Source of the DNA: Owenia fusiformis
Lineage: Eukaryota; Annelida; Polychaeta; Sabellida; Oweniidae
Direction: 5' to 3'
Length of the DNA: 64,000 nt
Assembly (NCBI GenBank): GCA_903813345.2
Contig: CAIIXF020000003.1
Coordinates: forward strand, 6,163,815 to 6,227,814
Both the position numbers and the translations under genes were made by a program. The notes beneath the pieces are model-generated. The model saw nothing but the letters and a program-made list of their open reading frames with translations, searched no databases and was not told where the DNA came from. Position 1 is the first letter of the stretch; each line of letters opens with the position of its first letter. This document shows positions 1 through 64,000 of this stretch, one piece after another.

Positions 1-3000
1 AAGCTCAATCCATTTGATTTCTTCATGTTTAGCTTGATTTGTTGTATTTGATGGTAATATTTGTGTTAGTTCTCTTTCATTTAACTGAACACTTTCTGTT
101 TCAAAACACTGTCTCTTTTGCTTGGTAAAATTCAGACCCATTCTTTTCAACTCACTATTAACATGAATATTTTGCATTTCATGTTCCAGTTCATACTCAT
201 CTTCAGATGTGTCTGTTGAAGTGTCATAATAATCATCATCATTGTTATCATCATCATTGTCACTATCACTAAGACTTTTATCATCATCATCATCATCATC
301 ATGTTTTGTGTCTTGACAATGTACCATTTTTATGTGAGCTTTTAGTTTCTGATCTCTGTTGAATGCTTTTGCACATATGAGGCAAGTGTATTGGAGGGTC
401 TGAGCAGTATTGTCATCAAGTTTATTTGCTGCACCATCAATGTCACCATGAGTGTTGTTTTCTTTTGTTTTATCTACATGATGTGCTTCATGCCTAAGGA
501 TCATCTGGTTTGAATTACATGATTCATCTTTCCATTTCCTTTCAAAGCCACCTGGCTTGATTTCAGTTAGATCTTTGAGGTTTGTATTGTTACTATCTTC
601 AACATTTTCAATACATATTTGAATGTCAGTCATTGAGTTTGGAATGTGCAAAGTTTCATATGTCTGACTATCTGTTTCATCTATATTAATTCCAGTTACA
701 TCTTTGAGGTTGATGTTACCATTATATTTCTCTTCTTTGATACATATTGAGTCGCAACTCATTAAGTCTGGAATGTTCGTAGTATAGGTTGTCTGACTGT
801 TTGTTTTGTCTATACTACTTGTAGTTACATCTTTGAGGTTGATGTTACTATTATATTTCTCTTCTTTGATACATATTGAGTCGCAACTCATTAAGTCTGG
901 AATGTTCGTAGTATAGGTTGTCTGACTGTTTGTTTTGTCTATACTACTTGTAGTTACATCTTTGAGGTTGATGTTACTATTATATTTCTCTTCTTTGATA
1001 CATATTGAGTCGCAACTCATTAAGTCTGGAATGTTCGTAGTATAGGTTGTCTGACTGTTTGTTTTGTCTATACTACTTGAAGTTACATCTTTGAGGTTGA
1101 TGTTACTATTATATTTCTCTTCTTTGATACACATTGAGTTGTAACTCAGTAAGTCTGAAATGTTCGTGGTGTTGGTTGTCTGACTGTTTGTTTTGTCTAT
1201 AGTACTTGTAGTTACATCTTTGAGGTTGATGTTACTATTATATTTCTCTTCTTTGATACACATTGAGTCGTAACTCAGTAAGTCTGGAATGTTCGTTGTA
1301 TACGTTGTCTGACTGTTTGTTTTGTCTATACTACTCGTAGTTACATCTTTGAGGTTGATGTTACTATTATATTTCTCTTCTTTGATACACATTGAGTCGT
1401 AACTCAGTAAGTCTGAAATGTTTGTGGTATTGGTTGTCTGACTGTTTGTTTTGTCTAAACTACTTGTAGTTACATCTTTAAGGTTGATGTTATCATTATA
1501 CTTCTCTTCTTTGAGATCAACACTGATTTCATTTAGATCTTCGAGGTTTGTGCTACTATCTTCATCATACTTAATACACATTTGAATGTCTTTAATTGAG
1601 TTTGGAATGTTACTAGCTTTGGGTATCTGGTAGTCTGTTTTTGCAGTAAGATCTTTGAGGTTGAAATTACTATTGTTTTCCTCTTCTTTGATACATATTG
1701 GAATGTCACCCACTGAGTCTGGAATGTTTGAAGTGTAAGATGTCTGAATTTTTGTTTTGTCAGTACTGTTTGTGGTTACATCTTTGAGGTTGATGTTACC
1801 ATTAAATTTCTCTTTTTTGATATACATTGAGTCGGAACTCATTAAGTCTGAAATGTTTGTTGCATCGGATGTCTGACTGTCTGTTATGTCACAAATGATT
1901 TCAATTCCATTTTTCAGGTTGATGTTACAATTATCTTCCTCTTCACTGATAAACATTGGGCTATAACTCATTAAATCTGAAATGTTTGTTGCATCGGATG
2001 TCTGACTGTCTGTTTTGTCAAAATTGATTGCATTTCCATCTTTCAGGTTGATGTTACAATTATCTTCCTCTTCACTGATAAACATTGGGCTATAACTCAT
2101 TAAATCTGAAATGTTTGTTGCATCGGATGTCTGACTGTCTGTTTTGTCAAAAATGATTTCATTTCCATCTTTCAGGTTGATGTTACAATTATCTTCCTCT
2201 TCACTGATAAACATTGGGCTATAACTCATTAAATCTGAAATGTTTGTTGCATCGGATGTCTGACTGTCTGTTTTGTCAAAAATGATTTCATTTCCATCTT
2301 TCAGGTTGATGTCACTTTTGTCTTCCTCTTCTTTGATACATATTGGAATGTCACCCATTCTGTCAGGAATGTTTGTATCATCAGATGTCTGATAGTCTGT
2401 TTTGTCAATACTGCTTGTACATACATCTTTGAGGTTGATGTCACTTTTGTCTTCTTCTTGGATACATATTGGAATGTATGGAATATTTGTAGTGATGGAT
2501 GTCTTATTGTCTGTTTTGGCTTTAGTCTTTTCACCAGTTAGCAGATCACCTTTTACTCCTTTAATGCTGTAATCCACAAACAGGTCATTCTTAATTGCAT
2601 TTATTTCACTAATGTTCTCCTTATTAGGATTTCTGTTTTTTGACTGACATTCAATACCGCATGTCTCACTTGTAGTATTTGAGAATATATCTGCTGAATG
2701 TGGTTCACTTTTAACATGTTTGATAAATGAGGTACCACTCTCTTCTTTCATGATCATGCAGGGTTTGTATGTTTCATCTATTATGTAACTCTCCGTTAAT
2801 GAGTTGTCACAGGGTTCATTTGTTGGTCTTCCTTTAGTAAAAGTATCAAACTTTATATTTGATAAGTGTATGGTGAATATATTTCCTCCTGATTTTGCAT
2901 TGTACTTTGCTATTTTGTCCAAGGCCTCAATACGATCAAGAGATACATATGGAACTTTCCCATTGCTGATTAGAGTCACTGGTTCAGGTGTTGTTGTAGG

Positions 3001-3105
3001 TGTAAGGTTGTGCTCATCTTTATCCTGTTCAGTGGTTTTATGCATGAGAACAGATTGTAGTTCATTCCTTGTTTGTGCTGCTACATGTATGTCTTCAACA
3101 TCCAT
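1..3105 (-). CDS. C2H2 zinc-finger protein with 43-residue acidic repeats, partial (3' end outside window)
   Basis: One uninterrupted minus-strand frame runs from an ATG at 3105-3103 to the window edge (about 1035 codons, no stop). The ATG lies in CACCATGG, a strong Kozak context, four bases inside an exon whose acceptor TTATTTCAG ends at 3110. Order: about 170 N-terminal residues without a recognised domain; about 16 repeats of 43 residues (roughly 2560 to 560); a C2H2 finger at about 390-310 (CLIC, then HIKMVH); a run of seven Asp (about 300-280) and an acidic Ser/Asp segment. Many repeats contain I-K-E-E, which fits the SUMO consensus (hydrophobic-K-x-E). A nuclear DNA-binding role is inferred from the finger; more fingers probably follow beyond position 1. 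No orthologue recognised. Confidence 0.85.
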   Translation of the reverse strand, partial: MDVEDIHVAAQTRNELQSVLMHKTTEQDKDEHNLTPTTTPEPVTLISNGKVPYVSLDRIEALDKIAKYNAKSGGNIFTIHLSNIKFDTFTKGRPTNEPCDNSLTESYIIDETYKPCMIMKEESGTSFIKHVKSEPHSADIFSNTTSETCGIECQSKNRNPNKENISEINAIKNDLFVDYSIKGVKGDLLTGEKTKAKTDNKTSITTNIPYIPICIQEEDKSDINLKDVCTSSIDKTDYQTSDDTNIPDRMGDIPICIKEEEDKSDINLKDGNEIIFDKTDSQTSDATNISDLMSYSPMFISEEEDNCNINLKDGNEIIFDKTDSQTSDATNISDLMSYSPMFISEEEDNCNINLKDGNAINFDKTDSQTSDATNISDLMSYSPMFISEEEDNCNINLKNGIEIICDITDSQTSDATNISDLMSSDSMYIKKEKFNGNINLKDVTTNSTDKTKIQTSYTSNIPDSVGDIPICIKEEENNSNFNLKDLTAKTDYQIPKASNIPNSIKDIQMCIKYDEDSSTNLEDLNEISVDLKEEKYNDNINLKDVTTSSLDKTNSQTTNTTNISDLLSYDSMCIKEEKYNSNINLKDVTTSSIDKTNSQTTYTTNIPDLLSYDSMCIKEEKYNSNINLKDVTTSTIDKTNSQTTNTTNISDLLSYNSMCIKEEKYNSNINLKDVTSSSIDKTNSQTTYTTNIPDLMSCDSICIKEEKYNSNINLKDVTTSSIDKTNSQTTYTTNIPDLMSCDSICIKEEKYNSNINLKDVTTSSIDKTNSQTTYTTNIPDLMSCDSICIKEEKYNGNINLKDVTGINIDETDSQTYETLHIPNSMTDIQICIENVEDSNNTNLKDLTEIKPGGFERKWKDESCNSNQMILRHEAHHVDKTKENNTHGDIDGAANKLDDNTAQTLQYTCLICAKAFNRDQKLKAHIKMVHCQDTKHDDDDDDDKSLSDSDNDDDNNDDDYYDTSTDTSEDEYELEHEMQNIHVNSELKRMGLNFTKQKRQCFETESVQLNERELTQILPSNTTNQAKHEEIKWIEL
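560..2560 (-). repeat. In-frame 129-bp coding tandem repeat
   Basis: The repeat landmark recurs at 695, 824, 953, 1082, 1211, 1340 and 1469, and again at 1915, 2044, 2173 and 2302, each exactly 129 bp apart. More diverged units lie between and on both sides. Each unit encodes 43 residues ending in N-L-K-D and holding a K-E-E or S-E-E-E acidic core. All units stay in frame, so copy-number change would not break the protein. The two near-identical blocks (695-1469 and 1915-2302) differ from each other, which suggests two rounds of amplification. Confidence 0.92.
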
Positions 3106-3109
3106 GGTG

Positions 3110-4559
3110 CTGAAATAACATGTGATTTGTTATTCACTTCAAAGTATATAAAATGCATTCAAAAATCTACTAAAAATGGTTTAACAAATGTTATTGGGAC
3201 AGCTATAGAAAATTTGTCAATATTGATCTGAAAGAAACATGTGAAGTGAACAAACAATAAACAGATGTGTGATAAAAAATAACTTCTCATACTTTTTTGC
3301 ATGTGACATTTTTATGCTTGCTAACACAATTATAACAGGGTTTTTAACAGTACCCTGTAATACTCTTTCTGAAGATTACCTTTAATATTAGTTTGTCAGA
3401 CATCATATTTTAATTGTGTTTATGAAGCGTCAGTTTGACGGAAAGCTTTGTAATGAAGGAATTTTGTGCCACTGTAACCATTTTTGTTAGAAAAATTTCG
3501 TTGGTAAAAAGGCAGTAGACAAGAAAATTCAGCAAAAATAGTAAGTTAAATCTCAAGAAAGCTTCTTTGACAGTGTAACAGGTGGTACCCTAAAATATTA
3601 AGCGATAATAGCTACAATGGTTTTGAAAATAGTGTTACAAAATGGCCTTTTGTTATTTGATTACTTTTCAAACTGCACATCTATTTTTAGTTCTTCCACT
3701 CATTGTCCTGTTTTTCTGTTGGTCAGTAATTTGAGAGATGAGATGTGTGGAATTTTATGTGGCCATATAATTCCCTCAAGGGGTATAAAAGTCTCTGTCT
3801 GATGTCAAAGGAGGGAGCTATCGAATTATCTTGTCTAGGCCTATTCAGTTATTCAAACTCATCCAAGGATAAAAAAAATTCAAGATGATAAAATGTAAGC
3901 ATAATACTTTCATTATTGTGAACAAGTCATAGAGTGGTTCATCATGTTTGACATGTTGTGCAATGTCAGAAACCATACATAAAGGAATTGTTTGATAGAT
4001 GTTGGCACTTTTGTTAAGCAGAACATATCATTAATGATAAAATATTTAGCACTTTTTACAATTCACAAATAATTGCTAGGCGCCTTTGCCAAACATAACA
4101 TCTCATTTGATAAAATGTTTAGCATTTTTACAATCCACCGAATAGGTATTTACCCTCCAGGATCCCCATCATGCATTTTATTCGTCATTTATTCTCTAAA
4201 CTAATGTAATTTAGGCCCTTGAGATTAGATGTACAACTAATTTACTGTTGTTCAGATTTATTGATCATTCAATAAAGAATTAAACCTGTGCCATTAGTAT
4301 TTTAGAACTAGTTTCCACATATGATGTTTTTGACAAGGTCCTGAACCATTCTAAAATTTTATTCATTTTCAATTTATTCAATTTTGAGATAAAGAAAAGC
4401 ATGAGCAAAAAAATAGTACTAATGTTTCATTAATTGTAAAGGGCTATGACATGGTCAGAATCTTTTCAGATTATTGATTTGTTAAATTTGTAATATTAAA
4501 CACTATGGTACTTTTAGAATAATAATTCTCCTATCCATGACTATAGATAGAGAGTGCAC
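3110..4559. other. Upstream intron or flank of the zinc-finger gene, no gene seen
   Basis: Begins with the splice acceptor of the zinc-finger coding exon (minus strand, CAG at 3112-3110), so at least part of it is intron. The rest is AT-rich. The short ORF at 3617-3802 has no recognisable domain. No upstream leader exon could be placed. Confidence 0.5.
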
Positions 4560-5232
4560 ATCTTTTTATACGCCTGCAAAATTTGGACAAAGATAGGGTA
4601 AACTCAAAAATACATCATTGGTCCTTAAGATGTAAAAATAGTTGGGACTACAGAGTCTACAGGTTCTTAGAGGCATCAGGCCAAGGGAATATAACTCAAA
4701 TGGAAAACTTAAATGCTAAAGCTATTTTAGAAGAGGTCAAGCTTTATCAACAATCTCAAGATCCCTTTCTAAAAAACATTTGGAATGACAAAAACAATGA
4801 AGTGAACGGTAATAAATTAAGAACTTTCAGGCAATTTAAGTATGGAGTAGTAGCAGAAAGTTATGTAACTTGTTCATCCCAAGACACCATCGAAGTGCAT
4901 TGGCTAAACTGAGAACTGGGACGCTGCAACTCCGTATAGAAACTGGTAGATATGATGGTACTCCTCTGGACCAGAGAACTTGCAAACTCTGTGATTTGGA
5001 TGAAGTTGAGAATGAAATTCATTTTCTGATAAAATGTCCACACTATAAGCTCCTAAGGGATACCTTCTATAGAGAGATTGTGCAAGAGCAATTGCCATGT
5101 ATAGACTTGAATAATGCAAATTCACTTTTGACATTTGTTAGCCTAATGCTTGCCAAGAAGATTCAAAAACCTCTAGCAGCTCTTATTCATAATATGTATT
5201 CAAAAAGGCAATTTGACTATGGCAGATTATAG
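4560..5232 (+). mobile_element. Decayed non-LTR retrotransposon (LINE) fragment, ORF2 C-terminus, frameshifted
   Basis: Two overlapping frames (4583-4912 and 4870-5232) together read as the C-terminal part of a LINE reverse-transcriptase protein. The first holds the K-L-R-T-F-R-Q-F-K region. The second holds H-R-S-A-L-A-K-L-R-T-G, I-E-T-G-R-Y, then C-x2-C...H...C, the terminal Cys/His cluster common in CR1/Jockey-type elements. A frameshift near 4865-4910 separates the halves, and the N-terminal endonuclease and the RT core are absent, so this is a 5'-truncated dead copy. The clade is inferred only. Confidence 0.75.
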
Positions 5233-5973
5233 GAGTTACATTTGTGAAGTCCAGACTTGGTTAAAACTGATACTTTTTAGAATTAAAGATATAACTGGGC
5301 AGCAGGTGTGTGTCCCCAATCTGTTATAGTCATTTTCCAGCATTTGACTGCAAAATTTATTGTATCAATACAGTTTGTTTATGTTTGCATGCATATTCAT
5401 TTATTGTGATAATGGCCATTAATAGAAAATATTTGTCAAAGCATTTAAAGATGGCAGCACTTGAATACTACTCTATCTACAGTGCTCTATTAAGTCAACT
5501 TACTCTAGTCAATACTCAATTACAATTAGATATACATTTAATGGTGTCTCCTAAGCCGATGCCGGCTGGTGGTTTTTTAAAAAAAAAGTATTTATTATAT
5601 GATACGAGTATTGAATGTAGTTTTTAAACCTGTGACACAGAAATAAAATATTTTAAACTTTTTAAACTATAGTTATTTGATATTTCTCACTGCCCTTGGT
5701 TGAACTACATGCAAATCAAGTTAAAGGGAAGGTTTGCTGTGGTAATTATCTATAACCATATCATTTAGTAGACTAAAGGCTTTTGTATTAGGTAGGGTTG
5801 ATAGAATGATTTGTCAATTGATGTCAATAGGACATTGTAAGTTAACAAATAAGTTATGTTATGTTTAGCAAAGTGCCAAACAAATTGTCAAACAAAAAAT
5901 GTTTTTAACATAACTTATTAGCCAACTAAACTAAGGTTTATGAAGTATCAAATTTTAAATTCAAAAATGACCA
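5233..5973. other. Non-coding AT-rich DNA, possibly LINE 3' tail
   Basis: Follows the stop of the LINE fragment and may include its 3' untranslated tail. No gene, RNA or clear repeat is visible. Confidence 0.4.
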
Positions 5974-6269
5974 TTAACCTCTTGACTACCTGGAGTGACG
6001 AGATTTCTCGTCACCTTAGACACCTTGAAACCAAGAGTGACAAGAAAATCCGTCACAAAATTTTTCACTAAAATTGCTCTTATTTGAACAATTTTCATCC
6101 AATTTACACAAAAATTGTTTTAAATGTGTAGATATGATCTCTGCCATCTAATTTTACTAAGTTGAGCATCTGAAGTTGTATAGGTATGTAGGTATAATGT
6201 CAAAAGGTGGCAAAAATGAAAAAATCTCTGGTTTCAACTGATTTTAGAGCCTTGGATTCAATAGGTTAT
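5974..6269. mobile_element. TTAA-flanked piggyBac-type MITE, copy A
   Basis: Starts TTAA + CCTCTTGACTACC and ends with a decayed GGATTCAATAGG + TTAT. Its two ends match, in reverse orientation, the ends of the better preserved copy at 29444-29699 (including the subterminal ACAGAATTTTTCACTAAAA-like segment). TTAA target duplication plus CC-starting terminal repeats is the piggyBac signature. No coding capacity. Confidence 0.78.
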
Positions 6270-7026
6270 ATCCACACACTGTGTTCACATGATATCCGCA
6301 CCAGTTCTAAATCCATAAGATAATGGAGTTAATAATCAAATAATTAATTACTTGAAACCAGAAATGTAAAATTGTGGAAAATATGAGACAGATATTAATT
6401 TGTTTTATATATATTTGGTTGTGAAAAGATTAATAGAATATAAATAATTTCTACACAGAGTATATAGTGTTTAGCATTTGGAGAATTGAACGCTATTTTC
6501 GAATGTGAGTAGAATATGATCTAGTGAGTGAATTGGTGTATAGTGTTCAGGAGATAGATATGAATTCATTCTGGCTCAGGTCCCTAATTGCAATACAGGG
6601 AACATAATAAACCTCATGATAAATTAAAATGTTCACATAGGTTCCATGCATTCAATCAATGGAAAAGTATTTTCCTCATATTTTCATTAAAGATTAAGAG
6701 TATCAGTTCTTACCACTTTACATGTATATACTGTAGCAACATACAGATCTAGTCAGACACACATGTGTAGGCATACATTATTATCCGATGTTCATAAAAA
6801 ATTGTGTAAATGTACATTACTGCATAATTATAAGATGTTATTCAGAAAATGTCTACCATAAATGAGATGCGACCTACAGCTAAATTACCTGCAATGAGAT
6901 GTGACCTACAGCCAAAGCTATAAACATATGTTTGATATTTCATGTTAATAGTCATGTTGATTAACTCTTTGCAATGTATAGAAAGGAATTTCTGGAAATT
7001 AGTTGAACTCAATGGCCTGTCTAATT

Positions 7027-9055
7027 CAGAGCTGTCAAGTGTCCCGCAAATGGCGGGATTATCCCGCGAATTTGATCAAAATTAGGCTAATTCGCGTGTC
7101 CCGCATTGTCCCGCGAAGTCCCGCAAAATGTGGCTTTGACCTCCGCGAATTTCCGAAATTGTTGCAATCCCCTATATTTTGATTATCTTCATCTTATATA
7201 AGAAGCTAAGTTTTTGCACTTTTGAGGAGTAAAGTTTACCTAATTTTAAGTACCTAGCATGCTGTTGTATCAAAATAAAGGGGAAGGGTTCAACTTTCAT
7301 TTTAATTACGAAAATAGGGATGTAGGTCACAAATAGTTCCAACGTTGGCCTTTTTACTACCCGTGTGGCCTTCATCTCAGAACTGAGCAAATGTTAGCAA
7401 ACGTGAGTTACAATAAATGTACGCTGATATCTAGAAAGGGTTTGTATAAAAAACCGGGTACCGGGTAGTAAATCCTCCATGCTGGGTTCAAACTTGGTAC
7501 CCAGTACCCGGTCAAAAAAAACGGGTACCCAAAAAACGAAAAATACGAATATATAACATAATTAGATTATGAGAAAACGTGTAAGATTTGTTTTGAATTT
7601 GCAAAAATGTATGTAACATGATTCAAAATTGAGCTAGAAGCTTCAAATAAAAAGCATATTTTAAGGCACTTTTCTTCCTCTATCGTTATGGCCATATTTT
7701 CATTGGTTATGGGGGGGGGGTGCGATCGCACCATCGCACCCTCTCCTGGCTATGCCTATGACATTGTAAGACATAACAATTTACAATTCAGTGGACATTT
7801 TGTCATAAATTGGGATAACTTAAATTATGATTAATAATCAAAATCTTACACGTTGCATCATGCAAATTAACACACGCCACCTCTCTGCTAAAGCAACGAT
7901 AGCTATTTACAGATTTAAATCATAATCATAACAATTCACGTACCAACATACGAACTATTGAAAATAGAGTAAGATTGATTTGTCTTGTTTTTCAAATCGT
8001 CTTACAATGTCATTGGCGTAGCCAGGAGGGGGTGCGATCGCACCCCCCCCCCTTCATTACCAATGGAAATATGACCAAGATGATAGAGGAAGAAAAGAGC
8101 CTTAAAATGCTTTTTATTTGAAGCTTCTAGCTCAATTTTGAAGGAAGTTACATACATTTTTGTAAATTCAAAACAAATCTTACACGTTTTCTAATGATCT
8201 AATTATGTTGTGTATTCGTATATTCCGTTTTTTGGTTTTTTTGACCGGGTACCAAGTTTGAACCCAGCATGGAGGATTTACTACCCGGTACCCGATTTTT
8301 ATACAAACCCTATCTAGAAAATTAACCTCATTCCCTATAATTTGATGTAGATTAATCGAACCCCTATTTCATGGCCTTTCAATTGAAAGCCCATGCCTAC
8401 AGTATATGAATAGGTACATTTTAATATATAACATTATGGGGGTAAGCGTTTCATAGTTGGTCACGACGCCAGAAGTGCAAAGTATTGTTCCGAATTTTTG
8501 AATTTCGTGTTAGATTACGGTAATCACACCTGAAGCATGGTTTTTGTTTTTGATAAATTACAATAAAGTTTAATAATATTCCTATGCGTATTTTTTGAAA
8601 TTGTGTTGACGTTTATTTAAGTTACAATGTAACGGTGCATTATATTTGATTAATCGGTATCTGAAAGTTTGATTTAAGTACTTCTACACGCTTTTACATT
8701 AGTCCCAATCACGCAAATCCCTTGAATGTCCCGGGACATCCTGCAAATTTAGGTGGATGTCCCGCGAAATCCCGCAAATTTAGGGCACTTTGTCTAAAAA
8801 ATCTGTCCCTCTATGAAGTTTTTGGTGGTACACCTGTTAACTGTCCCGCAATTAGGGTGTTTGTCCCTCGAATGGTCCCGCGAAATCCCGCGAATTCGAT
8901 AAAAAAAATCTCCTATTAGCGCAATCACGCAAATCCCTTAAATGTCCCGCAAAATCCCGCGAATTTAGTAGATGTCCCGCAAAATCCCGCGAATTTTGGG
9001 CACTGGGTCTAAAAAATCTGTCCCGCGAGAAAATCTTTAGGGGTTGACAGTACTG
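7027..9055. mobile_element. DNA transposon with subterminal TCCCGC arrays, carrying a nested foldback element
   Basis: Bounded by CAGAGCTGTCAA (7027) and TTGACAGTACTG (ending 9055), imperfect inverted termini, each directly flanked by CTAATT (7021-7026 and 9056-9061), read as a target-site duplication. Both ends are crowded with TCCCGC and GCGAATTT words in both orientations. A segment beginning AATCACGCAAATCCCTT occurs at about 8708 and again at about 8921. Without the nested 7438-8310 insertion and its TSD the element is about 1.15 kb. No transposase is visible; superfamily not assigned. Confidence 0.65.
7438..8310. mobile_element. Long-TIR foldback element with 10-bp target duplication (MULE-like)
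   Basis: Starts GGGTTTGTATAAAAA and ends TATACAAACCC, with direct repeats TATCTAGAAA on both sides (7428-7437 and 8311-8320). The arms are inverted copies of about 330 bp; for example ATCCTCCATGCTGGGTTCAA at about 7470 matches the reverse complement near 8255, and a poly-G/GCGATCGCAC block occurs at about 7710 and 8030. The loop of about 240 bp has no ORF. Long terminal inverted repeats with 9-11-bp target duplications are typical of Mutator-like elements; this assignment is inference. Confidence 0.82.
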
Positions 9056-9242
9056 CTAATTTATGTGGAGATTTCATTGGTATTTTTTCCCTTAAAGTCC
9101 ATCTAAGACTTCACTCTCAGTTTATTAAGCTGAGAATATAATGTATCCACTAACCTAATGTTTAATGGTAAAATCACTTCGAATTTTGAAGAGAACTTTT
9201 CACCTATAATATAGCAAAACTTTTTTTTAATTTTATTTGTGT

Positions 9243-9867
9243 GGGGTTTGTTTAAAAAACTGGGTGACCGGGTGGCAGGGTACTTAACGTTCCTTGCAGG
9301 GTTACCAACTTTCAAAGTTGCACATTTGTAGACTACCTTCAATATCTTTACGTTATCATTTTACCAAGAACCTGTAAGAGACTTAATTTCGGAAGTCCTA
9401 GGTAGTTATTTACATAGTTTACACGTACGATGACGTTAGTTGCTTGATTTATTGTCTGAGTGATTGACAGGATACCGATGATTGTTTTCTATATATGATG
9501 GCAATTTCTTCTAGATACATGTATTAAGCAAATCTGGAAAATTTATGTACACATTAATTGAAACGTTATTTGCCGTTTTTATCTGTTCATTAGTGTACGA
9601 TGTACAATACAATGTTAGTTGCTTGATTTATTGCCTCACTGATTGACATTATATTAATTTTGTTTGTCATTTTGCCAGTTGATTTATTGGTAAATAAATT
9701 TTGTTGCAATTGTTTGGCTGTTTGCTTGATTGGTTGTGTCACTGGTACGTTGATTGTGATGTCAGTTGGGCGTTTTGAGGCATAAAATGAAAAAATCAAA
9801 TTCCTAACCCTGGTAGGAAGGTAGGGTACCCGGCTACCCGGTTACCCATTTTTTTACATTCTGATAC
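9243..9867. mobile_element. Probable relative of the GGGTACC foldback family, eroded
   Basis: Left part GGGTTTGTTTAAAAAACTGG, GTGACCGGGTGGCAGGGTAC; right part (about 9826-9860) GGGTACCCGGCTACCCGG then TTACCC and a T-run. These are inverted relatives of the ends of the 7438-8310 element. No convincing target duplication. Inside, a segment with GTTAGTTGCTTGATTTATTG occurs twice (about 9436 and 9613). Confidence 0.45.
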
Positions 9868-10249
9868 TCATAGCATCTTTCTGCTTCACCTGAAACATCT
9901 CAGGGCTGAGAAGAAATAAGATGCCATGGTTTATCATGATGGTTTTTTTACACAAACACTTTATTTGTGCATTCTATCTATTAGATAAGAGGCTCAGGGG
10001 TATGTAGACAAATTCATTTTGGTAGGAGCACTCTGTTTAGTTTGAAAACGCACCCTTTATTATTATATATCTGCACAGCAATTTTTTACCAAAATGTTAT
10101 TTTCCAGCTGTATACCTAACAACTGTCCTAATGACATAACATACAAAAATTAAACTTCTGTCCTGAATCTGCCAAATTAAATAGCCATCAATATTTGAAA
10201 TTGAGCAAATCTGTCAAATTAAGTAGTGTCAAAATAAGGCAGAATACAT

Positions 10250-11960
10250 AGCTACAATACTTACAATGTGTCTACTATAGCACTTCCTGTTTTGGCTTCA
10301 TCAATAAACTGTTGCATTGTGGGAGAAGTGCATCATGGGAAATAGTTTTGAAATTGTTTTGGAGGGAAATTTGAATGTGTAAAGTTCTGTTTTGTATTGT
10401 ACACAAATATAACATGTTCATCTTTATGTTAACCTTTATGTAAATGAAGAAAAACTTAATCATGGTATCATTTCAACATAACAATCATGTATAATTGGTT
10501 TAGTCCTTTGGTGAATGAAAAATCTTTATATTTTCAGATTACTACATTATAAAGTGGCGTTCCTTTGTGTTTGTAGCATTAATACTTATGGTAGACTTGA
10601 AATGAAGTACCAAGTTTATAAATGCAACTTGACATAAAGCTGCAAAGGGTCTCTATAGTTCATGATGTTGTGTGATGAAGTCCTGAGATCCTAAGATTTG
10701 ATCTTACTATTTATCCCAAAGAACAAAGTTTGGGGGAATATAGAGAACACTTCCATCCTAGCATATGTCTGTCAGGGCAAAAACTTCAATACTGTTGGCC
10801 TAGTACATGTAATATCGTTTATATTTTTCATGTATCTGCCCCATATGAATACAATTGCATTGTTCTGCTGAAAAGTTGATTTTCAAAATGGCCACCAGAT
10901 CCAAAATGGTCATCATATACATACCTGCCAACCTACCATATTTTAACAGGAATCTACAGTAAATTTTTTGCTTTTCCGTAAAAAATGACAACCTACCGTA
11001 AAAAATTTACCATTTTTTCCCGTAAAAACCACCGTAAAAAAATCTACCACATTGAATAAAGTTGATTGTCCTTGAAAATAAAAAATCAAGTTTACTGAAG
11101 CAGGGTTTAAAGATATTCTAATGAGACTTCTCCCTGGCATTTTTTCTTTATTTTTTCTTTATTCCTTTTTGTTTTGAATTTTTTACATGGTTACATCACA
11201 TCATTTCGTTATATGAACTGCTTCCCAGAATAAAAAATAAAACCTTATCTCATTTGCATATTTGTAGTTGCATTTTTTCCAACAAAACATAAAATATGGG
11301 TCTAGCCCTTGAAAATGATATATAACTTATTGTGTCTTGCTTCCTTTTCTTGCTTCTAAGTTCTATACCCACCTTCTAGATTCATTTATACAGACTATCT
11401 ATAGATTTTTATTTATTTTATTTTCATTTTTCCAAAAAGTGATGTGTCTTGAAGAAGTAAGATTGAACTAATAATATTGTGAGCAACTAGTTGGTGACAT
11501 TTTGTCATTGTAATACCTTGTTTCAGTACATGGTAAAGTACATTACTCACCTGTGTTGTTGCATTTCTACTAGCACTTCCTGTTTATATGACTTCACCTA
11601 TTGCATTGTGGGAGAAGGACATCGTGGGAAATAGTTTTGAAATTGTATTGGAGGGAAATTTGAAAATGAAAAGTTCTGATTTGTATTGTACCACATGTTT
11701 AACATTTAGTGACATGTTGATCAATTGTAAACTCCTGATTAAACTGTAAATAAGGAAAACATATAAATCATGATATCATTTTACATAGAATATATCTTGA
11801 AGGTTTTTGGGGTAAATATGAACATCATATTAACAGATTTCTATATTATAAAGTTGTATCCTTTGTGTAGAGCAGCAACAAAGACATTAGGCAAACATTG
11901 ATAATTATGGTAAACTTGAAATGAGTTTATAAATGCAACTAAATATGTAAACATTACAAA
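10250..11960 (+). repeat. Direct duplication of ~400 bp with ~1.3-kb spacing
   Basis: The block from about 10250 to 10660 (with CTAGCACTTCCTGT-like, GCATTGTGGGAGAAG and GGGAAATAGTTTTGAAATTG) recurs at about 11560-11960 in the same order and orientation, with moderate divergence. Between the copies lies a stretch rich in CCGTAAAAA and TACCGTAAAAA words (about 10930-11050). No coding potential is convincing in either copy. The duplication lies just upstream of the first LDLa exon seen. Confidence 0.7.
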
Positions 11961-12240
11961 AGGGTTTATTCTCAGACCTGGCACCTAAATAGAAAATTGT
12001 GGTAGATTGTTTAAACTTGCTGTAATTTTGCATAGAATTTTTTAAAATCTGGTAGTTTTTCCTTTGATATGTTGGATTTTTTTGTAAAATGGTGGTTTTC
12101 AGTGATTACCAGTAGATTCCATTGCAATTGGTAACTGGCCTTTCAAGTAAAACTATAGAATGTATGCATTCTAATTTATATTTAAATGTATTGTACAATT
12201 GCACAATAACGAACATGAATGATTATTCTTGTATTTTTAG

Positions 12241-15200
12241 ATTGCCTGTTCAATGAGACAAAGTGTAACAATAGTAATGTCTGCATCCCAATTTACAAGA
12301 AATGTGACCACATCGGGGACTGTCCATTTATGGATGATGAATTTGGATGTCGTAAGTTGTATTTTAGAAGTAATAACAATACCTTATTAAAAGTCTATGA
12401 GAGAATCAGTTCTAAAATTCAAGTGGCCATAAGTAGGCTTTTGTACTATTTAGTCAGTTCTATCAGATCATCTTCTCCAGCAGTTTAGGGGTTAAATTAC
12501 AAAAGTTCAAATTGTCACACAGAAAGGCATATGATTACTTCCTGCGAAAGCTATTTGGATTTTGATATAATAGCTTTCCCACGGAGCATTTGGACAGCTC
12601 AATGATCGTGACCTTTGAAATCGAATTAAGTCGATCCGCGGCTTACTTTTGGTCTCTAACTGTGTCTTACATCAGTATCATCAATCCGTGTAAGTATTGG
12701 AGCGCTGGAGTACTTCTTTTTCGATCAAGACTTGTAATTGTTAGACGAATGAATCGTTTTACTGCCAAATTCCAATATGGCGGTTTCTGCTCGGACATTT
12801 TCGTAAATCTCCGGAGGTTGTCCGAACCTAACTAATTCTCAAAATTCATTTCGTTCGTTGCGTATCTCGCACCTAGCAAACCGCCATATTGGAAATAGGT
12901 CTGTAAAACTTTAACTCGATGAACAATTTACAAGTCTTGATCGAAAAAGAAGTACTCCAGCGCTCCAATACTTACACGGATTGATGATACTGATGTAAGA
13001 CACAGTTAGAGACCAAAAGTAAGCCGCGGATCGACTTAATTCGATTTCAAAGGTCACGATTGATCAGCTGTTCACTTCTCCGTTTGAGAGCCATAAGTTT
13101 CAAAATCTAACATGGCTCTCGAAGTGAGTAAGCATATGACATACACGTATATTTTTCGAAAGTCATTGACAAACATTAAAGACACTATTAGGTGGAATAC
13201 AACCGAGTTTTTGGTCCATTGAAAATACACCACAGTGGACATGCAAACCACACAACCAGAGAGTAAAATCTTGTGTCAAATAGGACCCCAGGAATTGACC
13301 TCTGTATAGTGGAAATATTTAGATAAATTAAACCCTAGGCAAATAGCCTTGGGCTTACTTGCCTTGTAAAAGCCCAAATACAAATATCTCAATATTTTCT
13401 CAAAATTGTATAGTATAAAATTTTTATTCAAAAATTGGAAATCGGAGGTAGTAGAATCTGATCTATAGGGGGTGACAAAATTTCAAGCAACATGTATAAT
13501 TGACCTACCAATCTATTCCTTACAATATCAAATACAATATCTCCAAAAAGATTCACAATATGTTATAAATTGGTGAAGTTATTAATGATTCAAAGCGCAA
13601 AAATGGGTGAAAAATGTTTAAATTCTCCCAAATAATAAGAATAGTAACCATTCTTATAGAACAATAATACATTATTGTAAAAATCTTTAGTTTTCCTGGA
13701 ATAAAGTATGCACTTTTGTGATTTGTAGAAAATAGACATGACAAGGAATGACAAGAGCCAAAAATATTCTAAAATTAAAACAATTTTTTGTTTAGCCTGC
13801 TCGCTATACTAGTATCTGATTCTCTCTTTAACTCGTACAGTACAGGGTGCCAATAAAATCTCTTTACACTTTACAAAAAGACTATGTATTGTTATTGGCT
13901 TTATATGGACACCCTGTATATTCTAATGTGTTTATTGTATCATTGTAGCCTGTAGATCTGATGAGTTCCAGTGTGGGAAAGATGGTGTATGTATACAGAA
14001 CCAGTCCAGGTGTGATGGTGTGATGGATTGTATTGGTGGAGAAGATGAAAATGGATGTGGTAAGAACTTTATTATTATTCTACAGTACAGTACAAATACT
14101 GAAGTTTAAATAGGGATATGGAGAAGTTATTCATTTATCAATCTGTATTTGTCAAGGGTGATAACATAATATTAAAACCTTGTGTACTGTATTCAGGCCC
14201 GTATCCAAGATTTGCCAAGGGCGGTTCAGTTTTCTAAAATTTCCAGGGGGGTTCACATTTGACAATTTTGTCCCAAATATGGCTAAAATCACTTGAGAAG
14301 TGCTCAAAATGGTGAAAAACTGCATGATTGTGAACGAATTTTTGGCCAGGAGGGGTTTGCCTGTCGCTCGAACCCTGCGAGACCCCCCCCTGGCTACGGG
14401 CCTGGTATTTAGTTCAAATCTTATAGTCTTATTGACATGACAATCAGAGCCTTTGCTTGTATGAATTCCCAATATGGTCGTTTAATTCAAAATGGCCACC
14501 ATTTTACATATATGATGAATGTGGTTCAATGTGGGATTGCTGAATTCAAGTGTGTAGTTCAATGTACTTTACTTTAGGTCAGTGTGGAAGTGCTGAATTG
14601 AAGTGTGTAGTTCAATGTACTTTACTTTAGCTCAGTGTAGGAGTGCTGAATTCAAAGTGTGTAGTTCAATGTACTTTACTTTAGCTCAGTGTAGGAGTGC
14701 TGAATTCAAAGTGTGTAGTTCAATGTACTTTACTTTAGCTCAGTGTGGGAGTGCTGAATTCAAGTGTGTAGTTCAATGTACTTTACTTTAGCTCAGTGTA
14801 GGAGTGCTGAATTCAAAGTGTGTAGTTCAATGTACTTTACTTTAGGTCAGTGTGGGAGTGCTGAATTCAAGTGTGTAATTCAATGTACTTTACTTTAGGT
14901 CACTGTGGGAGTGCTGAATACAAAGTGTGTAGTTCAATGTACTTTACTTTAGCTCAGTGTGGGAGTGCTGAATTCAAAGTGTGTAGTTCAATGTACTTTA
15001 CTTTTGGTCAGTGTGGGAGTGCTGAATTCAAAGTGTGTAGTTCAATGTACTCTACTTTTGGTCAGTGTGGGAGTGCTGAATTCAAAGTGTGTAGTTCAAT
15101 GTACTTTACTTTTGGTCAGTGTGGGAGTGCTGAATTCAAAGTGTGTAGTTCAATGTACTTTATTTTTAGTCAGTGTGGGAGTGCTGAATTCAAGTGTGTA

Positions 15201-18200
15201 GTTCAATGTACTTTACTTTAGGTCACTGTGGGAGTGCTGAATACAAAGTGTGTAGTTCAATGTACTTTACTTTAGCTCAGTGTGGGAGTGCTGAATTCAA
15301 AGTGTGTAGTTCAATGTACTTTACTTTTGGTCAGTGTGGGAGTGCTGAATTCAAAGTGTGTAGTTCAATGTACTTTACTTTTGGTCAGTGTGGGAGTGCT
15401 GAATTAAAGTGTGTAGTTCAATGTATTTTACTTTAGGTCAGTGTGGGATTGCTGAATTCAAGTGTGTTGTTCAATGTATTTTACTTTAGGTCAGTGTGGG
15501 AGTGCTGAATTCAAGTGTGTAATTCAATGTACTTTACTTTAGGTCAGTGTGGGAGTGCTGAATTCAAGTGTGTAGTTCAATGTACTTTACTTTAGGTCAG
15601 TGTTGGAGTGCTGAATTCAAGTGTGTAGTTCAATGTACTTTACTTTAGATGTTGGAGTGCTGAATTCAAGTGTGTTGTTCAATGTATTTTACTTTAGCTC
15701 AGTGTGGGAGTGCTGAATTCAAGTGTGTAGTTCAATGTATTTTACTTTAGGTCAGTGTGGGAGTGCTGAATTCAAGTGTGTAGTTCAATGTATTTTACTT
15801 TAGGTCAGTGTTGAGAATTCAAGTATAGGAATTAATGAATGTAATGTTTCACATATTCTTAACTTTAGGTCAGTGTGGGAGTGGAAAGTTCAAGTGCAGG
15901 AATTATGAGTGCATAGCAGAAGCTGGAAGGTGTGATGGCATCAAGCAATGCAAAGACGAATCAGATGAACAGGAATGTGGTAAGTTTTACTCTATTTTTG
16001 GATTTAATTGATTTCATTGTATGTAGGGGTATGTACAGGGTAGTCAAAAAATGGAAACTCTGCATTTTCCTCATGCTTGTATCTTTGTTATTTTAAAAAA
16101 TTACTCCCTGATATTTCACACATTTGTACATCATACATTTTTCTACCATTTTATGACCATCAGACGGATAGACACAATTTTACAGCACTTTGAATAACAT
16201 GCTTCAGTTTTGGCCATCATCGCGCTGTAGGCAAACCTACACAGTTGTCAATGACCCAAATGCATCCCTCAGCAGGTATGGCCTGAATAACCATGGATAA
16301 CTTTTGAGGTTCGCAATTGTCTTGAGGTCATTCTCATACACTCTATCTCTGCCATATCCCCACAGGTAGGGACATTTTGAACAACGTGTGCAGGTTTCCT
16401 TACAGCACAATAGTGGCCACTGAGGCATGCTCTTTAAAGTGCTGTAACATTGTGATTATCTGATGGTCATGAAATATAATATTAGGCTGTTAGGAATATG
16501 AATGATGTACTTATGTGTAAAATATCAGGGAGTTATTTCCTAAAATGACAAAGATATGAGGAAAATAGTGTTAGGGTTTCCATATTTTGACCATCCTGTA
16601 CTTTTTATGTCACCACCAGAAGTGATGACATATTGTTATTATGTTATTTAGCCAGTATTTAGTGTTGTTGGCTTCTGTAACATATGGTTTTTGGCAGTCA
16701 GCATATGTAACAAATGGCAGGTGGTGACATTTTGCATTGTCTTGTAACATTAGTTTACTATCAAAGATGCATGGTATTATATGCTGAAAGCTATTCTTAA
16801 TTGTTTAATGTGTAAATGACCTAACTTCCTAATGACATCTACATTGGCAACACATGGACTGATTTTGAATGTTTTAAATACCATTACTAGAGATATCACG
16901 GAACAAAAAACATCGGAACGGTTCGGTTCGGTTCATTTTGCTCGGAACGGAACAATTTCGGAACAGTTCGGAACAGAGTCACTGCGTGTATTAGATTAAA
17001 ATAATTTGATCATCAAGGTCTATTTGGTAGTGAAAAGCTCTTCAAAACTCTTCAAAGAGAAGAAGTAGAAAGAATGGACCTCTTTTGATACAAAATATTG
17101 AAAATAAAATGCTGTTTTGTGGAGATTCAAGGGCCAGAAGTTGTGAAAGGGTAAAATGTTCTTGTTCCGGAACTGAACCGAAATTCTTAATATTTCTTCC
17201 ATGTTCCGTTCCGAAGGCATAATTCCGCGGATCGGAACAAAATTGGGTATCCGTGACACCTCTAACCATTACATGTATTATAAAAGCAAAGCATTTGAGT
17301 ATTAAATATAGGAATTTTGATAAAATATTTAATTTCCATGCTGGAAATTGTCTCCAAAATAAATCCTGAAAACTTCAGTAAGAATGGTTTTTCCATTTCA
17401 AATATAGAGTAAAAACATGACCGTATCATCGAACCTGTCTTGGGTACTATACCTATACTGAACAATGTACATCAAGACCCATATATTTTTTTTACATCCA
17501 ATGCTGTTCGTAAAACATGTTTGTTACAAAAACAAAAAACTCTTCATTGAGTTTCAAAAGAAAGAATAATTGATTTAAAATTGTGATTGTTATTTCACTA
17601 ATGAAATAATATGATACTTGCTTTAAGCCATTGAATAAACTAATGCTGTACTTGCATAAATCTAAACTCGTGAATTCTGGTATCATGGGAAGTATGCTTG
17701 AGTTAGGTAAAATCATTGGCATTTGATATTTGTGATCACAACTGCGCGGAGTGCAACTAGTCTAGAGTCGGAGGGTCAAATAATGCACTTATTTTATTTT
17801 CACCAACCAATTGGTATTGATTCATTTTGGAAAAGTGTCCGCATTTTATGTGAAGATGTTTAATAGTTTTGCCAAACTTCAATTGGTGCTTCAACTACAG
17901 CTGCTGGATGCTTCAACTGGGAAATTGCAATAACTTTTACTTCTCTATGTGAAGCTTGGAGACTTGTTATAATATTTTGCTGATCTAACAAAAAGGTAAG
18001 CTTTTTAGTTTACATAATTAAATTGCATAACTTATGTAAATGTGGCTTATGGTAACTTTCATTTAAGTTGTCTCAAGCTTTGCAGATAACATTTTTATTG
18101 CTTTATTTTACAAAAGAAAAGTAAATTGTAAATATAGCTCGTCATTATGCAATATTTGTATTGGCCCCTACATGTATATCTGTGATGTTGCATAGAATAA

Positions 18201-20430
18201 ACTGCATTGGTAATCTTAACACCAAAGCAATATTGTGGCTGCATACATATGCAAAAACAACTGGGTTGTAACTTGTCACTGTAGACACTGCAAGTAAATT
18301 AATGGATCACTGAATATATGTAAGGAAGAGGATCCCTGTATGCAAAATTCCATGACATTTATTATGTTCTAGTGAGACTTATTGGTGCTGAAAGGAGCCA
18401 GGGTAGACTAGAGGCATACAAAGGAGGATGGCTCCCAGTGTGCAGTTCCAACTGGAATAAAGAGGACAGCAGTGATGTGTGTAGCATGCTGGGATATGGT
18501 ACAATGAACAAAACAAGTTCAATATCCGAGTCATCACCTAGATACCTAATTGTCCAAGAACGCTTTGGTAACATGTCAGATTTAAAGGTAAGTGCCTCTT
18601 CTGAACTATGATGGAACTTTTGTTACTTTTAGAAAATACAGCTCCTGGAAACCATAAAATTGCTGCACCCCACAAAAAATTAATGAACTGAATTATGTGC
18701 CTGGAAGAATTACATATGAAATATTGTAGCCTACCATATCACATTTTAGAATTATTCCTCATTTTCTTGAGAAAGTCCAATGTCATATAGATGTTTTGAA
18801 TTGTTATGCTTTCAGTTTGCTAGAACTTGTAGAGGAAAATATGTGGTACATCTTTCCTGCAACTTGGCAGAATGTGGCACTAAAAGTAAAAACAACCCAT
18901 TGGTGCCATTAATTGTTGGTGGGAATCAAGCTCAGTCAGGTTGATAAAATTTATCATTTCATTGTAAAATGGAAAAATTGACAATTAGTATTTGTTATTT
19001 TAATTATTATCAAGTTGTTATTGTTTTATATGTGATTAAATTGATATACTGTAATAATGTTTGTTTTTAAAAAATAAGTAATGGAAATTGTAAATTTACT
19101 TTTAAGGTGATTGGCCATGGCAAGTCGGCCTAGCATATTTAGGGTTTGCACATTTTTGTGGTGGAGTACTGGTTGCGGAGGAATGGGTGCTTACAGCAGG
19201 ACATTGTATTGATGTTTTGTAAGTGTCTCATAATTGCCTACTCCAAAAAGAACAGCAATTTAATGATGAACATGTTATCATTATAAATCATCCCTTTTTT
19301 ATTTACAATTCAATCCAATGAATTTTTTAAACCACCAACAGTGTTGGGAATTGATGTTGACTTTGTGACACTTTTTTACCCACCCTCATTACTTTAATCT
19401 TAGTGCTGAAATACATGTGATATTAGCACATAACTAAGTTTGGCCATAGTTCTTACATAATGAATATTGAAACAAATTGAAATTGTATTGAAAGACTGTA
19501 ATTGTTTCAGGAGGTCACTTGGTAGATTATCAAGAACATATATATTAGCTGGTGCACATGTTAGGGGTGCTAAAAGGCAATGGTCACCAGTCTCTGCTTC
19601 TTTTATGCACCCTGTATATGTACCAAGGACAGGAATTGCTCAAACAATGGATATTGGTTTGATCAGATTGGCAAGGAAGTTCAGAATCACAGATTATGTT
19701 CGCCCAGTATGCTTACCTTCGAAGGACCATGATTTTAGGGATGATGATTCCCTAGAGTGTTACATGTCTGGCTTCGGTTATACCAAACCACATGGTGAGT
19801 ATTTTTCATTTGAAATTAAGACTCAAAAAATATGAATGAAGTTGATAATTATAATAGGAAAAATAAAATGATGGTAAGAGGCCAAGAATATTAATATATA
19901 TTAAAGCATTATTCATGTGTGCAAATACTGTAGAATAAGAAGATAATGTCCATTTTCAGATATGAATGTATTTTTATCATTAAACTTTTATTTGTACAGG
20001 GCCTGGAGCACAGATTTTAGGGTACGCTAAGATGGTCATACAGCCAAATTGTAGCTGGGCATATGAAGGATGGCTTGATACTCGCAATTTATTATGTGCT
20101 GGTTATGACACAGGGCACATCTCCACCTGCCGTGTAAGTTCATACATCATCATATTGTATATTCTATCCAAAAATCAAAAGAGGCAAATTACTTTATCAA
20201 TAATTATTCCATAAGTTGTATGTTGTCCATGTAATTAAATTACTGTTTTGTTTCAGGGGGATAGTGGTGGCCCACTAATGTGTAGGTCACATGACAACAA
20301 ATGGACTGTAGCTGGAATTTCATCCTTCTCGCTGACCACTTGCATAAGCCAGTATGGGTATCCATCAGCCTTCACAGAAGTTGCTAAAGCTGTACAATGG
20401 ATTGAAAAAACAATACAAGAAAACAGATAG
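12241..20430 (+). CDS. LDLa(x3)-SRCR-trypsin modular serine protease, cassette 1 (5' exons not found)
   Basis: Exons: 12241-12351, 13949-14059, 15869-15979 (three LDLa modules, each 111 nt, phase 1 at both ends); 18373-18587 and 18816-18939 (SRCR); 19107-19218, 19511-19794, 20000-20133 and 20257-20430 (chymotrypsin-fold protease, TAG stop). From the first complete codon they total 458 codons in one frame. Each LDLa has six Cys and the acidic D-E-x-x-C end. Catalytic His is in T-A-G-H-C, Asp in M-D-I-G-L-I-R-L, Ser in G-D-S-G-G-P. The activation site I-V-G-G follows Leu, not Arg/Lys. By the family's numbering residue 189 is Ser, so trypsin specificity is not expected. The signal or membrane-anchor exon was not found. 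The architecture recalls enteropeptidase/TMPRSS-type proteases. AATAAA at 20575. Confidence 0.88.
12540..13127. mobile_element. Foldback MITE in protease intron
   Basis: Almost perfect inverted arms of about 190 bp: 12592-12780 pairs with about 12885-13071 (for example GATCCGCGGCTTAC and GTAAGCCGCGGATC; CCAATATGGCGGTTT and AAACCGCCATATTGG). Weaker outer arms extend to about 12540 and 13127. The loop is about 105 bp. GC content is higher than in the flanks. Lies in the intron between the first two LDLa exons. The 81-codon ORF across the left arm is not a gene. Confidence 0.8.
13841..13918. mobile_element. 78-bp mini Tc1/mariner-type MITE
   Basis: TA + CAGGGTGCC at the left and GGACACCCTG + TA at the right, with a further AATAAAA/TTTATAT pairing inside. 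The size and TA ends fit a Tc1/mariner-derived miniature element. It ends about 30 bp before the second LDLa exon. Confidence 0.6.
14194..14404. mobile_element. 211-bp MITE with CAGGCCCGTA ends
   Basis: Starts CAGGCCCGTATCC and ends GGCTACGGGCCTG; GTATT directly flanks both ends (14189-14193 and 14405-14409). The same terminus occurs alone at 63055. A long C-run precedes the right end. The 106-codon ORF across it is incidental. Confidence 0.75.
14530..15835 (+). repeat. 53/54-bp minisatellite built from the LDLa-3 splice acceptor
   Basis: About 24 units of 53 or 54 bp fill the intron before the third LDLa exon. Each unit carries TTTACTTTAGGTCAGTGTGG followed by GAGTGCTGAATTCAAGTG. The genuine exon boundary at 15868/15869 reads AACTTTAG then GTCAGTGTGGGAGTGG and AAGTTCAAGTG. 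The array is therefore an amplified copy of the acceptor plus the first ~30 coding bases. In the 54-bp units the frame stays open (18 residues each, with Q-C-G-S-A-E-F-K), which explains the long ORFs here. They are not independent genes. Confidence 0.9.
16034..16600 (-). mobile_element. Internally deleted Tc1/mariner element with transposase remnant
   Basis: TA + CAGGGTAGTCAAAAAATGG at the left, CCATATTTTGACCATCCTG + TA at the right. The arms are inverted over about 170 bp. On the minus strand (16428-16237) a fragment reads L-W-G-Y, R-V-Y-E-N, T-I-A-N-L-K, the pattern seen near the C-terminus of mariner transposases (LWGY...RVY.N...T...LK). The DDE catalytic region is missing, so the copy is non-autonomous. 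Lies in the intron between LDLa-3 and SRCR exon 1. Confidence 0.8.
16606..16745 (+). repeat. Dispersed GTCACCAC/GTGGTGAC repeat, copy 1 (sense to protease gene)
   Basis: TGTCACCACCAGAAGTGATG, ACATATTGTTA ... CTGTAACA ... CAAATGGCAGGTGGTGAC, ATTTTGCAT. Same family as copies at 34198, 41457, 47960, 53613, 54328 and 60440. A tail-only fragment (TTGGTGACATTTTGTCATTG) lies near 11492 in the same orientation. Confidence 0.75.
16888..17264. mobile_element. 377-bp hAT-type MITE with perfect 8-bp target duplication
   Basis: Termini TAGAGATATCACGGA and TCCGTGACACCTCTA, flanked by ACCATTAC on both sides (16880-16887 and 17265-17272). Subterminal CGGAAC/GTTCCG words are repeated in both orientations. 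An 8-bp duplication with TAGAG ends is characteristic of hAT elements. No transposase. Confidence 0.88.
17273..18372. other. Protease intron, no gene seen
   Basis: AT-rich intron ending in TTATGTTCTAG at the SRCR exon. The minus-strand ORFs at 17262-17722 show no domain. Confidence 0.6.
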
Positions 20431-22597
20431 ACATAAACTACATCATTATGAAGACTTCCTGCCAATTTCTGCAGCTATGAAAATACCTACTCTAATTTGT
20501 GCATATATATTATAACATTTGAAAGGGTTTCATTAAAATGAATTTCTTCTATCATTAAGACTATATATTTCATCAATAAATGTTGATGTTATTTTGGAAA
20601 AACCATATACTGTAATGTGAGAATTGTACTTTGCAGTTTGCTTGTATTCAAATCAGTATGTGTAAACAGAATCAAAATATAAAGAATTGCACAATCATAT
20701 CTGAGTTATTTATTTTTAGCAAGTAACAGGAAACAGTACAAATTTAGATCAATTAATATTCTTGTCTGTGTACCATGTTTATTGAAATTATTACGGTTTT
20801 AGATATAGTTTTGTACTTAGAAAAGATAATACTGACGCAATGGAATATTTATTTTTATTCGGTCAATTAAAATATGGCTCTCATTTTAAAGTATGTCATT
20901 AGGCTATGAAAATAAAAAAATAAAATGACAAAAAATCTTTAGAAATGTGGTTTGTTTATTTCGTGGTAAAATACATTGATCATGTTTCTAATTGTACTGT
21001 GTGCAAGAAAAGTCATTGAACAAAATATGATCTATACATGTTCAATGTTGAACTATAGAGACATAACATATTTAACAGAAATAACTTTGAATAATTTTCT
21101 TTTATGCACCCTGTATATGTACCAAGGACAGGAATTGCTCAAACAATGGATATTGGTTTGATCAGATTGGCAAGGAAGTTCAGAATCACAGATTATGTTC
21201 GCCCAGTATGCTTACCTTCAAAGGACCATGATTTTAGGGATGATGATTCCCTAGAGTGTTACATGTCTGGCTTCGGTTATACCAAACCACATGGTGAGTA
21301 TTTTTCATTTGAAATTAAGACTCAAAAAATATGAATGAAGTTGATAATTATAATAGGAAAAATAAAATGATGGTAAGAGGCCAAGAATATTAATATATAT
21401 TAAAGCATTATTCATGTGTGCAAATACTGTAGAATAAGAAGATAATGTCCATTTTCAGATATGAATGTATTTTTATCATTAAACTTTTATTTGTACAGGG
21501 CCTGGAGCACAGATTTTAGGGTACGCTAAGATGGTCATACAGCCAAATTGTAGCTGGGCATATGAAGGATGGCTTGATACTCGCAATTTATTATGTGCTG
21601 GTTATGACACAGGGCACATCTCCACCTGCCGTGTAAGTTCATACATCATCATATTGTATATTCTATCCAAAAATCAAAAGAGGCAAATTACTTTATCAAT
21701 CAATAATCCATAAGTTGTATGTTGTCCATGTAATTAAATTACTGTTTTGTTTCAGGGGGATAGTGGTGGCCCACTAATGTGTAGGTCACATGACAACAAA
21801 TGGACTGTAGCTGGAATTTCATCCTTCTCGCTGACCACTTGCATAAGCCAGTATGGGTATCCATCAGCCTTCACAGAAGTTGCTAAAGCTGTACAATGGA
21901 TTGAAAAAACAATACAAGAAAACAGATAGACATAAACTACATCATTATGAAGACTTCCTGCCAATTTCTGCAGCTATGAAAATACCTACTCTAATTTGTG
22001 CATATATATTATAACATTTGAAAGGGTTTCATTAAAATGAATTTCTTCTATCATTAAGACTATATATTTCATCAATAAATGTTGATGTTATTTTGGAAAA
22101 ACCATATACTGTAATGTGAGAATTGTACTTTGCAGTTTGCTTGTATTCAAATCAGTATGTGTAAACAGAATCAAAATATAAAGAATTGCACAATCATATC
22201 TGAGTTATTTATTTTTAGCAAGTAACAGGAAACAGTACAAATTTAGATCAATTAATATTCTTGTCTGTGTACCATGTTTATTGAAATTATTACGGTTTTA
22301 GATATAGTTTTGTACTTAGAAAAGATAATACTGACGCAATGGAATATTTATTTTTATTTGGTCAATTAAAATATGGCTCTCATTTTAAAGTATGTCATTA
22401 GGCTATGAAAATAAAAAAATAAAATGACAAAAAATCTTTAGAAATGTGGTTTGTTTATTTCGTGGTAAAATACATTGATCATGTTTCTAATTGTACTGTG
22501 TGCAAGAAAAGTCATTGAACAAAATATGATCTATACATGTTCAATGTTGAACTATAGAAACATAACATATTTAACAGAAATAACTTTGAATAATTTT
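19600..22597 (+). repeat. Near-identical 1,499-bp tandem duplication of the trypsin 3' end
   Basis: Copy 1 is about 19600-21098 and copy 2 about 21099-22597, joined at AATAATTTT/CTTTTATGCACC. Corresponding points are 1,499 bp apart (for example 20032 and 21531). I could find only a few differences (such as TTCGAAGG/TTCAAAGG near 19720/21219, a small change near 20200/21700, and single bases near 20859/22358 and 21059/22558), so the event is recent or an assembly artefact. The unit starts inside the Asp exon and includes the last two protease exons and the 3' flank. Confidence 0.95.
21099..21929 (+). pseudogene. Truncated extra copy of trypsin exons (Asp exon fragment, exon 8, Ser exon)
   Basis: Contains the 3' part of the Asp exon (21099-21293, no acceptor of its own), then 21499-21632 and 21756-21929 with intact splice sites and TAG stop. 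The encoded residues equal those of 19600-20430; the one coding change I see is synonymous (Ser TCG to TCA). It lacks the His exon and SRCR, so alone it cannot make a protease. The exon ending at 19794 could in principle splice to 21499 instead of 20000, in the same phase. Confidence 0.85.
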
Positions 22598-22635
22598 TAA
22601 GCATTATTCAAATAATGCATTGTCCAAGTGGAAAT

Positions 22636-22800
22636 TCAGTAAAACCTGTATATATGCTACACCATTGGCACCTCTAAATGATGTTTAACTTGGTAGGTAA
22701 CTTTAAAATAATGGGACACAGGATTAAAGTGTTCCACTACCAAAGCTGTATCACTCACAGAGGTGTTCCACTGTTCATGTAATACTATCATATTATATAT
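22636..22800. mobile_element. Eroded pogo/Tigger-like MITE
   Basis: Starts CAGTAAAACCTGTATATATG and contains CATTGGCACC and GTGTTCCACT segments like those of the copy at 37701-38087. The right end is indistinct. Confidence 0.5.
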
Positions 22801-22891
22801 AATATCTACAGCTTGAGGGATGTACAGTGCTAATGAAATATAGATATTCTTTTAAAACATAAACCTAAATGAAAACTCTGGTATGTTTTAG

Positions 22892-25800
22892 TGAGACTGA
22901 ACATTATAAATCAAGAAGGAGACAAGCGAGTGGAGGTTTACAAGAACCAAGCATGGCTGCCAGTCTGTTCTAATACATGGGGAACAGAGCACAGCCAAGC
23001 AATATGTACATATCTGGGACAAGGGTAAGATGCTATTAATATGTGATTGCGTGTTGATACCTGTATATGAGTTGAAATTCTGAAAGATCATGGATTTAAT
23101 ATTTAAATTGAATGCATGCCGATAAAATTTCATATTCATTTCCAAGTATGAATTATGTATTAGCTGATGAAATCTTCAATTATGATGTCATAACTGATTG
23201 TTATATTGTCATTGAACGTGGAATTTAATGAAATAATAATATCCTATTAATTTTAAATATTAAAAGACTACAATATAACCCAAAGTTGCCTCACAGAATC
23301 TTTTTGAAGACCTTAAAACATTGTTATTTGACTAATGTTGACAATGGAACATCATCACATATATCAATATGAGTAGCATCAACCCATTTTCATAATTTAA
23401 CATCATCACATATATCAATATGAGTAGCATCAACCCATTGTCATCACCTTTTTAGTAATGCTGCGTCTACGACTGGTTCCTTCTACACAACTTCAAAGTT
23501 CATCCAGATATCTTCAAGTTCTGACTCAACAGAGCTGATTGCTAAGTTTAAAGTAGCAGATACTTGTCCTGATGACCAGGTTGTTCATCTTAGTTGCGCT
23601 AAGGCACATTGTGGAGTCTCTGAGAAGAGTAACCCATTGGTGCCTCTTATAATTGGGGGTGGATATGCAAAGCCAGGTACCTGTCACTTTCAAATACTGA
23701 ACATTTTAAATACTGCATATATTACGAGTTTTATACTTAAGAATGTACTAGTGTCAAGGATTAAATAATGAGGCTCTTTTACTAACTTTTTTGTTTTTAC
23801 AACATTTATGTTTTGTTAGTTCTGATTTAAATGTAGATATCCTCATCAACTGAAGTGTTGGGTGAAATCTCTGCATAATGTCCATATAATTTGTATAATG
23901 TGAGGTTTATGTTTTTAGGAAGGTGGCCTTGGCAATTGTCATTAAGTTATTACACCAGTACCAATTACTTTTGCGGTGCAGTCCTCATAGATAAACAGTG
24001 GGCCTTAACTGCGGGGCATTGTATTAGAGCCATGTGAGTAGCATCTTGTTTTACCATAGTATATTGTATTATTCTCCTTACTTTATTCTAATTGAACTTT
24101 GAATCACTAGTGAATCTTGACAACTATCACTGATCTTTTGAAAAATAATATAATCAAAATGGTTGAAGGAAACATGGTCAATCGTATACACACCCCTTGA
24201 AATTTTATCTGGATTTGACATAACTATCTTATATGTTTTAGGGAAACATACTCGTTTGGTAAAGTGCGAACTATGATTCACACTGGACAGACTGTGAGAG
24301 GTCAATACGAGCAGGTGCTCTACATCAGTGATTATTGGCATCACCCTGACCTTTACCTTGCCTCATTCGCACCACCAGAACATGACTTGACCCTCATTAG
24401 ATTTACAAGGCCAGTTACATACACGGAGCGAACATATCCCATATGTTTACCTGAACTTGAGCAACAGTTTGCATCTAGTCTGGAATGTTATACAACTGGA
24501 TTTGGCTACAAGAAACCAGCTGGTGAGGACTTTAAAAACAACAAATTTTAAATTATATATATGGGACTTTTAGCAAGAAACTTGGATAGGAAGGTGACTT
24601 TTAATGGTGATCGAAATAATAAAAGAAGGGGATTGTGTATTAAAATAGAGAGGTACTTTCATAGGGGAGAATTACTACTAAAAGGAAGGGAGAGGCACAA
24701 TTCAGTGGGAGAACTGCTATTAAAGTGGGATGTGCTAAGTGATAGCTTTAACAGAGAGGAGTCTTACCAAACAGAAATTATAAAGGGGAGGGGTACTATG
24801 AAAGGGAATTGATACCATTAAAGGGGATCAGTGCTATTAAAGAGGTACTATTAACAGGAAGATGAAACCGTTAAAAGGGGAGGTAACATTAAAGAAAAAT
24901 GATAACATTAGAGTGGGGTTATTAAAAGGGAGAGGTACTTTTAGAGGGAAATGATACCATTAAAGGGAAATGTACTTTAAGAGGGAAATGATACCATTAA
25001 AGGGAAGTGGGGCTATCAAAAGGGAGAGGGGAGACATACTATCAAAGGGACATGAAACTGTTAGACGGGAAGTGATAAAATTAAAGGGAAGAGAGACAAA
25101 TAACTGGGAGAAGTTCTAATAAAGGGCCAGTAACTTTTAAATGGGAGGAGCACTATTAAAGAGAGAGTTGGTATTAATAGAGGGGTTCTTATTAAGAGAG
25201 AGGTTTAAGATAAATATTGTGAGTCAGATTTTGAAAACCAGATCATAGGGCACTTTTTATTAAATGAGTCCTCTTTTAGGCTCAAATGAAAAAAATAATT
25301 ATATTATATTATATCATATTACATTATATTGTATTATATTATTATACGAGGGTTGTCCCAGAAGTAATGCACTATATGCTCTAGCTTTATCAATAATTGA
25401 TATTTTTCCATGAAATCTTCAGTAAATGTTCCTTAGAGACATTTTGATTATTCTACAAATTTTCATGTTGACTGATAAAACTATATTAATGTTATAATAA
25501 AATCAAGTTGGTGAGTTTGGGTAGGGCGGGGCAGGTTTTACAGTCACGTCAAAAGGAATAAAAAATTGAAAATATGAAATAATTAATCAACAAATACCAT
25601 TTTGTGTAGCTATAAGAAGTATGCTAAAAAATACATTCTAAGATACTAAATTACTATGAGCACATCATAGATTTAATGGATGTATATTGCACAGTGTCCC
25701 ATTTCACATTTTCTCAAAATATTGCCACTTGCATGCTATGTACTTTTGATGCCTGTCAGGTCAAACACTCTTGGCAATTTCTTCCACTGTGACTTGTGGA

Positions 25801-27919
25801 GTTTTTGCCTCCCATGTTTGGAGTTGTCATCCAGGGTCAAATCGTCTCTTTTAAATATCTTCTGCCACCCCATAATTGTAGTTCTATCTGGTATATACTC
25901 CTTATATACTTTCTTCATGGTAGCATTGTTTTGCGTGGCTGTGAGTCCAAGTGAAGTGTGAAATTAGGCCACCAAATGCAAGGCCTTCTGTTATCAGGTG
26001 AGATTTGCAGCCATTTTTGCAATTTCTCGACTGTGACTGTATTTGAATTCGTGACTATTGAAATGTGGTATTATGACATCACAGTGCTAAATGTCATTAT
26101 TTGTACTTGGTTAACATCATGCTGAATAAATTTAACAATATCCCAAACATTTTGATCATTTAAAGGAAAGAAATGTTAATAAAATAACACTTTAGATATT
26201 TTCATAATTAGACAAATTGGTACCTGCCCCGCCCACCCCTACCCCCATGTTGTTATAGCAACCATATTAAGACTTAATATTAATGTTTGATGCTGAAACT
26301 TCAGGATATAATAGATAAAACTTCAATTGTTATATACACAAAATATCAGCTGAATTGAAGAATATTAAAGAAAGTTAGAGCAAATAGTGCATTACTTCTG
26401 GGACAACCCTCGTATCACATTACATTTCAATATTATATTATTATATTATATAGTACTAATTACATCATATTATATTTTATTATGTTAGTCTATATTATAT
26501 TATATTGTAGGTCCTGCATCTAATGAACTATTGGAGATCAAGACCAATGTATGGACAGACAATGCATGTAGCAAAATCTACCGTGGTCTTGTAAATACTG
26601 ACTCTGTATTGTGTGTGGGGTATAGCTCTGGAATTATTGTACCATGTAATGTAAGTCTTAAATAGTTTAGTGGCATAACTACAAGCATACACTCGTAAAG
26701 AAATATTTTTAGCAAATGATTAATGAAACGCGGAAAAAAGCTTTGTCCCTTCTCCCATTAATTAAAGCAAATACTACTGTTTCCAATACATGTACTATGT
26801 ATACTATTTTAATATTTATTCATCCACACTCTTTGAGTGAGAAGTAATTCTTTGTTCCTCTCATGCCCTATGAAAATAATAAAATATTGTTGATCAATAT
26901 CAACAACAATAAACAACAGTCACAAAATGTATCACTTTCATACATGTACAGGTACATGTACCTGGCATTTATTACATATTGAAACTCTGTGTTGGGGAAC
27001 GCATTTAGATTTTATGAACATCTGATTTATTTAAGGAATAAAGACCGAGATTCTATGATTTATGGCGCAATAAATGACCAAAATATTTATTCTGTTCATT
27101 GTAAAAGACCGAAATCGGTTAGCGATTGAGGTCTTTGGTAATGGGCAGAATAAAATTTGAGGTCATATATTTGCCATAAATCATAGAATCGAGGTCTTTG
27201 AGTTTCGAGTTTCTTCCGATTTGATTATTTTCAATCTGAAAAAATCTGCTTTGGACATTCTATTTACCGGATTTCAGCCTCGCTAAATAGTTTGCAAAAA
27301 TATCAATAATGAAACTGACGTCACATTTTTGAGCTGGTTGGTGTTTTTTGGTCTATATTGAAATTTACAGGTCATACATACCCCAATATAGACCAATAAA
27401 TCAATTGTTCTTGTTATTGTGACATCACATATCATGTTCGAATTCTCCATATTGAGCTTACGGAAGCCCTATTTAAAGAACATGCAAGCAAATTATGGAA
27501 ATTACAATAAAATTATTAGGCTACCATGATTTTCAGATTAAAATGTAAACATACAAAACTTGGCCTATTTTCAGTAACATTTCCTCCATTCCATGTACAT
27601 TGAAACCTATGTATCTGAACACCTCGCTAATCTGAACACCTCGCTAATCTGAACACTTTTGGCCGGTCCCAGTGGCATTCGGATTAGACAGGTTTTGCTG
27701 TATTCAAAAATAAAAACCTGTTTCATGTTTCAGGGTGACAGTGGGGGCCCTCTAGTGTGCAGATCCAGTACTAATCCTAATAAATGGACATTGGCAGGAG
27801 TCACCAGTTTCAGTCCTGTACGTTGTGTCAACGAGAACAGCTCTCCAGCAGGCTTTGTTAAAGTGGCTAGTTATATACCATGGATAACACAAACTATGAA
27901 AGAAAATCCTCCAAGTTAA
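22892..27919 (+). CDS. SRCR-trypsin serine protease cassette 2 (no own 5' exons seen)
   Basis: Exons 22892-23024 and 23456-23676 (SRCR), 23919-24033, 24242-24522, 26511-26650 and 27734-27919 (protease, TAA stop); 358 codons in one frame from the first complete codon. The first acceptor is phase 1, the same as SRCR exon 1 of cassette 1, so it can join the LDLa exons directly. Catalytic His in T-A-G-H-C, Asp in E-H-D-L-T-L-I-R, Ser in G-D-S-G-G-P. The N-terminus of the mature enzyme would be I-I-G-G after Leu. Position 189 is Val, so substrate choice should differ from cassette 1. No LDLa or signal-peptide exon lies between 20430 and 22892, so this is either an alternative 3' end of the same gene or a headless duplicate. 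AATAAA at 28573. Confidence 0.85.
23347..23445 (+). repeat. 52-bp direct repeat beside an SRCR acceptor
   Basis: AACATCATCACATATATCAA followed by TATGAGTAGCATCAACCCATT occurs twice in a row, the second copy ending a few bases before the acceptor at 23455. Confidence 0.85.
24560..25345. repeat. Degenerate purine-rich repeats followed by TATTA-rich tract
   Basis: About 24560-25240 is an irregular array of short units like ATTAAAGGGGAGAGG and GATACCATTAAAGGG. About 25290-25345 is a (TATTA)n tract that resumes at 26420-26500, beyond the inserted mariner element. All lies in one intron of cassette 2. The 83-codon ORF here is incidental. Confidence 0.8.
25344..26414 (-). mobile_element. Decayed mariner transposon
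   Basis: TA + CGAGGGTTGTCCCAGAAGT at the left and the exact inverse at the right, with terminal repeats matching over 40 bp or more. Minus-strand frame 25918-25736 contains V-Y-K-E-Y, T-T-I-M-G-W-Q-K-I-F and D-L-T-L-D-D...G-R-Q-K, the pattern of the mariner transposase N-terminal helix-turn-helix domain. The catalytic part is broken or deleted (about 1.07 kb instead of ~1.3 kb). It sits inside a TATTA tract within a protease intron. Confidence 0.87.
27039..27440. mobile_element. Palindromic intronic MITE(s)
   Basis: AAAGACCGAGATTCTATGAT at 27040 is the near inverse of ATCATAGAATCGAGGTCTTT at about 27180. A second pair, TTGGTCTATATTG near 27350 and CAATATAGACCAA near 27383, lies within about 27305-27440. 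A single arm related to the first (AAAGACCTCGATTCTATGG) is at about 46000. Confidence 0.6.
27595..27702. mobile_element. Short pogo/Tigger-like MITE
   Basis: TACATTGAAACCTATG...GAACACC at the left and GGATTAGACAGGTTTTGCTG then TA at the right, plus an internal GAACACCTCGCTAATCT duplication. Located 30 bp before the Ser exon of cassette 2. Confidence 0.65.
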
Positions 27920-28765
27920 CTCAGGACTGTAAAGTTATGTAGCAGAATACTACATTAGTTGTACTTAAAGGGGCAACCAAGAATAGAGTGTCAGTGTAAA
28001 ATATTGGAAGCTTTCTTTTCAAAAATTATGTCAATGTACCCTTTTAATTATCATACAGCTATTATCTGAAAAAAGTTACTTGAAAGATATTGATGTTTTA
28101 AACTGCAGAAATGTTCAATGTTTTCAAGTTCACTTAAATAGCAAAATGTGAATGTCCAATTTTTCAAGATTTTTACCAGATAATTGAAGAATTCAAAGCA
28201 TTATCATGAATTCAGAGCTTTTGGACCTTTTAGAAAAATAAGCATGACATGGAATGTAGTAAGCAAAATAAATTGTAGAATTGTCACAATTTTCCATCGA
28301 CTCATCTCTAGTTTTTGTTACCCCTTTAATTATGATAAAGATATATTTCTTATTTGATATTGTAAACATAAACAGTGTTCATCATGGTTTGGTGCGTTAT
28401 CTCATTGTCTTTTATTTTGTGGCTTCAAATCCAAGCAGATCTACCTGTAGACATTTAGTAAACTTTAAGTCCCATATTTATTTATCTGGTAAAAATTCAG
28501 TTGGTAACAAAACATTTACCGCAAAACAATTGTAAGTTGGTCCCACTAAAGGTGCTCTACTTATAGAAGTTCAATAAACATAAATTCATTTTGTCATGGG
28601 ATTGCAAAGTGTTGATCTTAAAAAGGTGTTCCACTTTAAGGTTTTATTGAATAAGTGAATTGTGTGTGTGTTGATTTAAACTCAAAGTTGATGAAACATA
28701 CAGAAACATCAATGAACCAATCCTTCGGGGAGTATGCAGGTTAAAAACTGTAAATCAAGTTAAAT
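27920..28765. other. 3' untranslated/flanking region of the protease gene
   Basis: AT-rich; AATAAA at 28267 and 28573 are possible polyadenylation signals. No other gene seen. Confidence 0.5.
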
Positions 28766-30374
28766 CCCAGCCTTTCAGTAGGTTCGCTTTAGGTGATATA
28801 TTTAACTAGGATTTCTAGGTTCGCTTTAGGTAGTTCCCCATATAAAAACTCCATTGGTAGGTTCGCTTTAGGTGATGTTCAAATATGCTAATTAGGTCTA
28901 GGTTTACTTTAGGTGATCACCTAAAGCGAACCTATAACTACCTATAACTACCTAAACTACCTAAAGCGAACCTAGGTAGGTTCGCTTTAGGTAATTATAG
29001 GTTCGCTCTAGGTAATTATAGGTTCACTTTAGGTGGTCACCTAAAGCGAACCTGAATCTAATTAGCATATTTGAACATCGCCTAAAGTGAACCTAAAACT
29101 ACCTAAAGCGAACCTACGTAGGTTCGCATTAGGTAAATACTTCCAAGGGCTGGGTTGGCTTTAGACCACCCAGCAGCTGGATGACTTGATTTGTTGATTT
29201 GAACTGTTTATATATTTCTCACACATTTTGATGCATATATTCTCACGCAAGTACATTTATTTACAATGATGGTCCTAAGCTGGCCTATGGAGGTAGCCGG
29301 GTGTCTGGACCCTACAAACTTGTGAACTGTATAGGCTATGTCAACTGTTTATTTATTTCTCACACATTTTGATGCTTAGTTTCTCACTCAGGTACATTTA
29401 TTTAAAATTCCTCCTATTTTATAATTGCATGCTTTTATAACACTTAACCTCTTGAATACCAGCCTCTAAAAAGGGTTTGAAACCAGAGTATTGTTTATTT
29501 TTTGCCAGTTTTTTTGATATTTACATCTAAAAACACAACAGTTGATGTTTGATTTCATAAGAATAGTAAACATAGACCCATTACATTCATTTTAAAACAT
29601 CATTTGTGAAGATTGGATAAAAATTGCCAAAGTTAGAGCAGTTTTAGTGAAAAATTCTGTGACAGATATATCCGTCATTCTGGGTATTCAAGAGGTTAAA
29701 ATAATATATTGATTGATCATTTGTACACTTACTTACATGTACTTTGTAAATGAGCACTGATGTGATGGTCATTTCAGCATATTTCCCCATTTTCCTGGCT
29801 ATTTCCAAATTTCCTGTCTAACTGATTTTAGTTTGAATATTATACCCACAATGCATTGATACTTCCTGCTATCAGCGCCCCTAGTGGCTGTGACAGAACT
29901 TCTGTTTTGTAGGTTTGCTTTAGGTAGCTTTAGGTAGCTTTGGGTTCGAACCTAAAACTACCTACAAGTTTGAAGTGTTTTAGGTAGATTTAAGATTTTT
30001 AGGTTCGCTTTAGGTAACTCTTGAAGTATGACTATGTTTTTTAGGTTCGCTTTGGGTTCGAACCTATAACTACCTACAACTTTTCGATTTTTTTAAGTGT
30101 TTTAGGTAGTTTTAGGTAACTCTAGATAATTTCTAAGATTTTTTGGTTCGGTTTAGGTAAATCCTGAAAAAGTATAACATTTTTAGGTTCGCCTTAGGTT
30201 CGAACCTAAAACTACCTACAAGTTTCTGATTTTTTTAAAGTGCTTTAGGTAGTTTTAGGTTCAAACCTAAAGCGAACCTACATGAAGTAGGTTCGTTTAG
30301 GTAGCCATCAAATTGTGGGATTCACTTTTAGGTTCGCTTTAGGTTCGAACCTACATCACCTACTGAAAGGCTGG
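28766..30374. mobile_element. DNA element with ~25 AGGTTCGCTTTAGGT motifs
   Basis: Perfect inverted ends: ATCCCAGCCTTTCAGTAGGT at the left, its reverse complement at the right (ending about 30374). The outer parts (28780-29140 and 29910-30365) hold about 25 exact or near copies of AGGTTCGCTTTAGGT in both orientations, often back to back. The middle carries the TTAA-flanked MITE at 29444-29699 and otherwise no ORF. Target duplication not clear. The repeated motif probably served as a transposase binding site (inference). Confidence 0.75.
29444..29699. mobile_element. TTAA-flanked piggyBac-type MITE, copy B (nested)
   Basis: TTAA + CCTCTTGAATACC at the left and GGTATTCAAGAGG + TTAA at the right: perfect 13-bp inverted termini and exact TTAA duplication. 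Inverted relative to the copy at 5974-6269. Inserted inside the AGGTTCGCTTTAGGT element. Confidence 0.9.
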
Positions 30375-30379
30375 GATTG

Positions 30380-31530
30380 AAATGCTTTGTATCATAGTGA
30401 TCAAGATATGAAAGGAAAATATAACCACCTGTGCTGCACCTCCCCCCTCAATGGCACAACCAATACATCATAGAGTAGCAATGTATTTTGCATCATCGCT
30501 CTGTACTTTCAAAGAAGCTTGTTAAAGGATTTTCTTTTGACATGTCCTCAATTTAATAGAGAGTAAAATGAAAAACAATAGTCTGGCCACTGGGTAATTT
30601 TCCCAATAAATCCTGTGAAACAGCCAATTAGCCTGGAAACATATAATCAGATCATTGCAGTGGATCTAGAATTCATTCTTTTAAAAAGGTATAGAATGAA
30701 ATAGCATGACTGGGTATATACATGTACAGTATATTATACTGATATCATGGGCTTTCAATCTATTGAATGTAACATGTATTCATTTCTACATTTATACCTG
30801 AAATAAATGGAGGCAGGTCCTCTTAGTCTTTCTTAAAACATGTTGTTTCTTTCTTTTACTGTAATAGATGACTAAGTTACTGTATAAGTGGTATTAATAG
30901 TCCGAGTGGTTAATTTGCTGAATGGTCAAATTTTATCATTTTCCTAATTTTAATTTTCCTAGTGACAAAAAACTTCCCATTGGATAACATTATGAAGATA
31001 ATATTTATGACATTTAATTTTCCGAACTTTGCAGAAATTACGTAATAGGCAAATTAAATGATTATGCCACTTATTACCACTTATACAGTATCTTATTTTA
31101 GTCAAAACTCTATGTAAATCCAAATCTGAGCCCCATCTATATGTAATCCCTCTCTGGTATTTATAGGCTACATGTAACAAAACTTGTCCTGGTCCTACAT
31201 GTAAATGACCACAGTCACTGTGACCTTGAATTAATGATGAGGCATTGTAGTGCCATGGGCCCCCAGGTGATTATAATCCCAAGATCACAAGACTCATATG
31301 TTAATTCGTTAATCCATGGGCTTTCAACTAGAAGGGTAGGCAACTTCCCATACCTCATACATATTATTTCCTTTGGGTTTATAACCCTGGGTTTATAATC
31401 CAAGATCACAAGACTCAGGTGATTGAGGTCCAGAAATACTGTATGTTATTGTTATATCCCAGGCTTTGAATGTAAATATATGGGAAAGGCAACAAAAAAT
31501 AGAATGATAGACCTATAAAGTAATAGTTGA
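30380..31530. other. Intergenic DNA before CTCF
   Basis: No gene. AATCC(C)AAGATCACAAGACT occurs twice (about 31277 and 31397). The motif CATGGGCTTTCAA occurs at 30746 and 31315. Confidence 0.55.
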
Positions 31531-31534
31531 GAAG

Positions 31535-31552
31535 TTTTACACCGGTGTAAAA
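31535..31552. promoter_or_regulatory. 18-bp perfect palindrome upstream of CTCF
   Basis: TTTTACACCGGTGTAAAA, about 235 bp upstream of the presumed CTCF promoter. A candidate dimer-binding site; the factor is unknown. Confidence 0.4.
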
Positions 31553-31769
31553 GGGTAGGAGGTCCTATCAAATTATGGTCCTACTCTCCATTGATTTATA
31601 TGGTGACCTAAATACAACTCTTTCCCTCATTATCTTATACACAATCAGGGCCAGTAAGGGCCGTTAAGAAAGGGGACCATAATCCCTGGGGGACCATCAT
31701 TTCTTTCACACCGGGATGCCTTTCAAATCAATTTCAAATTTCCCGGGAATTTGGGTTGTGCTTGTGGTC

Positions 31770-31882
31770 TCCCACAATGCACTACGAAATTTTTATGTGC
31801 GCATGCGTAATTGAAAGCTTGCTGTTCGCCATCTTTTGGGTGTAATCCAACGCCCTCAAGTGTCCAAAAAAGGCAATTAAAT
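31770..31882 (+). promoter_or_regulatory. CTCF promoter and non-coding first exon
   Basis: In order: TCCCACAATGCACTACG (31770, like the ZNF143/THAP11 site), TGCGCATGCG (31798, NRF1 core), GCCATCTT (31828, YY1 core), then a transcript-like stretch ending in a strong donor AAT/GTAAGTAT at 31882/31883. Clusters of such sites without TATA are typical of housekeeping promoters, and CTCF is ubiquitous. Transcript start and exon are inferred, not proven. Confidence 0.6.
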
Positions 31883-32256
31883 GTAAGTATATTTATTGTT
31901 TTCATAGTTATAACGTATTATGGACGTGGCTAACATACCAGGGCATTAGAAAATTATTATTTGGCTGTGCTTCATCGTCTATCTCGGGTAGATAACGATG
32001 ATTTTCGAGAGAACCCAAATTTTCTTCTTTGTTCAAAAAATTGTTTTGATCTCGCTTCGAGCAGTCAAATCCAAATATTTTGCTTCTACATCAATATCTG
32101 TCTCTGTTTCTAACTCAGTTTATAGATCGAAACGAATTGCGCAATATGTTATCTTATATACTATATATTCTTGCGTATATATTGTAAAATTGTTGTTTGA
32201 AATCGCCAACTAAAATGCCGACTTCTTTCTCGACATTTTGGAAGTGATCTCTGTTG

Positions 32257-32279
32257 CGGGCAGATGGCGCTATAAAAGG
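32257..32279 (+). promoter_or_regulatory. CTCF-like binding site abutting a TATA box
   Basis: CGGGCAGATGGCGC (32257-32270) matches 12 of 14 positions of the CTCF core consensus CCASYAGRKGGCRS and is directly followed by TATAAAAGG (32271). A shorter near-match, CTACTAGAGGCGCTG, follows at about 32280. They lie between the presumed first exon and the ATG exon of CTCF. Confidence 0.5.
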
Positions 32280-32427
32280 CTACTAGAGGCGCTGTAAATG
32301 TTCCTTTTCTTCATCTTGATTGTATTTTGTTGTATTTACTCATTTGTTTTAGCTTCACACGAGCTGTGGAGTGATTTGAGTGAGGGGAATGTCTGTTGAC
32401 CTACATTTACCAGACAGACAACCTGAT

Positions 32428-32438
32428 AAAATGGCGGC
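32428..32438 (+). promoter_or_regulatory. YY1-type site in CTCF intron 1
   Basis: AAAATGGCGGC is an exact match to the long YY1 consensus. About 150 bp downstream of the TATA box at 32271. Confidence 0.45.
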
Positions 32439-33225
32439 CATGATGCATAATTAATGTTCATGATGGATGTGAAATATTGTGCTGTACAATCAACACAATT
32501 GGTATCCTGTTCCTTTGTGGTTTTGATGCAGGAGTGAAACTTTCGTGATTGAAACAGCAAATGAAAATTAATTCATATGTATCGATACACGGTCAAATTG
32601 TGAATGTGATTGGATTTTTGCATTACACATATGAATGTTGTGCTGTGCACAATCAGTACATTTGATTTCCCCAGTTCTCATGCAGACATGCATTTGTATT
32701 GATGAAACATAATTGTTTTAAAGTTGAGTCAATGTGTATGGGACAGTCGGTAGCTCATCCTCCTAAGCAGGTGTCCAGAATCCATACCTACTTCTTCCCC
32801 CTGCTATAACCAATTTGGAAGCGCCCGATTAAACTGAATCATGTGATCTTATTATGGGCAATGACTTATACATGATTTCTGTCGCAGTGTTGCGACAGTC
32901 AATCACAGGGGGTAAAAAGAAAGAATATATTCTGGATTTTGAAGCCCTGTGATTGGAGGTTGTCGGTAGCTCAGTTTTCATGCAGAAGTGTATTTGTATT
33001 GCACTGACAAAACATCATTATCTAAAGTTGAATGAATTTGTTTGGTTGCATGTTCTCATCTTAGGTAACTCCAGATTGTGTTTACAATTCTGTTTGTTTT
33101 TCATGATCACTGTAATTATGTCATTGCCTTATGTGATAGTTTGAACATAATTCTCTCCATTTTTTATCACATGAGTAATGTGAAATCTGAAACAAAATCA
33201 TAAATTATATTTTTTTCTCTTCAGC

Positions 33226-36200
33226 ATGGAGCAAGAAGCAGTTGCCACAACAACAGCTCCAGCAACTGCAGCTACAGGTGATGCATTCAATGATATACAG
33301 AACTACTTGACTGATTTCAACAAAGAGATACAATCTGGGGGTAAGCTATGGTTGTTTCCACATCTGTTAAATTCACTGAACAAAGTTATTTCTATAGTCT
33401 TGCTAAGCCCTTCTGTCAAACATCCCTCTAAAGGAGAAAGCTAGATAGAGTTGCAGGGAGACACAACACAAGCTTATTGCAAAACTAAGTTATTCCTTCA
33501 GTCTCAGTACTTTGTATTTTTACAAGCGTGGCACACTTGGACAACAATGACATCAAACTGCTAATAACATGCTGATAACGAGTGTTCCCAGAGTAAACTA
33601 AGACAGACAACAGACATAATAACCATAGTTTTATTTATTTATTTATTAAAATATTTTATTATTGTCACTGGTTTACAATTGGTACAAATAAATACATATT
33701 CTAAAAAAACACCAGCCTATGTCGGCTTATGAGACACTGGACCATAGTTAAGATTTTATTCTATATTTAGATCCAAACCTAACATAGTGTATTATATTCT
33801 AGGGACCAACCAGGCTTATAATGTAGAAGGTTACTACCAGGGGGCACCACCAGGATACTCTCAGTTCCAACAGCAACAACAAACATATGGGACTTACACA
33901 ACAGCTGATGGAAGCCAGGCGCAACAAGGCCAAGAAGATATCAAGAAAGTTGTCCAGGTAGGCCTATAAGGAAGTTTAACCATGTTTCTATGCAATGTTG
34001 TGTCCTTTTTAGAAACACTCATTCTATAACCATTTTTCGGTCAAAAATTACAAGCCATTGACACTTCATTTTGTATATACTATTGAGTTGCTATTTTTTG
34101 ATGCTATTAGAGTATTTTTTGTTGATATCTTTGGAATCTCTTTGTGGATTATGAAAAGATTTTTGAATAGAAATATGCATTGCTTTTTGCATTTTATTAT
34201 GTCACAAGTGGTGACATATTGTTATAGTCTCCAACTTTTATGTGGAAGCGTTTTGCGTCTGTAACAAATGTCAGTTGGTGACATTTTACATGTTAATGCC
34301 TTGTTTTTATTGCAATAGCACATATTTTTGACTGTTCTTGTAAACTTTATCAGTGTAATCAATATGTTTTATGTAAAGTAATTTTGGCACACTGTACACA
34401 GTTTGTAATAATATTCTATTTAAACTTGTCAGAAAATTGTGTAGTGAATTTATGGTAATATTTATGTTATATTATTTCAGAATGGAGAAGAGGGTGAAGA
34501 AGGCCAGCAGGTGGAGCCACCAGCTTTGGAAAAACAAGGTAAGTGGACTATAAACGCTAGACCCACCAATGCAAATTTTAAGTAATGTATTTTAAATGGA
34601 GCTATTTTTGTTCTTAAACATGTTCTCCAGGTTGGATTATCAAATCACAAAAATATTTTTTTCTTTTCACAACCTTTATTTTACTGAACAAGAAATAAAA
34701 AAAATAAAGGTTGTGAAAAGAAGAAAAAATATTTTTGTGAGGAGCTATTTTTGTATTGACATTTCAGATATAGAGTGTGATTTGAGTGGGTATTCAAATG
34801 GGGTTTGATTATCATTGTATAATTGTTAACTTTATTTCATAGTGACCAATCAGGAAGGTGCCCAGATGATTCAGGTGGGAGATGGGGAGATGGTCGCCCT
34901 CCAAGCAGGGGACCAAGGACAGGCGCAGATTATTGTCCCTTCAACACAGGTAATTTAAGTGCATTTACTCCTTTCCAGACTTAAATTGTTTCATAATTTT
35001 TAAGTTAAATCTAATAAAAACTCTGAATTACTCTTTTTATATTTATTCATGATATTCTGGTACATTTCTCAAAGGAGACACAAGTCAGCTTCAGAGTTAG
35101 AGATCAACCAAAAATGGGATTTATACGGTGTCTATTTTACTTATTTTTTCGTTTTTTTCGTTTTGTCATCATATTTTTGTGCAATTTAAAACATTTACGA
35201 TACAATGTGTATTTCAAGCATAGATTTTGAGATGTGTAACTTAATGAACTTCAACTGTTTAGAATATTACATTTGCAAACACTCTTATTTCTAGCAGGGA
35301 ACCTCAAATGAAGGCCAGGTTGTGTTGAATCAGGACAATTACCAAACAGTGACAATTGTCCCCTCTGACAATCAACAAGGTGGTGGGGAGGTCAGTTATG
35401 TCCTCATTGTGTCCCAGCCTGATGGGGACAAAGATGCTGAGAATATGGACATGTCTGTCTATGATTTCAAGGTAAGACTTCACACCCTTTATAAGTATGC
35501 ATAACATGTTTTTGTATTTTCTAGATGTATCCTCAACTATTAGTTACTTTTCCAAATCACAAAATATTGACAAGTTTGATGCAAAAGCAGCTGATCTGAA
35601 GACCATATTTTAAAAATTTGGCATATGGAGAGCTCCTTCTTTATTAAAACAGAAATATAAGACCTATCATTTTCAACCAATCTTCTGACTTGTAAAATGT
35701 ATGAATATATAATTTAGTTGAATTATTTAGCGCATTCAGCACCTCTTGCAACAGGTGGGCTAGAATTAAGAGTTCACATTTAGTTAATATTCATGTTTAT
35801 TGTTGACTTTAATGCATGTCATATTAAAACTAACTGACAAGATCAAAAATCAGTGTATCATCCTTTGGTGAAACTTGTTATAAGTGTCATAATAAATGCA
35901 TCCTCCACACACATAACTCCGGAGAAATAAAGGAATCATAGTAAATGATGTATGGAACCCTGTGTTTGGAAAATTGGAAAAAATAATGTTTCACTAAAAG
36001 ATGTCAACAAGGTTTATGAATAAAAGAGGTTTGAGCTTACTCTAAATGAGTTTCAGCAAAACATCGATATTTTTGACCTGTCCCTTATTACCCAGTGATC
36101 TCAGAATGTTCCTATTTTTAGAATTCCATATTCATTATGCTATAAGCAAATTTTAGGTACATTCAAAGAAGATTATTGAAATTGTTGTTATTCTGTTCAA

Positions 36201-39200
36201 TGTTTATGAGTTTTCTGTTGAATATAGCCAATATACCAGAAGAATATTAGTTTCATAATTGTTAAGTTTTCCTCTATGTTCTGAGGTTTGATTTCTCCAA
36301 TTAAATACATACAGGTCAGACCGACCTATATGTTTAATCATACAATCACTTTAAAACAATACATGTATTTTGCCATTGGGCACTGTAAGATGCAACAGGT
36401 TAGATCACAAACATTTTCAAAAGTAGTTCTGAAAATCTTGTTCTTCATAGATATTTTTTCTTTAAGAATTCTTCAATTGCAAGACAACTGATTTGATTGT
36501 AGGGGGAGGAGATGACAACTCTCACCCAGGATTCTGATGAGGATGGTGGGGGTGCTGCAGGGACACCACGCAACAAGGTGATACGGGTCACCCCCAAGAA
36601 GATGCCCCCAGCTAGTACATCTGCACTCATGTGTAATTACTGCAACTACACAAGCCCTAAGAGGTAGGCCATGAATGATTATTTAAATTGTGTTTTTTGT
36701 GTTTATCAACATCTTTATTTGTTCCCATTCAATGAGGGCACTTTCATTTGTTAAACATCCATGATGCTTCGCTACATGACATATTGGACTGAGGAATGGG
36801 AATGGCATGCCAAAGGGGGGACTAGGACATGCTTGAATATCGGTGTGAGGTCGGGTTCGGCCGAGTAAGCGCCTCCTGCTGTATACTCCCCGTCCATATG
36901 AGCTATCATATGGAACACCTGTGGTCTGGTGGTAGACCACATAAACAAGCATTGTTCTAGTGGGACTTAGGTGGACTGGGTCGCCTTTGGGTTCCACTTA
37001 TCTCTTCTTCTGATCCACAGCCATCTGGAGCTGTCTTCTGCTGCTGAGCTGATAGACTTTAAGGCACTCTTGAGCTCCTTGGGTTGCAGTCCTATCTTGG
37101 ATAATAGGGTTCTGACTGATGTTGCTGGAAACCCCCTGCAACCAACTTCGATAGGGAAGACAGATGCGTGCCACCCTCTTGTCTCAGCTTCGTCTTTAAG
37201 GTCTTGATACTTTGTTGCTTTGATCTCGTGTGAAACCTCTAGCCTATCCTCCCATGGGACTGTTAGTTCGATGATGATAATGGTCTTGGTTGAACTGGAA
37301 GTCATAACCATGTCTGGGCGCAGGGTTGTTACGGCCACATTCTGTGGGAAGACTAGTTTCTGATAGAGATCTACCTGGAGTTGCCAATCTGTTGCTTTGG
37401 CTAAAATGCTTGGCTTGGGTTGTGGTTTGGGGGTCTTTGCAGCTTTGGGTTTTCCTTCCCTGATAAATTCTATTTGCTTAGTGATGGAACCTCTATTGGC
37501 AATGCCTCTTTGCTGGTCTATGTACTTAGAGACTTCTTGGAGTACCTTGTTATGTCTCCATGTGAATCTTCCTTCACTCAGGGACTGGGGGCAAGAGCTG
37601 AGGATGTGTCGCAGGTTGCAGCAGTCTCCCTTGCAAAGTGCACACTTGTTTACCTTACTCATATATTGGTTTCCCCTGTATATCTCGTCAGACTGTATTG
37701 TACAGTAAAACCTGACTAATTCAAACACCATTGGAACCTGCCAAAGTGTTTGGATTGGTAGGTTTCACATTTCAAAGTCTTCTTAATATGTGAGTCTATT
37801 AGATATAACAAAATTAGGACTGAGAAAAAGTGTTCATATTCACACCGGAATAGCTTATGGTAAAGTCAGATACCGTTGTCACAAATGGCAGACATAACCG
37901 TCTCTTTAATCACTTGGTCCTCATTTCATGGGATTTTATCGTAGCTAATTCTGTGCATGCATTAAGCTCTTGTGATAATGTATCATATGAAATCCCATTT
38001 TCGATCAAATTGGGTATCTGACTTAACCATTGTCAGGCTATTCCGGGGTGATATTGAGAGGTGTTCTGATATACATGGTTCACTGTATGTCAAAACATGT
38101 AAAAAATGTCATTGCAAGCTATGAATATTTTCAAGGTACCTACTTACACGTCATATGAAGACTCATTCAGACGAGCGTCCCCATAAGTGTTCCATCTGCA
38201 ATAGAGGTTTCAAGACAATTGCTTCATTGCAGAATCATGTGAACACACATACAGGCACACGTCCACATAAATGTAAGGACTGTGAGGCTGCATTCACCAC
38301 CTCAGGAGAACTGGTAAGTCACTTTTGATACACTATGGCCGATTGAGAACTGTTTCCATATGAAGTAGTCATACCTCCATATACAGAGGGAGCTGCATTG
38401 GCTTCTTCGGGAGAACTGGTATGTCATTGTTGATAAAATTGTGTTCTATTGAGGACTGTTTAATAACATCAAAAATGATTGAGATTACAATTGATATATT
38501 GATGGAGAACTATTTAAATATGAATTAGTCCTGCCTCATGTCTCTGTCTCCATTCCCTCTTTTTCACTTCCAGAAGGAGACTGCATTGACCACTTCAGGA
38601 GAAAAATGATAAGCCCTATGGATAATGTCCAGTGCAGTATCAAACAATAAAAAATTCAATTCAATAAAAAATTCTTGTGTTTTATTTTCCAGGTGCGCCA
38701 TACTCGTTACAGACATACATTTGAGAAGCCCCACAAATGTACAGAGTGTGACTACGCTAGTGTTGAACTAAGCAAATTAAAGAGGCATATGAGGTCCCAT
38801 ACAGGTAAATGCATCTTCTATTCAGTTTTATTGCATCATTTTATGCCTTGGTCTATTAAAACTTCAGTATTATACCGAAGAGAGTATGGGGGAAAGATCA
38901 TCTATGGCCAATGTTCTTTGCTTACTCTTTAAAAAACTTGTGGCAAGTATTGACAATGAATGTTTTTCTTTGTTGTTTAAGGAGAGAGGTCCTATGCATA
39001 ATGTACAATTGATATATGATGTAATAAATATATCGTTCATTTCAGGAGAGAGGCCCTATGCTTGTCCTCATTGTTTGTATGCCAGCCCTGACACATTCAA
39101 ACTAAAGCGCCATTTGAGAATACATACTGGCGAGAAACCCTATGAATGTGACATCTGCCATGCTAGGTAAGATATTACTTCTCTCATGATGATCAAAGGC

Positions 39201-42200
39201 AGAATTATATCTTCTAAGGCTTCATCTGATACTATCATATTAGGCTGCAACATTATATATAATCAATGCTTAGAAGATGGAAACAAAAGTTTGGAGCTAC
39301 GAGACTACAACTTTTAAATACAACATTATATTTGTGCTTAAAGGTGTTGTCAACTTGCTAGCTGTTCTGCCAATTATTTTGATCCATTGCTTTAAAAGAT
39401 CATTGTAGAATTATTTTGAATTGGTCCTTTTGAAAATAAATTGTACGATTATTTTGAATTGGTCCTTTTGAAAATAGATTGCACAATTATTTTGAATTGG
39501 TCCTTTTGAAAACAGATTGTACAATTATTTTGAATTGGTCCTTTTAAAATAGATTGTACAATTATTTTGAATTGGTCCTTTTGAAAATAGAATGTACAAT
39601 TATTTTGAATTGGTCATTTTGAAAATAGATTATACAATTATTGCTATGTTCTCCAGGTTCACCCAGAGTAACAGTCTTAAGTCTCACAAGTTGATCCACT
39701 CTGGCAATAAGCCTATATACCAGTGTGAGTTGTGCCCTACAACATGTGGACGCAAGACAGACTTGAAGATTCACGTTCAGAAGCTTCACACCAGTGACGT
39801 ACCCCTGTGCTGCAAGAAATGCAACAAGTCATTCCCTGATAGGTATGTGTTCCATTAGAGATGTTGATTTAGCCAATTATTTGACCATTAGTGTGTTTCG
39901 AAAACAAAGAAAAATCATTTTTCAGACTACGTAAGAGTTTGAATCTTCAGCTTCATTTACACTTAGAATAAGAGACAATTATGACGTTGATCTACCCCCA
40001 ATCAGATTGATATCGTCAGATAATCATGACACTTTCTTTGTATAAGCAGTTGATGTAGAACAGAATCAGGAAAGAACAGATTCGGGAATTTGCCTTTGGA
40101 ATTCAGAATGAATGAATGATTTAGATTATTCATAGCATATAAATAACTTGCAGCAATAACCATATTCCTTTATATTTATTGATTTTGTTTAAATTCCAAT
40201 TGGTAAATAAGTGCCCTTTACAGAAAATTCCAGTAAATATCAGAACATGAGGAGGTTGTTCTAAGTATATTTTCAAAGGCAAATTTAGACAGATCCAACA
40301 ATGATTCCACTCTATGCCAACCATACTATACTCCTAAATTTATAGAATATCTATTAAACCATGATCTCTTAATACACTAGGTACACATACAGACTTCATG
40401 TAAAGGTCCATGATGGGGAGAAATGCTACAAATGTGAACTATGCGCATATGCTGCTCTCTCGCCACGTCATTTGGAGAGCCACATCCTTACGCATACAGG
40501 TCAGTATAAAAGAATGTATATCTAGGTTTATAAGAATTGATATCTAGGTTTATAATGGGGGATGTATTAATGCTGTTAATACTGAAGCAATTTTGTTTGA
40601 TCTGATAGGATAATGTCTTGTTTTATACATTGTGCTATATCAGTTATTTTGGAGGAAAGTAACGTGCCAGAAATCAACATTTTATATAGACTATTAATTA
40701 CACAACACAAATTGTGTCAATCTTTATCATGATGTCACAATTGTAGGTGAGAAACCCTACCAGTGTGAAGAGTGTCAGCAGTGTTTCCGTCAGAAGCAGT
40801 TATTGCGACGTCACAAAAATTTGTACCACACCCCCGACTATGTCCCCCCTACCCCTAAGGAAAAGCAGTTCCAGTGCATGGAGTGTGACAAGGCATTTGC
40901 ACACAAGGGCAATCTGTTGAGGCATGTACAGATGCATGACCCCAATAACCCAGACTTTGGTAAGTCAAAAAATGCATTTAAAGCATGGGAGCATTTATTA
41001 AAGTATACTTAAAGTGCATATGCATTACAAATGAACAACATGCATTCATAAATATTAACTTATTTTTGGTGTTATGTGTGTAGCTTGATGGAATATTATA
41101 TATATTGTATATCCCAAGAGTTATAGTAAATTCCAACTTTTAATAGTTTTAGAGTATTCTATGAACTGTTGTATACTCTAAGCCTGACAGAGTTATAACA
41201 GAGCTATTGTATATTCTATTGTATATTCTAGGCAAGGACCTTGAAGAATCTGAGGGAGAGAATCTAAGTGATGAGGATGAAGAGGAAGAGACTGTTGCTC
41301 AAATCATCAGTCATGATGTAGATGGTGTTCAACAGGTGGAGATAAAGCCAATAAGATCTGAGAGTGAGTACACATGCACTACCATGCTACATTTGAAACT
41401 TCTTATAAGGAAATATTTCACTGAAGTAGAGAACACCTTTATTTGATCTTTTGTTTTGTCACCACAAATAGTCTCTAACTTTTTGTGGATGGTATTTAGT
41501 GGTCAGCGTCTGTAAAAATGTTAGATGGTGACATTTTACATGGTAATGCCTTGTTTAGTAATGTAATTATATATTGTGGTGTGTTAGAGTGAATTTTACC
41601 AAGTTATTTGATAACTCTAAGAACCAACATTGCATGAGCTTTTAAAAGCGGAAGAAAGTTAGTTGTTGCATATGAAGGGTGTATTTTCTATAAATGTATG
41701 ACATCACAAAGTAAGTAATTGACAATTTAAGCTGTGAGTGGCTGGGCTAGTGATTGAACTGTTTCATGCACATTTTTTCACCCAAATTTAAACAACACAT
41801 TTTAACTTCATTTGCAGGTGAAGGTTATGTTGTGATAGAGGTCCCTGCAGAGGCTGGCCAGGTTGTCATGGAGAGTGGACCACAACAAAGCCAGCGTGTA
41901 GTTGAAGTCCCAAGGCAAGTTTCAGAGGCAGGACCTTCAAACTCTAAGATCCTTGACCCTGGACAGTCCTTTGTAGCAAGAGGCTTTAAGGCAAGACGAG
42001 GTAAGTCTAAATGTGTTGATTTGATAATGTGTGTTAGGCCAGAGTTTCTCTTTTTGTTTTTTGGTTTCGTTTTGCTTAGAAGTCAATCCATAGCCTTGGT
42101 AGAGGAAGATTGCTTATATGAATTGAACTTATCATAAGTAAGACTTCTTAGCATCAGATCAATATGCAGTTGATTAAAAATTTCGTCTTCTTTTATAAAT

Positions 42201-44433
42201 TATTTATTTCACCTTTCCATGCAATTTATGTTTCATTCTTGACACATTTAGGACGTCCTCCAAAGAATGACCGAGGACCAGTTTCCAAGGACAGTCACCT
42301 CTCCACCCCAGGTCATCTAACTGCCGCTCAGTTAGTCTCCGCACAAGCTGTAGAGGAAGATTCCAACCAGGAGGAGATGAATGAAATGAGGAAGGGTTAT
42401 AGCCAAGATGCATCAGAGAATGAGGAAGAGGAGGGTGAAGAGGTATCCCAGGAGTCTGGGTACCATGTGATAGAAGCCCCAGATGATGAAGGGGAGGAAG
42501 CAGAAGAGGAAGAGGGAGAAGAAGAAGAGGAAGAAGAAGAGCCTATACCTGAGATTGTTGTTACTCCATCTAAGAAAAGGTACATTTTTCATTTTAATCA
42601 TGCTCAGGGTCTCGTTCTGTTCAGACATGGCAATGTCAGGGAACTTTGAAAATAAGTTAGGGACATGTCAATTCTGAACTGAAATAATTAATAAAATGTA
42701 ATACAAATAGCATATTTCATAGAATTAAAGGAATATTCCTTGCCAGACCCTTTCTCTCTTGATATGGTAGCTATAATCATATATATAGTTTCCATATTTA
42801 GCAAAACATGGGAAAATGTTTTAATATGGTCAATATTGATCATTTAAAAATCTAGTGCTTATTTCCAGTGAGCTGCCATCTTTTAAGATTTCTTGCAGGA
42901 AGTGATGTCATCAACTCTCAACTTCTATAACCTTGCCCATAACAGAATAGGAAAGTAGCACAAAATCACTTCTAGACAAGTGATCATTACTTTCTGTGCA
43001 AAAATATTTTCAGGGCTTGTAAACTTAGAATAAAAGAAGAGATTTTCAGAAGGATTAAATAAGATACAAAGTTGAAAAAGAATATTTAACTGGTTTTGTA
43101 ATTCTTAATAGCTCCTCACCTAATGTTATATGCAAAGTTGAGAGTCGATGACATCACTTCCTGTGTGAAATTTTAAAAGATGGCAGCTTACTGGAATTGA
43201 GCATCACATTTCTAAGTGATCAAATTTGACCATATCAAAACATTTTTGCGTGTTTTGCTAAACATGGCAAGCATATATATGGTTATAGCTACCATATGAG
43301 GAGAGAGATGGTTTGGCAAGGAATATTCCTTTAAAGATGCATAATGAGATCAGAGAATAAAATTTAATGATCACCTATTTTCATTATCTTATAACTCGTT
43401 TCTACTGATGAATTTTTCCAGGGGTCGCCCAAAGAGAGCAGCTGCCCAAGCAGTGGAAGAAGCAAGCCCTGCTAAAGTAGCAAGAACCCCAAGGTCCACC
43501 AGGGGCAGAAAAAAGGCTCCTCAAGAAACAGGTAATGATATAACATATGGTAGATCAAAGTTCTAGTTAGTTTGAAGTTGCTGCCTCTTAGTATGGTTCA
43601 CTGAACAGGCAGACCTAATTCAATGGAAAGGATGATTTGAATATTGGACATTAGTTGGCTTAGGGGGATCTGAAGGTTTGGGTCATAAAAGCATAAAACT
43701 AAGAGAAATGGTCTTGGGATGATAACATTAGGCAATTACTGACAATACTCAAATAAATATTACAGGCAAAATAATTGGAAATTATAATTGAAATATTGAA
43801 ACAATAATTGTAAAAGATATTTTGTCAACTCTTCATGTGTTTATTGCTTTATTTGCAGCTGAAGAAGTAGAGGAGAGACAGCGTGAGGAAGAAAAGAGGA
43901 AGAATATTGAGACATCATTTGGCTTTGATGAGATTCTAGATGGTGAGATTCAATTGTTATAGCCACTTTAAAGCCCTTCACTTTCAACTGTTAAAGCCAC
44001 TTTAAATCCCTTCACTTTTAACTGTTATAGCCACTTTAAATCCCTTCACTTTCAACTGTTAAAGCCACTTTAAATCCCTTCACTTTCAACTGTTATAGCC
44101 ACTTTAAATCCCTTCACTTTCAACTGTTATAACCACTTTAAATCCCTTCACTTTCAACTGTTATAGCCACTTTAATTCCCTTCACTTTCAACTGTTATAG
44201 CCACTTTAATTCCCTTCACTTTCAACTGCTATAGCCACTTTAAAACCCTTCACTTTCAACTGTTATAGCCACTTTAAATCCCTTCACTTTCAACTGTTAT
44301 AGCCACTTAAAATCCCTTCACTTTCAACTGTTATAGCCACTTTAAATCCCTTCACTTTCAACTGTTATTTACTTCTATAATTCTGATATTCAAATTAAAA
44401 TTGTTTCTTATATTTTCAGACGAGGAGGCATAA
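33226..44433 (+). CDS. CTCF: CTCF, 11-zinc-finger insulator and genome-architecture protein
   Basis: Coding exons: 33226-33340, 33803-33957, 34481-34538, 34843-34949, 35295-35471, 36503-36663, 38136-38313, 38693-38804, 39046-39166, 39657-39842, 40381-40499, 40747-40959, 41232-41363, 41818-42000, 42252-42579, 43422-43531, 43859-43942, 44420-44433; sum 2553 nt, exactly 851 codons with stop. Eleven C2H2 fingers span about residues 248-560. Fingers 3-7 have the helix cores [33 protein letters not shown] and R-K-T-D-L, matching vertebrate CTCF. S-V-Y-D-F (Y201-F203) equals the human YDF motif that contacts the cohesin SA2-SCC1 subunits. The acidic C-tail carries AT-hooks R-G-R-P-P-K and R-G-R-P-K. 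Finger 11 ends H-x3-H, not the H-x-C form of human CTCF. Nuclear DNA-binding protein that positions cohesin loops. Acceptor at 35294 is a NAGNAG (TAGCAG), so one Gln may be optional. Confidence 0.97.
33635..33760. repeat. TTTA microsatellite and adjoining interspersed-repeat tail
   Basis: (TTTA)n at about 33632-33650, followed by a stretch with CACCAGCCTATGTCGGCTTA that looks like the tail of an old retroelement. Intronic. Confidence 0.4.
34198..34305 (+). repeat. Dispersed GTCACCAC/GTGGTGAC repeat, copy 2 (sense to CTCF)
   Basis: TGTCACAAGTGGTGACATAT, then AGTCTCCAACTTTTATGTGG, CTGTAACAAATGTCAG and TTGGTGACATTTTACATG. Confidence 0.8.
34645..34740 (+). other. Long intronic hairpin (~38-bp stem)
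   Basis: TCACAAAAATATTTTTTTC... TTTTCACAACCTTTATTTT pairs with the inverse AAAATAAAGGTTGTG...AATATTTTTGTGA across a loop of about 17 nt; one small bulge. It lies within the CTCF intron 34539-34842. Such a stem is in the size range of small-RNA precursors, but it may simply be a tiny MITE. Confidence 0.6.
36690..37700 (-). mobile_element. Non-LTR retrotransposon 3' end with restriction-like endonuclease ORF
   Basis: A 254-codon minus-strand ORF (37731-36967) without stops. It shows C-x2-C...H...C (C-A-L-C, H-I-L-S-S-C) followed by [15 protein letters not shown] and E-I-K-A-T-K-Y, the PD...E...K arrangement of the restriction-like endonuclease at the C-terminus of R2/R4/NeSL-type elements. The reverse transcriptase is absent, so it is 5'-truncated. 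Its first ~10 codons lie in the adjoining MITE. It sits antisense in the CTCF intron between finger-1 exons. Domain intact and little decayed, so the insertion is young. Confidence 0.82.
37701..38087. mobile_element. pogo/Tigger-like MITE, best-preserved copy
   Basis: TACAGTAAAACCTGACTAAT...CAAACACC at the left, GGTGTTCTGATATACATGG then TTCACTGTA at the right, TA at both ends. Internal inverted segments (CACCGGAATAG / CTATTCCGGGGTG; GTCAGATACC / GGGTATCTGAC). Relatives: 22636, 27595, 47415, 50686, 59296. Confidence 0.78.
38387..38609 (+). repeat. Two ghost copies of the end of the CTCF finger-3 exon
   Basis: The genuine exon ends GAGGCTGCATTC...TCAGGAGAACTG/GTAAGT at 38313. At 38387-38418 a copy reads GGAGCTGCATTGGCTTCTTC, GGGAGAACTG/GTATGT and is preceded by CATATACAG, so it has both splice sites (32 nt, which would shift the frame). 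At 38574-38608 a third copy reads GGAGACTGCATTGACCACTT, CAGGAGAAAAATG, preceded by CACTTCCAG, with a ruined donor. Flanking intron (GAGAACTGTTT..., ATGAAGTAGTCATACCTC) is copied too. Confidence 0.82.
38981..38997 (+). repeat. Ghost copy of the CTCF finger-5 exon start
   Basis: TTTAAGGAGAGAGGTCCTAT at about 38977 mirrors the true acceptor and exon start TTTCAGGAGAGAGGCCCTAT at about 39041, 64 bp downstream. Use of this site would run into a stop (TAA) after six codons. Confidence 0.7.
39400..39640. repeat. 38-40-bp minisatellite before the finger-6 exon
   Basis: About six units containing ATTATTTTGAATTGGTCCTT and TTGAAAATAGATTGTACA, ending 17 bp before the acceptor at 39656. Confidence 0.9.
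41457..41560 (+). repeat. Dispersed GTCACCAC/GTGGTGAC repeat, copy 3 (sense to CTCF)
   Basis: TTGTCACCACAAATAGTCTC, TAACTTTTTGTGGATGG, CTGTAAAAATGTTAGATGG and TGACATTTTACATGGTAATG. Confidence 0.8.
42725..43334. mobile_element. TTAA-flanked foldback MITE in CTCF
   Basis: TTAA + AGGAATATTCCTTGCCA at the left; TGGCAAGGAATATTCCT + TTAA at the right. The arms are inverted over about 205 bp (42729-42935 and 43130-43330), including GAAGTGATGTCATC and its inverse. Spacer about 200 bp without ORF. Unrelated in sequence to the other TTAA-flanked family. Confidence 0.85.
43955..44365 (+). repeat. 34-bp minisatellite in last CTCF intron
   Basis: About 12 units of TTCACTTTCAACTGTTATAG then CCACTTTAAATCCC with very little divergence. 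It makes up most of the final intron (43943-44419), before a 14-nt terminal coding exon. Confidence 0.95.
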
Positions 44434-45502
44434 GGACAAAAATATTAAAACATTTGACATATGAAATCTCAAATAGATCATAAATGGATTATAATAATTA
44501 CCATACATGATGTAATAGGAATTATTCAATATAACACCAAGTGGATGTCAAACATGATGTGTAGTGAGGGAATATGAAATTATATGCAACATTATACAGT
44601 GAAGCTTACAAGGAAATTGATTATGTGGAAATTGTTTAGGGAAATATAGCATGTGTGCTGCCATGAAAAAAAGTGATAATTCAATTCACAATGTCTCCCC
44701 GGCGCCTTGTATTGAAACAGAAGCTATTTACTTAACCAGCGTCTCTAGGAGTTAAATAGCCGTTATTCAGGTGCTCTAGTATTTACCATAATAACACAAG
44801 GAGTGTATGTAAGTTGGTTTAATTCCAATACTCTTTAATTCAATGGATAACTTGCCACTTTAAGAATATTGGCAGCTGATAAATTTAGAGTGCCAAGGAA
44901 CTAATAATCCATCTCATTCTTGGGGTATTAAATTAGACCATCTTCTATCTAGTACTATTCAGTGTTCAGTGTTTCCAAGAAGATAATGTAAAGGTAATGT
45001 AAGATTCAATTATTTAAAAATCATGGGGAAACATGTTATTTCAATGATTTTAGTATGTATGTATTCAATATGTGAATAAAATTATGAAGAACATGTAGAT
45101 ATTAACAGAGTTAGGTTTACTGCAATGAATGACAAATAAAGCAGTCAATCGGGGTCAGACTAAATCTCATTTTTGCAACACCCATGCTCTCCATTATCCC
45201 CCACTCAATGTTTTTAACGAATTCTCTTTTGTAATAAGTTTCCCATAAAAATGACAGCATTCATTTCAGCTCAAGAACTATTTTTTCACGTGCCAATGTT
45301 TTTGCAATAATTTTTTGTTTCCTGGCATTTAAGAATAGAAATAATGTAAATAACTTAATGTTTATAAATATATAAGGTGATTTAATTTGTCCTGGGTATT
45401 ATATATACATGTATATCAATGTGAATGTATAAATATTGCATGTTATGTAAGGCACACTTAAATCTAATGTATACTATGTTATTTTATTTTAATGTAAATA
45501 AA
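44434..45502 (+). other. CTCF 3' untranslated region
   Basis: AT-rich stretch after the TAA at 44431-44433. AATAAA at 45135 and 45497 are candidate polyadenylation signals; the second is followed by AT-rich intergenic DNA. Confidence 0.55.
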
Positions 45503-45743
45503 CATTGCCTTACATACATATCTGAAACTCTTGATGTTTTAGTTATTTTCAGCCTATTCTGATCACTAAAAACAAAAGAAGAAATTCCAAGTTTATTGAT
45601 TTTATTATCAGACCAATTCAAGTGATATTTTCAACAGACTAGATCAAGTTTTACAGTAATAATATAGTAGAACTTGGACACTATCTACACCGTTTGATAA
45701 GTCTCTATAATATGTAAAAATACATGTTCTTATAAACCTAGTA

Positions 45744-45912
45744 TGATAAATAATGATAGGCTATTCAATATGGTGAAATTCTACACTCATTGGACGGAAT
45801 GATAGTAAAAATGCACTCTACTTTCCGTTTCATACATTGTAAAACATTCTGTCCAGCTCATGCTGAATTTTACCATGATGGCCTATCATTATTTATTCCT
45901 TAAACAGAATGT
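45744..45912. mobile_element. Small foldback MITE between CTCF and the CUB/LDLa gene
   Basis: ATAAATAATGATAGGCTATT, then ATGGTGAAATTCTACACTCA and GGACGGAATG (from 45747), pair with the inverse arm about 45848-45905 (CATTCTGTCCAGC... TTTACCATGATGGCCTATCA, TTATTTAT). Confidence 0.65.
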
Positions 45913-46090
45913 CCAAAGCATTGAGAATTTTCCATCTTGAAAAAATTTGAATTGGAAGAAAAATACATGTTGCTCTTATCATGTTAGAATCAAAACAAAG
46001 ACCTCGATTCTATGGTTGGTCGAGAAATTCAATAAGAGAACAATCATGTTTGAATCTAAATCACCTTCAAAAATTATAATGAAATATAAA

Positions 46091-47140
46091 CAATGAGCTC
46101 AGGGTAACTATACACTTGTCTGCTGCAGGAGACAATTCTCTTTAGTTAGAGGCTAGTGGACTAAACATTGAGCTCAGGGTAACTATACACTTGTCTGCTG
46201 CAGGAGACAATTCTCTTTAGTTAGAGGCTATTGGACTAAACATTGAGCTCAGGGTAACTATACACTTGTCTGCTGCAGGAGACAATTCTCTTTAGTTAGA
46301 GGCTAGTGGACTAAACATTGAGCTCAGGGTAACTATACACTTGTCTGCTGCAGGAGACAATCTCTTTAGTTAGAGCCTTTTGGACTAAACATTGAGCTCA
46401 GGGTAACTATACACTTGTCTGCTGCAGGAGACAATCTCTTTAGTTAGAGCCTTTTGGACTAAACATTGAGCTCAGGGTAACTATACACTTGTCTGCTTCT
46501 GAAGACAATCTCTTTAGTTAGATCCTGGTGGACTAAACATTGAGCTCAGGGTAACTATACACTTGTCTGCTTCTGAAGACAATCTCTTTAGTTAGAGCCT
46601 GGTGGACTAAACATTGAGCTCAGGGTAACTATACACTTGTCTGCTGCAGGAGACAATTCTCTTTAGTTAGAGGCTAGTGGACTAAACATTGAGCTCAGAG
46701 TAACTATACACTTGTCTGCTGCAGGAGACAATTCTCTTTAGTAAGAGGCTAGTGGACTAAACATTGAGCTCAGGGTAACTATACACTTGTCCGCTGCAGG
46801 AGACAATTCTCTTTAGTTAGAGCCTTTTGGACTAAACATTGAGCTCAGGGTAACTATACACTTGTCTGCTTCTGAAGACAATCTCTTTAGTTAGAGCCTG
46901 GTGGACTAAACATTGAGCTCAGGGTAACTATACACTTGTCTGCTGCAGGAGACAATTCTCTTTAGTTAGAGGCTAGTGGACTAAACATTGAGCTCAGAGT
47001 AACTATACACTTGTCTACTTCTGAAGACGATCTCTTTAGTTAGAGCATGGTGGACTAAACATTGAGCTCAGGGTAACTATACACTTGTCTGCTGAATGAG
47101 ACAATTCTCTTTAGTTAGAGGCTATTCTCTTTAGTTAGAG
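46091..47140. repeat. ~75-bp tandem array in the 3' UTR of the CUB/LDLa gene
   Basis: About 14 units with ATTGAGCTCAGGGTAACTAT, ACACTTGTCTGCTGCAGGAG, ACAATTCTCTTTAGTTAGAG. Two sub-types alternate (GCTGCAGGAG and GCTTCTGAAG). The last partial unit covers the stop codon and final codons of the minus-strand CUB/LDLa gene (47115-47140), so the array either arose from, or now supplies, that coding end. Confidence 0.93.
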
Positions 47141-50100
47141 GCTTGGAATTTGATTCAATGAACTTTAAACTTGACTCAGGGTCACTTTGACATATTGGAA
47201 GTTTACTCTGAGGATGTTTTCTCTCCAAGATTTCGGGTTTATAAAGAGAGTCATATTTGTCTTTGTTGTTCAGCTGTTCTGTGCCTTGTAAAGCTTGTGT
47301 TTGATCACAGGGGCCAGATTGCTGGCTGGAGTTCAATCTGTAACGTGGCAATGGAGGTTTTCTATTGCGTTTGCCTGGAAATATATGTTTGAAAGAAACA
47401 GTCAGATCATTCTTTGAGTACACTAAAACCCCTATACAATTAATATGACTAAGCAAAAAGTGTTCAAGTTTGGGGGTGTTAAATGTTCATCTTAGAGAGG
47501 TGGATATGAAATATGAAAGCTAATAGGAAGGAGAAGGGTTCCTACCAAAGTGTTCCCATTAAAGAGGTGTTCTCAGCACATTGCCTCTCTGTAGTGAACA
47601 TGAACACAGTTTTGTGGCTCCATAGGTGTTCACTACACAGGTTTTACTACAATATATGTTCATACTCATACTATCCCATACAATATATCGTATATACCTT
47701 CTCATACTATTTTTACTTATACAATCCCTTTACTTTCTCATAAATATATTATTTACTCATATAACATATGCCTATACTCAATACTCATACAATATATGTA
47801 CATTTACTTACTCATACAATATATGGCAGTCATGACGAGTGCAACCAGGACCATGGCTCCAATGGGAACACAGACAAACTCAGGTTTAATCAACCATTTT
47901 TCTGGAATATGAATTTACAGAAAATAAATATTATGTTTTTAAGATAGTATACAAGGCACTTACATGCCACTTACATGTCACTACCTGCCATTTGTTACAG
48001 ATACCGAACACCATCCATCCAACACCACCCACAAAAAAGTTGGAGACTATAACAATATGTTACCACTTGTACAACAATATGCCACCACTTGTACAACAAT
48101 ATGTTACCACTTGTACAACAATATGTCACCACTTGTATAACAATATGTTACCACTTGTACAACAATATGTCATCACTTGTATAACAATATGCCACCACTT
48201 GTATAACAATATGCCACCACCATGGAGTGGAACCATACTGTTATCACGCCCATTTTTTAGTGATCGACCTTCAATGTCACTCATTATATTTTTTATCCTT
48301 ATCTTATACATAACACATGTTTTGTGTTTATTGTAGTAATATACAAGTATTAAACTTTTGTACATTGAACATCTTTTGCTGAGAATAAAAGTTCAGTGTT
48401 GCTAGGTGTTCACGACAGGGGTAATTTATACAGAAGTTAGTATAGTATGTGTGGAGGAAGGGTGCCCACTAGAGACAGGTGTTCACTACAGAGAGGGTTA
48501 TACATACAGAAGTTAGTATAGTATGTGTGGAGGAAGGGTGCCCACTAGAGACAGGTGTTCACTACAGAGAGGGTTATTTATACAGAAGTTAGTATAGTAT
48601 GTGTGGAGGAAGGGTGCCCACTAGAGAGAGGTGTTCATGAGAGAGAGAGAGAGAGAGGTGTTCACTTAGACAGGGTTTACTGCAATGATGCTTTATGCTT
48701 ATTATAACACAGTGCTGTTATGCTTTATACCTGGAATCTTCTCTTCACACATCTCATCCTCCCCATTGTAACAATCCTTCTTGCCGTTACATCTGAACAG
48801 CTTCAAAATGAGCACATTGAAGTCCTGTGAAGGATTGTGATTGGCTGGCTGACACTGCATCAATGCATTTGACCGCCCATCTAGTCTAAGGCACACATCT
48901 GCAAGTAGATTGATTTCTTAAATTCTTTTGGCTACCCCATATTTTACGTATTTTACAGTGGGAGACCAGTGAAACCCCTCATTAGAAAAGCCTGGTGTTC
49001 GTCAACATGAAGTTCATGATTGAAAGCTGAAGCTGAAACAATGTCTGGTTTGTGTCCTAGAAGCTGAGAAGTATATGAACAAGGGGCACATTGAAGTTCG
49101 AGACATTAATTTGCTTAATAATATAAGGCAAAAAGATAAAGTAAACCCTGTTAATTTTTTTAACATGAAAATCTATGGCAGATTAATAAGTAGAAAGAAA
49201 AGTGGTAGATAAGAGTGATCTGTGAATCAAAAATGAGTACATACCATATCTTTCATCTGTGCCATCTGAGCAATGTTTGAAGCCATCACATAGCCACCAG
49301 TAGCTCCTACCCCAGTCAACACTGTAGCGTAGGAGTCTTGGCTTGATACAAGCGCCATCTTTACACATAAAACATGGTTCCTCTTGACTGGTGGTCAGAC
49401 CTAATAAAACAAAATGAATGAAAAGTATAAATCATATAATGCAAGGGACAACATAGAGTAAAACTTGTATTTTGCGGAACAGATTTGGTATCTGAACATC
49501 TGAACACTGAGAGCTGGTTCATAAAACACTGAGCCAATGGGCCATGACACTCTACAAATTATGTGTTTCACTTATATTACAGAATTCCACTTGACAGTTT
49601 CTACTGTATACAATATAAAATTATTTTATCATAGATCCCAGAATTATGTGTTAAAATCACCCATACTGAAAATGGTTGCATAATCTGCATTTTCCCCACA
49701 TAATTTTGTGTTTTTTCAGATTTTTGAGACAATGTTATTGCTGAGCATTTACAATATGATATGGTCTATATCTGAACCAATCAAAGTACAGACATCTACA
49801 GGTAATGTCTTTAGACAACACACACAAATGAATTGAAAGAAAAACAAAATTGGACAAGTGGCCAATATTCAACCTACCACAATACTCATCCCTGTTGTTG
49901 CTACAGTCCTGTACACCATCACATACTCTGTCTGGGTGGACACATTGGACATCTGAACAGTGAAAGTCACTCTTATTACAACTCACTACAATCAAACAAT
50001 AAAATGTAGTGAACAGGAAAATTCAAAATTGATGGATGGAAAATTCAAAATTGCCACCCTAACATTATACCCAGACTGCCCAAAAAGATCCCCGAAAATT

Positions 50101-53100
50101 TCAGATGAATCCATGAAATGGTTTGGCTGGAAACCTGTAGGCGAGCCTCGACAAATAAGATTTTAGGATGGAAAATCCAAAATGGCTGCCTTAACACTTA
50201 CCCAGAATGTCAAAAACTAATCAGTTAACTTTCATAGGTATAAACATCCCTGAAACTTTCAGATGAATTCTTCAAATTTTGTTTGAAAGCATTGAGCAAA
50301 ATTGAATTTTTATGATGCAGCAATATTTACAATTCTGTCACAAACACCAGTTTCTGGAAAAAGCATGTCTGGGATATGATGGGTTGTACTAAACACAGCT
50401 ATTTTATTCTGATGTCAACCTGACCCAGCTGATTTCCCAGGGTTGAAAATACTTGACAGTCAATTAGACCTTATGATTCTCAAACAAACCCTGAATCTGT
50501 GTACCAATCCAATCTGCAATGGACGTATATCTTACTATAACCTATTGTGAGAAATTATCAAAAACAGTGAAACAAACTAAGAGGTTTCTCCCATAAGGGG
50601 CAGTTGTTTTGGACTGACCTTAATTTGAAGAAGATGAAATGCTGAAAATAGACTGAAGATCATTAATAAATGCACATACAGTAAAACCTGTTTAATCTGA
50701 ATGCAACAAGGACTAATCACTAACCAATAGTGCTAAAACTGACAGGTGTTCACTTTTCAAGGATTTTAACAGGGAAACCTACAGCAGATGAAATATGTAA
50801 CCAAGAAAGCATAACTTTGAGAAGTGTTCACATTAGAGATGTGTTCAGATATATTACAAGCTTTATTGGACTTATTACAAAATATTACGCTTCATTACAA
50901 CTAGATAACGCATTGGTAATCAAATGGAAGTAGTTTGTATAGATCTCACTTAAGCTAGCTTAAAAGAAAATTGTTTTTGAATTGCACAATCATCTACTAG
51001 AAAACCACAACTATCTATATGAAGTGATCCAATAATATTTTTAGACAAGAGTATCCTATTTGAAAAAGCAAATTCCTCAATTTAGGAATGTAATTTTTTT
51101 TATTGTCATTTGATCGTTACTTATTATGATTAGTTTAGAAACATGAAGTTTTTAAGGTACTTCCTGCATTTCGAAAAATTTTAATGGCTTTCTAACTGAA
51201 GTCTTATTATGCAATTTTAAGGTAAACATAACTCATTCCATATAAACATAGGCTACATCTTTAAGGGCTTTTAGGGATTGTGTCCAATTAAACTGAAGTT
51301 CTATTATGCAATTTTAAGGTAAACATAACTCATTCTATATAACATAGGCTACATCTTTAAGGGCTTTTAGGGATTGTGTCCAATTAAACTGAAGTCCTAT
51401 TATGCAATTTTAAGGTAAACATAACTCATTCCATATAACATAGGCTACATCTTTAAGGGCTTTTAGGGATTGTGTCCAATTAAACTGAAGTCCTATTATG
51501 CAATTTTAAGGTAAACATAACTCATTCCATATAACATAGGCTACATCTTTAAGGGCTTTTAGGGATTGTGTCCAATTAAACTGAAGTCCTATTATGCAAT
51601 TTTAAGGTAAACATAACTCATTCCATATAACATAGGCTACATCTTTAAGGGCTTTTAGGGATTGTGTCCAATTAAACTGAAGTCCTATTATGCAATTTTA
51701 AGGTAAACATAACTCATTCCATATAACATAGGCTACATCTTAAGGGCTTTTAGGGATTGTGTCCAATTATCAACAGTTGTTGAATAACTAAGTTAGTTTC
51801 ATTAAGGGGAGGGGGTAAATGATGGTTTCATGAGGGAATAGTGTTGAGTTGAGGGAGGGTGGGTCAAACCATAATGAAATTAACTTCGTTAATCCACAAC
51901 TGTTGATAATTTGACACCATCCCTTAGTTACTTCTTTTATCAATTCATACTAACCTGGAAGTAATATGGAATAAAGCGCCTGATAACCTTGGAATGTCTT
52001 TGCATAATTAGTGTTGAATACAATCCATAGAACCTCTCCTCTGGAGACAACCTCAATTGGGGATGCACTCCCACAGAATTTATATGATGTCATAGAGGGC
52101 TCCCCGATCCTTGTGATGTCATTCCCAATATGGAGATAATCATTGGTGCAAGAAGGCGAATCTTCCAACTCAAAAGTGCTATTGAACAGCAGTTGGATAC
52201 GATGTCCTTCCGGGGCTCTGATTGTTGTAACACACTTAAAATTGTCAGGGGAAGGCTCATGCCCAAAGTTTGGACTTTCAATAATACCTGTTTCAAATGC
52301 TTGAGCAATTATATCATTTTTGCATTGTTTAATGTCTTTTTGTATGATTGTATATCTGATACTGATATTTACAGTGTTTGATTCTGATAATACAGGTGTA
52401 AGTTTTAAATGATGCATTTTGTTTTTGTTGCTTGGCAACTCGTGGTGGTTGCTATGGTAATAGTTGCTGGAGGTTCTCAGTGATTGGTCGATATATGAAT
52501 AATTGTAGAATGTTGAGTTATTGTTAGCTGCATTAACACTTGAGAGCCTGGATTGATTATTCAAAGATGAATCACCCTGGTTGCTATGGATACAAACATT
52601 ATAAGCTGCATACCCTGTTTCCATGACTACCATATAGGCATCTCTGCACCCATTTTCTGAGTGGTTCGAAGTGAACTCCAAACTGAAAATTAAAGAATCA
52701 CATAATGAACAAATGGATTCTCACCTTGAATCAACAGTTTAATAGTGCTAAAAGGTATTAAAGAGAAACTCATATTATGACATAAACTATAGCTTTATTA
52801 CAGCATATGCTTAATCTACATCATTAAAAGAACATAAACTGATAAGAGCATATATTTTACATACCATTTAAAATTTGTGATTAAATAAAAAAAACTGTCA
52901 TGGTTGAGCGGTTTTCTCATGTATATCTAAACAAGAACACAGTGTGTAAAATATTGCAGCTTTGAAAGGAACTAAACTATTTGACATCAAAAATAAACAT
53001 TGGGAGACATACTTGATAAATAAGATGACTTTAAAAATTTAATTTGATCCTAACCTTTGACCTGACTTGTAATGTGTATTCTAATTTCAAATTCCCCAAA

Positions 53101-56100
53101 AACATATCAGTCAATTTTCCATCATTATATTTTATAGATGAACAGAACAGCTAGGGACACTGTTACAATATTGCAGATTTACTGACACAATTGCTTTTAT
53201 CTGGAATTCTAGAAATAAATACCACAATACTGGGGTCATATAAGCCTCAATAAAACACTACTTACTGTGGCTTCTACAAAAGCTCATTATAAATTGATAT
53301 TTGTCTTTATTAAGTAATGGGAAGAAAAAAAATATTACCAAAGACTCATAGTTGGGCAAATGCCAGATGGATAGAGGGGGAAGGGGGGGGGGGCAATCTA
53401 ACAATATTGAATACTTACCTGGAGTATAAAAATCAAAATAAAATGACTACAACACGACAGACATGACAAATTTAAAGGGAGCATGTAAAAAGTTCATCAT
53501 GTTGGATATGCTAATTACATAAGCTCTTTGACCAGTACATAAGCCCTCCAACTTGGCATATTCTAAAGTAACATATTCCAACAATGACCTTGACCTTAGA
53601 ATCTTATAAAGCAACTGAAGGCATTAACATGCAAAATGTACCACCTCCCATTTGTTACAGACACCATGTTAAAGATGTTTTAGACCAAACACTGTCCATA
53701 AAATAGTTGGAGACAATATGTCACCTCTTCTGTTAGTGGCATAATTAAAATAGTTACCTGAATTCTGAGTCATGTCTGAAGTGTATTAATAGGAAACAGA
53801 AATCGCTCTGCTGTCTTTCTGTGAAGCTCACATTTATAAAATCAGTTGTTTCTTTGTCTGGTAATGTGAATTCTTTTTGTATGCACCATTCTGTATAAAA
53901 ACACAAACATCAGAACAATGAATCAATTAATTAATAATCTGTCAAATATCTCTATGAGAACATTGAAACAACAATAGAAATGAAAAATTGTTTAGTTTTT
54001 ATGAAGAAGATAATTGTTGTCATGTACCATGCATGGACATTGTCTTATATTGGAATCTGTTTTGTTGTTTTAGTAGGAACATTAGACCACACTTCTTGTA
54101 TTAACACAGCACTATATAACAATATTTTGTGAACATGATCAAGGCTGTTGAAAATTGGGCTAGTTTTTAGAAGCCTGGGAAATGTCAGAAAATTTCAAGG
54201 AAAACATAATTTGTACCAATTTCTGTCTCTTCATGCTATCTAGCAATCCTACCATTCAATAAAAATAAAAACATAAAACATTGCAACAGCTTGAGAACAC
54301 AATTTTGTTTGTAACAACAGAGACAACAAGGAAGGCATTAACATGCAAAATATCACTACCTACCATTTGTTACAAAAGACGATTACCTAACACTGAACAC
54401 TATCCACAAAAAGTAAAAAAAGGAAACTATAACAATACAATACATCACCACTTGTGGTGATGACATAAAAACGAAAAGTTTCAGCATGGCAGATCAAAAA
54501 CTTAAAAGCCCATAGTGACTAGAAACAAATATATTTTTCCCAGGCCTTATTTCTTAATATAATAATATTTCTATTAAATCAACCAATTATCAACATGTAG
54601 ATACCCTATTATCAACAGTAGAAGGATTTTTGAACCTAGACTTTCCAAATTTTTAGTGCATTATTTTGAATCCCATAATTTTCAAGAGAATTTCCCATTT
54701 CCAGTTTTGTACAGCCACATCGTTAATAAACCATCATTTACACACAAAGATAATAAACTTGCAATAAGAGTTATGAACACTGAAACTTATCATTTAGAAG
54801 TAATCACTAGATATAACTCTATATTAATGAAATCTATTGCAATTTAAGTGAACAGTGATAACTATAAGTAGCTTGGACAAAAAATAATGTATCTATTTTT
54901 GTTTGTCATTTCCTTGACAATTTGTTATACTGTTAACTATACCTTATACTTTTATATGGATCTAACTTCATAATCTCCTCAATCAAACTGTCTCAAAATA
55001 AATTTATTATCCAGGATGCTAGTTATTATATTTCATACAAGAGACAAATCACATTAGGATTTGTCTGTTTCAGATGACATAACATTCAAAATGTCATGAC
55101 TTAGATTAATTCAAACAGATCCAATACAATGTACTAGAAATATCATGTACATTTCAATAAAAAAACAATAAAAAAGACTTTAGGAACATAATTTTAATCA
55201 AACGCTAACAATAGCTGTGTATTATATTCGAGATTCACATGACATTTATATGACATTTAATAATTGTAACGTAATATGAGTTCATATCTATGAGTCCATC
55301 CCTAGACTTAATGTCTAATGTGTTTATGAAACAAAACAAAGATACCATATTATCTTGAAAAAGAGCACAATGCACCCCACATATTTACATGTAAAATAGT
55401 TTAACATTGAGAAATTCTTATATTGCACTTAAACTGGATATAACTCTTTAATGAAATCTATTGCAAGTAACTAGGAAACGCTACGAAAACTTTAGAGAAA
55501 AATATTACTGTTAATAGATAAAAATCATATATTTTAGATCTACAGGTTCCACATTACTTTCTTTGTATCAAATATAATCAAGAAGATATCAAAAAGCTCA
55601 AAGCCCTGCTGGAAAATAAATAAAATATCATTTCCTGGTAAGTTAATTTTCACTGAATCTATCATATACACTGCCATGTCATGTGTGCTCTTTTGGGGTC
55701 AGTGCACTCTTTAGAAAGAATACAGTATGAGACAAACAGAATCACATGTTGAAGCCAGAAGACAGGAAAAGAGGTCCTTTTACATGCATTAACTTGAAAT
55801 CAAACCATGTTTTCTGGAATCTCTACAACTTTGTTTCTTAATTATATTATATCCAAGGGATTAAGCCTTGTGATTTAAATTACTTTGACCTCAACAGCCA
55901 AGGAAATAAAGTTAATCCAAGGCGTGTAATTTAACAGTTTTAGCACTTCAATTAATTGCGAGCCCCATTCTAATGTCTAAGTGACAATATTGAAGTCAAG
56001 CAATATCAATATGGAAAATGGAAATTTCCTTTTGTTAAGAACATTATACACCTGGTATTAATTTTATGACTTTTAAAGGAGAATTACATGCCTCAGGCTC

Positions 56101-59100
56101 CAGCCCTAAACATCTTCCCTCATCTTGTAATATATGAAATAAAGACAACCAAAAATACCTTCTAAAGTATAGAATGTCGTAAAAATTCAAAAACATATTA
56201 TGGATACACCAAACTGATATTTTGTTATTTGTTATACTTTTAACATGTGAAATTGATGTAAAGTATTTTTGTATACTTTATTGACTGATATGTCATTTAT
56301 ACGACATGATTATTGAGTCAATAAAAGAAATAATATAGCCAGGCAAGAGGCAGTAGAGGCAACTGTCGCACTAACCAAAACTTTACAGAAATATATCTAC
56401 AATTTTCCAATTAAATCTGTGGAAATGATCCCCAAATGTAGTACATATATAAGTAATTTTTTCCTCATCATCCCATTGATTAGTCATATTTTGCCTCGCC
56501 TATTTATATTTGCCTCACTAAATTTGTGATCCAGATAAAGCCACTGCTATGTTTTCAATCTGTGATGGATTAACAAAATGAAAGGATAGATGAACAAGTG
56601 GTACCCTTTGCATTTAATTGAGCTCAAATATTTATTTCTAGTTTTTATTTCTTCACAATGCTCCATGTAACTCATTGATAACTTTATTAACACTCAGACA
56701 CATTTCATAATTTCTAAATTACCTGACATTTTCGGGGCTTTAAGACGTATAATTTGAAAATTCATTGAAATTTTCTTGAAAAAAAACACATTTTCCTGGG
56801 ATCTCTAGGCTTGAAGGAAACCCTTGGTTAGCAAAATATTATATGAGAACAATGCACTCATTAACATCCAATTAACAATGTACTCATATTTTTGTTTTGT
56901 CCATGGTCATAAACAGATCAATAGTAGGCTGATTTCCATTTCTGTAGAGTTTTATGGAAGACATTAGAAACCCAGCAAAAGGAAAATTGCTTTGTACCCT
57001 CCTCCTACATGATATAACAGAGCTGTAATGAAGTTAATTATTTGCGATTTAATGAGGCTAATGCTACTTCATGGAGCAATATTCCATCTATAAAATGGTG
57101 TTAACCTTAGCTTTGTGACGATACAGTAATTCAATCATAAAGTACAAGGATGTTGCTATTATGCTTTAATATCCTACTAAACTGGGTTTAATAGAGCACT
57201 AGTTCTTGAAGCACAATCCCTTTCCTCAAATTAAATTTTGCGAGGCTTGTTCAAAACATCCACGGAACCTGAATTTGTTTGATCATTCTACTGATCAACA
57301 AATTAAAGAATTTTATTCCGAAAGTGGTCTTATGGGCACTTCAAGATGTCCAATTGGGAATTCCTGTGCATAGCGGGTACATTATGTTAAGATTGCCTAT
57401 TCATGTCTATTGATAAGTTCCTGAAGTTTTATGAGGATAAAAATACTGAAATCCAATTTGCATCCCATTTGATTAGTCATAAATGCTCAAATCCGGATGT
57501 GACAATTGCAAATATTCAAAATTAATGTAATTAAGTTACAATTGCACAATTGATATAATTGTGTTTTCAACTTTTTTTTTAGAAAAATACAATCAATCGA
57601 ATGTTTTGGTTGAAGTAAACTTGCTTGAAGTAAACACCTAAGATGTATGAGAAAAACAGAAAATTTAGATCTATTGCTTTACAATCTCCCAAAATTGCTC
57701 AAAAATAAAATGGTGATTGAACCTTTCTGTGTATTGTTTTCCTCAATGTGATGTAAAGAAAAACTGATAACTCCACAGAATAGCAAACCATTATGGGCTA
57801 CTTGCCAAAGTTCTTTTTTAATATACTGTATAACAAACAAATAGATATATATGGTATCACAAAATATGCCACCCATTAATTTTGGAATTTATTTTGGTAT
57901 GCTTGCATAGCATCAACAAGTTTGATATTAAGAGATATCTCATTTTCAGATATACTCTGACACAAAATCACTCAAAAGTATAAATCTGTTTTTTTAATTT
58001 ATCCTATAAGAGAGTCAGTTTATCAAATTTTACAAAATTATCGAAGAAAGTGGGTAGAAATTACATATTAATGATAAAATATGTGACAGCAATCCAAAAA
58101 TGATTCAAATAATGGCTAAGACAGAAATCCAAATTTCAGAAAATTGAACTTTTGAACATTTTTTTACAATTTCACCAAGATCATACCTGGATGGAACACG
58201 TGATGTCTCAAAATCTCAAAGTTGTTGATACAATACAATCTTTCTTCCACTGGAAAATATGACACAAATATCTGATTTCTGATTTCTTAATCCGCAATCC
58301 AATATGATAAATAAAGTAATATCCATCTATATACACATTTTCCCATTATATATCCTAACCACCAAATATGGAGAACATTTCTCTACTCAAAAATTGAATC
58401 TCTAATTTTTCAAAATTCCCTTTCACTTGAAAATGATTCTGAATTAAAAGAAAAGTTTGTTGAATTCGTTTCTAGTATTACTTAATTCATTTCTTCTTGA
58501 TTTACTGTTGGCATTTAAGCTTACTGGCACTTACTCACTCGCCTTCTCTAATTTTTGTTTTATGTATAACTTGAAATGCTAGCCTATAATGCAAAATGCG
58601 CTAGGCAGCACTACTGTAACTTCTGTATACTTTTGAATTGAATAAATATATAATGAAAATGAAAAAAAATGACTCAAAATGAGTTGTTCCCCAGGTAGGC
58701 AGAATGTGAACTGAGTGACAGAAAATAAATGGCTTCACATTCATAATATTAATTGGATGGGATTTTTTTCATTAAGTCTTCATTACTACAGTTAAAATCA
58801 CAAGCTAAGGTTACTTCTGCTCTTTTTATGACAAAATAAGCAATCAATGGACTGTAGTACAATTCTAAATGAGAAAATATGGACATAATCAGAGAGCAAA
58901 CATAAGACAATGATTAAGTAGCAACAAAGACGAGAGAATATTTGCACGTAGACAGCTTTTTCAGTGGAAACTTTGAAAATTGAAGTCAATGATGTCATTA
59001 TATCATAATATACTTCACCATATCAAACTCACTTCACCAAGACCTAGATTCTGCCTATGTCCCTGACAGTACAATGGTGTTGATAGACTTGAAAATAATG

Positions 59101-61023
59101 ACTTCATTATCTTTTGCACACATGAGTCAATTTCCGTAAAATGAGCCAGAAAAGTATTAGATAAGTTAATCAAGGTTATCCGCTAGCCAATTGTCCAAGT
59201 AAATGGAAGTGAATGTTCTTGCGAACATTTTTGAGGCAATCTGTATAAACATGCATCCTAGAGGAGTCATTCATCTGAAACCTGCCCAACTTGAACACTA
59301 CTAGTGTATACTGGGCCTGGCCAAAAAATGTTCCATTTCACAGGTGTTCACATTTTGAGTTTTTTAACATGGGAGTCTATATCAGATGAAAAAATGGGCC
59401 TGAAATAAGCATTCATATAAAGAACTGTTCAGATTAGACAGGTGTTTGGATAATACAGGTTTTACTTTTGTCAGTATGCGGCTTTTAGAGCAATATTTAT
59501 AGCACATTTATATATTTTTAGATATACACAATGTCATAATAAACATCAGCAATATCGTATTGCGGCTATTAGAAACTACACAATGGTAACAAACTGTAAC
59601 ATGACAAACGATGAAACAGAAATAAAAATAAAATTTTCAACAGAAAAGTGAAAAAATAATGGCCTTACCTCACATATAAATTTTTTTTATTATTACCATA
59701 AAAACTATTTAGAATTTTGTACATCCTTGTTTTGGTTACTTTAAAAACATTTTTAATTTTAATATAGTCCTATCTAACCTGACATGGTATCACGCTTTGA
59801 TGGCTTTTGCAGCAGATTTTTTTGTACTTCAAAATAACATAAAAAACTGGGATTTGCAAATAAATAATGCATACAAATTTCCTATAAAACAATGTTAGAA
59901 TAATTATGTCTTACATTATAAGGCTAGTAGTACTCAATGGTAACTTCTCATAAATATATACCTAACATTGGTTCTATATGATACATGCTCTTACAACCTG
60001 ATATCTATCTCAATATGTAGCTAAGAATATGATACACAAAATAATGCAATCACCCACACCATATATAGAGATTATCCTATTCGAGGTTCAGGATATTGCA
60101 ATTATCCCGAGGCCTGCATTATAATATTGTCTGTATGAATCCTAAGCAGAATGTCCATCACTTAAGCTAGCCTGGCATTTGACCCATAAATCAATCAGAT
60201 AAAAATGGAACAAATAACAACATATGGCGATGATTTAAAAACATTGTTGAGAAAAGCATGTAAAATGATAACAAAACTCCAAAATAAAGTTTGTGATCAA
60301 ATTAAAAAGAATAATCATTTTTAGATGATTGGTGATACACAGCAAAATACATTAAAAAATATAAAATACATGTATCAGTACTGATATTAAATACTTTGAG
60401 CAGTACAGGACCTTTAATATATATATATACTCTATCGGCAAAACAAGGTGTAAACAAGCAAAATATCACCAGCCGCCATTTGTTACAGATGCTGAACACC
60501 ACCCACCAAAAACAGACCACCAAACACCAACCACTGAACACTGTCCACGGAAAGATAAGAAATGAGAGCATAACTATATGTGACCATGGGCTTTCAATAG
60601 ATTATTGAATGCCCATGATGTGACAAAACAACACAAACTATTCAAACTATTTATAACTATACAAATACCTTAACTGAGAAATTATATCATCAAAGTATAT
60701 ATACTCATAATATGTAGAAATACACCAAATATTTTTCTCAAAATGAATTCAACTCATTTCCCTTAAAAATAACTAAATATCCAGTAGGTCCATACGATGT
60801 CATCTGTATACACATATTCACTTAAACCTCACTTGTTTCATCATATAATTGTGTGATTTCACAATGAAAAGCATAAACCCTTACCTTCATCTTTTGTCGA
60901 GTTTCCCCCTGTACTCACAACAATGTAACTAAGAGAATACAAAATAAACAGCATAGTTGGATAAGCCGATGAAAAGTGGCTACCTAATACATTAACATCC
61001 ATGTCTTGTGTATTGACTGTCAT
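47115..61023 (-). CDS. Type I membrane receptor: signal peptide, CUB-like, CUB, LDLa x3, TM, tail (LRP10/LRP12- or NETO-like)
   Basis: Minus-strand coding exons in order: 61023-60885, 53890-53758, 52682-51955, 49985-49878, 49400-49245, 48898-48731, 47901-47812, 47374-47115; sum 1782 nt, 593 residues plus TAA. Residues about 22-36 are a hydrophobic signal peptide (T-M-L-F-I-L-Y). A CUB-like domain (about 48-205) carries a ~65-residue Asn/Ser-rich insert. CUB 2 starts at C211 (motifs E-S-P-N-F, N-D-Y-L, F-C-G). Three LDLa modules (about 335-470) follow; the third has an enlarged first loop and fewer Cys. TM about 486-506. The tail has K-P-P-L-P-R (SH3-like) and Y-D-S-L (Y-x-x-hydrophobic sorting signal) at 548-551. 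A second in-frame ATG is at 61002. Role, probably endocytic or co-receptor, is inferred from architecture. Confidence 0.9.
47415..47650. mobile_element. Eroded pogo/Tigger-like MITE
   Basis: Left CACTAAAACCCCTATACAAT, right GTTCACTACACAGGTTTTAC, TA-rich flanks, with internal GTGTTCAAG/GGTGTTCTC segments. In the last intron of the CUB/LDLa gene. Confidence 0.5.
47960..48235 (-). repeat. Dispersed repeat copy 4, expanded by a 22-23-bp microsatellite (sense to CUB/LDLa gene)
   Basis: Read on the minus strand: GTTATAGTCTCCAACTTTTT, GTGGGTGG, CTGTAACAAATGGCAGGTAG, TGACATGTAAG. Its start is expanded at 48061-48220 into about eight units of ACAATATGTTACCACTTGTA. Confidence 0.8.
48420..48660. repeat. 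72-bp tandem repeat x3 plus (GA)n
   Basis: GTGTGGAGGAAGGGTGCCCA, CTAGAGACAGGTGTTCACTA, CAGAGAGGGTTATACA three times, then a GAGAGA tract. Ends about 70 bp from LDLa exon 3. Confidence 0.88.
50686..50900. mobile_element. Eroded pogo/Tigger-like MITE
   Basis: ACAGTAAAACCTGTTTAATC at the left; internal GACAGGTGTTCACTTTTCAA, TTTTAACAGGGAAACCTACA and AGATGAAATATG align with segments of the copies at 37701 and 59296. Confidence 0.6.
51198..51768. repeat. 94-95-bp tandem repeat x6
   Basis: Units start at about 51198, 51293, 51391, 51485, 51581 and 51676 (CTGAAGTCCTATTATGCAAT ... AGGGATTGTGTCCAATTAAA), almost identical. In the intron between CUB 2 and LDLa 1. Confidence 0.93.
51767..51911. mobile_element. 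145-bp foldback MITE
   Basis: AATTATCAACAGTTGTTGAA...GTTTCATTA pairs with TAATGAAATTAAC...CAACTGTTGATAATT. The G-rich loop is about 65 nt. It sits exactly at the end of the 94-bp array and 43 bp from the CUB exon donor. Confidence 0.75.
53613..53735 (-). repeat. Dispersed repeat copy 5 (sense to CUB/LDLa gene)
   Basis: Minus-strand reading: GTGACATATTGTCTCCAACT, TTTTATGGACAGTGTTTGG, CTGTAACAAATGGGAGGTGG, TACATTTTGCATGTTAATGC. Confidence 0.8.
54328..54470 (-). repeat. Dispersed repeat copy 6 (sense to CUB/LDLa gene)
   Basis: Minus-strand reading: CACCACAAGTGGTGATGTAT, TATAGTTTCC, GTGGATAGTGTTCAGTGTTA, TTGTAACAAATGGTAGGTAG, TGATATTTTGCATGTTAATG. Confidence 0.8.
59296..59470. mobile_element. 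Eroded pogo/Tigger-like MITE
   Basis: Internal CAGGTGTTCACATTTTGAGT and AACATGGGAGTCTATATCAG; right end CAGATTAGACAGGTGTTTGG, ATAATACAGGTTTTAC. The left end is unclear. Confidence 0.6.
60440..60590 (-). repeat. Dispersed repeat copy 7 (sense to CUB/LDLa gene)
   Basis: Minus-strand reading: GGTCACATATAGTTATGCTC, CGTGGACAGTGTTCAGTGG, CTGTAACAAATGGCGGCTGG, TGATATTTTGCTTG. It contains an internal extra GTGGTTGGTGTTTGGTGG segment. A palindrome CATGGGCTTTCAATAG / TATTGAATGCCCATG adjoins at 60585-60617. Confidence 0.78.
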
Positions 61024-61311
61024 TATCTAAGTGAGCTTTCTATGCAATTACTCCCTTTATAAAGCTTTCTATGGCTATTCCACATTACTGCTTTACAATT
61101 AATTTAAATTTCTGGCTGTCGCTACTCTGTGCTGTCAGTTTGTGTCGTTTATTAATTTAAAGATGAGCGGACTATAATACAACATAGAATTAAGAAAAAC
61201 TACATTCGAGTTAACGGCTGTAAAACACATTTATAGCTCATCAGACAGTTGTTTACAATTCACAACTTTTATATTAGTGAAGATGTGCTGCTATAAAAGA
61301 AAATGACCTGG

Positions 61312-61690
61312 TCAAATAAGTAAATAGTTGGAACTGACATTAGTATGTATGAATATCATAACAATGTTACTTAAGTCAATAAGTAAATAGTTGGAACTGA
61401 CATTAGTATGTATATGAATGTCATAACATGATTATTAAAGTCAATAAGTAAATAGTTGGAACTGACATTAGTATGTATATGAATATCATAACATGATTAT
61501 TTAAGTCAATTAGTAAATAGTTGGAACTGACATTAGTATGTATTAATATCATAACATGATTATTTTTGAGTCAATAAGTAAATAGTTGGAACTGACATAA
61601 GTATGTATCAATATCATAACATGATTATTTAAGTCAATTAGTAAATAGTTGGAACTCACATTAGTATGTATATGAATATCATAAATATAT
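61312..61690. repeat. ~60-65-bp tandem repeat x6
   Basis: Units of AGTCAATAAGTAAATAGTTG, GAACTGACATTAGTATGTAT, ATGAATATCATAACATGATT. Located between the leader exon and the signal-peptide exon of the CUB/LDLa gene. Confidence 0.92.
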
Positions 61691-62177
61691 ATATAAGCAC
61701 TAGTGCCAAAGGGAAAGGACTAAAAGTTGTAATGGAATTTAGCAAGAAAAAGCAAACTCTAAGTGCATACCAGTCAAGAAAAACAAACCCCATATAGCCC
61801 AAAACCATGATCTAACGTGAAAAGAAACAATGTCTAATACCCCCTTTCCCCCCACCATTCAAGAACCAATATCACAATCCAGGACCAGAAGACCAAGGGA
61901 CATTTCATTCATACTGAAGTCATTACAATACATGTTGAAGAAAAAATTGGAAGTTGATAGCCAATACTCATAACCTTAAATATAGTTGTAGATACAAGTA
62001 CTCATACAAGATGGAGCATTCAGTCTCAAATGATGTGGAATAGATAAAATCCAGTCCAACATGATTATTTAATGCCAGTTTTCCTTTTAAAATCATCTAA
62101 AGTGCCACACGCCTAAATGTTGCCTATTAAATGGATGTAAACATCAGCAAGAAGTGTGCAGAATAAAACATACTTAC

Positions 62178-62400
62178 CCTTTGCATTCGTTCTACTTCGC
62201 TTCACAAAAGAGAGCTTCATCTTCACTCCTTCAGTTTGCAATACATCTCTGAACTCACCAAGCGAATCAGAGTTTGTCGTCGAAATACGAACGACTTTCT
62301 ATATACATGGTCATTTTCTCTGACATAATTGCATAATTATTGTGCATGCATTTAACACTTGTTCCTTCCAGTTTGCTGATTGGTTGAGAATAGGCCAGCA
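62178..62400 (-). promoter_or_regulatory. Promoter and 5' leader exon of the CUB/LDLa gene
   Basis: Minus strand: CCAAT box in CTCAACCAATCAGC (about 62379-62392), TATATAG (62305-62299), then a GC-richer leader ending at a strong donor AAAGG/GTAAGTA (62178/62177). The leader has a short upstream ORF (ATG AAG CTC TCT...) which, spliced to a CTTAG acceptor near 61027, would stop soon after and not join the main frame. Start site inferred. Confidence 0.6.
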
Positions 62401-64000
62401 CGGTAGGTGTGAAATGATTTATGACCCGAGCTGTCACGGGCATCGGTCATGGGGACGGGGCTGCTAAACCGTAATATAGTCTATACTAGGCAGAGGGTAG
62501 TAGTAACTAGACTCTGAGAGCACGGTAAAAAACACTCGGCATACATTTCCTTTTGTTTATTTATTTAATATATATAACATTTGCTCAATGGACAACGCAG
62601 TGCTTATATATTAGTCAATGAGTCAAAAGTCTTATTTCAAATGCTTAATATGTCAAGCAAAACTCATTAGAAATAAGACACTTGACCAACAAATTGACTT
62701 TCTTCCAGTCGATAATACTATAATATATGACAGACTATTGTGAATTCATAGCAGTTATACTAATCATCAATCATGATGCAAGTTATTCATTTCAGATAAT
62801 TTTCTTAGCTTTTTATTTTCTACTAATCTTTTTATTAGACAAAGAATACAACATCGATTCACATTTTTGCCATCTTGGAATAAACATTTTATAATGGACA
62901 AAATGAGTTGTTTTGTTGAGATAACGTTATTTGAAAAAGACCATAGCACTTTTGCTTCAAATGCGCAAATAAAACACTATAATGAAGAAAATGTATAATG
63001 TAATTTAAAAAAACAAACAAAAAAATATTCATTACTATCGATATCATAGAAGTGCAGGCCCGTAACCAGGGGGAATGGGGGGTGGTCCAATGTTGATGTT
63101 GATATCGTAGTTATAATGTGACAACCAAGGTCTTGTAGCTATAATGTGACAATTCTCCAAGATTTCACTAAACGAGTCATTTGTGTCTATTAACTTGCAT
63201 TTAAATTGGCTGAGCAAAATCTTATCATTCGCTGATATGCAACAATTGCAAATGAAATACTTTTTGATAGAACCATAGAATTGAAAGCCCATGATAAAAC
63301 CCAGGTGTCCAGTGACTGATTAGTAACATTGCACAATGACCTTTATTTGCTGACTTTAGTCCAGATGCAGTGATGGAAATACTTAAATAAAATAAGTAGT
63401 TGTTTTTCTGTTGCAGTGCAGCAATTATTCAATTCTAGATCTGTTGACGTACTGTCATCAAATATTACAAATAAGAAGTAATTTAATCAGATAAAGTCAG
63501 ATTATAGCAATATTAATGTGCAGAAGAGATGCATCAACATCTTCCCAAATAGAGACAGCCAAATGTCAAAGCCACAAAAAAGTGGTAGTTATGACATCTC
63601 TTCTTCTTGGTACATGGTAATATATAACCAAAACAGACATTTGCTCCATAAATAGACTATAATACAAACTTATTTATTGCCTTAGTAACCACAAAAACAA
63701 TGCAAATTATAAAAGGTGCATTCTCAACCTAGTCTCAAAAAATAATTCCAAGAAGCAGATGAAAGCTAACATTTTTTAAAACTGTAATGTTTACACAAAA
63801 TAAGGTTTGTATCCCTGTTTATATATGGTGCAATTTAGGTTATTTTTCATATCTTAAGATCAGAGTTAGTTATATGGATGCATAATATTGAACTTTTTAG
63901 CCTATGACATGTCCATTCTTTAGTATATGGCTGGCTTGTTTAAAACATAAAACCTCTATTGTGGCCATAAACAAGTACAAGAAAAAAGAAAAGAGATAGT
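62401..64000. other. Intergenic DNA; one MITE terminus at 63055
   Basis: CAGGCCCGTAACCAGG at 63055 matches the termini of the 14194-14404 MITE, but no partner end is visible. The motif TTGAAAGCCCATG is at 63281. Otherwise AT-rich with no gene seen. Confidence 0.55.

Follow-up and report, generated by a model that had tools for sequence, protein, structure and literature searches.

In an annelid LDLa gene, the intron that ends at position 15868 carries about two dozen tandem copies of its own 3′ junction with the next exon. We think it likely (probability of about 0.83) that this array, which lies within the 64,000-nucleotide stretch of DNA analyzed here (the window), is a "mirage"-type minisatellite, contained in the intron and normally spliced out along with it through the acceptor at 15868, the copied acceptors being by-products. 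The array is most likely a further case of the known junction-spanning minisatellites; junction repeats are also known from human and potato.

Structure of the array and its gene

The array intron occupies 14060 to 15868 of the forward strand, which carries all features described here for the window, and is 1,809 bases long. The LDLa exon on its 5′ side (13949 to 14059) ends in ENGC and is followed by the donor GTAAGA at 14060, which scores 12.0 bits. On its 3′ side lies LDLa exon 3 (15869 to 15979), from which the exon-like portion of the repeat unit derives. When joined, the two exons match Pfam PF00057 with an E value of 1.4e-18. An earlier LDLa domain at 12243 to 12350, found with a purpose-built LDLa HMM (domain E value of 1.2e-4), is on the same strand and probably belongs to the same gene. 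Further downstream, open stretches encode part of an SRCR domain (18324 to 18608; PF00530, E value of 1.1e-9) and part of a trypsin-like domain (19464 to 19832; PF00089, E value of 8.3e-10). Rfam gave no match at the gathering score in the window, and NCBIfam gave none. Three matches above cut-off to Eryth_link_C, the erythrocruorin linker family of annelids, together with 34 innexin matches at exon level and a GC content of 32 to 37% in 12 genome stretches, indicate an annelid genome; a search for GFP gave 0 matches, a result that carries no information.

A sequence-only reading of this DNA had proposed that the intron is packed with about 24 copies of its own 3′ splice site. Indeed, TRF reports 24.1 copies of a 54-bp unit from 14526 to 15811, with a score of 2180. 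When cut at the unit ends, the array consists of 24 head-to-tail units of 49 to 55 bp (14526 to 15803) with the consensus GTCAGTGTGGGAGTGCTGAATTC(A)AAGTGTGTAGTTCAATGTACTTTACTTTAG: a first unit of 52 bp at 14526 to 14577 and then 23 more. A diverged 65-bp copy of the junction at 15804 to 15868 follows them and adjoins the true acceptor. Counted from 14578, with the diverged copy included, ten units measure 53 bp and ten 54 bp, and the other four measure 55, 52, 49 and 65 bp. Only one copy of the locus was found in the genome search.

Each unit had been read as an acceptor followed by a copy of the beginning of the LDLa exon, and the alignments bear this out. The unit aligns to the first 28 bases of the exon with a score of 38, while the best of 1,000 dinucleotide shuffles reaches 25; against the rest of the window, sampled as 111-base pieces every 37 bases, the best score is 23 on one strand and 24 on the other. 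A dimer of the unit aligned to the real junction, acceptor included, scores 56. The tandem unit thus spans the intron-exon junction, which is one hallmark of the mirage type. Since the exon encodes a good LDLa domain, copying most likely ran from the exon to the array. It had also been recognized that a wider satellite, occurring elsewhere in the genome without LDLa exons, would speak against the earlier reading. A search of the genome (498 Mb) returned 15 matches to the unit, 14 in the array and 1 at the true junction, and found the unit nowhere else, though this search skips very common words. As far as this search reaches, we therefore reject a dispersed satellite family.

The internal order of the array shows the second hallmark, concerted evolution of the inner units next to a diverged edge unit. 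The inner units differ from one another at a mean of 3.1 to 4.4 positions, depending on unit spacing (1 to 11). Distances at a lag of six units revealed a four-unit block at 14846 to 15060 that recurs six units downstream, at 15169 to 15383, with 1, 0, 0 and 1 differences per unit; this is a recent internal duplication. The 65-bp edge unit, in contrast, looks like the opening 43 bases of exon 3, with an alignment score of 28 against the LDLa exon and 20 against the array unit.

The units end in AG at 19 of 24 positions and in TG at the other 5. The 19 AG ends are followed by GT (10), C (7), TC (1) or AT (1). Eight of the AG/GT ends read AG/GTCAGT, and 14 of the 24 unit ends are not AG/GT. These changes had been taken to mean that individual decoys are decaying. 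However, the five TG ends are clustered in two runs, and the block at 14846 to 15060 recurs nearly unchanged, which points to a few mutations that were spread by turnover of the array.

We propose the following origin. The seed would have been a tandem duplication across the junction, taking in ~20 bases of the intron end and ~28 bases of the LDLa exon start, and amplification and homogenization by unequal exchange or slippage would then have brought it to about 24 copies. The array would be spliced out with the intron through the terminal acceptor at 15868. Mistaken use of a copied acceptor would yield an mRNA with a premature stop, and the copied acceptors would be by-products and not a regulated device. 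That splicing runs normally in vivo, that the repeat arose by this route of mutation and that its copy number varies between individuals are inferences on our part.

Splice-site choice and alternative explanations

Splice sites were scored at 91 LDLa domains: 52 of them (48 outside the window) gave an acceptor above 6 bits, and 50 (46 outside the window) a donor above 4 bits. The 39 domains without an acceptor were dropped; many of them probably do not begin an exon. Real acceptors that are weak are lost at the 6-bit cut, so percentiles of the decoys may look too low. A second exon set, 20 Sushi-domain loci, was left aside, as 15 of them fall within one open frame of 2,766 codons. Acceptor scores were then compared unit by unit, as the sequence-only reading had suggested. 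On intronic bases, 18 of the 19 AG decoys score 4.9 to 5.7 bits versus 6.7 for the true site, and the one ending at 15169 exceeds it with 8.1. When three exon bases are included, the decoy with its start at 15698 scores 8.5 versus 8.1 for the true site. The true acceptor is weak, at the 12th percentile of the 48 LDLa acceptors outside the window. With decoys scoring near or above the true site, the acceptor matrix alone does not explain a correct choice. For branch points we used a generic matrix. A plain scan gave real acceptors and control AGs nearly the same median (3.01 and 2.96) and so failed to tell them apart, but adding a first-AG rule separated them (2.86 versus 0.68).

What would happen if a decoy were used can be read from the frame. 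The 54-bp units had been said to keep the reading frame, and they are open, but a 53-bp unit entered in frame meets its own TAG. Entered at a unit start, a run of 54-bp units can remain open for as many as 107 codons, which would suit the suggestion of graded in-frame exon starts and a longer LDLa module. Yet none of the 133 upstream AGs in a scan from about 14071 offers an uninterrupted frame through the whole of exon 3, and the true start of exon 3 is the sole stop-free entry among the 134 AGs scanned. Likewise, a stop follows within 3 to 107 codons at each of the 25 upstream unit starts that we tried, those preceded by TG among them. Graded exon starts are therefore contradicted for this assembly, and we give them next to no credence. 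Since no scanned upstream AG is stop-free through exon 3, use of a decoy truncates the product, and the stops after all scanned array entries also speak against exons lying between the units. The same stops fit a different idea, that part of the splicing is diverted to the decoys, the resulting transcripts, all with a premature stop, are degraded, and the length of the array tunes gene output. The near-equal scores favor it as well: summing the AG decoys naively, all 19 of them, leaves the true site about 10% of use. There is also a precedent on the donor side, the human ABCA7 VNTR, where a frameshift results and repeat length is reported to track skipping of exon 19 and lower expression (PMC5954066). 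In the same report, however, retention of repeat units did not vary with VNTR length, and the amphioxus counterparts of our array are reported or inferred to splice normally (PMC3087553, PMC3902484), which is also the published background to the earlier suggestion that the decoys could slow or regulate inclusion of the LDLa module. The surroundings of the decoys also argue against their use. The next AG lies only 18 to 25 bases upstream of each decoy AG versus 38 for the true site, although 19 to 38% of the 48 real acceptors have an AG-free zone as short. Under the first-AG rule, 15 of the 19 decoys have no good branch point (0.14 to 0.42), while 4 score 4.02 and the true site scores 2.78. On balance, we regard such tuning of gene output as unlikely.

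The AG/GT boundaries at 10 of the 24 unit ends, 8 of them with the extended motif, raise the idea that they act as dual-specific or recursive splice sites and that the intron leaves in steps. Dual-specific sites in tandem repeats are known from human UBC (PMC10809524). But the donor half of these ends does not fit the native donor consensus, which a dual-specific site would have to do. Position +3 is A in 45 and G in 1 of the 46 LDLa donors outside the window and C in none, and GTCAGT scores 5.1 bits, below the 10th percentile of native donors (7.1), though above the lowest of them (2.8). Moreover, the majority of unit ends lack AG/GT altogether, and the shortest of 27 inferred introns has 111 bases, twice the unit. 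We thus hold stepwise removal to be highly improbable. Finally, the number or order of the units could be wrong in the assembly. Repeat arrays are hard to assemble, and the BflGb6 array of amphioxus was described as looking aberrantly assembled in a draft genome (PMC3087553). Against such an artifact, many of our units are distinct in both sequence and length, and it is at the exon that we see the diverged copy, as turnover predicts; we find this explanation improbable. Removal of the mirage-type array with its intron remains our preferred reading. RNA folding of 15698 to 15979 is less stable than that of shuffled sequences (z of +2.08; 198 of 200 shuffles fold at least as well), which argues against a hairpin device in this segment.

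Comparison with known junction repeats

The name "mirage" has been applied to minisatellites of cephalochordates, described for amphioxus Adh3, the globins BflGb6 and BflGb9, troponin C, and PGBD5, with splicing reported or inferred to be normal (PMC3087553, PMC3902484). They are an unstable kind of repeat, with lengths that differ between haplotypes or cells. Like the array studied here, they are tandem copies of an intron-exon junction, and BflGb6 likewise combines the 3′ end of an intron with the 5′ part of an exon. As described there, AG/GT signals are retained in many of the units, though not in all, as with our 19 AG and 10 AG/GT ends among 24, and the unit at the array edge escapes homogenization. 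Our case differs in animal lineage and gene, and whereas the two reported haplotypes of BflGb6 have 6 and 3 copies of 150 to 160 bp, we find 24 of ~54 bp.

The VNTR in intron 18 of ABCA7 is similar in copy number, with 23.7 copies in the reference genome, and it too contains the splice site of its own exon; use of a unit site, with unit retention, frameshifts the mRNA (PMC5954066). Unlike our acceptor-side array, it is on the donor side, has a 25-bp unit, and has measured effects on splicing and expression. In human duplicated genes, variable tandem repeats have been described as minisatellite expansions at junctions that sometimes activate cryptic splice sites (PMC2812944); they are interpreted there as new introns in recent paralogs, while our array lies in an existing intron. 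The UBC repeats share AGGT at some unit boundaries, but they are coding and their sites are reported to be used both ways (PMC10809524), in contrast to intronic units whose donor half departs from the donors of this genome. For the potato RdRp gene, a new intron was reported to have come from a tandem duplication that crosses an intron-exon junction, following the Rogers model (PMC4974935), whereas in our case no new intron is evident and the copies lie within an existing one. Splice sites occur in the pre-miR sequence at the miR-137 VNTR, where they are not described as copied in the repeat (PMC6692358), and intron repeats with a predicted extra acceptor are on record (PMC3045353).

Among these, the array stands as a clean acceptor-side, many-copy case in an annelid. 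With 19 AG-bearing near-copies ahead of one weak true site, it offers a natural setting in which to ask how the spliceosome picks among similar 3′ splice sites, and whether the length of the repeat feeds into unproductive splicing. If the decoys did act as a drain on splicing, each unit would add a chance of an unproductive event, length would set the output of an LDLa-SRCR-protease gene, and the array would be the acceptor-side mirror of the ABCA7 VNTR.

Local duplication across the genome

Local upstream copies, counted at an alignment score of at least 34, are common at random genome sites. They occur at 115 of 1,200 positions in 12 arbitrary genome stretches, at 98 of 1,080 and 130 of 1,440 positions at LDLa loci, and at 147 of 1,000 positions in the window. 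Exon starts are not preferentially hit: a copy is present at 2 of the 48 LDLa acceptors outside the window and at 2 of the 5 exon starts tried within it, one of which is the array itself. Local duplication in this genome thus strikes junctions about as often as other sites. On the donor side, 7 of the 46 LDLa donors have a downstream copy at the same threshold, and four of these seven look like the ends of neighboring LDLa exons.

A junction minisatellite in an LDLa intron

Three LDLa domains lie on the + strand of the window (G000:C3:6163815-6227814), with first cysteines at 12243, 13951 and 15874, and open stretches downstream contain an SRCR domain (18324-18608) and a trypsin-like domain (19464-19832). 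Judged from the domains rather than from a complete exon chain, these parts appear to form a single multidomain protease-like gene. This first pair is followed at 23424-24548 by a weak SRCR-like stretch (22.0 bits, under the 27-bit cut-off) and a trypsin-like one (E 3.8e-8), which suggests a tandem duplication of the gene or of a module.

The 1809-base intron at 14060-15868 holds a tandem array (14526-15803) of 24 units, 49-55 bp each, and a diverged 65-bp unit runs from the array end up to the true acceptor at 15868. The unit part GTCAGTGTGGGAGTG...TTCAAGTG matches LDLa exon 3 over its first 28 bases with an alignment score of 38, compared to a maximum of 25 in 1000 dinucleotide shuffles and to best scores of 23 and 24 on the two strands for pieces sampled from the rest of the window. 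The alignment continues back via CTTTAG into the final 20 intronic bases, for a score of 56. The resemblance to the exon start and its 3' splice site, originally noticed by eye, thus holds up well above shuffled sequence, and the array unit is a copy of the intron-exon junction. Since exon 3 encodes a good LDLa domain, it is most likely the source of the exon-like part. The 65-bp unit adjoining the exon tracks exon 3 for 43 bases (score 28, versus 20 against an array unit) and is a copy separate from the array units. We also considered that the array might belong to a wider satellite. When the genome (498 Mb, 525 contigs) was searched with the unit, 14 of the 15 matches fell inside the array and the remaining one at the true junction. 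The array is a real, well-formed junction minisatellite.

Units differ from each other at a mean of 3.1-4.4 positions, varying with spacing, and the four units at 14846-15060 are repeated six units downstream at 15169-15383 with only 1, 0, 0 and 1 differences. AG ends 19 of the 24 units and TG the other five; unit boundaries read AG|GT in 10/24 and AG|C in 7/24. The TG ends had been taken as decay of individual decoys. They form two runs, of three and two units, partly inside the repeated block, and therefore represent a few mutations spread through the array rather than decoy-by-decoy decay.

Consequences and strength of the decoy acceptors

The sequence-only reading proposed that use of the decoys could produce graded exon starts. 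All 25 upstream unit starts tested reach a stop after 3-107 codons. When AGs were scanned from about 14071, none of the 133 upstream AGs could be read right through exon 3 without meeting a stop, and 15869 was the only stop-free entry. In-frame graded exon starts are therefore excluded for this sequence.

A simple account would be that the decoys are too weak to compete. We derived an acceptor matrix from this genome's own LDLa exons, with 48 acceptors from beyond the window as the reference for percentiles. On intronic bases, 18 of the 19 AG decoys score 4.9-5.7 bits (2nd-6th percentile), compared to 6.7 for the true site (12th percentile); the decoy ending at 15169 reaches 8.1. With three exon bases added, decoys scored at their AG reach at most 8.5 (start 15698), versus 8.1 for the true site. 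Because decoy scores come near or above that of the true site, whose share in a naive sum over acceptor scores is about 10%, the acceptor matrix by itself would not protect it. This argues against the simple account. The nearest upstream AG is 18-25 bases from each decoy AG versus 38 for the true site, and an AG-free zone as short as those of the decoys is present in 19-38% of real acceptors. Under a first-AG rule, branch-point scores from a generic matrix are 0.14-0.42 for 15/19 decoys, 4.02 for 4/19 and 2.78 for the true site. The GTCAGT following the acceptors is unlike local donors, which have A at +3 in 45/46 cases and G in 1/46 (LDLa donors outside the window). The array is most likely inert, and it makes a natural test case for how 3' splice sites are chosen.

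Known junction repeats

Junction minisatellites are already known; what is new here is a clean, many-copy case in a new lineage. With 34 innexin matches, a low GC content and 3 matches to the annelid erythrocruorin linker family, the genome is probably that of an annelid. In amphioxus, tandem repeats across intron-exon junctions of the Adh3 and globin genes are called "mirages"; there, many but not all units are reported to retain AG/GT, units at array edges escape homogenization, length is unstable and RT-PCR shows undisturbed splicing (PMC3087553). Another report adds troponin C and PGBD5, the latter without mRNA proof (PMC3902484). In the passages found by our literature searches, the name is applied to such repeats in cephalochordates only. 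A human repeat has 23.7 copies of a 25-bp unit whose first two bases form the exon 18 donor; retained units cause a frameshift, and length correlates with exon 19 skipping (PMC5954066). That repeat is donor-side, whereas the Owenia array is acceptor-side. Human paralogs are reported to have variable repeats where exons meet introns (PMC2812944), and other papers deal with dual-specific splice sites (PMC10809524) and intron gain (PMC4974935).

Local duplication at other junctions

We then counted upstream copies (score at least 34 within 1500 bases) at other junctions. They occur at 2/48 LDLa acceptors outside the window, in the LDLa loci L032 and L020, and at 2/5 exon starts tried in the window, array locus included. 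Random positions have copies in 98/1080 and 130/1440 cases in LDLa loci, 115/1200 in twelve arbitrary 10-kb stretches and 147/1000 in the window. Junction copies are the expected outcome of general local duplication. In L020, the copy overlaps with the beginning of a neighboring LDLa exon. In L032 (G000:C3 near 18.695 Mb), the acceptor and exon start are copied 93 bp upstream (757-801 and 850-894) with 42/45 bases alike; the AG is retained, CAG is changed to AAG, and further copy traces are visible by eye. This is a second, independent small mirage.

Within the window, a C2H2 zinc-finger exon (from 39046) has its start and acceptor copied once, 64 bp upstream (38976-38997 and 39040-39061; 20/22 bases, score 34). 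It belongs to a set of + strand C2H2 exons at 38651-41009 that by eye resemble CTCF. That name is not settled, because a 61-residue piece matches many PDB zinc-finger proteins, ZNF568 best and CTCF among them. At the end of another zinc-finger intron, a 38-bp array of 6.4 copies (39402-39642) stops 14 bases short of the exon.

The 64-kb window has 11 tandem arrays with units of at least 20 bp and at least 3 copies. Arbitrary sequence totalling 120 kb has 19, among them five pieces of one 145-bp satellite; array density in the window is therefore similar or somewhat richer. Several blocks of a 145-bp satellite occupy one arbitrary 10-kb stretch (L038 1-9852, G000:C2 at 10.0 Mb). One of the 11 window arrays has 13.9 copies of a 75-bp unit (46087-47124). 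Arrays of 129-bp units (43 codons) at 661-2459 lie within a - strand open frame of 1043 codons (1-3129), leave the frame unbroken and are a coding minisatellite.
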